64,000 nucleotides of DNA from positions 2,790,001-2,854,000 of the forward strand of contig OY540821.1 of the NCBI GenBank assembly GCA_961205875.1, in the 5' to 3' direction. Under the pieces are notes generated by a model that was not told the DNA's origin, ran no database searches, and saw nothing but the letters and a program-made list of their open reading frames with translations. Source of the stretch: Sialis fuliginosa. Taxonomy: Eukaryota; Arthropoda; Insecta; Megaloptera; Sialidae. The stretch's first letter is position 1. Every line of letters starts with the position of its first letter. The position numbers and the translations under genes are program-made. Below, one piece after another: positions 1 to 64,000 of the stretch.

Positions 1-205
1 ATAATTTGAACTATAATTTCCCCAAGTTATAAAAAATTTAAACCAAAAAGTAAAAATCCATTGCTTTTGTGCGGATACATTTCTTTTGCTCTACTGCTAA
101 AACGGCTCGTTTGCGGACATGGGTTTATTAACAAAAACCGATTGTTTTAATGTCCGTGATAACTCCTGAAAGTTTATCGGTATGTTTATGGGACACTCTG
201 TATAT
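1..205. repeat. Truncated arm of a foldback element
   Basis: This stretch matches the right arm of the complete foldback element at 1236-2035, including the 'ttgcggacatgg' block and the terminal 'gggacactctgtatat'. The left part lies outside the window or was lost. It belongs to a larger duplication in which 1-530 is repeated at about 1847-2360, carrying an exon pair with it. Confidence 0.7.
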
Positions 206-267
206 TATATAATGTATTTTAAATATTTTAATACAAACTAAAAATTTTGTCTTATTCTATTTTACAG

Positions 268-522
268 AAGCAATAAAACCTAAATGTAAGTATTATATTT
301 AACGTTATATACATAAAATAAATAAAAATAAAAGATCTTTCTACACTTAACTTTATAAAAAATATGTAAACTGCTTTTTTTAGAGGTAGGGTACAAAAAT
401 ATGAAAATTCTTATTTGTTTCATATTTCTAAGTTAAGCCATTTTAGAAGACATAAAAACTGACTCTATATTATTATTATATTTTAGTGAAGGGAGTTTTG
501 CAAAATGCTGGCCCTATTTTAC
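268..522 (+). CDS. Exon pair 1 (exons 268-285 and 487-522)
   Basis: The 18-nt exon reads AIKPK and the 36-nt exon KGVLQNAGPIL, with L and Q encoded across the junctions. Together they form one 18-residue repeat. Acceptors are 'ttttacag' and 'tattttag', donors GTAAGT. The same arrangement recurs at 2095-2352 and 2648-2811. Confidence 0.75.
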
Positions 523-3500
523 GTAAGTAAATTTTTTGCTCTTATTCTTTTTTTTATATAATTTCTTAAATCTTAACCAGACTAATATTGTGTCATAAAA
601 ATATTCAAAATTGAAAGAGTTCAATTTTCAATAATAGTTCATCAGGGAAGGGGTGGGGGAGGAAGTTTTTGATTTTATTAAACTTCACAAATGACCCCTT
701 TTTTAAACGCCTATTTTTTATGGAACCTTTTCAGATTTTTTTTAAATATACTTTTTTTCGATTTAGAACCAAGTTGTCAATTTGAAGAGGTTTCACTGTA
801 TCATTTTTAAATGTAAACAACAAACAGAAAATTGTCTTTGATTTATACATAAAAAATGCTTTAACAACCCAATAAAAAATTTCCTTATGTCCGGTATTAT
901 AAAGGACCTAACAAAATTTGCTAGCTAGCAATTACATTCAAATGGGGTATTAATTCTGTACTAGTATCTATGGATTAGTTATGGAATTTAGAGCAGTGAC
1001 ACTTCAACTAATTGTAACACAGTTGGCATCTTTGACCGTACAAAATAATTTTCATAACATCACCACTGTTTTAATACCGTTTGTATTTACCAACAACGCG
1101 TGCGCGAAACTTGTCAAAGTCATCAACAAACTCCAAAAGAACTGTCATATAAGTTTGATATCTTACAATTAGTTGAAAGTGCTTGCTAGCTAACAAATTT
1201 GTTAGGTCCTTTATGATACCGGACATTAGTCTGGTTCTGTATATACAGGGTGTCCTGTGAACATACCGACAAACTTTCAGAAATTGTAGAGGATATCAAA
1301 ACAATTGCTTTTTGTTGTAAACCCATGTCCGCAAATGAACCGTTTTAGCAATATAGCAAAAGGAAATACCTCACACAAAAATAATGAATTTTGCGTTTTG
1401 GTTGAAATTTTTTGTGTAAATCATAATTCAAAGTATGCTGATAAAAAGTTATAAAGGGCACAACCTACGAAAATCTATAAGATTTTATGTTTAATACATG
1501 ATTTTATGTTTATATTTATTTCTATCTCCTGAAGGGTCAACTTTTAGAAAAATTCGCAAAGAATAAATAGTGCTTTGAATTTGTGAATGAATACGAAGAA
1601 TTTTTTTAAAACTTTTGGTAACATTTTTTTGGTTGAGCACTTTTTTAAAATTAATAAATGTTATAAAAATTCAAAAAAATATTTTTCTATATTATCTGAC
1701 TAGTTCTAAAAACTTTTCAGCTTTTTCAAAGTTTCTAAAAATGTATCCTTCAGATGATAAACATAAACATAAAATGTGGGTGGCCTCTGGATCATAAATT
1801 ATGGATTTTTGTAGGTTTCACCCGTTACAACATTTGATCAGCATACTTTGAACTATAATTTCCCCAAGTTATAAAAAATGTAAACTAAAAAGTAAAACCC
1901 ATTACTTTTGTACGGATTCCTTGCTAAAACGGCTCGTTTGCGGACATGGTTTTATTAACAAAAACCGATTGTTTTAATGTCCGTGATAATTCCTGAAAGT
2001 TTGTCGGTAAGTTAATGGGACACTCTGTTTATTATATAATTTATTTTAAATATTTTAATACAAACAACAATTTTTGTCTTATTCTATTTTACAGAATCAG
2101 TAAAACCTAAATGTAAGTATTATATTTAACGTTATATACATAAAATGAATAAAAATTAAAGATCTTTCTACACTTAACTTTATGTTAAATATGTAAACTA
2201 CTTTTCTTAGAGGTGGGGTAAAAAAATATCAAAAATTGTATTTGTTTCATATTTCTAAGTTAAGCCATTTTAGAAGACATAATAACTGACTCCATATTAT
2301 TATTATATTTTAGTGAAGAGAGTTTTGAAGAAAGCTGCTCCGGTTTTAAAACGTAAGTACCTTTTTGCTCTTAATTCAAAAACAAGTTTCATACTTATTT
2401 TAATACCCATAATAAAAATTTATGGCCCATATAAAATATTTCTTAGTCAGAATCTGCGTGTGGAACTTATTTCAATACAATTTAATAACATGTATCTTCG
2501 CTTCTGGGTGTAAACCGCGTCAATTTGGTTGTGTTATCGACCAACGTTTCGTCACACATATTCAGGGCTTTTCTAAAAGTACACTTTTACACCCAGAAGG
2601 TTATCTCAAAACGTAATTTAATAACGTTTTCTTATTTTATTTTACAGAAAAAGTTCAACCTAAATGTAAGTATTTAATTTTAATTTATATACAGGGTGGG
2701 TGAAAAGTAAATAAATTTCTACAGCCCAAACAATCAACTTTATGAAAAAATAATTTATATTTTATTTTTTAGTGGTAGGAGTTTTGAAAAAAACTGCCCC
2801 ACTTCTACAACGTAAGTACTTTTTTTGCTCTTAATTCTTAACAAAAATAATTATTATTTTAAAATAAATTATAAATATGACTTATTTTTGTTGATAGACA
2901 ATACCGGAATAATAAACCCCTTAGCAGGCTCTGTACATTCAACGGCTCAAGGTCAACCACAATCCTTACGTAAGTATAGTGACTTACTTTTTTTTATTGG
3001 TACTTAATACAAAACGGTACTTTTAACTATAAAAATAATATATAAGTGCGTTCACGATGAAAGGAACAAATTCGTTTAAAATTCAGCTAATTATTTTGTG
3101 GAAAAACGCTCGGACCCGTCGGTTAGTATTTTTAGTTGCGGATTTTTTGACATAAGAAAATTGTATACAGGGTGTCTCAGGAAAAACATATGCAATCATC
3201 ATTGATTTTTTTAAATGGAACACCCTATATATTATACCATTTTTGAATTCTGCGATAAATTTTGAACACTTTTGTACAGCATATCATATCTCTAAAATCA
3301 GTGGTTTTCGGAATAATGACGTTTGAAAATTGACATTTTGAAATACACACAAGTCAAATAAAATGTTTAAATTGAACAAAAACACCTTGAACATTTTTTA
3401 AAAGCTAACAAAAACATCCTGGTATGCCAAAAATAAAACATCTAATATAATACAAGTTTCGAATTTTTTGAGCAAATTTTAATATCTTGTTCTTCCTCGT

Positions 3501-6500
3501 AGCTTCGTAATGTAACAAGTAAATCTTATATGTGCTGGTTTGTAAGTGCAATCCACCTCATCATTTTGTAGCAACCACATGGGAATTGATTTGAAACTAT
3601 TTTTTATTAATATACATATTTTTAATATTTTTGGTACCAAAAATGTTATTTTCCCAGAATATCCGTTCATAATTTTGCAAATTTCTATCAAATCAATTGA
3701 TGTTTTTTTTAAATTTCCTCGATGAAATATAAACCATTATAATATGTTTATTGTTTATATTATTTACTTTTCTAATAAAAAACTTATTGCACAAAAATCA
3801 TAAGATAGGTATACAAAAATATATCGGACAGAAATACTACCCTGAACTATAGTAAGCTACCAATAGAAAAAGAGATAGATATATTCCAAACTATACTGCA
3901 TCTCTCTCTCACTTTTTGAACAGATGTTACAACATTGTGTTAATACATATAATACATATGTCTATGATTATTTTTTTAAATAATTGGTTATTAATTTTAG
4001 TAAATGGTCTTCAACCAAAAAAAATGGTTGTACAACGTGAGTGTCCTTTTTTTGCTCTAAGATTTTAACATACATATATTTAGCAAGAATTACGTTGTTT
4101 AATTAATTCCATTTTATTTTAGATGCTTCAGGGTTGGCCAAACAAACAAAAACAATGCACTTCATTGGTGGTCCAGAATTATGTAAGACTTTTTTTCAAA
4201 TAATATTAATCCTGATATAGACGCGTTTATAGACGAGACTAAAAAATAATAATAAATGTAATTTTCAAAATAAAGCAAGAAAATTAAATTAGAATATAGT
4301 AAGGATCTTGGTTTCTGGGTGTAAACCGCGTCGATTTGGTCGTGTTATCGGCCAACGTTTCGTCACACATTACAGTGGACATCTTCAGGGCTCTTCTTTA
4401 GAAAATAAAATAACACGACCAAATCGACGCGGCTTACACTCAGAATCCAAGATCCATATTAAGATCACCGCGGAAGCCTCAAGACTTGTATATAGTAAAC
4501 TAGGGGCTTTGCCCCTGGGCGCTTCGCGCCCCAACCCCTTATCGCGCCACATTTGATTGATAAAATATAAATTATTTTTTTATATTAACTTTTGTCTTAT
4601 CAAATTTTCATAAAATATTTCACTGTAATTGTTTTAAATGCTGATAAGTAAATAATTCTTGAATTTGACTGTGAGTGATAATAATCATTTATCATTATTA
4701 CATTTCCAGTAATGTTACTATTTACATGTACAAATCACCCTAACCTCAGACGTACTCGGGTCTCAGCCTTCGGCTGCGACCCTCGTATACATCATAATTT
4801 ATACCTTTACCATTAATTTTGATAATACCTTTAAGAAATTACCAAAAAATCATTGTGAATATCAATTTCCATATTTTTTTGCATACAACATATTCAAAGA
4901 ATGCATTGAAGCAATTTTCAAGACCACACTCCTGACTTTGACTTATTTATTATTTTTATAAATTTATAAAGTTTTTAAATTTTGTTCAATTTCAATCAAA
5001 TCAATTTTTTTTCGTCACGATTAAAAAATAGCAATTTTAAATATTTTATAATACGATGCCACTGACAATACTAAAAGAATTAATTAAATAAATTTAAAAA
5101 ATCGCAAAAAATCAATTTTTCAACATATCTCATTGGTGTTTCCCCTTAATACTCTACCCCTGTCTTTATAATTATTTAGTATAAATTGTTTGATACATTA
5201 CATATTTGAACTTTCAAATGATTTTCAAAATTGTTTATTATACAACTCTTAAAAAATAACAATTTAAAATATTTTTTACTACGCCGCACCTGACTTAATT
5301 GTTAATAAATATTAATTTTTGGGCAAATTACATCAATCCCCAATGAATAATATAACTTTTACATTTTAATAAAATTATATAAAAAAAAAAACAAAAAATG
5401 TTCTTGTAGCCACGCTCCTGACGTAATTCTTATTAAATATAAATTATTATACTAATTACATCAATAAACTAACCAATTTTGGTTAAAATTTTCATTTATA
5501 AACAATTTAATTGAAATGTACCAATTTGACACATTTCTGTACACGCCCCTGACGTATTTCAAATAAAAAACAGCTGTTTATGACAGGCAAATATCAAGTC
5601 CACGTGGAGTGTTTAAAATTCATACGAAATGTCAATTTTTGACCAATCACAGCGACGAAATTCTAAGAATTCCAAAAACAAAAGCCTAGTGTCGAAACTG
5701 CTAAATTTCAAATTAAACGTCAGAAAGCAAAATTTTGTGCCAATTTTACATGTCGTTTCTCGGAAAAAAATACACATCACAGAAACTATTGTACTTTTGC
5801 ATAAGAATATAAACCTGTTAACTGCATAAAGGACGAATCTAAAAACAGGCAAAGTATGAAAAAAATCCAGTGAAAGGTTTAACGGGCTATAAATTGATTG
5901 TTTCCGGACAGATTTATAAATATATATACTCACGGTTTATATATAATAGAGGGATTAACAATCTCTACTAGGGATTTTGTAGGTACAAAACGTGAACTCA
6001 ATCTCCACCTAATAAATTATTTTTTAACCAACTTCAAAAAAGGAGGAGGTTCTCAATTCTATCAATATATATTTTTTATGTACATATGTTCGGGTATAAT
6101 AAATTTGCACCGATTTGGACGTTTTTTTCTTTGTAATATTTTTGTCAAGGTAGTTCCATATGTATACAGGGTGATTCAACGCTGTCGTGCCAAACTTGAA
6201 CAGTAAATTAAGAGAAATATTTTAAGCAAAAAAACATTATATCAACATGTATCCGAAAATTTTTCGTAAGGGGGCTACAGCCCTCCAAAGATTTTATTCA
6301 AAATTAGTTTTTATTTCATATCTGGAGACCCCATTGTGCTAAAGTTATGAAATTTGATACAGCGTTTAGTATTAATATGTGTTATCGATTTCCAGTATTG
6401 AGCAATTATAATTTAGATCAGAGCTGTATGGGGCCAGTGGACCCATCGATTTTTATCTAGTATTTTTTTGTTCTTTAATTTTTTCCTAAATTAGACATTT

Positions 6501-9500
6501 GAATAAGATTGTATGGCACAAAATACACAAAAATATACTTTGCTCATTTATCATAGGATGAACCGTTTACGAGAAATATGGATGCAAAAGAAAGGATGCA
6601 GAATTTTACTTAATACGGATGCTTCAAATTACAAAAAAAATTTTTATATTCTTGTTTAATGATAACAAATAAGACAAAAAAATAATAAAAATATACCTCC
6701 AAAAATTCATCCTTACCAACAAATAACCATTTTAAGTATCGCTTTCTAGTTATGTTAGTAAATTACTTGCAACATTAATAGAACTGGCTATAGGTCTAAG
6801 AGGACACGTATTAGACCTTTTTTCTTATATTTAATCAAAGAACAGGAATATAAATTTATTTTGTTTAATTTGAAGCATCCGTATTAAGTAAAATTTTGCA
6901 TGCTTTCTTTTGCATCGATATTGCTCGTAAACGGTTTATCCTATAATAAATGAGCAAAGTATATTTTTGTGTATTTTGTCTCATACAGTCTTATTCAAAT
7001 TTTTAACTTAGGGAAAAACCGAAAAACAAAAAATACTGGATAAAAATCGACGGGCCTCCTGGACCCATGCAACCCTGGTCAAAATCACTGCTGGTTGATA
7101 CTGGATATAGATAACACTTATTAATACTAAACCCTGTATCAAATTTCATAACTATGGTACAATAGGTTCTCAAGATATTAAATAAAAACTAATTTTGAGT
7201 AAAATCTTTGGAGGGCTGTAGCCCCCTCATGACAAATTTCCGTTTATATAATGTTTTTTGCTTAAAATATTTTTCTCGATGTACCGCTGAAGTTTGGAAC
7301 GACAGTGCTGAATCACTCTGTATATCAAAATCTTACTAAAAAAAAATATGAAAAGTATGCCTATAATAATTAAATTTATCAGTTTTTGAAGTCTATGCCA
7401 AATTGCCAAACCAATAAAATATTTTTTAATAAAAAGAAAAGAAAAACGACTTCAAAATCTGTTCGTATTTTTTTTATAAATTATGAGAATGTCAGGTAAG
7501 ACCTACCATAAAACTATAGAATTTATAGAAAGAGCTCTTAACAGACAAGTACATATTATTCAATTTGAATTTTATTTGCAATACGAAGCTAGAGAATTTA
7601 ATTATTTAATTAAAAATTAAATAAAAATGATATTGTAAAAATACTTATACAAAATAATTTATTTTAGTAAATGAAGTAGAAGTCGCCACTCCTCTTATAC
7701 AACGTAAGTTACCTTTTTTTGTTCATTGTACTATTTATTTTTTTATAAAAAAATATTTTATATAACTCTATAATTATTATTTATTTATTATACATTTTCT
7801 TTTGTTTTTAGATGTTTCAGGGGTACCCAAACAAGCATCGAGTGTCAATCAACAGCCTACATCATTTAGTAAGTTATTTAAAAATATACTACTAAAGGGA
7901 AAAAGCGGGTAATAAGATGAGGACATGAGGTAAAACGCTACAACTATACTATTTAAAAAATATTGTAGAACATGGAAGTTATGTATGGTTCTCCATACCG
8001 TTAATTTAATTATTAAATATGAAAATTAATATTTTGGATTAAACTTTATGCTTTAACCTACTTAAGACTGAATTTTAAATATACAGTGTGTCCCATGATA
8101 GATGTAACAAGAGGTGTAATGAACAAAAGAAAATTCGAATTTTAGAATGACATTTGAAGATCGATTCCTGCTTGATGTAAAACTAACGTATACCAAAAAT
8201 TAGTTGATTTGGTCTTCTAACTAAAGGGTATTTTATAAGCAAAGTTGTAAAAATAAGCAAGAACAAATTACCTACCCACAAAGAAAGTTTGTTTAGAATG
8301 CAATTTTGTAACTCCACACCGAATTTCAGAGTAGGTATTAAAAAAAATTAACAGTTTCAATAAATTAAGTAGATATTTTATTTTTCTTCTATAGGCTTTC
8401 GTAGCCGTTGTCCATAAGAACTAATATTTCGGGTTGTTGTCCACATTTTCGTATTTTCTTATTTGACGTTTCGATTCTCATGTCGGAGTCTTCTTCAGAA
8501 GTGTTTCTGAAACTGGATTATTTTATTGTGAAGTGAAAATTAGGATATTGAAATAACAATAAAGACATATTTGTTATTAACTATCTATATTATTACATTT
8601 TAAACAATATTAATATTTTTTTTGCTAATTTTGAAAAAAATAAAGGTGCTTTATTCTTGGTAATTTTTTCAACTTTGCTTATAAAATACCCTATAGATCA
8701 GACCTGCACTTTGCGGCCCGCGAAGACTTTGGTGAAAATTCATTTATGAATTAAAAATAATATTCCCTAGCTTATTGATTTATAATATTATGGAAGGTAC
8801 GTACCGAATGTTTTTTTTAAATTATTTCCAAAATAACGAATTTTCAGAAAAACTGTGTCAGACAAAAGTTTAATGGTTTTGAAGGGGCTAAATATTAACA
8901 TTATGGGTTTTCAGGTTCAACTTTTCTTTTTCAAATCCAAAACTATATTTTTTGTTACAGATTAGTAATTGAAAAGATAAACTAAACAACTTTTGCTTGA
9001 AACATTTTTTCTGAAAAAGTTTTTATTATAAGGAGCAAACCAAAGGATACTTTCTGAATTTTCCATAGTTTTTTACTCTGAAAACTACTAATTTTTATAA
9101 ATAATCGCAAGACGTAAAAACAGTAAAAAGTACTTAGATTTGGACAAAGATTCTCACAAAGTTTTTATTAATATCTAATTCAATTTTTTTTTGCATAAAA
9201 AAATTAACAATAAATTTTAAAAACAATTATCTGAGAATCCTTGCTTGGTTCTAAGTACTTTTTTAATTTTATGATTTTTCTTAAAAGTTTATAGTTTTCG
9301 AATAAAAAATTATAGAAAATCCAGAAATTTCTCTTTGGTTTGTCCATATCATAAAAAATTCACATTTTCAGAAAAAAAATTTCAAACAAAAGTTGTTTAT
9401 TTTATCTCTTAAATTAGGTATTTGCAACAAAAAATATAGGTTTAGATTTCGAAAAGAAAACTGAATCAGAAAACCCATCAAAGTGACCTTTCTAAAGTCA

Positions 9501-12500
9501 CCCCATAGTGTCAATATTTAGCACCCTCAAAACCATGAAACTTTTGTCCGGTATACAGAAAAATAATATAAATATTTATTTCATTTTTAAATAATTAAAT
9601 ATTATTATTTTTTAATAGCTTTCCACCCTCCCTATTTTCATTCGGCCCGCACAAGTTTTTCATAAAGTATTACGGCTCGCCTTACATTTTGAGTTGTGCA
9701 GGCCTGCTGTAGATGACCAAATCAACTAATTTTTGGTATACGCTAGTTTTGTATCAAGCAGGACTCGAGCCCCAAATGTCATTTCGAAATTCGATTTTTT
9801 TTTGTTCATTACGAGATGTAATCTTGTTACATATATTCTGGGACACACTGTATATATTTATATTTTATATATTTTTATTTTTTTTTAGACTTATTGGTAC
9901 CACCAGAAGTATATAATAAAATTCGTCAACGTAAGTTAAATTTTTAAAATATTTATATGTAGATCTAGATTACAAAATCAATGTGAACATATTTTATATA
10001 AATCACCTACATAAAGATGACTGCAGAAGCCTTTTCTTGATTTTAAACATATGTGCATTAGGGTGTCTATATTAACGAGAAATTTGTTCTTTGCAATAAG
10101 GTACTAAAGCTGCAAATTCAGCGTTTTTCTTATATGTAGAGGCAGGGCCGGATTAAGCAAGCGCGGGGCCCGTAGCAAATGTTATAAAGAGGCCCTTGGC
10201 AGTGGCGTCGGGGGGGGGGGACTCGGGGAGTCAATTGATAACTTCACCCACTCCCCCCGAAAAAAGTAAATAGGATTTTTTTTGCACATTAAGCGGGCGT
10301 CACCCCCTGTGAATTTGACATAAAAATATCAGTGGGATCTATTTTTTAAATAAATTGGATGGTCATCACCTCTATAGACTTTCAATAATAAAAAAAGTCA
10401 ATTCATTCAATTTATTAGACATTTTTCCCATTGGAAGCTTTAAATAACCAAAAAAGAGGTAAATATTTTACCATAGACATAGAGCACGGACCGCTTAAGG
10501 AATATTTTTTTGAACCCTTTTAACCCTTGGAAAAGAACGGAAAAGGATGATAAAATTTGTTGAAATTTTTATTCAAAAATTAGAAAGCACAAACTTTTAA
10601 ATGTGCTTTGGAACACGCAAATTGAATGAATTTTTTGTTTTGCTTTTTTTTAATTATCCTTTCATTTTTTTGAGGTGTGTATAATAAAACACCACTTTTA
10701 CAAACAACATTTTCTTGATTTGATTTGAGCAAATTTATAAAAATCGATTAAAAATATCAAAGATCGGAGATTCAAAAATCGATTTTTCGATTAAATCGAA
10801 TCGAGATCGGAAACCCTAAATTTTAATTATTAATTAATGTAGATTTGGACACCCCGTATCATCCATTGGACGGTAAGTGGTAAGTCCAATAAGAGATATT
10901 TTTCCGCAAAGTCGCGGGGCCCCCAGAGACGCGGGGCCCGTAGCATTTGCTACTCCTGCTACGTTGTTAATCCGGCCCTGTGTAGAGGTAAAGGTCGTAT
11001 TATGGGCACCCATTTTGTTTTTTTACAATAAAAAGTACAATAACCCTTCAATCAATCTGAAAATTGAAAGAAAGCATACTGTAACATTTGGTTAACACAT
11101 TGTGTTGTTAATTATGTCATAGGCCTACTACTTAATGAGCTAAAAAAAATTATTGAACTAAGTATTCTTCGAGAAAATTCCGAGTTGTGCTGGTAATATG
11201 GGCACCATGGTAAATACCGAAATAAATCTAATTTTATGGTACAAAACAAAGTTTTATTGTGAAAAATTACAAATAACTCATTTTATAACAAGAGTGAAAC
11301 ATAATGGGGGTCTACTTGCAAAAATCGCATACATAAACTTCTGTTTAGTGGTTGTAATATGGGCACCTTACAGTAGAGGTCCATAATACCAGCATAAAAA
11401 ATGCCCAAATTACCATCCTCGTCATATTGGAAAACAAAAGACCACAAACAATTAACTTTAACCTCAAATCGCTAAAAAATTACTGTAATACAATCTTAGT
11501 ATGTCCACAATATACAGTAATTATGTATAATGGTTTTAAAATCAGTATAAATATTTACTTTCAAAGTTTTCGTTAGAGCACAAACACAAAACTTGTAGCA
11601 ACTCTTTAACTGAGTGAGATGTCGACGCCAGCTCTCATACATACTTTTATATGAACTACTACTACAAGTTCAGGCCGTTTCCTTTAAAATACATTTGCTT
11701 CTTCTTCAGATATTAAGGGTGCCCATATTGCCCATAATACCACCTTTACCTCTACATATATTATGACTTTTTCTGGTCGATAGCAAATTATTAAAGAAAA
11801 CTATAGTTTTTTTTATTAAACGATTAAACAAAAAATTTGTTATAAATTAATAAAAAAAACCTAGACCCGTTATTTTAAAATGTCAGCTACCAGAAAGAGT
11901 CGTGAAAATTGCTATTTAAAATACACGTTAAATTTAAAGTGCATTGAGCATAGCTTAAACATCAACGCTGAATTTACGGTTACATTATTTTTTGGTCACA
12001 AAGAACAGATTGAGGGGGTTTCCCGTTAATATTTCAATAAGAACGGACACCCTAATGAGCATAACACTTTGAACATTTTTTTAAAAGCCAACAAAAATAA
12101 CCTGGTATTGCAAAAAAAAGGAAAAAAAAAGAAAACAAAGGAAAAAAAAAGAAAAAAAAAGTTCAATTTTTTTTGGCATACCAGGATATTTTTGTTGGCT
12201 TTTAAAAAAATGTTCAAGGTGTATTTTTTTAATTTAAACATTTTATTTGACTTGTGTGTATTTCAAAATGTCAATTTTCAAACGTCATTATTCCGAAAAC
12301 CACTAATTTTAGAGATATGATATGCTGTACAAAAAGTGTTCAGAATTTGTCACACAATTCAAAAATGATATAATATATAGGGTGTTCCATTTAAAAAAAT
12401 CAATGATGACAGCATATGTTTTTCTTGAGACACCCTGTATACAATTTTCTTATGTTAAAAAATCTGCAATTAAAAATACTAATCGACGGGTCCGAGCGTT

Positions 12501-15500
12501 TTTGCACAAAATAATTACCTGAATTTTAAACGAATTTGTTTCATCGTGAACGCACTTTTTACCCTGTATATTTTTTATGTTATAAACAGAACGGAACAAA
12601 CCAGCTAAGGCAGTTAATACCAGGATTTTCATAGACGATAGTAAGTATTTTTATTATTTACATCCTTAATATACATATATGAAGTTCAACGTCTCTCTGT
12701 CTGTCTGTCCGTTAGTGCGCTTATTACTCGAGAACCACTTATTCGATTTACGTGATTTCTTTTTTAATTCATAGGTACGTTATCTGGCCAGGTTATAGGC
12801 TATATTTTGTTATGTTAGGTAACATAACAAATAAGCAGTAAATCATAGTAAATCAAGTCAGAAAAAAGTTTGCCGTCGGTGCGCTGTTTTGCAATACGTT
12901 GCCTAAAATATTGTATTAAAGAACTGTGTAGAGTAAAAAGATATAAAATAAACTCCACGACACCATATGTCTAACTTTTATATTTAAGCCACAGTTACTG
13001 CTTTTATGTTACAAAGAAAATGAAAAATATTTGTGTTCTATTTACGTGGACTTTTTCCGTAAAAAGGTTTAGTTTTCCAGCTATTGCACTATGGGCCAGG
13101 AGAACCTGTTCTGTGGCCAAAAGTCTATTTTCGAATTTGAGAAAACGAATTAGACCACTGAATTCAGCATTAATTGAAGTAGTTATGATGGCAATTACAT
13201 GTTGATTAATCAATTCCTGTTCAAATGACAGGGGAGCAAAGTTGAAAAATGTATAAAAAAAGTTACTTTACTGTCGCTTGTAAAATGTAGTATTTATTGT
13301 AAAGTCATAAATTCCAAGCCGTATATTTGGATTATTTCATTCGTGGAAGTTCAAAAATAATTTTAAATGTCACATGAATGCGTTATTTTCAGTTTTACTG
13401 AAGTAAAACCACATTTTTAGTATAAAAAAACAAGATTTTTCAGCAAATCACCTGCTGCCGATTGCGAATACCGAAAGATACCGCCTTGTATTAAGTAATG
13501 AGACTCACAAATGTCTTCTCTAGGATGTGCACTTCAGCCTAGATCTGCCCCTTTTTGCCCGTTTTCATTTGCTTGACTGTGAAACTCTTCTAAACGTACA
13601 AGAATGATATGTAGGTACATATTTATTTCACATTGTATAACCGAATATAGTACCTACTACGAGTGTACAAACTTTCTCTGGACCGTGAAATTTGAGGGGT
13701 GTCTTCCTTTTATGATCTAAGCACCCATTAAGAAAATACTTTTCTAAATTCAACCCCTACGGGGGTAAAAAGGGGTGTAAAATGTTGTATGGGAAAATAT
13801 TTTTTGGTTGGATTTACTTGAAACTTAAAATGAATACTATACAAATAATGAAACTAGTATTTAAGTATTTCCCAAAATTAAACTCCTAAGGGGTGCAAGG
13901 GGGTGGAAAAGATTATATGACGAAAAAAAAATTGTTAGTATTCACTCGAATGAAACATTGCACACATATTGTACAAGACAAATAGTATTTTCGAAAATTC
14001 AACCCCTAAGAGATGGGAGGAGGGCAGGGGGGGTTATTGGTGTCTAATTTTCAAAATTTTGATATATTTATCTACATATGTACTTTTTGCGATATTAAGG
14101 TAAATTCGGAGAAAATATAATAATATTCAATTAAAATAAAAATTTCAACATTCAACCCCTAATAGCGTAAGAGGTGGACGAGGGTGGGTTTTTGATATGT
14201 TTATCTGCATATTTGCTTTAGTTATACAGGTGAATTTGGACAAAACAGTCTTCAATAAAAAAAAAAATCGACACTCGACCCCTAATGGCCGGGGTAGTCA
14301 GGGGGTGAGTTTATGCAATTTTTAGTTTCATTCATAGTGTTAGAGCGAAACTTTGTTGTGGATTGTTGTAAGGAGATTACTTGTATTTAGATTGTTATTT
14401 GTTTACACCGCGTGCTTATAAAATTAATTTTATTTAAATTGAATAACTTGTGAAATATATTGGTCGCCATATTGTATCTGCCATTTTGAATTTTTAAATT
14501 TTTATAATAAAATTGAAATCAGCGTCCCAATAAAACCTTATAAAATGAATTTTATTAACCCTCCGTTAGGCGCGCTTACTACTGTCGCGAGTTTAGGCGC
14601 GCGGCATACATGCGTAGACCATTTTCAATAGGGCCTATAATAGCTGAATTTGATTTTTATTTCAAATGAGTTGAACTATGATGTTTATTGATGTATACTT
14701 TTGTATACAACACATCATTTTTATTAAAATTTTTATATATTTTGTTGTGGAAAAATAAACAAAGTTAAATATCATTTTTAGACGTTTTATTGTCATAAAT
14801 TCTATATTAATTTAAAAAATAAACATAATATATCTAAATAAAAAAATGATTATCAAAATATGTTAATTATGATTAATATATAGAAATACAAAAAAATTGC
14901 AATGAAAATGTTTCAAAGAAAAGTATGAAAATGGCGATCAAAATTGGATATTTTTATTTAGGTAAAAATGCAGTGCGAATATATCTCATATGGTCTTTTT
15001 ACACATATTTGCCAAATTATTGCAATTTCTAGAATAAATATTGCACCGTACGACATAATCACCTAGCCTATTTGCAGGAAAGTCGAAAAAAAAATTCCGA
15101 GGGGGGTGGGGTGGAGTGATGACCTAGACCTTATCGCATTGACCAAAAAAAAGATCACTAGGTATTTTTTTTCACTTTTCGCTACTTTGGGCAGGCATGA
15201 TCATGTGTAGACTTTCAATGACTAAAACAAATATCAATTAACTTTACCCCCCCCCCCCCCTCCCAAAAAAAATTTTTTCTCCAAACACATTATAGAATAG
15301 AATATTACATCAATTTTTTAGATCCCTGAAGGGGGTGGGGAGGGGGGTAAGTACCCCCATTAGCCCCCTCCCGCCCATGGATGCCCTTGCCTATAATGGT
15401 GTGGCGTTCTACAATTATGAAAATCACGTACGCTCGGCATTGTCCTAAACTCTTTGTGGGGCTTTAAATACTCCCACGCAAAGTTTTTTTGAGTTAAACA

Positions 15501-18500
15501 TGTCTATATTTTTGAAATTAGTAAAATATAATACACGCCCATAAAATAAAACCACTATTTCTTACAAAAATGATGAAAATAAAAAATCGAAGCACTACAA
15601 AAATAGTTACACCGTTAGGCGCGTGGCATACATGCGTAGACCAGCCGTTTTTGATTCGCTATAACTCAAAACACCGGGCTAAAAAATTGCAACTAAGTAA
15701 CTAATAATATATAAGGATATGTAATCGGCAGCTACTCAAAAGGGTACGTGCTAAAATAAAGCGTGGTTTGTATTGTTACAGTTTTTATAGTAGTGGTCTA
15801 CGCATGTACGCCACGCGCCTAACGGAGGGTTAAAATCGGATAACTTTTGAAATATCTTGGTCGCCATATTGTATCCGCCATTTTAAATTTTACAATTTTT
15901 ATAAAAAAATTTTAATCAGCGTCCCAATAAAAACTTATAAAATGAATTTTATTTAAATCGGATAAATTTTGAAATATATTGGTCGCCATATTGGATCCGC
16001 CATTTTGAATTTTAAAATTTTTATAAAAAATTTGAAATGAGTGTTCCAATAGAACCTTATGAAATGAATTTTATTTAAATCGGATAACTTTTGAAATATA
16101 TTAGTCGCCATATTAGTTCCGCCATTTTGAATTTTTGAATTTTTATTAAAAATTTGAAATCAGCGTCCCAAAAAACCCTTATAAAATGAATTTTAATTAA
16201 ATCAGATAACTTCTGGACTTTTGGCCATAGAACAGGGTCTCCTGGCTCATAGTGTATTGTGATAAATTAACAACATTATCAATACTGAAGTGGACTTAAG
16301 CCACTTTCAAAATAAAGTTTTTAACTTTAAATTAATTGTGAAAATTAATGTGTTAAAAAAAATATTTCCTTTGAATATATTTAACCAAAAATTGTTTTTT
16401 ATGATAGATTACTTCTAATTATACACGTTACTATAGTCAACAAAAAAAAGGGAAAAATGGACTTAGGCTACTTTCAAAATAAACGCCTCATATAATTTGC
16501 CCTTTACAGCATTCCATTTGGTCTTTTGGTTTAGGAAATAACTTGAAATATACATACAGTAATATATTATGATGAAGTGTCGCGGGGGCAGAGGGAAGAT
16601 TCTGCGCTCGGCCGGCAGTTTTTTATTTTGTTTTCAATTATTAACTTTTAAATTTAAACAGAACAAACATTATTCGTAATTTTTGTTCTGATTCGTTTTT
16701 TTAGTTAATTTAGGTATTGGTTAGTTCTTATTACGATAATAATTAATCGTGTTTGTACTTAATTCATTTATATTTTAATCAAATACTAAACAATAATTCC
16801 GTAGTCCACGCGGGCGAAGCTAGTTAATATTATAAATGAGAAAATGTGCCTGTATGTCTGTTTGTTTGTTTGTTTATTTGTTGCCTTTTCACGGCTAAAA
16901 GTCTAAACAGATCTAATGAAATTTGGCAGAAAGATAACTTATATCTTTAGTAAGGATATAGGTTACTTTATATTCCGAAAAACTGGCTATGTGATATTTG
17001 TACGTGCGACCTGTTTTATCGACTATAATAACAGAAATCTGCATTATCTAACCTTTATCTTCTTCATGGGGGCAGTTCTTAACCTAACCTTAATTTCACG
17101 CGAACGAAGTTGCGGGTAACAGCTATTTAAATATAAATATATTTATAAAATACCTATAACTTTTTTTATTTTTAATAATAAATTTTTTATTCACAGAATT
17201 TTGGGGCACTCATAAACAACCCAGAAGAACATTTTTCGAAGAAGGTAAACATTTTTTCATTTACATAAAATATATGGTATACATTAAATCTTGAAGATTT
17301 GAAATATAATTTTCTATAATTTAGTGCCGACATTTAAATATAGCATTTCTGAAAATAAATTTGTTAAATTTTATCTGCTGTAAGGTACTGGCACCAGTCT
17401 TTTAATTAATTGTACTCAATTTAATTAGAAATATTTGTTGATATATACTAACTGTAAAACAACTTAATAGTTAATTAATGACAATTGGCGATGGGTGGAC
17501 ATTTAAACTAATTATTAGTATAATCTATTTATTAATTATTATAGGTATTATCATAGCATCTACAACATATTGATTACAATTTTACGATTTTTTATTTTAT
17601 AACTTTTGAGTCTTTGTACTTTGTAATCATTAGCAAGTGCCCATTACTGGAGATTTTTTTAAAACAAACATTTGATTTAATAAGGAGGTACTTGTTTTAT
17701 TAGTAACATGAGTTGATGAGAATTATAAAAAAGTACCCCATCAATCCCAAAAACAGTATACCTTGCTTTTAAAGTGGCCAAGACTGGTTCCAGTACCTTA
17801 TAAAAATAATACTGATTGTGAGAGTGAACATTGTACGTGTTACTATTTATAAAAAAATGACAAAGGTTAACTGATAAAAGATATGCAAAGATAAACGGGA
17901 CATAAATTATAGAAAATAACGTTCTCTATAAATTTTATTTCTATTGTGCATAAATATGTTCCACAGAGATCGTTTATGGAAAACCAACTGTTACGCAGTA
18001 CGTGATACCATCGCAACAACATATAGTGGTACCGCAACAAGTACCTAACTATGGGGGAAGTTGGGGAAAGAAACCTACGAGCAGTAAGTGTACAAACATA
18101 ATAAATAACGTATTTTAAAATAATAATTTCTATATTTTTTTCCAGTATTCGACTATTCTGCCACAGGTAAGTAAATACTTAAAATTGATGCGGCTTACAC
18201 CCAGAAGCCAAGATCTGTATCTAGATCACCGCAGAAGCCTCAAAGCTTGTATACTGGGTGTTCCAGACCACCCGTCCACTATTTTTTACGCCCAAACTAT
18301 TGAAGATAGTTTAATGATAAAAAATTTATTATATATATTGACCCTAAAGAATTTCAGGAAAATATTTTCAACCCCCTAAAACCCCTCCTTAGGGGGTAGT
18401 TTGAGGGATACACTCCCATTTCTCAGCAAAATCAAATGGAACGGTATATCCAAAAGTAGATAATTTTAAAAATCATAAAAAAGTAAGAAACTTTTGTAAA

Positions 18501-19062
18501 AAAAAATTTTCATACATTCTAGAGCACTTTTAGTAAAACCCTAAAATTCTATTGTTTAGAAAATTTGGGAACAATTTTCTAAACAATAGAATTGTTTAGA
18601 AAATTGTTCCCAAATTTTAGGGTTTTACTAAAAGTGCTCTAGTTTCGTTAAATATTATTGAAATTTTATTTTATATTTTTCTTTAAAAAGTAGAAGTAAT
18701 GATGTCTGATTATTTGATATTTGAAAAGTTTAAAAATGCAAAACTTAAATTGGGGATAATTTAAAAGTTCTAAATGGAATGATATATCAATTAGTACTTT
18801 ATCTTAATAAATATATTTAAATTAACAACTTTTGTAAAAAAAATTTTAAATTTTATTAAAAAAAATTTTAATTATATATTTTCTAAGGATTTTTAAAAGT
18901 GATTTTTAAACAGGTTCAGTATTTAATATACAGCTCGAACTCTAAATCTTTTACTGTATTATTTCAGCTGGACTTTGTATTCCCGGAACTACAAAGAGGA
19001 ACGGATGTAGTGACTGTACTTGCCTCGCCGTTGGTTGGGTTTGCAACGACAACGCCTGCTAG
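268..19062 (+). CDS. Micro-exon gene ending in a pacifastin-like domain (3' part, 17 exons)
   Basis: Seen: seventeen exons at 268-285, 487-522, 2095-2112, 2314-2352, 2648-2665, 2773-2811, 2898-2969, 4001-4036, 4123-4182, 7668-7703, 7812-7868, 9889-9930, 12590-12640, 17197-17244, 17967-18083, 18146-18166 and 18968-19062. Each has an AG acceptor and a GT donor, mostly GTAAGT. Every internal exon is a multiple of three and all introns are phase 1, so the joined frame is open for 266 residues to TAG at 19060. The protein is rich in Lys, Pro, Gln and Val, with short repeats, then a Pro/Gln/Val stretch and a C-terminal six-cysteine domain. Known: pacifastin domains are about 30-35 residue extracellular inhibitors of trypsin- and chymotrypsin-like proteases. 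Inferred: a secreted protein. The start and any signal peptide lie upstream of the window. Exons may be missing in the large introns. Function of the repeat region unknown. Confidence 0.82.
888..1225. mobile_element. Harbinger-like MITE with TTA target duplication
   Basis: A 338-bp element has imperfect terminal inverted repeats of about 45 bp starting TGTCCGGTATYATAAAGG. It is flanked by TTA at 885-887 and 1226-1228. A 3-bp TTA/TAA duplication is typical of PIF/Harbinger elements. It sits in the intron between exons 2 and 3. A short open frame inside shows no transposase features. Confidence 0.7.
1236..2035. mobile_element. Foldback element, ACAGGGTGTCC type
   Basis: The two halves are inverted copies of each other over most of their length. 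The left end is 'tatacagggtgtcctgtg' and the right end 'gggacactctg'. Blocks around 1322-1350 and 1925-1950 ('cccatgtccgcaaatg' against 'gtttgcggacatgg') pair. No coding capacity is visible. Confidence 0.75.
1847..2360 (+). repeat. Intragenic duplication of 1-530
   Basis: The segment repeats the first half kilobase of the window, covering the foldback arm, the 18-nt exon, its intron and the 36/39-nt exon, at an offset of about 1.83 kb (268 to 2095). The introns are still clearly alignable, so this exon pair arose by recent segmental duplication rather than convergence. Confidence 0.8.
2095..2352 (+). CDS. Exon pair 2 (exons 2095-2112 and 2314-2352)
   Basis: The exons encode SVKPK and KRVLKKAAPVLK, with junction codons L and Q, giving a 19-residue repeat paralogous to pair 1. 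The second exon is one codon longer than its counterpart at 487-522. It is lysine-rich. Confidence 0.78.
2500..2610. repeat. Dispersed repeat with CGTTTCG...TTCAGGG motif
   Basis: The fragment contains 'gtaaaccgcgtcaatttgg', 'caacgtttcgtcacac' and 'ttcagggctttt'. It is shared with 4308-4470. An arrangement of GTTTCG followed by CTTCAG is common in arthropod repeats related to Penelope-like elements; that assignment is tentative. Confidence 0.5.
2648..2811 (+). CDS. Exon pair 3 (exons 2648-2665 and 2773-2811)
   Basis: The exons encode KVQPK and VGVLKKTAPLLQ, with junction codons L and H, the third copy of the xxxPKLxxVLxxxAPxLxQ repeat. The intron within this pair is only 107 nt and lacks the material present in the first two copies. 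Confidence 0.78.
2898..2969 (+). CDS. Exon 7 (72 nt)
   Basis: A unique phase-1 exon encodes a 23-residue Gly/Ser/Gln-containing segment starting NTGIINPLAG. The acceptor is 'ttgatag', the donor GTAAGT at 2970. No related exon is visible elsewhere in the window. Confidence 0.72.
3044..3440. repeat. Dispersed repeat, partner of an inverted copy at 12175-12557
   Basis: This block begins 'aagtgcgttcacgatgaaa', includes 'tatacagggtgtctcagg' at about 3172, and ends near 'tggtatgcc'. A copy in reverse orientation lies at 12175-12557 in the same gene. The rest of the intron (3441-4000) shows no recognisable feature. Confidence 0.75.
4001..4182 (+). CDS. Exon pair 4 (exons 4001-4036 and 4123-4182)
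   Basis: The 36-nt exon encodes NGLQPKKMVVQ and the 60-nt exon ASGLAKQTKTMHFIGGPEL, with H across the junction. Donors are GTGAGT and GTAAGA. The pair is paralogous to 7668-7868: both first exons start TAAATG and end in CAAC, and both second exons start ATGYTTCAGGG. Confidence 0.75.
4308..4560. repeat. Dispersed repeat with adjacent GC-rich hairpins
   Basis: It includes the 'cgtttcgtcacac' motif shared with 2500-2610 and, near 4431, a 'gcggcttacac' block shared with 18183-18250. Downstream are two short perfect hairpins, ggggctttgcccc and gggcgcttcgcgccc, at about 4502-4533. A further hairpin around 'cagccttcggctg' lies at about 4765. Confidence 0.5.
4900..5560. repeat. Degenerate tandem array, CCTGACGTAATT-type motif
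   Basis: Five variants of a 'cac-ctcctgacgtaatt' block occur near 4924, 5055, 5282, 5411 and 5544, separated by roughly 130-230 bp of AT-rich sequence. They look like an old, diverged tandem array inside the intron between exons 9 and 10. Nothing coding is seen in it or in 5560-6000. Confidence 0.4.
6010..7460. repeat. Lepidopteran-type 'cgacttcaaaaaagg' repeat split by a foldback element
   Basis: The left part carries 'caacttcaaaaaaggagg' near 6030 and the right part 'cgacttcaaaatctgttcg' near 7446. In my experience this repeat is very common in Lepidoptera and supports the taxonomic guess. The foldback element at 6168-7327 interrupts it. Confidence 0.5.
6168..7327. mobile_element. Long foldback element, about 1.16 kb
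   Basis: Ends are 'tatacagggtgattcaacgc' and 'gaatcactctgtatat'. Matching inverted blocks run deep into both halves: 'gggggctacagccctccaaa' against 'ggagggctgtagccccc', and 'ggatgcttcaaatt' against 'aatttgaagcatcc'. The arms are about 530 bp with a short central spacer. No transposase is visible. Confidence 0.8.
7668..7868 (+). CDS. Exon pair 5 (exons 7668-7703 and 7812-7868)
   Basis: The exons encode NEVEVATPLIQ and VSGVPKQASSVNQQPTSF, joined by an H codon. They are diverged paralogues of exons 4001-4036 and 4123-4182. The first also resembles the ...APLLQ-H end of the upstream repeats, so all these exons may share an origin. Confidence 0.75.
8083..9856. mobile_element. Foldback element, ACAGTGTGTCCCA type, interrupted by a hAT element
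   Basis: The left end 'atacagtgtgtcccatgat' pairs with the right end 'tgggacacactgtatat'. Inner blocks also pair: 'ccaaaaattagttgatttgg' against 'ccaaatcaactaatttttgg', and 'gggtattttataagcaaagt' against 'actttgcttataaaataccc'. A hAT element splits the right arm, and a repeat fragment with 'gacgtttcgattctc' near 8465 sits in the interior. Confidence 0.8.
8699..9706. mobile_element. Non-autonomous hAT element
   Basis: Terminal repeats start CAGACCTGCAC on the left and CAGGCCTGCAC on the reverse right end. An 8-bp target duplication CTATAGAT (8691-8698) and CTGTAGAT (9707-9714), with one mismatch, flanks it. The 1,008-bp interior is itself largely palindromic. No transposase is visible. Confidence 0.8.
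9889..9930 (+). CDS. Exon 12 (42 nt)
   Basis: A phase-1 exon encodes LLVPPEVYNKIRQ, with a Q codon across the next junction. The acceptor follows a long T-rich tract and the donor is GTAAGT. It starts just 32 bp after the foldback element at 8083-9856. Confidence 0.72.
10131..11763. mobile_element. Inverted-repeat element (level 2 of the nest)
   Basis: The termini TATATGTAGAGGTAAAGG and their inverted counterpart at about 11,740-11,763 are followed by matching 'tattatgggca' blocks. The left terminus is split by a hAT element after its first 12 bases. Confidence 0.7.
10143..10980. mobile_element. hAT element with perfect 8-bp target duplication (level 3)
   Basis: Terminal repeats CAGGGCCGGATTAA / TTAATCCGGCCCTG enclose 838 bp. 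TGTAGAGG is duplicated exactly at 10135-10142 and 10981-10988. No transposase reading frame is visible, so it is a non-autonomous derivative. Confidence 0.88.
12175..12557. repeat. Inverted copy of the repeat at 3044-3440
   Basis: Reverse-complement matches include 'gagacaccctgtatac', 'cgacgggtccgagcg' and 'tttcatcgtgaacgcactt'. Just upstream (12071-12230) is a separate hairpin with a polypurine loop. The copy ends 33 bp before exon 13. Confidence 0.78.
12590..12640 (+). CDS. Exon 13 (51 nt)
   Basis: A phase-1 exon encodes RNKPAKAVNTRIFIDD, with a K codon across the following junction. The acceptor is 'ataaacag' and the donor GTAAGT. It is a basic peptide without cysteine. Confidence 0.72.
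12641..13690. other. Intron sequence, no gene seen
   Basis: This part of the intron holds a (tctg)n-rich stretch near 12,700. A block at 13,083-13,127 ('gggccaggagaacc', 'ctgtggccaaaagtc') recurs in inverse, diverged form at 16,212-16,262, which may mark the ends of a larger inverted-repeat element. Short open frames on both strands show no coding features. Confidence 0.4.
13690..14340. repeat. Degenerate tandem repeat with AACCCCTA...GGGGTG boxes
   Basis: Boxes of the type 'attcaacccctacgggggt' recur at about 13,750, 13,880, 13,999, 14,152 and 14,276, roughly every 120-150 bp, each followed by AT-rich sequence. The units are strongly diverged. Confidence 0.55.
14418..16210. repeat. 122-bp tandem repeat, four copies, split by a TTAA element
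   Basis: The 'tggtcgccatatt' block occurs at about 14,462, 15,859, 15,981 and 16,103. The last three are spaced 122 bp. Subtracting the inserted element plus one TTAA (1,275 bp) puts the first at exactly the same spacing. Units include 'cagcgtcccaataaaa' and 'ttataaaatgaattttat'. Confidence 0.85.
14559..15829. mobile_element. piggyBac-like non-autonomous element
   Basis: Terminal inverted repeats begin CCCTCCGTTAGGCGCG and extend, with a gap, through 'acatgcgtagacc'. TTAA flanks both ends (14555-14558 and 15830-15833). TTAA duplication and CCC ends are typical of piggyBac. Length is 1,271 bp. A sub-terminal copy of the end lies near 15,613. No transposase frame is visible. Confidence 0.82.
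16560..17130. repeat. Dispersed repeat with 'cgcgggcgaagctagt' and 'gcgggtaacagcta' motifs
   Basis: The piece from about 16,805 ('acgcgggcgaagctagttaa') through '(tgtt)n' and 'aaatttggcagaaagata' to 'cgaacgaagttgcgggtaac' resembles repeats frequent in Lepidoptera. Whether it is a Helitron or a SINE-like tail cannot be decided here. Nothing else is recognised from 16,270 to 16,800. Confidence 0.45.
17197..17244 (+). CDS. Exon 14 (48 nt)
   Basis: A phase-1 exon encodes FWGTHKQPRRTFFEE, with an E codon across the junction. The acceptor is 'ttcacag'; the donor GTAAAC is weaker than the others. Aromatic and arginine residues distinguish it from the upstream repeats. Confidence 0.72.
17381..17800. 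mobile_element. Small inverted-repeat element (MITE-like)
   Basis: Terminal inverted repeats TAAGGTACTGGCACCAGTCTT and their counterpart (one mismatch) enclose about 420 bp in the intron between exons 14 and 15. The target duplication is unclear. Confidence 0.6.
17967..18083 (+). CDS. Exon 15 (117 nt)
   Basis: This is the longest exon in the window. It encodes 38 full codons, from IVYGKPTVTQYV through a Gln/Val/Pro-rich middle to a Gly/Ser/Lys end (NYGGSWGKKPTS). It joins exon 14 through an E codon and exon 16 through an I codon. Low complexity suggests an extended, unfolded linker before the cysteine domain. Confidence 0.8.
18146..18166 (+). CDS. Exon 16 (21 nt)
   Basis: A micro-exon encodes FDYSAT, with I and A codons completed across the two junctions. 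The acceptor is 'tttttccag' and the donor GTAAGT. It links the linker exon to the cysteine domain. Confidence 0.75.
18183..18420. repeat. Dispersed repeat fragment in the last intron
   Basis: The start ('gcggcttacacccagaagcc') matches sequence near 4431, so the same repeat family occurs twice in this gene. It is followed by 'actgggtgttccagaccacc' and by C- and G-run hairpins near 18,370-18,400. Confidence 0.5.
18519..18642. repeat. Long, nearly perfect hairpin in the last intron
   Basis: CTAGAGCACTTTTAGTAAAA at 18519 is matched by its exact complement ending at 18642. The interior repeats 'ttgtttagaaaattgttccc' and its inverse twice. The arms are essentially identical, so the inversion is recent. 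Confidence 0.85.
18968..19062 (+). CDS. Last exon: pacifastin-like cysteine domain and stop
   Basis: The exon encodes GLC..., six cysteines spaced C-x9-C-x2-C-x-C-x6-C-x4-C, and ends with TAG directly after the last cysteine. The family pattern is about C-x(9-12)-C-N-x-C-x-C-x(2-3)-G-x(3-6)-C-T-x(3)-C. The CIPGTT start and the Gly between cysteines 4 and 5 agree with it. The usual Asn after cysteine 2 is Ser, and the usual Thr after cysteine 5 is Asn. In characterised locust inhibitors the reactive P1 residue is two positions after cysteine 5; here that residue is Asp, so ordinary trypsin or chymotrypsin inhibition is doubtful. Confidence 0.85.
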
Positions 19063-19120
19063 ATGAGGCATTATGTTTCTAATAATATTACGAATTGTTA
19101 TATTATTTTTACAATGATTA

Positions 19121-19126
19121 AATAAA
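19121..19126 (+). terminator. Polyadenylation signal AATAAA
   Basis: A canonical AATAAA lies 59 bp after the stop codon of the micro-exon gene, in an AT-rich 3' untranslated region. Cleavage is expected about 10-30 bp downstream. Confidence 0.75.
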
Positions 19127-19149
19127 TCTTTATCAATGTTAGATTATTG

Positions 19150-19443
19150 TATATTTTTTCCTTCTCAAGGTTACCGACCTTCTATAATTACATTTTGTAT
19201 ATAAAGGGTGCTTTAACCTTCCTATAAGTAATAATAAATGTAATACTTAAGATATATCTATATTATTTTTGGCACATTTTTTCGTCAATATTTGATTTTA
19301 TAGTCTTTGTTATTAATGAAATTTAACTAATTATATAACATACTAGCTGCAACCCGCGGCTTCGCTCGCATGGATTTCGAAACCCCCATCCTCATGATAT
19401 TTTTTTCCGCCAGATCAAATTCATAAAGAAATAATTATGTCCA
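19150..19443. other. Spacer between the gene and the minisatellite
   Basis: AT-rich sequence without a gene. Near 19,343 is 'actagctgcaacccgcggct', the type of terminus seen on dispersed lepidopteran repeats, which may mark the edge of the element from which the adjacent cassette derives. Confidence 0.4.
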
Positions 19444-19750
19444 TTTTACAAATATTCAAATGAGAGTTTTATTAAACATACATCATATAAGATCGATCCT
19501 GCATGTAAAAAATAAATGTGAGGAAACTGAATTGTAGTGAAATTTTAAACTTAGCTCATTGAGTTTACCACAAAAACGCGTTGTACGCGCGTTCAGGTGT
19601 ACTAGTGGGAGCGTGGGTGGGTGAGTGCAGGCAACAATAGACAGACGGTGTATTTCGTTAATATATTTATTGAGCTTATATTTATATATAATAATAAGCG
19701 TCGCGGTGGCGACGTTGAAGTTCGTGCGGCTGAGATACGTGGGCGACAGC
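19444..19750. repeat. AT-rich cassette, copy 1
   Basis: A conserved unit of about 0.3 kb starts 'ttttacaaatattcaaatga', contains 'aacgcgttgtacgc', 'gtactagtgggagcgtg' and 'gacagacggtgtatttcg', and passes into 'aataataagcgtcgcgg', where the minisatellite begins. Related copies start at 22,795, 25,865 and 27,351. Copy 1 is the most diverged. Confidence 0.88.
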
Positions 19751-22700
19751 AGGGCGTCGCGGATGTCGGCTAAGAGTCGTGGATGACGGAGGACGATGTC
19801 CGTGCGGCTTGATATTGTGGCGACGGCTGGGCGTCGCGGATGACGGCTGGTCGTCGCGGATGACGGCGGGGCGTCGTAGATGACGGAGGCGATGTCTGTG
19901 CGGCTTGGCGGCGTGGCCACGGTTGGGCGTCGCGGATGACGGCTGATCTTCGCGGATGACGGCAGGGCGTCGTAGATAACGGAGGCGATGTCTGTGCGGC
20001 TTGGCGGCGTGGCCACGGTTGGGCGTCGTGGATGACGGCTGGGCGTCGTAGATGACAGAGGCGATGTCCGTGCGGCATGAGGGCGTGGCGACGGTTGGGC
20101 GTCGCGGATAACGGCGGGGCGTCGTAAATGACGGCAGGGCGTCGTAGATGACGGACGCGATGTCCGTGCGGCTTGGCAGCGTGGCGACGGCTGGGCGTCA
20201 CGGATGACGGCGGGGCGTCGGGGATGTCGGCGAAGCGTTGTAGATGACGGAGGCGATGTCCGTGCGGCTTGGCGGTTTGGCGACGGTTGGGCGTCGCGGA
20301 TGACTTCTGGTCGTCGCGGATGACGGCAGGGCGTCGTAGATGACGGAGGCGATGTCCGTGCAGCTTGGCGGCGTGGGACGGTTGGGCTTCGCGGATGACG
20401 GCGGGGCGTCGCGGATGACGGCATGGCGTCGTAGAAGACGGAGGCGATGTCGTTGCGGCTTGGCAGCGTGGTGACGGCTGGGCGTCGCGGATGACGGCGG
20501 GGCGTCGCGGATGTCGGCGGGGCGTCGTAGAAGACAAAGGCGATGTCCGTGCGGCTTAGCAGCGTGGCGACGGTTGGGCGTCGCGGATGACGGCTGGTCG
20601 TCGCGGATGATGGCAGGGCGTCGTAGATGACGGAGGCAATGTCCGTGCGGCTTGGCGGCTTGATATTGTGGCGACGGCTGGTCGTCGTAGATGTCCGTGC
20701 GGCTTGGCGGCGTGGCGACGGTTGGGCGTCGTGGATGACGGCTGGGCGAAGTAGTTGACGGAGGCGATGTACGTGCGGTTTGGCGGCGTGGCGACGGCTG
20801 GTCGTCGCGGATGACGGCAGGGAGTCGTAGATGACGGAGGCGAGGTCTGTACGGATTGTCAGCGTGGCGACGGTTGGGTGTCGCGGATGACGGCTGGTCG
20901 TCGCGGATGACGGCTGGGCGTCGTAGATGACAGATGCGATGTCCGTGCGGCTTGGCGGCGTGGCGATGGTTGGGCGTCGCGGATGGCGGCTGGGCGTCGT
21001 AGATGACGGAGGCGATGTCCGTGCGGATTGTCAGCGTGGCGACGGTTGGGTATCGCGGATGACGGCTGGTCGTCGTAGATGACGGAAGCGATGTCGTAGC
21101 GGCTTGGCAGCGTGAAGACGGCTGGGCGTCGCGGATGACGGCGGGGCGTCGCGGAGGACGGCAGGGCGTTGTAGATGTCGGAGGCGATGTCCGTGCGGCT
21201 TGGCGGCGTGGCGACGGCTGGGCGTCGCGGATGACGGCTGGTCGTCGCGGATGACGGAAGTGCGTCGAAGATGACGGAGGCGATGTCCGTGCGGCTTGGC
21301 AGCGTTGCGACGGCTGGGCGTCGCGGATGAAGGCGGGGCGTCGTAAATGACGGAGGACGATGTTCGTGCGGCTTGATATTGTGGTGTCGGCTGGTCGTCG
21401 CGGATGTCGGCGGGGCGTCGTAGATGTCCGTGCGGCTGGGCGTCGTAGATGACGGAGGCGATGTCCGTGCGGATTGTCAGCGTGGCGACGGTTGGGTATC
21501 GCGGATGACGGCTGGTCGTCGTAGATGACGGAAGCGATGTCGTTGCGGCTTGGCAGCGTGAAGACGGCTGGGCGTCGCGGATGACGGCGGGGCGTCGCGG
21601 AGGACGGCAGGGCGTTGTAGATGTCGGAGGCGATGTCCGTGCGGCTTGGCGGCATGGCGACGGCTGGGCGTCGCGGATGACGGCTGGTCGTCGCGGATGA
21701 CGGCAGTGCGTCGAAGATGACGGAGGCGATGTACGTGCGGCTTGGCAGCGTTGCGACGGCTGGGCGTCGCGGATGAAGGCGGGGCGTCGTAAATGACGGA
21801 GGACGATGTTCGTGCGGCTTGATATTGTGGTAACGGCTGGTCGTCGTGGATGACGGCTGGGCGTCGTAGTTGACGGAGGCGATGTACGTGCGGTTTGGCG
21901 GTGTGGCGACGGCTGGTCGTCTCGGATGACGGCAGGGAGTCGTAGATGACGGAGGCGAGGTCCGTAAGGCTTGGCGGCGTGGCGATGGTTGGGCGTCGCG
22001 GATGGCGGCTTGGCGTCGTAGATGACGGAGGCGATGTCCGTGCGGATTGTCAGCGTGGCGACGGTTGGGTATCGCGGATGACGGCTGGTCGTCGTAGATG
22101 ACGGAAGCGATGTCGTTGCGGCTTGGCAGCGTGAAGACGGCTGGGCGTCGCGGATGACGGCGGGGCGTCGCGGAGGACGGCAGGGCGTTGTAGATGTCGG
22201 AGACGATGTCCGTGCGGCTTGGCGGCGTGGCGACGGCTGGGCGTCGCGGATGACGGCAGAGCGTCGAAGATGACGGAGGCGATGTCCGTGCGGCTTGGCA
22301 GCGTTGCGACGGCTGGGCGTCGCGGATGAAGGCGGGGCATCGTAAATGACGGAGGACGATGTTCGTGCGGCTTGATATTGTGGCGACGGCTGGTCGTCGC
22401 GGATGTCGGCGGGGCGTCGTAGATGTCCGTGCGGCTTGGCGGCGTGGCGACGGTTGGGCGTCGCGGATGACTGCTGGCCGTCTCGGATGACGGCAGGGCG
22501 TCGTTGATGACGGAGGCGATGTCCGTGCGGCTTGGCGGCGTTGCTACGGTTGGGCGTCGCGGATGACGGCGGGGCGTCGCGGCCGACGGAGGCGATGTCC
22601 GTGCGGCTTGGCAGCGTGGCGACGGTTGGGCGTCGCGGATGACGGCGAAGATGTCCGTGTAGCTTGACAGCGAGTCGACGGCGGGGCATCACGGATGACG

Positions 22701-22794
22701 GCGGAGCGTCGCGGATGACAACGGGGCGTCGCGGATGTTGGCTAACCGTCGTGGATGTCGGCTAAGCGTCGTGGATGACGGAGGACGATGTCCG
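19751..22794. repeat. GC-rich minisatellite, block 1
   Basis: The usual unit is 76 bp: a 36-bp connector (gcgatgtccgtgcggcttgg...) followed by two 20-bp cores of the type gggcgtcgcggatgacggcg. Units with one or three cores also occur. The + strand is very rich in G over C and in CpG. The minus strand lacks stop codons in all frames, so long but meaningless open frames appear. Confidence 0.9.
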
Positions 22795-23100
22795 TTTTAC
22801 AAATATTCAAATGAGAGTTTTATTAAACATACCTCATAAGATCGATCCTGCATGTAAAAAATAAATGTGAGAAAAATGAATTGTAGTGAAATTTTAAACT
22901 AAGCTCATTGAGTTTTATACAAAAACGCGTTGTACGCTCGTTTAGGTGTACTAGTGGGAGCGTGGATGGGTGAGTGCAGGCAACAATAGACAGACGGTGT
23001 ATTTCGTTATTATATTTATTGAGCTTATATTTATATATAATAATAAGCGTCGCGGCGGCGACGTTGATGTTCGTGCTGCTGAGATGCGTGGGCGACAGCT
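22795..23100. repeat. AT-rich cassette, copy 2
   Basis: A close match to copies 3 and 4. It is preceded by the marker 'gtggatgacggaggacgatg', which also precedes copies 3 and 4 with one change. The distance from copy 1 is 3,351 bp. Confidence 0.9.
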
Positions 23101-25864
23101 GGGCGTCGCGGATGTCGGCTAAGCGTCGCGGATGACGGTGGGGCGTCGTAGATGACGGAGGCGATGTCCGTGCGGCTTGGCGGCGTGGCGACGGTTGGGC
23201 GTCGCGGATGATGGCAGGCCGTCGTGGATGACGGCTGGGCGTCGTAGAAGAAGAAGGCGATGTCTGTTCGGCATGAGGGCGTGGCGACGGCTGGGCGTCA
23301 CGGATAACGGCGGTGCGTCGTAGATGACGGCAGGGCGTCGTAGATGACGGACGCGATATCCATGCGGCTTGGCAGCGTCGCGACGGCTGGGCGTCGCGGA
23401 TGACGGCGGGGCGTCGGGGATGTCGGCGAAGCGTCGTAGATGACGGAGGCGATGTCCGTGCGGGTTGGCGGTTTGGCGACGGTTGGGCGTCGCGGATGAC
23501 GGCAAGGCGTCGTAGATGACGGAGGCGATGTCCGTGCTGCTTGGCGGCGTGGGACGGTTGGGCTTCCCGGATGACGGCGGGGCGTCGCGGATAACGGCGG
23601 GGCGTCGTAGATGACGGAGGCGATGTCGTTGCGGCTTGGCAGCGTGGTGACGGCTGGGCGTCGCGGATGACGGCGGGGCGTCGCGGATGTCGGCGGGGCG
23701 TCGTAGATGACGGAGGCGATGTCCGTGCGGCTTAGCAGCGTGGCGACGGTTGGGCGTCGCGGATGACGGCTGGTCGTCGCGGATGGTGGCAGGGCGTCGT
23801 AGATGACGGAGGCGATGTCCGTGCGGCTTGGCAGCGTAGTGACGGTTGGGCGTCGCGGATGACGGAGGCGATGTCTGTGCGGCTTAGCTTCGTGGCGACG
23901 GTTGGGCGTCGCGGATGACGGCGGGGATGTCCGTGTAGCTTGACAGCGGGGCGACGGCGAGGCGTCACGAATGACGGCAGGGCGTCGTAGATGACGGCGG
24001 GGCGTCGTAGATGACAGACGCGATGTCCGTGCGGCTTGGCAGCGTGGCGACGGCTGAGCGTCGAAGATGCCGGCGGAGCGTCGCGGATGACGGCTAAGCG
24101 TCGTGGATGACAGAGGACGTTGTCCGTGCGTCTTGATATTGTGGCGACGGCTGGGCGTCGCGGATGACGGTTGGGCGACGAAGATGACGGCGGGGCGTCG
24201 CGGATGAGAGCGGGGCGTCGTAGATGACGGAGGCGATGTCCGTGCGGCTTGGCGGCGTGGTGACGGCTGGGCGTCGCGGATAACGGCGGGGCGTCGTAGA
24301 TGACGGAGGCGATGTCCGTGCGGCTTGGCGGCGTGGCGACGGCTGGGCGTCGCGGATGACGGCGGGGCGTCATAGATGACGGAGGCGATGTCTGTGCGGC
24401 TTGGCAGCGTGGCGACGGTTGGGCGTAGCGGATGATGGCAGGGCATCCTAGATGACGGAGGCGATGTCCGTGCGGATTGTCAGCGTGGCGACGGTTGGGT
24501 GTCGCGGATGACGCGCGGGGCGTCGCGGATGACGGCTAAGCGTCGTAAATGACGGAGGACGATGTTCGTGCGGCTTGATATTGTGGAGACGACTGGTCGT
24601 CGCGGATGTCGGCGGGGCGTAGTAGATGTCCGTGCGGCTTGGCGGCGTTTCGACGGTTTGGCGACGTGGATGACGGCTGGCCGTCGCGGGTGACGGCTGG
24701 GCGTCGTAGTTGACGGAGGCGATGTCCGTGCGGTTTGGCAGCGTGGCAAAAGCTGGGCGTCGCGGATAACGGCAGGGCGTCGTAGATGACGGAGGCGATG
24801 TCCGTGCGGATTGTCAGCGTGGCGACGGTTGGGTGTCGCGGATGACGGCGGGGCGTCGCGGATGACGGCTAAGCGTCGTAAATGACGGAGGACGATGTTC
24901 GTGCGGCTTGATATTGTGGAGACGACTGGTCGTCGCGGATGTCGGCGGGGCGTAGTAGATGTCCGTGCGGCTTGGCGGCGTTTCGACGGTTGGGCGTCGT
25001 GGATGACGGCTGGCCGTCGCGGATAACGGCAGGGCGTCAGATGACGGAGGCGATGTCCGTCCGGATTGTCAGCGTGGCGACGGTTGGGTGTCGCGGATGA
25101 CGGCTGGCCGTCGCGGATGACGGCTGGGCGTCGTAGATGACAGATGCGATGTCCGTGCGGCTTGGCGGCGTGACGACGGTTGGGCGTCGCGGATGACGGC
25201 TGGGCGTCGTAGATGACGGCGGCGATGTCCGTGCGGCTTGGCGGCGTGGCGACGGCTGGGCGTCGCGGATAACGGCAGGGCGTCGTAGATGACGGAGGCG
25301 ATGTCCGTGCGGCTTGGCGGCGTGGCGATGGTTAAGCGTCGCGGATGACGGCTGGGCGTCGTAGATGACGGAGGCGATGTCCGTGCGGCTTGGCGGCGTG
25401 GCGACGGCTGGGCGTCGTGGATAACGGCAGGGCGTCGTAGATGACGGCAGGACGTCGTAGATGACGGCGGGGCGTCGTAGATGACGGACGCGATTTCCGT
25501 GCGGCTTGGCAGCGTGGCGCCGGCTGGGCGTCGCGGATGACGGCTTGATGTCGCGGATGATGGCAGGGCGTCGTTGATGACGGAGGCGATGTCCGTGCGG
25601 CTTGGCGGCGTAGCTACGGTTGGGCGTCGCGGATGACGGCGGGGCGTCGCGGATGACGGAGGCGACGTCCGTGCGGCTTGGCTTTGTGGCGACGATTGGG
25701 CGTCGCGGATGACGGCGAAGATGTCCTTGTAGCTTGACAGCGAGGCGACGGCGGGGCATCACGGATGACGGCGGGGCGTCGCGGATGACGGCGGGGCGTC
25801 ACGGATGTTGGCTAAGCGTCGTGGATGTCGGCTAAGCGTCGTGGATGACGGAGGACAATGTCCG
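23101..25864. repeat. GC-rich minisatellite, block 2
   Basis: Same 76-bp organisation. It closes with a marker segment ('gtagcttgacagcgaggcga', near 25,730) that also appears near 22,660, 27,236 and 34,630 and shows that blocks were copied as larger units. Confidence 0.9.
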
Positions 25865-26170
25865 TTTTACAAATATTCAAATGAGAGGTATATTAAACAT
25901 ACCTCATAAGATCGATCCTGCATGTAAAAAATAAATGTGAGAAAAATGAATTGTAGTGAAATTTTAATCTAAGCTCATTGAGTTTTATGCAAAAACGCGT
26001 TGTACGCTCGTTTAGGTGTACTAGTGGGAGCGTGGATGGGTGAGTGCAGGCAACAATAGACAGACGGTGTATTTCGTTATTATATTTATTGAGCTTATAT
26101 TTATATATAATAATAAGCGTCGCGGCGGCGACGTTGATGTTCGTGCTGCTGAGATGCGTGGGCGACAGCT
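25865..26170. repeat. AT-rich cassette, copy 3
   Basis: Nearly identical to copy 4 (both carry 'gagaggtatattaaacatac'). It lies 3,070 bp after copy 2. Confidence 0.9.
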
Positions 26171-27350
26171 GGGCGTCGCGGATGACGGTTGGGCGTCGTA
26201 GATGACGGAGGCGATGTCCGTTCGGCTTGGCGGCGTGGCGACGGTTGGGCGTCGCGGATGATGGCAGGCCGTCGTGGATGACGGCTGGGCGTCGTAGAAG
26301 AGGAAGGCGATGTCCGTGCGGCATGAGGGTGTGGTGACGGCTGGGCGTCGCGGATAACGGCGGGGCGTCGTAGATGACGGCAGGGCGTCGTAGATGACGG
26401 ACGCGATGTCCGTGCGGCTTGGCAGCGTGGCGACGGCTTGGCAGCGTGGCGACGGCTGGGCGTCACGGATGACGGCGGGGCGTCGGGGATGTCGGCGAAG
26501 CGTAGTAGATGACGGAGGCGATGTCCGTGCGGCTTGGCGGTTTGGCGACGGTTGGGCGTCGCGGATGACTTCTGGTCGTCGCGGATGACGGCAGGGCATC
26601 GTAGATGACGGAGGCGATGTCCGTGCAGCTTGGCGGCGTGGGACGGTTGGGCTTCGCGGATGACGGCGGGGCGTCGCGGATGACGGCTTGGCGTCGTAGA
26701 AGACGTAGGCGATGTCGTTGCGGCTTGGCAGCGTGGTGACGGCTGGGAGTCGCGGATGTCGGCGGGGCGTCGTAGAAGACAAAGGCGATGTCCGTGCGGC
26801 TTGGCGGCGTGGGACGGTTGGGCTTCGCGGATGACGGCGGGGCGTCGGGGATGACGGCGGGGCGTCGTAGATGACGAAGGCGATGTCGTTGCGGCTTGGC
26901 AGCGTGGTGACGGCTGGGCGTCGCGGATGACGGCGGGGCGTCGCGGATGACGGCAGGACGTCGTAGATGACGGCGGGGCGTCGTAGATGACGGACGCGAT
27001 TTCCGTGCGGCTTGGCAGCGTGGCGCCGGCTGGGCATCGCGGATGACGGCTTGATGTCGCGGATGATGGCAGGGCGTCGTTGATGACGGAGGCGATGTCC
27101 GTGCGGCTTGGCGGCGTAGCTACGGTTGGGCGTCGCGGATGACGGCGGGGCGTCGCGGATGACGGAGGCGATGTCCGTGCGGCTTGGCTTTGTGGCGACG
27201 GTTGGGCGTCGCGGATGACGGCGAAGATGTCCGTGTAGCTTGACAGCGAGGCGACGGCGGGGCATCACGGATGACGGCGGGGCGTCGCGGATGTTGGCTA
27301 AGCGTCGTGGATGTCGGCTTAGCGTCGTGGATGACGGAGGACAATGTCCG
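26171..27350. repeat. GC-rich minisatellite, block 3 (short)
   Basis: The block is about 1.2 kb and has the same connectors and cores. The cassette-to-cassette distance here is 1,486 bp, about half of the previous two, so core number varies between composite units. Confidence 0.9.
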
Positions 27351-27657
27351 TTTTACAAATATTCAAATGAGAGGTATATTAAACATACCTCATAAGATCG
27401 ATCCTGCATGTAAAAAATAAATGTGAGAAAAATGAATTGTAGTGAAATTTTAAACTAAGCTCATTGAGTTTTATGCAAAAACGCGTTGTACGCTCGTTTA
27501 GGTGTACTAGTGGGAGCGTGGATGGGTGAGTGCAGGCAACTATAGACAGACGGTGTATTTCGTTATTATATTTATTAAGCTTATATTTATATATAATAAT
27601 AAGCGTCGCGGCGGCGACGTTGATGTTCGTGCTGCTGAGATGCGTGGGCGACAGCTG
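27351..27657. repeat. AT-rich cassette, copy 4
   Basis: The last cassette in the window. It differs from copy 3 by few bases, for example 'aactatagacagac' in place of 'aacaatagacagac'. Confidence 0.9.
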
Positions 27658-29240
27658 GGCGTCGCGGATGTCGGCTAAGCGTCGCGGATGATGGCAGGCC
27701 GTCGTGGATGACGGCTGGGCGTCGTAGAAGAGGAAGGCGATGTCCGTGCGGCATGAGGGTGTGGCGACGGCTGGGCGTCGCGGATAACGGCGGGGCGTCG
27801 TAGATGACGGCAGGGCGTCGTAGATGACGGACGCGATGTCCGTGCGGCTTGGCAGCGTGGCGACGGCTGGGCGTCACGGATGACGGCGGGGCGTCGGGGA
27901 TGTCGGCGAAGCGTCGTAGATGACGGAGGCGATGTCCGTGGCGGTTTGGCGACGGTTGGGCGTCGCGGATGACTTCTGGTCGTCGCGGATGACGGCAGGG
28001 CGTCGTAGATGACGGAGGCGATGTCCGTGCAGCTTGGCGGCGTGGGACGGTTGGGCTTCGCGGATGACGGCTTGGCGTCGTAGAAGACGTAGGCGATGTC
28101 GTTGCGGCTTGGCAGCGTGGTGACGGCTGGGCGTCGCGGATGACGGCGGGGCGTCGCGGATGTCGGCGGGGCGTCGTAGAAGACAAAGGCGATGTCCGTG
28201 CGGCTTAGCAGCGTGGCGACGGTTGGGCGTCGCGGATGACGGCTGGTCGTCGCGGATGATGGCAGGGCGTCGTAGATGACGGAGGCAATGTCCGTGCGGC
28301 TTGGCGGCTTGATATTGTGGCGACGACTGGTCGTCGCGGATGTCGGCGGGGCGTCGTAGATGTCCGTGCGGCTTGGCGGTGTGGCGACTGTTGGGCGTCG
28401 TGGATGACGGCTGGCCGTCGCGGATGACGGCTGGGCATCGTAGATGACGGAGGCGATGTCCGTGCGGCTTGGCGGCTTGGCAACGGTTGGGCGTCGCGGA
28501 TGACGGCAGGGCGTCGTAGATGACGGAGGCGATGTCCGTGCAGCTTGGCGGCGTGGAACGGTTGGGCGCCGCGGATGACGGCAAGGCGTCGCGGATGACG
28601 GCGGGGCGTCGAAGATGACGGAGGCGTAGTCGTTGCGGCTTGGCAGCGTAGTTACGGCTTAACGTCGCGGATGACGGCGGGGCGTCGTAGATGACGGAAG
28701 CGATGTCCGTGCGGTTTGGCGGCTTGGCGACGGTTGGGCGTCGCGGATGACGGCTGGTCGTCGCGGATGACGACAGGGCGTCGTAGATGACGAACGCGAT
28801 GTCCGTGCAGCTTGGCGGCGTGGGACTGTTGGGCGCCGCGGATGACGGCGGGGCGTCGTAGATGACGGAAGCGAAGTCATTGCGGCTTGGTGGCGTGGCG
28901 ACGGCTGGGCGTCGCGGATAACGGCGGGACGTCGTAGATGACGGAGGAGATGTCCGTGCGGCTTGGCAGCGTGGCAACGGTTGGGCGTCTCGGATGACGG
29001 ATTGTCGGCACGGATGACGGCAGGGCGTCGTAGATTACGAAGGCGATGTCCGTACGGCTTGGCGGCGTGGGACGGTTGGGCTTCGCGGATTACGGTGGGG
29101 CGTCGCGGATGACGGCGGGGCGTCGTAGATGACGGAGGCGATGTCGTTGCGGCTTGGCAGCGTGGTGACGGCTGGGCGTCGCGGATGACGGCTGGGCGTC
29201 GTAGATGACGGAGGCGATGTCCGTGCAGCTTGGCGGCGCG
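27658..29240. repeat. GC-rich minisatellite, block 4, left part
   Basis: Same 76-bp organisation. It is interrupted after 'cttggcggcgcg' by the insertion at 29,241. Confidence 0.9.
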
Positions 29241-31250
29241 ACTGTGGAAAATGGTACAACAACAGCATATCATAAATGTGTTTTACTAATATCGCTACTG
29301 ACATTATATTTCAATTTTATTTAATAGTTTAATAGTCAATCTTTACAATAATGCAGGAATTTCACATAATTTTATGTAAAAAGAAAGTTTTTGAAGCCCT
29401 ACTGTTTATTGTTTTTGTGCATGTTAAATTCAAGCCTGTTCGCTTCATCACTTTAAAAGTTAATTTTCTATACAACTTTGTAGGAATAGTTATAAAGTGT
29501 TATACCTTTCTGAAAAGCTTATCTTATGGAGATTCTAGGAAAATTTTACATTTTTAATTATACGGTTCAGTTTACGAGTAATTAACTAAACAATAAAATT
29601 TAAAAAAAAAAAAAAGTTCTTCAAGTTCACCGAGACTTTTGGCAGTCACCCACGCTTCCCCACGCTTTATATATAATGTAGATTTGTAGCCTAGGTGTTT
29701 ATGAAAAACATGTATTAAGAATTAGCTGCAGATACGTGCAGTTTCCGAAGTTATCGAGAAAAAAGTGATAAAAGTCAGAAAACAGAAAACCGCTATTTAT
29801 CACGGTTTCAAATTTTATCTGTTTATAACAATAGTTTGGTGTATGTTTTTTAGGGTTCCAAAGAAACCCTATTAATCTCACTTTGTCGTCCATCCGTCCA
29901 TACATCCGTCCGTCCGTCCGTCCGTCTTTTTTACTCAAAGCAAAATATATTGTAAACTATATAAGCTAGAAACTTGAAATGTTTACTGAATATGTAAAAT
30001 AACACCCTCTAGTAAAAGATGTACAAATTTATTGAAACAATAATTTTTCAGGGGGGCACTAACGAGCTAAATCTAGGTAAAAAAGTTTTTTTTATAGAAG
30101 TGACACGTTAAAATGTATAACCAAACAAGCAAAATTTGACCGTTTTTCTAATTTTTTTCTAAATCAAAAATGGTGCCTGCAGGGGGCTTTAAAACATATC
30201 CAAAATAAAAAAAATTGTATAGGTACCAAGACGTGTAGGGTATCAAAATGTAGATCTCAGTCAGTAGAATCTTTTTTTCTAACTCAAAAATGGCGCCTTT
30301 AGGGGGATAAAAGCAGTATTTTATTTTGTCCTCCCCCCCCCCCTCTAACTCTGTATCTACTGGCTCAAAAAATCTGAAAAAAATTTGGTAATGAATCTTT
30401 AGTGGAACTACCAACGACAAATACTAAAGTCAACAATATAATTTTAAATTTTGGAATAATAGAGGGGTGCCATAGAAATTTTTGTTTTAATTTTCATATT
30501 TTGGTAGTTATGCTATAGAAACTGCCCGAATCTATGTTAGTAGTTATGGATGGTACTATATGCCATCTTCAAAATCTTAATTCACGGAGAAAACATAATA
30601 AAGCATTTTGCAGTACTTACTATCGGTCAACTTTCAAAAGATGCGCAAGAATCCCGTAATAAGAATTATAAAAAGTTTTGCCTCCATCATGCCGGGAAAT
30701 GTTCTCGATCAGCTACAAATGAGAATGTATTTCATATTCTTCTATACACTTCCGATCCGTACATCAGCAGCATTAAAAAACCGTATAACAAAAATGTGCA
30801 GGACTTGATCCTCTGCAGCTTTTGAAAATCAACGAACTGATTTCAGAATCTGAAGGTCCCCAAGTATAATATAGTATCTATCTATAATGTACCTATACAA
30901 TATTCCATAAAAACAACAGCTTAAAATTTTTATTAACAAACTATTCTAAATATTTCTATAATTAGTAGGTAAGCATGTTATGTCTTTTTCGTCGTTTCTA
31001 ATAATTTTAAGGTATTTTCATACACTTTTAAACTAATATTTTTAGTGAAAAATAAAATAAATGCCATTTTGAAATTTTTTATTTTTATTTTATTTATTTT
31101 TTATTTTGTATTACGAAATTTTTTTATAAAATTTATTTCATTAGAAGCGTCATATACTACTTTATATTTGTGCAAAATTTCAACAGTCTATCTTTAGTAT
31201 TAAAAAAGTTATCGATTTTTGGTCCGAAACAGACCTTTATTTTCCACAGT
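29241..31250. mobile_element. DNA transposon remnant inserted in the minisatellite
   Basis: About 2.0 kb of AT-rich sequence has 12-bp terminal inverted repeats ACTGTGGAAAAT / ATTTTCCACAGT (29,241-29,252 and 31,239-31,250). 'ggcggcg' from the minisatellite is present on both sides, consistent with a 7-8 bp target duplication, but with one or two unexplained bases on the left. The interior holds a (ccgt)n run near 29,910, C-rich runs near 30,335 and a transposase-like fragment. Confidence 0.65.
30580..30825 (+). pseudogene. Fragment resembling a transposase-like protein
   Basis: The open frame to a stop at 30,823-30,825 contains IHGENIIKH, LTIGQLSKDAQESRNKNYKK, CSRSATNEN and SDPYISS. This run of motifs resembles an insect transposase-like family in which IGxLSEEAQEARNKD-type sequences are conserved. 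I cannot name the superfamily. Only the C-terminal part seems present, and upstream sequence is not open over a useful length, so it is treated as a remnant of the element that carries it. Confidence 0.5.
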
Positions 31251-34200
31251 GGCGGCGTGGCGACGGCTGGGCGTCGTGAATAACGGCAGGGCGTCGTAGA
31301 TGACGGCAGGACGTCGTAGATGACGGCGGGGCGTCGTAGATGACGGACGCGATTTCCGTGCGACTTGGCAGCGTGGCGACGGCTGGGAGTCGCGGATGAC
31401 GGCGGGGCGTTGCGGATGTCGGCGGGGCATCGTAGATGACGGAGGCGATGTCCGTGCGGCTTGGCGGCTTAGCGACGGTTGGGCTTTGCGGATGACGGCT
31501 GGGCGTCGTAGATGACGGAGGCGATGTCCGTGCGGCTTGGCTTCGTGGCGACGGTTGGGCGTCGCGGATGACGGCTGGTCGTCGCGGATGACGGCAGGGC
31601 GTCGTAGATGACGAACGCGATGTCCGTGCAGCTTTACGGCGTGGGACTGTTGGGCGCCGCGGATGACGGCGGGGCGTCGTAGATGACGGAAGCGATGTCC
31701 GTGCGGCTTGGCAGCGTGGCGACGGTTGGGCGTCTCGGATGAGGGATGGTCGTCGCGGATGACGGAGGAGATGTCCGTGCGGCATGTCAGCGTGGCGACG
31801 GTTGGGCGTCTCGGATGACGGATGGTCGTCGCGGATGACAGCAGGGCGTCGTAGATTACGGAGGCGATGTCCGTGCGGCTTGGCAGCGAGGCGACGGTTG
31901 GGCGTCTCGGATGACGGATGGTCGGCACGGATGACGGCAGGGCGTCGTAGATTACGAAGGCGATGTCCGTGCGGCTTGGCAACGTAGCGACGGCTGGGCG
32001 TCGCGGATGACGGCGGAGCGTTGCGGATGTCGGCGGGGCATCGTAGATGACGGAGGCGATGTCCGTGCGGCTTGGCGGCTTGGCGACGGTTGGGCGTCGC
32101 GGATGACGGCAGGGCGTCGTAGACGACGGAGGCGATGTCCGTGCGGCTTGGCGGCTTGGCGACGGTTGGGCGTCGCGGATGACGGCAGGGCGTCGTAGAC
32201 GACGGAGGCGATGTCCGTGCAGCTTGGCGGCTTGGCGACGGTTGGGCGTCGCGGATGACGGCTGGTCGTCGCGGATGACGGCAGGGCGTCGTAGATGACG
32301 AACGCGATGTCCGTGCAGCTTGGCGGCGTGGGACTGTTGGGCGCCGCGGATGACGGCGGGGCGTCGTAGATGACGGAAGCGATGTCCGTGCGGCTTGGCA
32401 GCGTGGCGACGGTTGGGCGTCTCGGATGAGGGATGGTCGTCGTAGATGACGGAGGCAATGTACGTGCGGCTTGGCGGCGTGGCGACGGCTGGGCGTCGTA
32501 GAAGACGAAGGCGATGTCCGTGCGGCTTGATATTGTGGCGACGGCTGGGCGTCGCGGATAACGGCTGGGCGTCGAAGATGACAGCGGGAAGTCGCGGATG
32601 AGGGCGGGGCGTCGTAGATGACGGAGGCGATGTCCGTGCGTCTTGATATTGTGGCGTCGGCTGGGCGTCGCGGATAACGGCTGGGCGTCGAAGATGACAG
32701 CGGGGCGTCGCGGATGAGGGCGGGGCGTCGTAGATGACGGAGGCGATTTCCGTGCGACTTGGCAGCGTGGCGACGGCTGGGAGTCGCGGATGACGGCGGG
32801 GCGTTGCGGATGTCGGCGGGGCATCGTAGATGACGGAGGCGATGTCCGTGCGGCTTGGCGGCTTGGCGACGGTTGGGCGTCGCGGATGACGGCAGGGCGT
32901 CGTAGACGACGGAGGCGATGTCCGTGCAGCTTGGCGGCTTGGCGACGGTTGGGCGTCGCGGATGACGGCTGGTCGTCGCGGATGACGGCAGGGCGTCGTA
33001 GATGACGAACGCGATGTCCGTGCAGCTTGGCGGCGTGGGACTGTTGGGCGCCGCGGATGACGGCGGGGCGTCGTAGATGACGGAAGCGATGTCCGTGCGG
33101 CTTGGCAGCGTGGCGACGGTTGGGCGTCTCGGATGAGGGATGGTCGTCGCGGATGACGGAGGAGATGTCCGTGCGGCATGTCAGCGTGGCGACGGTTGGG
33201 CGTCTCGGATGACGGATGGTCGTCGCGGATGACAGCAGGGCGTCGTAGATTACGGAGGCGATGTCCGTGCGGCTTGGCAGCGTGGCGACGGTTGGGCGTC
33301 TCGGATGACGGATGGTCGGCACGGATGACGGCAGGGCGTCGTAGATTACGAAGGCGATGTCCGTGCGGCTTGGCAACGTAGCGACGGCTGGGCGTCGCGG
33401 ATGACGTCAGGGCGTCGCGGATGTCGGCGGGGCGTCGTAGATGACGGAGGCAATGTACGTGCGGCTTGGCGGCGTGGCGACGGCTGGGCGTCGTAGAAGA
33501 CGAAGGCGATGTCCGTGCGGCTTGATATTGTGGCGACGGCTGGGCGTCGCGGATGACGGCTGGGCGTCGAAGATGCCGGCGGGGCGTCGCGGATGAGGGC
33601 GGGGCGTCGTAGATGACGGAGGCGATGTCCGTGCGTCTTGATATTGTGGCGTCGGCTGGGCGTCGCGGATAACGGCTGGGCGTCGAAGATGACAGCGGGG
33701 CGTCGCGGATGAGGGCGGGGCGTCGTAGATGACGGAGGCGATGACCGTGCGGCTTGGCGGCGTGGCGACGGCTGGGCGTCGCGGATGACGGTGATGCGTC
33801 GTAGATGACGGAGGCGATGTCCGTGCGGCTTGGCAGCGTGGCGACGGTTGGGCGTCTCGGATGAGGGATGGTCGTCGCGGATGACAGCAGGGCGTCGTAG
33901 ATTACGGAGGCGATGTCCGTGCGGCTTGGCAGCGTGGCGACGGTTGGGCGTCTCGGATGACGGATGGTCGGCACGGATGACAGCAGGGCGTCGTAGATTA
34001 CGATGGCGATGTCCGTGTGGCTTGGCAACGTAGCGACGGCTGGGCGTCGCGGATGACGTCAGGGCGTCGCGGATGTCGGCGGGGCGTCGTAGATGACGGA
34101 GGCAATGTACGTGCGGCTTGGCGGCGTGGCGACGGCTGGGCGTCGTAGAAGACGAAGGCGATGTCCGTGCGGCTTGATATTGTGGCGACGGCTGGGCGTC

Positions 34201-36520
34201 GCGAATGACGGCTGGGCGTCGAAGATGCCGGCGGGGCGTCGCGGATGAGGGCGGGGCGTCGTAGATGACGGAGGCGATGTCCGTGCGTCTTGATATTGTG
34301 GCGTCGGCTGGGCGTCGCGGATAACGGCTGGGCGTTGAAGATGACAGCGGGGCGTCGCGGATGAGGGCGGGGCGTCGTAGATGACGGAGGCGATGACCGT
34401 GCGGCTTGGCGGCGTGGCGACGGCTGGGCGTCGCGGATGACGGTGATGCATCGTAGATGACGGAGGCGATGTCCGTGCGGCTTGGCAGCGTGGCGACGGT
34501 TGGGCGCCGCGGATGATAGCTGGTCGTCGTGGATGATGGCAGGGCGTCGTAGATGACGGAGGTGATATCCGTGCGGCTTGGCTTCGTGGCGACGGTTGGG
34601 CGTCGCGGATGACGACGGGGATGTTCGTGTAGCTTGACAGAGGGGCGAAGGCGGGGCGTCACGGATGACGACGGGGCGTCGTAGATGACGGAGGCGATGT
34701 CCGTGCGGCTTGGCGGCTTGGCGACGGTTTGGCGTCGCGGATGACAGCTGGTCGTGGCGGATGACGGCGGCGATGTCGTTGCGGCTTGGCGGCGTGGCGA
34801 CGGCTGGGCGTCGTGGATAAGGGTGGAGTGTCGTAAATGACGGAGGCGATGTCCGTGCGGCTTGTCAGCGTGGCGACGGTTGGGCGTCTCGGATGACGGA
34901 TGGTCGTCGCAGATGATGGCAGGGCGTCGTAGATTATGGAGGCGATGTCCGTGCGGCTTGGCAGCGTGGCGACGGCTGGGCGTCGCGGATGACGGCGGGG
35001 CGTCGGGGATGTCGGCGAAGCGTCGTAGATGACGGAGGCGAAGTCCGTGCGGCTTGGCGGTTTGGCGACGGTTGGGCGACGCGAATGACTTCTGGTCGTC
35101 GCGGATGACGGCAGGGCATCGTAGATGACGGAGGCGATGTCCGTGCAGCTTGGCGGCGTGGGACGGTTGGGCTTCGCGGATGACGGCGGGGCGTCGCGGA
35201 TGACGGCGGGGCGTCGTAGATGACGGAGGCGATGTCGTTGCGGCTTGGCAGCGTGGTGACGGCTGGGCGTCGCGGATGACGGCGGTGCGTCGCGGATGTC
35301 GGCGGGGCGACGTAGAAGACGGAGGCGATGTCCGTGCGGCTTAGCAGCATGGCGACGGTTGGGCGTCGCGGATGACGGCTGGTGTCGCGGATGATGGCAG
35401 GGCGTCGTAGATGACGGAGGCAATGTCCGTGCGGCTTGGCGGCGTAGCGACCGTTGGGCGTCGCGGATGACGGCGGGGCGTCGCGGATGACGGAGGCGAT
35501 GTCTGTGCGGCTTGGCAGCGTGGCGACGGTTGGGCGTAGCGGATGATGGCAGGGCATCGTAGATGACGGAGGCGAAGTCCGTGCGGCTTGGCGGCTTAAC
35601 GACGGTTGGGCGTCGCGGATGACGGCTGGGCGTCGTAGATGACAGATGCAAAGTCCTTGCGGCTTGGCGGCGTGACGACGGTTGGGCGTCGCGGATGACG
35701 GCTGGGCGTAGTAGATGACGGAGGCGATGTCCGTGCGGCTTGGCGGCGGGGCGACGGCGGGGCGTCACGGATGACGGCGGGGCGTCGTAGATGACGGAGG
35801 CGATGTCCATGCGGCTTGGCGGCTTGGCGACGGTAGGGTGTCGCGGATGACAGCTGGTCGTGGCGGATGACGGCGGCGATGTCGTTGCGGCTTGGCGGCG
35901 ATGTCGTTGCGGCTTGGCGGCGAGGCGACGGCTGGGCGTCGCGGATAACGGCGGGGTGTCGTAGATGACGGAGGCGATGTCTGTGCGGCTTGTAAGCGTG
36001 GCGACGGTTGGGCGTCTCGGATGACGGATGGTCGTCGCGGATGACGGCAGGGCGTCGTAGATTACGGAGGCGATGTCCGTGCAGCTTGGCAGCGTGGCGA
36101 CGGCTGGGCGTCGCGGATGACGGCGAGGTGTCGCGGATGTCGGCGGGGCGTCGTAGATGACGGAGGCGATGTCCGTGCGGCTTGATATTGTGGCGACGGC
36201 TGGGCGTCGCGGATGACGGCTGGGCGTCGATGATGCCGGCGGGGCGTCGCGGATGAGGGCGGGTGGTCGTAGATGACGGAGGCGATGTCCGTTCGTCTTG
36301 ATATTGTGGCGTCGGCTGGGCGTCGCGGATGAGGGCGGGGCGTCGTAGATGACGGAGGCGATGTCCGTGCGTCTTGATATTGTGGCGTCGGCTGGGCGTC
36401 GCGGATGACGGCTGGGCGTCGAAGATGACAGCGGGGCGTCGCGGATGAGGGCGGGGCGTTGTAGATGACGGAGGCGATGTCCGTGCAGCTTGGCAGCGTG
36501 GCGACGGCTGGGCGTCACGA
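31251..36520. repeat. GC-rich minisatellite, block 4, right part
   Basis: It resumes with 'ggcggcgtggcgacgg' right after the insertion. No AT-rich cassette occurs here. Larger internal duplications are visible: segments around 31,690-32,020, 33,080-33,400 and 33,780-34,060 are near-identical, as are 33,430-33,830 and 34,090-34,480. Confidence 0.9.
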
Positions 36521-36850
36521 AGCTAAAGCTGGCAGCCGACTTAGCAGCGGCCGTCCAGAGTTGTATTAGCGCAAAGTACCCGCGCGCTACGGTAACTTTA
36601 TTTTCGGTTTATATCAAATACAAATAACGGAACTGAATGGAAACAACTAAATAAGATGTCTAATAGTTTGATGATTTTAATTCCTAACAATACACGAAAT
36701 AAAATATGTTATTATTAATTATATTTTAAATATTATTATTATTTAGTTTATACATTATACATATCTATAAATGTATATATATTATAATGTAAATATTTGA
36801 GATTTTTACAATCTCATTTAAAAAGTACTACAAATCAGTAACTTTAGATA
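36521..36850. other. Transition between minisatellite and satellite
   Basis: A short GC-rich unique piece ('cagccgacttagcagcgg', 'gtacccgcgcgctacgg') is followed by AT-rich sequence. No gene, RNA or known repeat is recognised. Confidence 0.4.
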
Positions 36851-39800
36851 ATTATTGAGTTTTGAAAGATCTCATTTTTAATGCTATTTTATGAAATAAG
36901 AATCAAGTGGTATCAATCAAGCTGAACATTTATATTATCCTTTTAATTATAAAACAATTAAGTGAATTTATAATTAACAGCTAGCTTTAAAACAAATCTT
37001 TACAAGCTTGAAATATTTTTTTATATAATCAGTTTTTAATGCTCTTTCATATGAAATAAGAATTAAATGGTAGCAATCACGTTGAATATTTAAATTAACA
37101 TTTTTATTTAAAAAACGAGCGCGCGACGCTTATAATGTGAATTTATAATTAGCAGCCAGCTTCATCGCAAAACGTTACAAGCTTGAAATATTTTTTTATA
37201 TAATCGATTTTTAATGCTCTTTCATATGAAATAAGAATCGAGTGGTGTCAATCACGTTGAATATTTATAATTGCATTTTTATTAAAAAAAAGAGCGCGCG
37301 CCGCTAATAAAGTGAATTTATAATTAGCAGCCAGTTTCATCGCAAAACGTTACAAGCTTGAAATATTTTTTTATATAATCGGTTTTTAATGCTCTTTCAT
37401 ATGAAATACGAATCGAGTGGTGTCAATCACGTTGAATATTTATAATTGCATTTTTATTAAAAAAACGAGCGCGCGCCGCTAATAAAGTGAATTTATAATT
37501 AGCAGCCAGCTTCATCGCAAAACGTTAGAAGCTTGAAATATTTTTTTATATAATCAGTGTTTAATGCTCTTTCATATGAAATAAGAATCGAGTGGTGTCA
37601 ATCACGTTGAATATTTATAATTGCATTTTTATTAAAAAAACGAGCGCGCGCCGCTAATAAAGTGAATTTATAATTAGCAGCCAGTTTCATCGCAAAACGT
37701 TAGAAGCTTGAAATATTTTTTTATATAATCGGTTTTTAATGCTCTTTCATATGAAATACGAATCGAGTGGTGTCAATCACGTTGAATATTTATAATTGCA
37801 TTTTTATTAAAAAAACGAGCGCGCGCCGCTAATAATGCGAATTTATAATTAGCAGCCAGTTTCATCGCAAAACGTTACAAGCTTGAAATATTTTTTTATA
37901 TAATCGGTTTTTAATGCTCTTTCATATGAAATAAGAATCGAGTGGTGTCAATCACGTTGAATATTTATAATTGCATTTTTATTAAAAAAACGAGCGCGCG
38001 CCGCTAATAAAGTGAATTTATAATTAGCAGCCAGCTTCATCGCAAAACGTTAGAAGCTTGAAATATTTTTTTATATAATCAGTGTTTAATGCTCTTTCAT
38101 ATGAAATAAGAATCGAGTGGTGTCAATCACGTTGAATATTTATAATTGCGTTTTTATTAAAAAAACGAGCGCGCGCCGCTAATAATGTGAATTTATAATT
38201 AGCAGCCAGTTTCATCGCAAAACGTTACAAGCTTGAAATATTTTTTTATATAATCGGTTTTTAATGCTCTTTCATATGAAATAAGAATCGAGTGGTGTCA
38301 ATCACGTTGAATATTTATAATTGCATTTTTATTAAAAAAACGAGCGCGCGCCGCTAATACAGTGAATTTATAATTAGCAGCCAGCTTCATCGCAAATCGT
38401 TACAAGCTTGAAATATTTTTTTATATAATCGGTTTTTAATGCTCTTTCATATGAAATAAGAATCGAGTGGTGTCAATCACGTTGAATATTTATAATTGCA
38501 TTTTTATTAAAAAAACGAGCGCGCGCCGCTAATAAAGTGAATTTATAATTAGCAGCCAGCTTCATCGCAAAACGTTAGAAGCTTGAAATATTTTTTTATA
38601 TAATCAGTGTTTAATGCTCTTTCATATGGAATAAGAATCGAGTGGTGTCAATCACGTTGAATATTTATAATTGCATTTTTATTAAAAAAACGAGCGCGCG
38701 CCGCTTATAATGTGAATTTATAATTAGCAACCAGCTTCATCGCAAAACGTAAGAAGCTTGAAATATTTTTTTATATAATCAGTGTTTAATGCTCTTTCAT
38801 ATGAAATAAGAATAGTGTGGTGTCAATCACGTTGAATATTTATAATTGCATTTTTATTAAAAAAACGAGCGCGCGTCGCTTATAATGTGAATTTATAATT
38901 AGCAACCAGCTTCATTGCAAAACGTTACAAGCTTGAAATATTTTTTTATATAATCGGTGTTTAATGCTCTTTCATATGAAACAAGAATCGAGTGGTGTCA
39001 ATCACGTTGAATATTTATAATTGCATTTTTATTAAAAAAACGAGCGCGCGCCGCTAATAATGTGAAATTATAATTAGCAGCCAGCTTCATCGCAAAACGT
39101 TAGAAGCTTGAAATATTTTTTTATATAATCAGTGTTTAATGCTCTTTCATATGAAATAAGAATCGAGTGGTGTCAATCACGTTGAATATTTATAATTGCA
39201 TTTTTATTAAAAAAACGAGCGCGCGCCGCTAATAAAGTGAATTTATAATTAGCAGCCAGCTTCATCGCAAAACGTTAGAAGCTTGAAATATTTTTTTATA
39301 TAATCAGTGTTTAATGCTCTTTCATATGAAATAAGAATCGAGTGGTGTCAATCACGTTGAATATTTATAATTGCGTTTTTATTAAAAAAACGAGCGCGCG
39401 CCGCTAATAATGTGAATTTATAATTAGCAGCCAGTTTCATCGCAAAACGTTACAAGCTTGAAATATTTTTTTATATAATCGGTTTTTAATGCTCTTTCAT
39501 ATGAAATAAGAATCGAGTGGTGTCAATCACGTTGAATATTTATAATTGCATTTTTATTAAAAAAACGAGCGCGCGCCGCTAATACAGTGAATTTATAATT
39601 AGCAGCCAGCTTCATCGCAAATCGTTACAAGCTTGAAATATTTTTTTATATAATCGGTTTTTAATGCTCTTTCATATGAAATAAGAATCGAGTGGTGTCA
39701 ATCACGTTGAATATTTATAATTGCATTTTTATTAAAAAAACGAGCGCGCGCCGCTAATAAAGTGAATTTATAATTAGCAGCCAGCTTCATCGCAAAACGT

Positions 39801-42260
39801 TAGAAGCTTGAAATATTTTTTTATATAATCAGTGTTTAATGCTCTTTCATATGGAATAAGAATCGAGTGGTGTCAATCACGTTGAATATTTATAATTGCA
39901 TTTTTATTAAAAAAACGAGCGCGCGCCGCTTATAATGTGAATTTATAATTAGCAACCAGCTTCATCGCAAAACGTAAGAAGCTTGAAATATTTTTTTATA
40001 TAATCAGTGTTTAATGCTCTTTCATATGAAATAAGAATCGAGTGGTGTCAATCACGTTGAATATTTATAATTGCATTTTCATTAAAAAAACGAGCGCGCG
40101 CCGCTAATAAAGTGAATTTATAATTAGCAGCCAGCTTCATCGCAAAACGTTAGAAGCTTGAAATATTTTTTTTTTTAATCATTGTTTAATGCTCTTTCAT
40201 ATAAAATAAGAATCGAGTGGTGTCAAACACGTTGAATATTTATAATTGCATTTTTATTAAAAAAACGAGCGCGCGCCGCTTATAATGTGAATTTATAATT
40301 AGCAGCCAGCTTCATCGCAAAACGTTAGAAGCTTGAAATATTTTTTTATATAATCGGTTTTTAATGCTCTTTCATATGAAATAAGAATCGAGTGGTGTCA
40401 ATCACGTTGAATATTTATAATTGCATTTTTATTAAAAAAACGAGCGCGCGCCGCTAATAAAGTGAATTTATAATTAGCAGCCAGTTTCATCGCAAAACGT
40501 TACAAGCTTGAAATATTTTTTTATATAATCGGTTTTTAATGCTCTTTCATATGAAATAAGAATCGAGTGGTGTCAATCACGTTGAATATTTATAATTGCA
40601 TTTTTATTAAAAAAAACGAGCGCGCGCCGCTAATAAAGTGAATTTATAATTAGCAGCCAGCTTCATCGCAAAACGTTAGAAGCTTGAAATATTTTTTTAT
40701 ATAATCAGTGTTTAATGCTCTTTCATATGAAATAAGAATCGAGTGGTGTCAATCACGTTGAATATTTATAATTGCATTTTTAATAAAAAAACGAGCGCGC
40801 GCCGCTAATAAAGTGAATTTATAATTAGCAGCCAGCTTCATCGCAAAACGTTACAAGCTTGAAATATTTTTTTATATAATCAGTGTTTAATGCTCTTTCA
40901 TATGAAATAAGAATCGAGTGGTGTCAATCACGTTGAATATTTATAATTGCATTTTTATTAAAAAAACGAGCGCGCGCCGCTTATAATGTGAATTTATAAT
41001 TAGCAGCCAGCTTCATCGCAAAACGTTAGAAGCTTGAAATATTTTTTTATATAATCGGTTTTTAATGCTCTTTCATATGAAATAAGAATAGTGTGGTGTC
41101 AATCACGTTGAATATTTATAATTGCATTTTTATTAAAAAAACGAGCGCGCGTCGCTTATAATGTGAATTTATAATTAGCAACCAGCTTCATTGCAAAACG
41201 TTACAAGCTTGAAATATTTTTTTATATAATCGGTGTTTAATGCTCTTTCATATGAAACAAGAATCGAGTGGTGTCAATCACGTTGAATATTTATAATTGC
41301 ATTTTTATTAAAAAAACGAGCGCGCGCCGCTAATAATGTGAAATTATAATTAGCAGCCAGCTTCATCGCAAAACGTTAGAAGCTTGAAATATTTTTTTAT
41401 ATAATCAGTGTTTAATGCTCTTTCATATGAAATAAGAATCGAGTGGTGTCAATCACGTTGAATATTTATAATTGCATTTTTATTAAAAAAACGAGCGCGC
41501 GCCGCTAATAAAGTGAATTTATAATTAGCAGCCAGCTTAATCGCAAAACGTTAGAAGCTTGAAATATTTTTTTATATAATCAGTGTTTAATGCTCTTTCA
41601 TATGAAATAAGAATCGAGTGGTGTCAATCACGTTGAATATTTATAATTGCATTTTTATTAAAAAAGCGAGCGCGCGCCGCTTATAATGTGAATTTATAAT
41701 TAGCAACCAGCTTCATCGCAAAACGTTACAAGCTTGAAATATTTTTTTATATAATCAATGTTTAATGCTCTTTCATATGAAATAAGAATCGAGTGGTGTC
41801 AATCACGTTGAATATTTATAATTGCATTTTTATTAAAAAAACGAGCGCGCGCCGCTTATAATGTGAATTTATAATTAGCAGCCAGCTTCATCGCAAAACG
41901 TTAGAAGCTTGAAATATTTTTTTATATAATCGGTTTTTAATGCTCTTTCATATGAAATAAGAATAGTGTGGTGTCAATCACGTTGAATATTTATAATTGC
42001 ATTTTTATTAAAAAAACGAGCGCGCGCCGCTTATAATGTGAATTTATAATTAGCAACCAGCTTCATTGCAAAACGTTACAAGCTTGAAATATTTTTTTAT
42101 ATAATCGGTTTTTAATGCTCTCTCATATGAAATAAGAATCGAGTGGTGTCAATCACGTTGAATATTTATAATTGCATTTTTATTAAAAAAAACGAGCGCG
42201 CGCCGCTAATAAAGTGAATTTATAATTAGCAGCCAGCTTCATCGCAAAACGTTACAAGCT
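36851..42260 (+). repeat. 175-bp satellite array, left part (about 31 monomers)
   Basis: The monomer length is 175 bp by successive 'aagcttgaaatattttt' positions 37,006, 37,181, 37,356 and 37,531. Each contains 'tttttttatataatc', 'tttcatatgaaataag', a CpG box 'cgagcgcgcgccgc' and 'aatttataattagcagccag'. The first one or two monomers are strongly diverged; later ones are nearly uniform. A 7-monomer (1,225-bp) higher-order repeat is seen: marker 'ctaatacagtg' at 38,354 and 39,579, and 'atatggaataag' at 38,624 and 39,849. Confidence 0.95.
42257..42260. repeat. Target site duplication AGCT (left)
   Basis: AGCT precedes the retrotransposon and is repeated at 48,955-48,958. The target is the AAGCTT sequence inside a satellite monomer. 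Confidence 0.85.
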
Positions 42261-43182
42261 TGCTACACTTTTCAATAGCATTCTCACGTTGTCCTCTAGC
42301 TCAGGCGAAGGTTGGGTGGTTCGGGTGAGGGTCGTGAAATTAATAGAGCCGAAATTTAATATTATAATTTTATTTATTTACAGTTTTTAAAAAAAAAAAT
42401 GTTTGGGCGCCATGTATTTTTTTACTGGGTTACCCCGAAAAATACCAAAGGGTAAAAATAATGTCTTTTCACTTTATAACTACAATATGAAGCTTTATAC
42501 CGTAGGTGAGATGGAGATATGTCCGATGATTATTTAACAAAAATTAAGAATAGTAATATGTTAGTTCAAACGCTCACGTGATACAAACTTTTAGTCTCTT
42601 ACGCCTTACTTGGGGGTCGCGCGCTCAGTTGCTGCCGGTCCCGTAAATCCGCCTTAGCGTCCACAGGAGTTCCTGAACTCTCCTTTAGTACCAGAAAACC
42701 TTCCTCTTTAACTTGAGTAACCCTTTTGAGTATAGGCTCAAATCCGTCGACACGATTTGGGGATAGGGCCCTCCAAACATGGAGACCTATATCACCCAGA
42801 ACTTAACCAATACTCTCCTGGAGTCACCCACAAGGACTTTTAGCACCTCACACAGCGATCACTGTTCCCAAAAACCAGGCAAAACTGTCCGATAATCGAA
42901 ATATATTTTTCTTATCATAAAAATTTTATTAAACTTTTTAACGGATCCACTACCTCCGAAGTCAAAAGCAAAAACGTGCCCACTTATCTTTCTGTCTTTC
43001 CGTTCTTAAAAATCCGCGCGTGCGTACCCCACCTGAACGAATAGTCTCTCGAACTACGCACTCGTGCCCTCTGTTACTAAGTAGCAGAAGTAACAGCGTA
43101 GATTGCTAGGTCAAAGGGTCGGGGGTCGTAGGACACCGGCGTATCATCAATTGCCTACCTAATACGATTTTGAAATGTAACA
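42261..43182 (-). repeat. 3' LTR (full length, 922 bp)
   Basis: Bounded by TGCTACA...TGTAACA on the + strand, so the ends are near-perfect inverted TG/CA termini. It contains an AATAAA on the minus strand near the 'tttatttattta' segment. The central 726 bp, between 'gggcgcc' near 42,411 and 'ggcgtatc' near 43,138, is missing from the other LTR. Confidence 0.9.
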
Positions 43183-43200
43183 ACTCCCCCCTTTCCCCAA
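43183..43200 (-). promoter_or_regulatory. Polypurine tract
   Basis: On the minus strand this reads GGGGAAAGGGGGGAGT directly before the 3' LTR. It is the expected primer site for plus-strand DNA synthesis. The sequence up to the pol stop (43,201-43,345) is non-coding. Confidence 0.85.
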
Positions 43201-43345
43201 AAAAAAAAAAAAAAACGAAAATGATAGTCGAAAGATCTATCGCGAACGTTGACACAAAGAAAAAAAACTAAATGGATAGATAATTTAAAAATTTAGAACA
43301 TCACAAATTAGGTAGTTAAAAAAAAATGTACAGGATTATCACAGA

Positions 43346-45289
43346 TCACTCAGGAGCGGGCTTTAGGTCGTTGACGTGCCAAACACCTTTGTCATTTCCT
43401 TCTTCGTCTTCTAGTTCGTACGTTACCATCGACTTCTTTCGTCGTATGGTGTACGGTCCGGTGAATTTTGGTGCAAGCTTTGCCGAGAAATATCTGGCCG
43501 CATCCGAAATCGCAAAGTTACGTTTCCACACTCTTTCACCTGGATAATACTCTACCACTCTACGACGTAAGTTGTATCGGTCCGCAGCTCTTAAGTTAGC
43601 CGCTTGGAGATTCTTGGTCACGTCAGCGTACAGCTCTTTATGTTTATTTGCTTTGTCATCGTCACCCACTGGATTATGAAACTCTGCCGTAGCGTGATGA
43701 AGACTCCCGTCCAAAGTACATTCCCGTCCAAAGTTTAAGTAGTAGGGTGTGTGTCTCGTGGCCTCGTGTTTTGCCGTGCGTAACGCGCAAGCGTACTTAG
43801 CGAGATCCACATCCCATGTCCTGTGATTATCGTTTACAAAAGACGCTATCATCGTTTTGATCACCCTGTTCACCCGTTCGGTAGGATTCGCCTGGGGGTG
43901 ATATGCTGCATTATAAAGAATCTTGAAATTATATGTCTTCGCCATTGCCTTGAACTCTTTACTTGTATATTGAACTCCGTTATCTACAATAACTGACTCT
44001 GGAGCTCCAAACATTAAAATAACATCGTTCTCGATATGGTGACATACAGATCGAGCCGTTGCGGCACGAAGGGGGAACAATAACACAAATTTGCTGAAAC
44101 AATCAGTTACCACTAGTATGTACATGAAACCTTTAGATGACCTTGGCAGCGGGCCAATCAAGTCCGAACTAAAGCGTTGCCATGGACGGCTTAATGGTGG
44201 TCTGATACCCATATGTCCTGCTGGAGGCTTCTGTTCCACTTTATACTGCTGACAAACTTTACAACGTCGGACATATCGCGCTATGTCAGCTTTCATCTTT
44301 GGCCAAAAATATAATTGCGCCACTCGATGGAAAGTTTTGTACACCCCTAAATGGCCAGCAGTAGGAGCATCATGGCAGTCTTGTATCGCCTGTAAGCGGC
44401 ATTCCTTCGGCAATACCTTTTTCCAGCAATCAACCGTGTCATTGGCGTTGACATTGCGACTATCCACGTGCTTCCAGAGGACTCCTTCCGAAAGTCTCCA
44501 CTGAGGGTACTCTAAGGGACGATTCTCAATTACCTCAGCCATTTTTAGATACCATCGGTCTTTTATTCTCGTTGGGATGGTTACGAGATCTAGAACAGGT
44601 ACTGACCTTGAAAGATAATCGGGGACAATGTGTTCTTTACCTTTTCGGTGAATAATATCAAAGTCAAATTGTTGGAGGCGTACTGCCCATCGCGCAAGAC
44701 GACCTTGAGGCTCTTTCAGATTATTTAACCATACCAGCGAATGATGGTCGGTCACCACGGTGAAATGATAACCCTCGAGATATGGGCGGAATTTTTCCAC
44801 AGCCCATATCACGGCTAGACATTCCCGTTCGGTGGTAGAAAAGTTCCTTTCGGCTTTCGTGAGAGATCTGCTCGCGTAACAAATGACTTTCTCCGTGTCT
44901 GCCACTCGTTGCGTCAACACAGCCCCAATGCCAAAAGCGGATGCATCAGTCTGCACCAGGAAAGGCAAATTGAAGTCCGGGCAGCATAATATAGGTGCTG
45001 ATATCAGATGTTCCTGTATCGCACGTACTGCTTCGTCACATGCGGCACTCCAATTCCATCTAACCTTCTTCGATAAAAGTGCAGTCAAGGGAGCTAACAC
45101 CGTTGAAAAATGTGGGATGAATCTGCGATACCAAGACGCCATACCTACCAGTCTACGGACGTCAGTGACGGAATTTGGTTTTGGTAGCCGCAGTATAGCC
45201 TCAACTTTTTCTGGATCTACTCGCAGTCCCCGTTCATCGACAATGTACCCGAGATACTTCAGTGAAGGTCGACAGAACTGACACTTATC
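43346..45289 (-). pseudogene. pol: Pol, downstream part: end of RT, RNase H, integrase
   Basis: This is the 3' part of pol after the frameshift near 45,289. Numbering from the in-frame ATG at 45,142: RNase H has TDAS (65-68), ERE (106-108) and TDHH (131-134). The integrase zinc region has H257, H264, C294 and C297. The catalytic triad is D327 (SSDLIG), D387 (VDNG) and E422, the last two 35 residues apart. A GPY-type motif (FTGPYTI) lies near the C-terminus, before the stop at 43,346. The internal ATG is not a real start, because the thumb and connection of RT lie upstream in the same frame. All key residues of RNase H and integrase are present. Without the frameshift upstream this would be part of a single Pol polyprotein. 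Confidence 0.9.
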
Positions 45290-46499
45290 CTCTACTCAGT
45301 GTAAGGTTGGAATTTTGTAATTTCATCAGAACCCGGTCTAAAATTTTTAGGTGTTCTTCGAACGTCGGTGTTATGATGATGATGTCATCTAAATAGACGA
45401 ACACATGTGGTTCTAATTCAGGCCCCATAACTCTATCTATCAGTCTCTGCCAGGTCGCCGGTGAATTATGCAACCCGAACGGCATACGTCGGAATTGAAA
45501 AAGACCTCTCCCTGGGACCGTGAATGCAGTCTTCTCTTTGGAACTATCAGCCATGGGCACTTGCCAATAAGCAGATTTGATGTCCAAAGAAGATAAATAG
45601 CGGGCGTCTTTCAATCGATCCAAGATTGTAGACACGAAAGGCAAAGGGTATGCATCCTTTTTCGTAACTGCATTTACCTTCCGATAATCCACGCAGAATC
45701 TATAGCTGCCATCTTTCTTCTTCACAAGCAAAATAGGTGAAGACCAGGCTGAATTTGACGGTTCTACTATTCCCTCTTCCAACATCTTTTGTAGTTCACT
45801 GTTGATACACTGTTGTATGGCAGGCGAAACCGGATAATACCGCTGCTTGATTGGAGTAGCGTCCGTTAATATTTCGTGCTGCACCATCTGTGTACAGCCT
45901 AACTTGTTACCTATCCGTTTAAAATAATTATTGACTAAGCCATCTAACTGGTTACGTTGAGAAGGCGACAGGTTGCTTTGAAGATACTCTTCCGTGTGAA
46001 TGGAATCTATATTGATATCGGTAGAAAATAGCCACTTACCATTTCGTAGATCAGGTACTATGCCCATACTTGTCCAAAAATCGAGGCCTAAGATCAGCGT
46101 ATGCGGTAAAGTTGGTACTACGACTATATCAATAATTTTGGTCTTACCCATCAAAGTTATAGGAGTAGAAATTGACCCTATACTAGCATGTTGATTACCA
46201 TCGGCTACCGTGCAAAAAGGTTTATCACCAACATTCACTGAACAATTCAGATTCAAGAGAAAATGATACCCTTCTGTACCTACAATGGTACGCGATGCTC
46301 CAGAATCTAGAAGTCCTAAAATTTTGCAACCTAAAATGGCTACTTCTAAATAAGGCCTATCGTCGGGCGGTGAAGATGAAAGAACATAGTCTAATGCTAA
46401 TTTCGTTCGATCCTCAAATTTCTGTTTCGCCCATCGATCTAAACAATCAGGTCGCGACAATTGTTGGGACGATTTACGACCTTTGATCGCCCCCACTAT
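45285..46499 (-). pseudogene. pol: Pol, upstream part: protease and reverse transcriptase, frameshifted
   Basis: The frame begins in the -1 frame at the end of gag. Numbered from the GTG codon at 46,496, it has an aspartic protease motif DSGAS (64-68) followed by LILGLDF (134-140). The reverse transcriptase shows KKKDGSYRFCVDYR (259-272), LDIKSAYWQVP (304-314), FGLHNSPATWQ (340-350) and the catalytic YLDD (368-371). The frame stops at 45,285. One additional G around 45,289-45,290 is the likely cause, because the neighbouring frame continues the RT thumb without a gap. Protease and the RT palm are intact by motif. Confidence 0.9.
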
Positions 46500-47797
46500 T
46501 CGTTTCCCGATGTTCTTCGGTATTTAGAGCACTTAGGGCAGTTAGCACGCAGTACGTCCCGCTGACCACATCCAAAGCAGAACAGTTTTGGTCGCCGATC
46601 GCACTTGCGATGAAAATGCCCCTCCTGATCGCAGTTCCAACATTTCTTGTTCGAAGTTCCGTCTGTACGTATTGCATGTACTGGTATAGGTTTTCGTGAG
46701 CTTTTGTATGCTAAATCGGGCTCTAAAGCCTTACGGCTGGTTGATGGTGCCATAAAAGCGTCAATGTTAGCCTTGCTAACCTCTAATTGGCGACATAGTC
46801 TTACCAGATGTTCAACAGACGTAATGTCCGTTAGACTCAGCTGCGCCTGATAGAAAGGAGATATATTTTTCCTTATGATTCTGATCTTGGCTTCTTCTGT
46901 TAGCGCAAAAGTCAAACGCTCGAAGAGATTGCTCATCACCGCTACATAAAATCCGATTGATTCGTCCGAACCTTGAGTGCGACTACGTATCTCGTTCAAG
47001 AGTCGTTCATTGTAATCGTGTGGTTGGAACTCTAATTTCAGCTCTTGCACAAGTTCTTCCCAGCTATGGACCTTGCGACGAATGGCTCTAAACCAGATTG
47101 AAGCTCGTCCGGAAAATAGGTCGAATGCGGAAAACCATAACTGGACTTTGGATATATTTCGGGCGTACGACAATTCCTCAACGCGCTCTAAAAAGGCATT
47201 AACGCTCTCTGTCGCTTCGCCACTAAATGTGCAGTTCCACTGCGACACCGGAATGGACTTAACTGGAGATGAAAATGAAGAATTATGTAATACTCTCTCA
47301 TTTAAATCTATGTCTACCAACGACCGGTTTGCATTTTCCAACAGCATGGAGAATTCAGGAAAAGTAGGATCTGCGGCAGGAAGTTCCGGTGGTCCCACAA
47401 CCTCTTTATTAAATTTTTGATCAATATCAGATTGTAATGAAAATAAATTCGTTAATAATTCCGCGCGAATATCCGATTGACCCTCGTCTTTAAGAGACAA
47501 CCTATTTATTCGTCCCAAAAGATGAGATAGCTTGGTTTCAATTTTTTTTTGTACCCCGTCACCACTAGTAAATTCGGAAGCGATAAGTTCTTTAACTTCG
47601 TTAAATTTCGAACGAATTGTTTTAATTTCATCGGCTTCATTGATGTTTGATTTTGGGAAAGTGATCGCATTTCCCTCTTTTTCCAGCTTTAAAATCGCCC
47701 GTAAACTTTTACGCATTTGATCTACGGTACCGACAGCTAGACCACGCCACTGAAGTTCGTACTGTAATTCGTCCTGAGATAGTCGATATATATCCAT
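46496..47797 (-). CDS. gag: Gag polyprotein
   Basis: It encodes 433 residues from the ATG at 47,797; an upstream in-frame extension has no ATG. The N-terminus (LSQDELQYELQWRGL...) resembles a SAP-like segment found in some retroelement Gag proteins. The middle carries a retrotransposon Gag/capsid domain (WNCTFSGEATESV... SWEELVQELKLEF...). Near the C-terminus is a canonical CCHC zinc knuckle C-x2-C-x4-H-x4-C (residues about 386-399). A second knuckle (about 407-420) has valine where histidine is expected. Gag forms the particle and binds element RNA. The frame is intact, and the product would continue into Pol by -1 frameshifting at its end. Confidence 0.92.
   Translation of the reverse strand: MDIYRLSQDELQYELQWRGLAVGTVDQMRKSLRAILKLEKEGNAITFPKSNINEADEIKTIRSKFNEVKELIASEFTSGDGVQKKIETKLSHLLGRINRLSLKDEGQSDIRAELLTNLFSLQSDIDQKFNKEVVGPPELPAADPTFPEFSMLLENANRSLVDIDLNERVLHNSSFSSPVKSIPVSQWNCTFSGEATESVNAFLERVEELSYARNISKVQLWFSAFDLFSGRASIWFRAIRRKVHSWEELVQELKLEFQPHDYNERLLNEIRSRTQGSDESIGFYVAVMSNLFERLTFALTEEAKIRIIRKNISPFYQAQLSLTDITSVEHLVRLCRQLEVSKANIDAFMAPSTSRKALEPDLAYKSSRKPIPVHAIRTDGTSNKKCWNCDQEGHFHRKCDRRPKLFCFGCGQRDVLRANCPKCSKYRRTSGNE
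46502..46508 (-). promoter_or_regulatory. Gag-Pol -1 ribosomal slippery site GGGAAAC
   Basis: On the minus strand the heptamer reads G GGA AAC in the gag frame, three nucleotides before the gag stop TAG at 46,498-46,496. Pol is open in the -1 frame across it. This matches the X XXY YYZ rule for programmed -1 frameshifting. A downstream stem or pseudoknot was not worked out. Confidence 0.82.
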
Positions 47798-48732
47798 CTT
47801 ACTTAAGGTAACACACAAGAAAATACTCAGTAACTATAACACAATATCCAATTGCCCAATTCGGTAATACAGTTATAAGCACATAAATTGTAAAAACAAA
47901 AATAATAACCAAAATATGAGATCTATAAATCTGTAAGGTTGATATACATGAACCAATATATAGTATTTCTAACTCAAATCCGTTAACAAAGATAATATCA
48001 ATATTATTAATTAAATAATTATACCTCTATGATTGTACAACCCTGAAAATTCAAAATATTTTTAATATCTGAACATTACTACATATCCCTGAAAATTTAA
48101 CTTAATTTAATATAATCAATATCTTTTAGCCTTAACAACAGTAATAAACATTAAATACTTATCTTTGCAATCTAATTACAATTAATACTAATCCAGAATT
48201 ATTAAACTCTATACCAATACTGTTTATAGTTTTACATTCTAAATCAATATACGTATTTCTTTTTCTTAAATACTAAACAAAAATTATCATTAAATTTCTT
48301 CAAAAACAAATATTAATAAATTGCATAAAATAAACGAAAATATTCATTTTATACAATAAACGTTATCTTTAAATAAGACAATAAAATGTCTTTAAATAAT
48401 AATAAATAACCATTAATTTTAATTACATACACTTTGAAATAATTAACATGATAATAATTTATGCAATAAACATGTTCAAGTATAAATCAATTTTAAATTT
48501 AAATTATTAATTGGAGGTAGGTTCACACAAAAATTTTTATTTATTTTTTTAAGTTTATCACTTTAATTTTTAAGATAACAATAAGACACAACAATGCACT
48601 ATCTTCAATTCTTCATAACTCGACTGCGAAACTCCATCCACAATTTTGGAATACACAATATTGAATTTAAAAATTTTAAGTCACAAAGTATTTAATTTTA
48701 CAATTTCGGCCTTATATTCCTCACCAATTTAT
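47798..48732 (-). other. Retrotransposon 5' leader
   Basis: AT-rich non-coding sequence between the primer-binding site and gag. No open frame of interest or clear structure is seen. It would hold packaging signals. Confidence 0.6.
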
Positions 48733-48751
48733 GTCCCACGTTTGGTCGCCA
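48733..48751 (-). promoter_or_regulatory. Primer-binding site (tRNA not identified)
   Basis: On the minus strand this reads TGGCGACCAAACGTGGGAC, beginning with the TGG that pairs with a tRNA CCA end. It lies 7 nt inside the 5' LTR. The first eight bases equal those of the tRNA-Arg site known for mdg1-type elements; the rest differs, so the tRNA is uncertain. Confidence 0.7.
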
Positions 48752-48758
48752 AATCTAT

Positions 48759-48954
48759 TGCTACACTTTTCAATAGCATTCTCACGTTGTCCTCTAGCTC
48801 AGGCGAAGGTTGGGTGGTTCGGGTGAGGGTCGTGAAATTAATAGAGCCGAAATTTAATATTATAATATTATTTATTTACAGTTTTAAAAAAAAAAAATGT
48901 TTGGGCGCCGGCGTATCATCAATTGCCTACCTAATACGATTTTGAAATGTAACA
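48759..48954 (-). repeat. 5' LTR with 726-bp internal deletion
   Basis: At 196 bp it matches both ends of the 922-bp LTR (TGCTACA... and ...TGTAACA) with two differences. 'gggcgcc' is joined directly to 'ggcgtatc', with a 2-bp CC microhomology. Both LTRs are copied from one template, so the loss came after integration. It should have removed most of U3 and therefore the promoter. Confidence 0.88.
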
Positions 48955-51900
48955 AGCTTGAAATATTTTTTTATATAATCAGTGTTTAATGCTCTTTCAT
49001 ATGAAATAAGAATCGAGTGGTGTCAATCACGTTGAATATTTATAATTGCATTTTTATTAAAAAAACGAGCGCGCGCCGCTAATAAAGTGAATTTATAATT
49101 AGCAGCCAGCTTCATCGCAAAACGTTAGAAGCTTGAAATATTTTTTTATATAATCAGTGTTTAATGCTCTTTCATATGAAATAAGAATCGAGTGGTGTCA
49201 ATCACGTTGAATATTTATAATTGCATTTTTATTAAAAAAACGAGCGCGCGCCGCTAATAAAGTGAATTTATAATTAGCAGCCAGCTTAATCGAAAAACGT
49301 TAGAAGCTTGAAGTATTTTTTTATATAATCAGTGTTTAATGCTCTTTCATATGAAATAAGAATCGAGTGGTGTCAATCACGTTGAATATTTATAATTGCA
49401 TTTTTATTAAAAAAACGAGCGCGCGCCGCTAATAAAGTGAATTTATAATTAGCAGCCAGCTTCATCGCAAAACGTTAGAAGCTTGAAATATTTTTTTATA
49501 TAATCAGTGTTTAATGCTCTTTCATATGAAATAAGAATCGAGTAGTGTCAATCACGTTGAATATTTATAATTGCATTTTCATTAAAAAAACGAGCGCGCG
49601 CCGCTAATAAAGTGAATTTATAATTAGCAGCCAGCTTCATCGCAAAACGTTAGAAGCTTGAAATATTTTTTTTTTTAATCAGTGTTTAATGCTCTTTCAT
49701 ATAAAATAAGAATCGAGTGGTGTCAAACACGTTGAATATTTATAATTGCATTTTTATTAAAAAAACGAGCGCGCGCCGCTTATAATGTGAATTTATAATT
49801 AGCAGCCAGCTTCATCGCAAAACGTTAGAAGCTTGAAATATTTTTTTATATAATCGGTTTTTAATGCTCTTTCATATGAAATAAGAATCGAGTGGTGTCA
49901 ATCACGTTGAATATTTATAATTGCATTTTTATTAAAAAAACGAGCGCGCGCCGCTAATAAAGTGAATTTATAATTAGCAGCCAGTTTCATCGCAAAACGT
50001 TACAAGCTTGAAATATTTTTTTATATAATCGGTTTTTAATGCTCTTTCATATGAAATAAGAATCGAGTGGTGTCAATCACGTTGAATATTTATAATTGCA
50101 TTTTTATTAAAAAAAACGAGCGCGCGCCGCTAATAAAGTGAATTTATAATTAGCAGCCAGCTTCATCGCAAAACGTTAGAAGCTTGAAATATTTTTTTAT
50201 ATAATCAGTGTTTAATGCTCTTTCATATGAAATAAGAATCGAGTGGTGTCAATCACGTTGAATATTTATAATTGCATTTTTATTAAAAAAACGAGCGCGC
50301 GCCGCTAATAAAGTGAATTTATAATTAGCAGCCAGTTTCATCGCAAAACGTTACAAGCTTGAAATATTTTTTTATATAATCAGTGTTTAATGCTCTTTCA
50401 TATGAAATAAGAATCGAGTGGTGTCAATCACGTTGAATATTTATAATTGCATTTTCATTAAAAAAACGAGCGCGCGCCGCTAATAAAGTGAATTTATAAT
50501 TAGCAGCCAGCTTCATCGCAAAACGTTAGAAGCTTGAAATATTTTTTTTTTTAATCAGTGTTTAATGCTCTTTCATATAAAATAAGAATCGAGTGGTGTC
50601 AAACACGTTGAATATTTATAATTGCATTTTTATTAAAAAAACGAGCGCGCGCCGCTTATAATGTGAATTTATAATTAGCAGCCAGCTTCATCGCAAAACG
50701 TTAGAAGCTTGAAATATTTTTTTATATAATCGGTTTTTAATGCTCTTTCATATGAAATAAGAATCGAGTGGTGTCAATCACGTTGAATATTTATAATTGC
50801 ATTTTTATTAAAAAAACGAGCGCGCGCCGCTAATAAAGTGAATTTATAATTAGCAGCCAGTTTCATCGCAAAACGTTACAAGCTTGAAATATTTTTTTAT
50901 ATAATCGGTTTTTAATGCTCTTTCATATGAAATAAGAATCGAGTGGTGTCAATCACGTTGAATATTTATAATTGCATTTTTATTAAAAAAAACGAGCGCG
51001 CGCCGCTAATAAAGTGAATTTATAATTAGCAGCCAGCTTCATCGCAAAACGTTAGAAGCTTGAAATATTTTTTAATATAATCAGTGTTTAATGCTCTTTC
51101 ATATGAAATAAGAATCGAGTGGTGTCAATCACGTTGAATATTTATAATTGCATTTTTATTAAAAAAACGAGCGCGCGCCGCTAATAAAGTGAATTTATAA
51201 TTAGCAGCCAGCTTAATCGAAAAACGTTAGAAGCTTGAAGTATTTTTTTATATAATCAGTGTTTAATGCTCTTTCATATGAAATAAGTATCGAGTGGTGT
51301 CAATCACGTTGAATATTTATAATTGCATTTTTATTAAAAAAACGAGCGCGCGCCGCTAATAAAGTGAATTTATAATTAGCAGCCAGCTTCATCGCAAAAC
51401 GTTACAAGCTTGAAATATTTTTTTATATAATCAGTGTTTAATGCTCTTTCATATGAAATAAGAATCGAGTGGTGTCAATCACGTTGAATATTTATAATTG
51501 CATTTTTATTAAAAAAACGAGCGCGCGCCGCTTATAATGTGAATTTATAATTAGCAGCCAGCTTCATCGCAAAACGTTAGAAGCTTGAAATATTTTTTTA
51601 TATAATCGGTTTTTAATGCTCTTTCATATGAAATAAGAATAGTGTGGTGTCAATCACGTTGAATATTTATAATTGCATTTTTATTAAAAAAACGAGCGCG
51701 CGTCGCTTATAATGTGAATTTATAATTAGCAACCAGCTTCATTGCAAAACGTTACAAGCTTGAAATATTTTTTTATATAATCGGTGTTTAATGCTCTTTC
51801 ATATGAAATAAGAATCGAGTGGTGTCAATCACGTTGAATATTTATAATTGCATTTTTATTAAAAAAACGAGCGCGCGCCGCTAATAATGTGAAATTATAA

Positions 51901-54900
51901 TTAGCAGCCAGCTTCATCGCAAAACGTTAGAAGCTTGAAATATTTTTTTATATAATCATATGAAATAAGAATCGAGTGGTGTCAATCACGTTGAATATTT
52001 ATAATTGCATTTTTATTAAAAAAACGAGCGCGCGCCGCTTATAATGTGAATTTATAATTAGCAGCCAGCTTCATCGCAAAACGTTAGAAGCTTGAAATAT
52101 TTTTTTATATAATCGGTTTTTAATGCTCTTTCATATGAAATAAGAATAGTGTGGTGTCAATCACGTTGAATATTTATAATTGCATTTTTATTAAAAAAAC
52201 GAGCGCGCGCCGCTTATAATGTGAATTTATAATTAGCAACCAGCTTCATTGCAAAACGTTACAAGCTTGAAATATTTTTTTATATAATCGGTTTTTAATG
52301 CTCTCTCATATGAAATAAGAATCGAGTGGTGTCAATCACGTTGAATATTTATAATTGCATTTTTATTAAAAAAAACGAGCGCGCGCCGCTAATAAAGTGA
52401 ATTTATAATTAGCAGCCAGCTTCATCGCAAAACGTTACAAGCTTGAAATATTTTTTTATATAATCAGTGTTTAATGCTCTTTCATATGAAATAAGAATCG
52501 AGTGGTGTCAATCACGTTGAATATTTATAATTGCATTTTTATTAAAAAAACGAGCGCGCGCCGCTAATAAAGTGAATTTATAATTAGCAGCCAGCTTCAT
52601 CGCAAAACGTTACAAGCTTGAAATATTTTTTTATATAATCAGTGTTTAATGCTCTTTCATATGAAATAAGAATCGAGTGGTGTCAATCACGTAGAATATT
52701 TATAATTGCATTTTTATTAAAAAAACGAGCGCGCGCCGCTAATAAAGTGAATTTATAATTAGCAGCCAGCTTAATCGAAAAACGTTAGAAGCTTGAAGTA
52801 TTTTTTTATATAATCAGTGTTTAATGCTCTTTCATATGAAATAAGAATCGAGTGGTGTCAATCACGTTGAATATTTATAATTGCATTTTTATTAAAAAAA
52901 CGAGCGCGCGCCGCTAATAAAGTGAATTTATAATTAGCAGCCAGCTTCATCGCAAAACGTTAGAAGCTTGAAATATTTTTTTATATAATCAGTGTTTAAT
53001 GCTCTTTCATATGAAATAAGAATCGAGTGGTGTCAATCACGTTGAATATTTATAATTGCATTTTCATTAAAAAAACGAGCGCGCGCCGCTAATAAAGTGA
53101 ATTTATAATTAGCAGCCAGCTTAATCGAAAAACGTTAGAAGCTTGAAGTATTTTTTTATATAATCAGTGTTTAATGCTCTTTCATATGAAATAAGAATCG
53201 AGTGGTGTCAATCACGTTGAATATTTATAATTGCATTTTTATTAAAAGAACGAGCGCGCGCCGCTAATAAAGTGAATTTATAATTAGCAGCCAGCTTCAT
53301 CGCAAAACGTTAGAAGCTTGAAATATTTTTTTATATAATCAGTGTTTAATGCTCTTTCATATGAAATAAGAATCGAGTGGTGTCAATCACGTTGAATATT
53401 TATAATTGCATTTTCATTAAAAAAACGAGCGCGCGCCGCTTATAATGTGAATTTATAATTAGCAGCCAGCTTCATCGCAAAACGTTAGAAGCTTGAAATA
53501 TTTTTTTATATAATCGGTTTTTAATGCTCTTTCATATGAAATAAGAATCGAGTGGTGTCAATCACGTTGAATATTTATAATTGCATTTTTATTAAAAAAA
53601 CGAGCGCGCGCCGCTAATAAAGTGAATTTATAATTAGCAGCCAGTTTCATCGCAAAACGTTACAAGCTTGAAATATTTTTTTATATAATCGGTTTTTAAT
53701 GCTCTTTCATATGAAATAAGAATCGAGTGGTGTCAATCACGTTGAATATTTATAATTGCATTTTTATTAAAAAAAACGAGCGCGCGCCGCTAATAAAGTG
53801 AATTTATAATTAGCAGCCAGCTTCATCGCAAAACGTTAGAAGCTTGAAATATTTTTTTATATAATCAGTGTTTAATGCTCTTTCATATGAAATAAGAATC
53901 GAGTGGTGTCAATCACGTTGAATATTTATAATTGCATTTTTATTAAAAAAACGAGCGCGCGCCGCTAATAAAGTGAATTTATAATTAGCAGCCAGCTTCA
54001 TCGCAAAACGTTACAAGCTTGAAATATTTTTTTATATAATCAGTGTTTAATGCTCTTTCATATGAAATAAGAATCGAGTGGTGTCAATCACGTTGAATAT
54101 TTATAATTGCATTTTTATTAAAAAAACGAGCGCGCGCCGCTAATAAAGTGAATTTATAATTAGCAGCCAGCTTAATCGAAAAACGTTAGAAGCTTGAAGT
54201 ATTTTTTTATATAATCAGTGTTTAATGCTCTTTCATATGAAATAAGAATCGAGTGGTGTCATTCACGTTGAATATTTATAATTGCATTTTTATTAAAAAA
54301 ACGAGCGCGCGCCGCTAATAAAGTGAATTTATAATTAGCAGCCAGCTTCATCGCAAAACGTTACAAGCTTGAAATATTTTTTTATATAATCAGTGTTTAA
54401 TGCTCTTTCATATGAAATAAGAATCGAGTGGTGTCAATCACGTTGAATATTTATAATTGCAATTTTATTAAAAAAACGAGCGCGCGCCGCTTATAATGTG
54501 AATTTATAATTAGCAGCCAGCTTCATCGCAAAACGTTAGAAGCTTGAAATATTTTTTTATATAATCGGTTTTTAATGCTCTTTCATATGAAATAAGAATA
54601 GTGTGGTGTCAATCACGTTGAATATTTATAATTGCATTTTTATTAAAAAAACGAGCGCGCGTCGCTTATAATGTGAATTTATAATTAGCAACCAGCTTCA
54701 TTGCAAAACGTTACAAGCTTGAAATATTTTTTTATATAATCGGTGTTTAATGCTCTTTCATATGAAATAAGAATCGAGTGGTGTCAATCACGTTGAATAT
54801 TTATAATTGCATTTTTATTAAAAAAACGAGCGCGCGCCGCTAATAATGTGAAATTATAATTAGCAGCCAGCTTCATCGCAAAACGTTAGAAGCTTGAAAT

Positions 54901-57900
54901 ATTTTTTTATATAATCAGTGTTTAATGCTCTTTCATATGAAATAAGAATCGAGTGGTGTCAATCACGTTGAATATTTATAATTGCATTTTTATTAAAAAA
55001 ACGAGCGCGCGCCGCTAATAAAGTGAATTTATAATTAGCAGCCAGCTTCATCGCAAAACGTTAGAAGCTTGAAATATTTTTTTATATAATCAGTGTTTAA
55101 TGCTCTTTCATATGAAATAAGAATCGAGTGGTGTCAATCACGTTGAATATTTATAATTGCATTTTTATTAAAAAAACGAGCGCGCGCCGCTAATAAAGTG
55201 AATTTATAATTAGCAGCCAGCTTAATCGCAAAACGTTAGAAGCTTGAAATATTTTTTTATATAATCAGTGTTTAATGCTCTTTCATATGAAATAAGAATC
55301 GAGTGGTGTCAATCACGTTGAATATTTATAATTGCATTTTTATTAAAAAAGCGAGCGCGCGCCGCTTATAATGTGAATTTATAATTAGCAACCAGCTTCA
55401 TTGCAAAACGTTACAAGCTTGAAATATTTTTTTATATAATCAATGTTTAATGCTCTTTCATATGAAATAAGAATCGAGTGGTGTCAATCACGTTGAATAT
55501 TTATAATTGCATTTTTATTAAAAAAACGAGCGCGCGCCGCTTATAATGTGAATTTATAATTAGCAGCCAGCTTCATCGCAAAACGTTAGAAGCTTGAAAT
55601 ATTTTTTTATATAATCGGTTTTTAATGCTCTTTCATATGAAATAAGAATAGTGTGGTGTCAATCACGTTGAATATTTATAATTGCATTTTTATTAAAAAA
55701 ACGAGCGCGCGCCGCTTATAATGTGAATTTATAATTAGCAACCAGCTTCATTGCAAAACGTTACAAGCTTGAAATATTTTTTTATATAATCGGTTTTTAA
55801 TGCTCTCTCATATGAAATAAGAATCGAGTGGTGTCAATCACGTTGAATATTTATAATTGCATTTTTATTAAAAAAAACGAGCGCGCGCCGCTAATAAAGT
55901 GAATTTATAATTAGCAGCCAGCTTCATCGCAAAACGTTACAAGCTTGAAATATTTTTTTATATAATCAGTGTTTAATGCTCTTTCATATGAAATAAGAAT
56001 CGAGTGGTGTCAATCACGTTGAATATTTATAATTGCATTTTTATTAAAAAAACGAGCGCGCGCCGCTAATAAAGTGAATTTATAATTAGCAGCCAGCTTC
56101 ATCGCAAAACGTTAGAAGCTTGAAATATTTTTTTATATAATCAGTGTTTAATGCTCTTTCATATGGAATAAGAATCGAGTGGTGTCAATCACGTTGAATA
56201 TTTATAATTGCATTTTTATTAAAAAAACGAGCGCGCGCCGCTTATAATGTGAATTTATAATTAGCAGCCAGCTTCATCGCAAAACGTTACAAGCTTGAAA
56301 TATTTTTTTATATAATTGTTTTTTAATGCTCTTTCATATGAAATAAGAATCGAGTGGTGTCAATCACGTTGAATATTTATAATTGCATTTTTATTAAAAA
56401 AACGAGCGCGCGCCGCTAATAAAGTGAATTTATAATTAGCAGCCAGCTTCATCGCAAAACGTTACAAGCTTGAAATATTTTTTTATATAATCAGTGTTTA
56501 ATGCTCTTTCATATGAAATAAGAATCGAGTGGTGTCAATCACGTTGAATATTTATAATTGCATTTTTATTAAAAAAACGAGCGCGCGCCGCTAATAAAGT
56601 GAATTTATAATTAGCAGCCAGCTTCATCGCAAAACGTTACAAGCTTGAAATATTTTTTTATATAATCAGTGTTTAATGCTCTTTCATATGAAATAAGAAT
56701 CGAGTGGTGTCAATCACGTTGAATATTTATAATTGCATTTTTATTAAAAAAACGAGCGCGCGCCGCTTATAATGTGAATTTATAATTAGCAGCCAGCTTC
56801 ATCGCAAAACGTAAGAAGCTTGAAATATTTTTTTATATAATCAGTGTTTAATGCTCTTTCATATGAAATAAGAATCGAGTGGTGTCAATCACGTTGAATA
56901 TTTATAATTGCATTTTTATTAAAAAAACGAGCGCGCGCCGCTAATAAAGTGAATTTATAATTAGAAGCCAGCTTCATCGCAAAACGTTAGAAGCTTGAAA
57001 TATTTTTTTATATAATCAGTGTTTAATGCTCTTTCATATGAAATAAGAATCGAGTGGTGTCAATCACGTTGAATATTTATAATTGCATTTTTATTAAAAA
57101 AACGAGCGCGCGCCGCTAATAAAGTGAATTTATAATTAGCAGCCAGCTTAATCGCAAAACGTTAGAAGCTTGAAATATTTTTTTATATAATCAGTGTTTA
57201 ATGCTCTTTCATATGAAATAAGAATCGAGTGGTGTCAATCACGTTGAATATTTATAATTGCATTTTTATTAAAAAAGCGAGCGCGCGCCGCTTATAATGT
57301 GAATTTATAATTAGCAACCAGCTTCATCGCAAAACGTTACAAGCTTGAAATATTTTTTTATATAATCAATGTTTAATGCTCTTTCATATGAAATAAGAAT
57401 CGAGTGGTGTCAATCACGTTGAATATTTATAATTGCATTTTTATTAAAAAAACGAGCGCGCGCCGCTTATAATGTGAATTTATAATTAGCAGCCAGCTTC
57501 ATCGCAAAACGTTAGAAGCTTGAAATATTTTTTTATATAATCAGTGTTTAATGCTCTTTCATATGAAATAAGAATAGTGTGGTGTCAATCACGTTGAATA
57601 TTTATAATTGCATTTTTATTAAAAAAACGAGCGCGCGCCGCTTATAATGTGAATTTATAATTAGCAACCAGCTTCATTGCAAAACGTTACAAGCTTGAAA
57701 TATTTTTTTATATAATCGGTTTTTAATGCTCTCTCATATGAAATAAGAATCGAGTGGTGTCAATCACGTTGAATATTTATAATTGCATTTTTATTAAAAA
57801 AAACGAGCGCGCGCCGCTAATAAAGTGAATTTATAATTAGCAGCCAGCTTCATCGCAAAACGTTACAAGCTTGAAATATTTTTTTATATAATCAGTGTTT

Positions 57901-60900
57901 AATGCTCTTTCATATGAAATAAGAATCGAGTGGTGTCAATCACGTTGAATATTTATAATTGCATTTTTATTAAAAAAACGAGCGCGCGCCGCTAATAAAG
58001 TGAATTTATAATTAGCAGCCAGCTTCATCGCAAAACGTTAGAAGCTTGAAATATTTTTTTATATAATCAGTGTTTAATGCTCTTTCATATGGAATAAGAA
58101 TCGAGTGGTGTCAATCACGTTGAATATTTATAATTGCATTTTTATTAAAAAAACGAGCGCGCGCCGCTTATAATGTGAATTTATAATTAGCAGCCAGCTT
58201 CATCGCAAAACGTTACAAGCTTGAAATATTTTTTTATATAATTGTTTTTTAATGCTCTTTCATATGAAATAAGAATCGAGTGGTGTCAATCACGTTGAAT
58301 ATTTATAATTGCATTTTTATTAAAAAAACGAGCGCGCGCCGCTAATAAAGTGAATTTATAATTAGCAGCCAGCTTCATCGCAAAACGTTACAAGCTTGAA
58401 ATATTTTTTTATATAATCAGTGTTTAATGCTCTTTCATATGAAATAAGAATCGAGTGGTGTCAATCACGTTGAATATTTATAATTGCATTTTTATTAAAA
58501 AAACGAGCGCGCGCCGCTAATAAAGTGAATTTATAATTAGCAGCCAGCTTCATCGCAAAACGTTACAAGCTTGAAATATTTTTTTATATAATCAGTGTTT
58601 AATGCTCTTTCATATGAAATAAGAATCGAGTGGTGTCAATCACGTTGAATATTTATAATTGCATTTTTATTAAAAAAACGAGCGCGCGCCGCTTATAATG
58701 TGAATTTATAATTAGCAGCCAGCTTCATCGCAAAACGTAAGAAGCTTGAAATATTTTTTTATATAATCAGTGTTTAATGCTCTTTCATATGAAATAAGAA
58801 TCGAGTGGTGTCAATCACGTTGAATATTTATAATTGCATTTTTATTAAAAAAACGAGCGCGCGCCGCTAATAAAGTGAATTTATAATTAGCAGCCAGCTT
58901 CATCGCAAAACGTTAGAAGCTTGAAATATTTTTTTATATAATCAGTGTTTAATGCTCTTTCATATGAAATAAGAATCGAGTGGTGTCAATCACGTTGAAT
59001 ATTTATAATTGCATTTTTATTAAAAAAACGAGCGCGCGCCGCTAATAAAGTGAATTTATAATTAGCAGCCAGCTTAATCGCAAAACGTTAGAAGCTTGAA
59101 ATATTTTTTTATATAATCAGTGTTTAATGCTCTTTCATATGAAATAAGAATCGAGTGGTGTCAATCACGTTGAATATTTATAATTGCATTTTTATTAAAA
59201 AAGCGAGCGCGCGCCGTTTATAATGTGAATTTATAATTAGCAACCAGCTTCATCGCAAAACGTTACAAGCTTGAAATATTTTTTTATATAATCAATGTTT
59301 AATGCTCTTTCATATGAAATAAGAATCGAGTGGTGTCAATCACGTTGAATATTTATAATTGCATTTTTATTAAAAAAACGAGCGCGCGCCGCTTATAATG
59401 TGAATTTATAATTAGCAGCCAGCTTCATCGCAAAACGTTAGAAGCTTGAAATATTTTTTTATATAATCGGTTTTTAATGCTCTTTCATATGAAATAAGAA
59501 TAGTGTGGTGTCAATCACGTTGAATATTTATAATTGCATTTTTATTAAAAAAACGAGCGCGCGCCGCTTATAATGTGAATTTATAATTAGCAACCAGCTT
59601 CATTGCAAAACGTTACAAGCTTGAAATATTTTTTTATATAATCGGTTTTTAATGCTCTCTCATATGAAATAAGAATCGAGTGGTGTCAATCACGTTGAAT
59701 ATTTATAATTGCATTTTTATTAAAAAAAACGAGCGCGCGCCGCTAATAAAGTGAATTTATAATTAGCAGCCAGCTTCATCGCAAAACGTTACAAGCTTGA
59801 AATATTTTTTTATATAATCAGTGTTTAATGCTCTTTCATATGAAATAAGAATCGAGTGGTGTCAATCACGTTGAATATTTATAATTGCATTTTTATTAAA
59901 AAAACGAGCGCGCGCCGCTAATAAAGTGAATTTATAATTAGCAGCCAGCTTCATCGCAAAACGTTAGAAGCTTGAAATATTTTTTTATATAATCAGTGTT
60001 TAATGCTCTTTCATATGGAATAAGAATCGAGTGGTGTCAATCACGTTGAATATTTATAATTGCATTTTTATTAAAAAAACGAGCGCGCGCCGCTTATAAT
60101 GTGAATTTATAATTAGCAGCCAGCTTCATCGCAAAACGTTACAAGCTTGAAATATTTTTTTATATAATTGTTTTTTAATGCTCTTTCATATGAAATAAGA
60201 ATCGAGTGGTGTCAATCACGTTGAATATTTATAATTGCATTTTTATTAAAAAAACGAGCGCGCGCCGCTAATAAAGTGAATTTATAATTAGCAGCCAGCT
60301 TCATCGCAAAACGTTACAAGCTTGAAATATTTTTTTATATAATCAGTGTTTAATGCTCTTTCATATGAAATAAGAATCGAGTGGTGTCAATCACGTTGAA
60401 TATTTATAATTGCATTTTTATTAAAAAAACGAGCGCGCGCCGCTAATAAAGTGAATTTATAATTAGCAGCCAGCTTCATCGCAAAACGTTACAAGCTTGA
60501 AATATTTTTTTATATAATCAGTGTTTAATGCTCTTTCATATGAAATAAGAATCGAGTGGTGTCAATCACGTTGAATATTTATAATTGCATTTTTATTAAA
60601 AAAACGAGCGCGCGCCGCTTATAATGTGAATTTATAATTAGCAGCCAGCTTCATCGCAAAACGTAAGAAGCTTGAAATATTTTTTTATATAATCAGTGTT
60701 TAATGCTCTTTCATATGAAATAAGAATCGAGTGGTGTCAATCACGTTGAATATTTATAATTGCATTTTTATTAAAAAAACGAGCGCGCGCCGCTAATAAA
60801 GTGAATTTATAATTAGCAGCCAGCTTCATCGCAAAACGTTACAAGCTTGAAATATTTTTTTATATAATCAGTGTTTAATGCTCTTTCATATGAAATAAGA

Positions 60901-62962
60901 ATCGAGTGGTGTCAATCACGTTGAATATTTATAATTGCATTTTTATTAAAAAAACGAGCGCGCGCCGCTAATAAAGTGAATTTATAATTAGCAGCCAGCT
61001 TCATCGCAAAACGTTACAAGCTTGAAATATTTTTTTATATAATTGTTTTTTAATGCTATTTCATATGAAATAAGAATCGAGTGGTGTCAATCACGTTGAA
61101 TATTTATAATTGCATTTTTATTAAAAAAACGAGCGCGCGCCGCTAATAAAGTGAATTTATAATTAGCAGCCAGCTTCATCGCAAAACGTTAGAAGCTTGA
61201 AATATTTTTTTATATAATCAGTGTTTAATGCTCTTTCATATGAAATAAGAATCGAGTGGTGTCAATAACGTTGAATATTTATAATTGCATTTTTATTAAA
61301 AAAACGAGAACGCGCCGCTAATAAAGTGAATTTATAATTAGCAGCCAGTTTCATCGCAAAACGTTACAAGCTTGAAATATTTTTTTATATAATCGGTTTT
61401 TAATGCTCTTTCATATGAAATAAGAATCGAGTGGTGTCAATCACGTTGAATATTTATAATTGCATTTTTATTAAAAAAACGAGCGCGCGCCGCTAATAAA
61501 GTGAATTTATAATTAGCAGCCAGCTTCATCGCAAAACGTTAGAAGCTTGAAATATTTTTTTATATAATCAGTGTTTAATGCTCTTTCATATGAAATAAGA
61601 ATCGAGTGGTGTCAATCACGTTGAATATTTATAATTGCATTTTTATTAAAAAAAACGAGCGCGCGCCGCTAATAAAGTGAATTTATAATTAGCAGCCAGC
61701 TTAATCGCAAAACGTTAGAAGCTTGAAATATTTTTTTATATAATCAGTGTTTAATGCTCTTTCATATGAAATAAGAATCGAGTGGTGTCAATCACGTTGA
61801 ATATTTATAATTGCATTTTTATTAAAAAAACGAGCGCGCGCCGCTAATAAAGTGAATTTATAATTAGCAGCCAGCTTCATCGCAAAACGTTAAAAGCTTG
61901 AAATATTTTTTTATATAATCAGTGTTTAATGCTCTTTCATATGAAATAAGAATCGAGTGGTGTCAATCACGTTGAATATTTATAATTGCATTTTTATTAA
62001 AAAAACGAGCGCGCGCCGCTAATAATGTGAATTTATAATTAGCAGCCAGCTTCATCGCAAAACGTTACAAGCTTGAAATATTTTTTTATATAATCAGTGT
62101 TTAATGCTCTTTCATATGAAATAAGAATCGAGTGGTGTCAATCACGTTGAATATTTATAATTGCATTTTTATTAAAAAAACGAGCGCGCGCCGCTTATAA
62201 TGTGAATTTATAATTAGCAGCCAGCTTCATCGCAAAACGTTAGAAGCTTGAAATATTTTTTTATATAATCGGTTTTTAATGCTCTTTCATATGAAATAAG
62301 AATCGAGTGGTGTCAATCACGTTGAATATTTATAATTGCATTTTTATTAAAAAAACGAGCGCGCGCCGCTTATAATGTGAATTTATAATTAGCAGCCAGT
62401 TTAATCACAAAACGTTACAAGCTTGAAATATTTTTTTATATAATCAGTGTTTAATGCTCTTTCATATGAAATAAGAATCGAGTGGTGTCAATTACGTTGA
62501 ATATTTATAATTGCATTTTTATTAAAAAAATGAGCGCGCGCCGCTTATAATGTGAATTTATAATTAGCAACCAGCTTCATTGCAAAACGTTACAAGCTTG
62601 AAATATTTTTTTATATAATCGGTTTTTAATGCTCTTTCATATGAAATAAGAATCGAGTGGTGTCAATCACGTTGAATATTTATAATTGCATTTTTATTAA
62701 AAAAACGAGCGCGCGCCGCTAATAAAGTGAATTTATAATTAGCAGCCAGCTTCATTGCAAAACGTTACAAGCTTGAAATATTTTTTTATATAATCGGTTT
62801 TTAATGCTCTTTCATATGAAATAAGAATCGAGTGGTGTCAATCACGTTGAATATTTATAATTACATTTTTATTAAAAAAAGAGCGCGCGCCGCTAATAAT
62901 GTGAATTTATAATTAGCAGCCAGCTTCATCGCAAAACGTTACAAGCTTGAAATATTTTTTTT
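48955..62962 (+). repeat. 175-bp satellite array, right part (about 80 monomers)
   Basis: It continues the monomer interrupted by the retrotransposon. From about 55,330 to 61,000 there is an 11-monomer higher-order repeat of 1,926 bp. Markers: 'aaaaaagcgagcg' at about 55,346, 57,272 and 59,198; 'tgctctctcatatg' at 55,801, 57,727 and 59,653; and 'ataattgttttttaatg' at about 56,315, 58,240 and 60,166. A 5-monomer repeat links the 'ataaaataag' variants near 49,700 and 50,575. One monomer near 51,958 lacks about 19 bp. Confidence 0.95.
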
Positions 62963-64000
62963 TGAAGCTGGCTGCTAATTATAAATTCACATTATTAGCG
63001 GCGCGTGCTCGTTTTTTTAATAAAAATGCAATTATAAATATTCAACGTGATTGACACCACAAGATTATATAAAAAAATATTTCAAGCTTCTTACGTTTTG
63101 CGATGAAGCTGGCTGCTTATTATAAATTCACATTATTAGCGGCGCGCGCTCGTTTTTTTAATAAAAATGCAATTATAAATATTCAACGTGATTGACACCA
63201 CTCGATTCTTATTTCATATGTAAGAGCATTAAACACTGATTATATAAAAAAATATTTCAAGCTTGTAACGTTTTGTGATTAAACTGGCTGCTAATTATAA
63301 ATTCACATTATAAGCGGCGCGCGCTCGTTTTTTTAATAAAAATGCAATTATAAATATTCAACGTGATTGACACCACTCGATTCTTATTTCATATGAAAGA
63401 GCATTAAAAACCGATTATATAAAAAAATATTTCAAGCTTCTAACGTTTTGCGATGAAGCTGGCTGCTAATTATAAATTCACTTTATTAGCGGCGCGCGCT
63501 CGTTTTTTTAATAAAAATGCAATTATAAATATTCAACGTGATTGACACCACTCGATTCTTATTTCATATGAAAGAGCATTAAAAACCGATTATATAAAAA
63601 AATATTTCAAGCTTGTAACGTTTTGCAATGAAGCTGGTTGCTAATTATAAATTCACATTATAAGCGGCGCGCGCTCGTTTTTTTAATAAAAATGCAATTA
63701 TAAATATTCAACGTGATTGCCACCACTCGATTCTTATTTCATATGAAAGCGCATTAAAAACCGATTATATAAAAAAATATTTCAAGCTTCTAACGTTTTG
63801 CGATGACGCTGGCTGCTAATTATAAATTCACATTATTAGCGGCGCGCGCTCGTTTTTTTAATAAAAATGCAATTATAAATATTCAACGTGATTGACACCA
63901 CTCGATTCTTATTCATATGAAAGAGCATTAAACACTGATTATATAAAAAAATATTTCAAGCTTCTAACGTTTTGCGATGAAGCTGGCTGCTAATTATAAA
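62963..64000 (-). repeat. 175-bp satellite in inverted orientation (about 6 monomers, runs off the window)
   Basis: After a T-run at 62,955-62,963 the sequence switches to the reverse complement of the same monomer. The first inverted copy lacks about 37 bp (from 'gacaccac' straight to 'attatataaa'). Later copies are full length: 'atttcaagctt' recurs about every 175 bp from 63,077 to 63,952. Confidence 0.95.

Follow-up and report, generated by a model that had tools for sequence, protein, structure and literature searches.

The 17 small exons noticed in this stretch of Sialis fuliginosa DNA are quite probably the 3' part of a 27-exon gene for a secreted serine protease inhibitor of the pacifastin type. 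This gene, here called gene B, is located on the + strand of chromosome 13 (C13) of the 392,097,322-base genome; the COX3 sequence of contig C20 (15,590 bases) matches a Sialis cluster at 97% identity, and the next cluster at 89%. The window is the whole 64,000-nucleotide stretch, whose position 1 corresponds to OY540821.1:2,790,001; negative coordinates denote DNA upstream of it, of which 60 kb were analyzed. The gene model, the identity of its domains, the intron phase, the exon duplications and a tandem neighbor of the same layout (gene A) can all be read from the DNA sequence. Gene B is a pacifastin gene with a new architecture and does not represent a new protein family.

Gene model and reading frame

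The gene B model runs from -18601 to 19062 (+), covers 37.7 kb and encodes 489 aa. All 26 introns are in phase 1, with a single open frame throughout. Its internal exons (25/25 divisible by three) measure 18-147 nt with a median of 39, and 11 of the 25 have 36 nt or fewer. The original prediction covered 17 exons, from 268-285 to 18968-19062, and we found all of them in place. The first 16 are 18-117 nt long, 16/16 are divisible by three, and their borders are AG/GT throughout; every junction is in phase 1, and the joined frame is open up to the TAG at 19060-19062. Some exons of the gene have weak donors (GTAAAC, GTAAAT, GTAAAA).

The search for a first exon and a signal peptide upstream, as had been proposed, revealed a signal-peptide exon and nine more exons. 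These ten exons, the first of which starts at -18601, precede the window and carry the frame on into its exons. Exon 1 (-18601 to -18538, +; 64 nt, MKTFALVLVLFAISVRA) is hydrophobic and has a phase-1 donor. Its signal peptide, judged from hydropathy and not by a trained predictor, makes secretion of the protein probable, as suggested earlier. The motif TATAAAT begins 59 nt ahead of the ATG. Past the stop, at a distance of 55-64 nt, overlapping polyadenylation-signal-like motifs ATTAAA/AATAAA occupy 19117-19126 (+), with AATAAA at 19121-19126. The gene is predicted to be transcribed and may give rise to splicing isoforms.

Pacifastin domains and neighboring genes

The proposed check of the spliced protein against the Pfam pacifastin profile was positive: the whole gene B protein matched Pacifastin_I (PF05375) at 68.8 bits, with E 3.2e-19 and a cut-off of 27.9. 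At a loose limit of E 10, three Pacifastin_I stretches were found. The exons of domain 1 (-12932 to -12825, +) and domain 2 (-10219 to -10073, +) matched at 39 and 42.3 bits in the genome family search. Both domains were also compared with the PDB sequences, where 16 matches had E<=1 (best 1.2e-7) and were named serine protease inhibitors or pacifastins; the solved matches are locust-type inhibitors.

By position, domain 1 has Leu and domain 2 has Arg as its P1 residue. From these residues, domain 1 is predicted to be probably of the chymotrypsin type and domain 2 probably of the trypsin type. In the available text on the cricket spermatophylax inhibitor SPX4, which has two domains with this succession of P1 residues, Leu is read as chymotrypsin inhibition and Arg as trypsin inhibition (PMC4595131). 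The same rule of specificity from the P1 residue is found in the accessible part of PMC13388995.

Exon 27 (18968-19062, +) encodes a degenerate third domain with a 6-residue Cys4-Cys5 loop and ends in the TAG. Alone it reached 18.2 bits, below the Pfam cut-off of 27.9, yet its best solved relatives (1wo9, E 0.0016) and its best fold matches are pacifastin inhibitors, as expected from the pacifastin-like C-terminal domain first described. With Asp at P1 and a shortened loop, it has probably lost its inhibitory function.

The idea of a new family did not survive, because gene B has two canonical pacifastin domains upstream and the chromosome is rich in them: the family search of the genome gave 30 matches, 27 of them on C13. 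The upstream tandem neighbor, gene A (-51395 to -24891, +), has 16 exons, 290 residues, its own hydrophobic first exon and its own stop. Its introns are in phase 1 in 15/15 cases, and its two weak pacifastin domains gave 20.5 bits for the whole protein, below the cut-off of 27.9. On the sequence, its layout is the same as that of gene B. The first intron of gene A (10,170 nt) may contain further exons. Another pacifastin gene is located upstream of gene A (C13:2710137-2727617, +), with phase-1 domain exons about 1-5 kb apart. At C13:8349739-8352927 there is a short-loop pacifastin subtype of five domains, in which six residues separate Cys4 from Cys5, four of the domains having AGW before Cys5; it is the nearest kin of the last domain of gene B.

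A large array at C13:5.649-5.702 Mb (5649099-5701670, -) holds 135 matches to six-cysteine pacifastin domains on one strand. Phase 1 was the best border on both sides in 106 of the 135; in 12 a side showed a different phase, and for 17 no border was found on at least one side. Phase 1 is therefore ordinary for the pacifastin exons of this region, and what is unusual in gene B is its series of exons of 18-60 nt. Extracellular modules of class 1-1 are expected to have symmetrical phase-1 exons (PMC8001218, whose available text does not mention pacifastin). In the array, a phase-1 chain joined 103 domains in 102 exons (5,687,412-5,648,981; median intron 73 nt), and two unconfirmed signal-peptide candidates occur just upstream of it, near 5,688,300. 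With exons limited to 51 nt or fewer, chains reached 21 in gene B, 14 in gene A and 15 in the large array, where many of the short candidates belong to domain exons. Long micro-exon chains were found only in genes A and B among the regions tested.

Composition and duplication of the micro-exon tail

The predicted order of parts is signal peptide, domain 1, domain 2, acidic stretch, basic repeat, exons 17-26 and third domain. Exons 5-7 encode a strongly acidic stretch of 62 residues (charge about -32), and exons 9-16 a basic stretch of 74 residues (charge about +15.5). The basic stretch consists of four copies of an 18-19 residue repeat, each made of an 18-nt (u) and a 36/39-nt (v) exon. The v-type exon 10 (-721 to -686, +) is identical to exon 12 (v-type, 36 nt, 487-522, +; KGVLQNAGPIL), which also has the v pattern. 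The remaining exons of the stretch that fall within the window were recognized by their splice borders and frame together with the u or v pattern: exon 11 (u-type, 18 nt, 268-285, +; AIKPK plus split codons), exon 13 (u-type, 18 nt, 2095-2112, +; SVKPK), exon 14 (v-type, 39 nt, 2314-2352, +; KRVLKKAAPVLK), exon 15 (u-type, 18 nt, 2648-2665, +; KVQPK), and exon 16 (v-type, 39 nt, 2773-2811, +; VGVLKKTAPLLQ).

Exons 17-26, also on the + strand, range from 21 to 117 nt. Splice borders and frame define exons 17 (72 nt, 2898-2969), 22 (42 nt, 9889-9930), 23 (51 nt, 12590-12640), 24 (48 nt, 17197-17244, donor GTAAAC), 25 (117 nt, 17967-18083), and 26 (21 nt, 18146-18166). The others show likenesses to one another or to the repeat: exons 19 (60 nt, 4123-4182) and 21 (57 nt, 7812-7868) are similar, the intron after exon 18 (36 nt, 4001-4036) starts like those after the v-type exons 12, 14, and 16, and the intron after exon 20 (36 nt, 7668-7703) starts like the one after exon 18 only. 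Taken together, the introns that follow exons 10, 12, 14, 16, and 18 had similar starts; these similarities were assessed with 300 shuffles per pair, uncorrected for the many pairs compared, and some exon pairs, such as 5/24, look like an effect of composition.

IUPAC patterns for the u and v exons were searched genome-wide (392 Mb), with 1 and 2 mismatches allowed, respectively. Each pattern had four matches, all within gene B, and its reversed control had 0, so the u and v exons do not belong to a dispersed repeat. The segment with exons 11-12 (-341 to 547) and the segment with exons 13-14 (1490-2377, +) are duplicates with 86% identity over 915 columns. In addition, 150 bp around exon 12 (468-617, +) are 98% identical to -739 to -592 around exon 10, which is the result of very recent duplication or gene conversion. 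The tail would thus have grown at least partly by duplication of exon pairs. With all introns in phase 1, the reading frame survives the duplication, loss or skipping of any internal exon.

Within the 86% duplication, exons were less conserved than introns (44/54 vs 699/765 identical columns, Fisher p 0.026), where the intron figure leaves out gap columns and 44 columns (36 identical) beside exon 12. This comparison of exons with introns gave no sign of purifying selection in the duplication, and the lower conservation of the exons may be confounded by the conversion tract. A protein search of a database holding uniref and nr, limited by word and length, gave no relative and no trematode MEG match, and the micro-exon peptides of gene A had no match to gene B at E<=1. 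The lack of matches in both searches suggests that the gene may be fast-evolving.

As a working mechanism, the N-terminal domains 1 and 2 would remain joined as a double-headed inhibitor, which would use the canonical loop to block extracellular proteases. The charged tail may anchor or tune this inhibitor.

Several other features were noted in and around the gene. The intron before exon 27 (about 18246-18886) carries a 600-bp repeat that accounts for most of the 121 genome matches listed (itself included, long and short), and its copies often occur in head-to-head pairs. About 700 bp past gene B, a G+C-rich minisatellite with interruptions starts (19755-36550; units of 20, 56, 76, and 96 bp), where G+C climbs from 0.35 to 0.67. 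Long arrays of a 175-bp satellite (about 96% matches) follow at 36956-42262, 48954-62961, and 63063-64000, the last block apparently reversed. Three adjoining long open frames lie between satellite arrays at 43346-47818 (-); from their zinc-knuckle, reverse transcriptase and integrase-like motifs, we take them to resemble a Ty3/gypsy-type retroelement. Elsewhere in the assembly, the first 2 kb of contig C19 (25,566 bases) look bacterial by eye (sensor-kinase-like), and this contig is a possible symbiont or contaminant.

Alternative readings and comparison with known systems

To measure the frame against chance, a chain was defined as a series of consecutive exons that have strong splice sites and phase-1 borders and contain no stop, not even in the codons at their junctions. 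The splice-site weights were generic ones of our own, and the thresholds were picked after the exons had first been seen, so the outcome is a strong indication and not a clean test. The longest phase-1 chain on the + strand of 1-19070 had 17 exons. On the - strand it had 2, and the best chain in any phase had 5 (phase 0); 60 dinucleotide shuffles gave a mean of 1.95 and a maximum of 5. For the whole 37.7-kb region of gene B, the phase-1 chain was 21 on the + strand and 2 on the - strand, with a maximum of 7 in 60 shuffles. The + strand phases 0 and 2 reached 12-13 and 8-15 in these controls, below phase 1, and in other DNA of the same genome (four stretches including window 42-49 kb, both strands) the phase-1 chains had 2-5 exons. 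A+T-rich sequence readily yields short exons, and weak single candidates are numerous here, so that splice-like sites could in principle have lined up by chance. The chain control refutes this within its own limits, and domain homology is present at both ends of the gene; we give chance alignment practically no weight, in agreement with the earlier judgment that an accidental open frame is very unlikely.

Two further readings accept the exons and interpret them differently. Exons 1-3 or 1-4 could make up a short pacifastin gene of the ordinary kind, in which case the micro-exons and the C-terminal domain would belong to another secreted gene with a first exon that was missed. The early introns are long (5605, 2605, 833, and 5154 nt for introns 1-4), ordinary two-domain pacifastins are known, and exons 1-3 are tied to the later exons by frame and order only. 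However, frame and phase are continuous across all 26 introns, and in the upstream DNA from -18601 to 0 the list of signal-peptide-like exons has only two others, with weaker donors (4.4 and 3.7), which makes a pair of genes unlikely. More doubtful still is a decaying array, in which an old pacifastin gene no longer splices in its micro-exons and the open frame is a relic. Exons 11-14 are no better conserved than their own introns, repeats are many in the introns, and the C-terminal domain is degenerate. Against decay, 25/25 internal exons have stayed open and kept a length that is a multiple of three, and the recent duplicates retain their splice sites and frame despite a 3-nt difference in length in exon 14. 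The preferred reading remains a single gene for a secreted pacifastin-type inhibitor.

The original prediction also pointed to schistosome MEG genes and aphid bicycle genes. Nearly all internal exons of bicycle genes begin at codon position 2, that is, their introns are in phase 1 (PMC9168663, available text). Gene B likewise has many tiny internal exons starting at codon position 2, plus a signal peptide. With the rounded coefficients given in the accessible part of PMC9168663, the published bicycle classifier gave 0.721 for gene B, on the line of the 0.72 cut-off, and 0.440 for gene A. Gene B also has the MEG type of structure (exons of 81 nt or fewer, multiples of three, signal peptide): 21 of its 25 internal exons are in this size class (longest 75), with 840 of the 1470 coding nt. 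Beyond structure the likeness fails. Gene B has no C-Y-C-like motif, nor any Cys outside its three pacifastin domains, and gene A has one match to the motif, inside a pacifastin domain. Pacifastin homology accounts for both ends of gene B, pacifastin exons of this genome normally have phase-1 borders, and the host belongs to Megaloptera, outside the aphids, phylloxerids, coccids and trematodes. The structural half of the comparison therefore stands and membership of either family is unsupported; that gene B belongs to or derives from such effector genes is very improbable. Gene B is a micro-exon gene in structure and a pacifastin by descent. It is also a warning that a classifier based on structure only can place a pacifastin gene at its threshold.

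We tentatively consider a wider reading, possible but doubtful, in which genes A and B have been caught in transition from modular inhibitor genes of class 1-1 to micro-exon genes of the MEG/bicycle kind: their inhibitor domains would still be readable, and a fast-changing, combinatorially spliced tail would be growing through conversion and the duplication of exon pairs. On this reading, secreted genes that once carried domains, since eroded, may be the ancestors of phase-1 micro-exon effector families elsewhere. Proteins of such families diverge so quickly that the origin of the families is difficult to trace, as the available text on bicycle genes states (PMC9168663). Gene B combines a micro-exon structure with recognizable inhibitor domains at both ends, a neighbor of the same layout and duplications that can be compared base by base, so an origin of micro-exons in modular genes of class 1-1 becomes directly testable. 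Sialis fuliginosa suits such tests: its genome is assembled to chromosome level, poly-A RNA-seq exists (ERR11496096, listed in PMC11549539), and its congener Sialis lutaria has a 462 Mb assembly (PMC11462116).

Among known systems, the insect pacifastin precursors (PF05375; SGCI/SGTI, PMP-C, SPX4) share with gene B a signal peptide in exon 1, domains encoded by a single exon, and domains in tandem; cricket SPX4 shares the Leu and Arg at P1 as well (PMC4595131, available text). The insect pacifastin genes in the accessible part of Breugelmans 2009 have few exons (eight in one N. vitripennis gene), and no tail of 20-odd micro-exons is described there. A many-exon pacifastin gene comparable to gene B is Trichoplax tapp-1, with 88 exons and 42 domains, the most complex pacifastin gene studied by 2009. 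One domain of tapp-1 corresponds to two exons, whereas most of the extra exons of gene B carry no domain (PMC2689174, as far as its text is available).

Aphid bicycle genes have many tiny exons and phase-1 introns in common with gene B (PMC9168663, same text). They encode CYC motifs and occur in aphids, phylloxerids and coccids, whereas gene B has pacifastin domains instead. Schistosome MEG genes share the signal peptide, the short exons, mostly multiples of three, and the long introns; they differ in being trematode genes with exons mostly of 15 bp, and the available part of the source does not mention a pacifastin domain (PMC10526429). The duplication of symmetrical phase-1 exons without loss of frame is what class 1-1 exon shuffling shares with gene B. 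In the accessible text on shuffling, however, the modules are folded domains, whereas the duplicated exons of gene B are pieces of 6-20 residues (PMC8001218).
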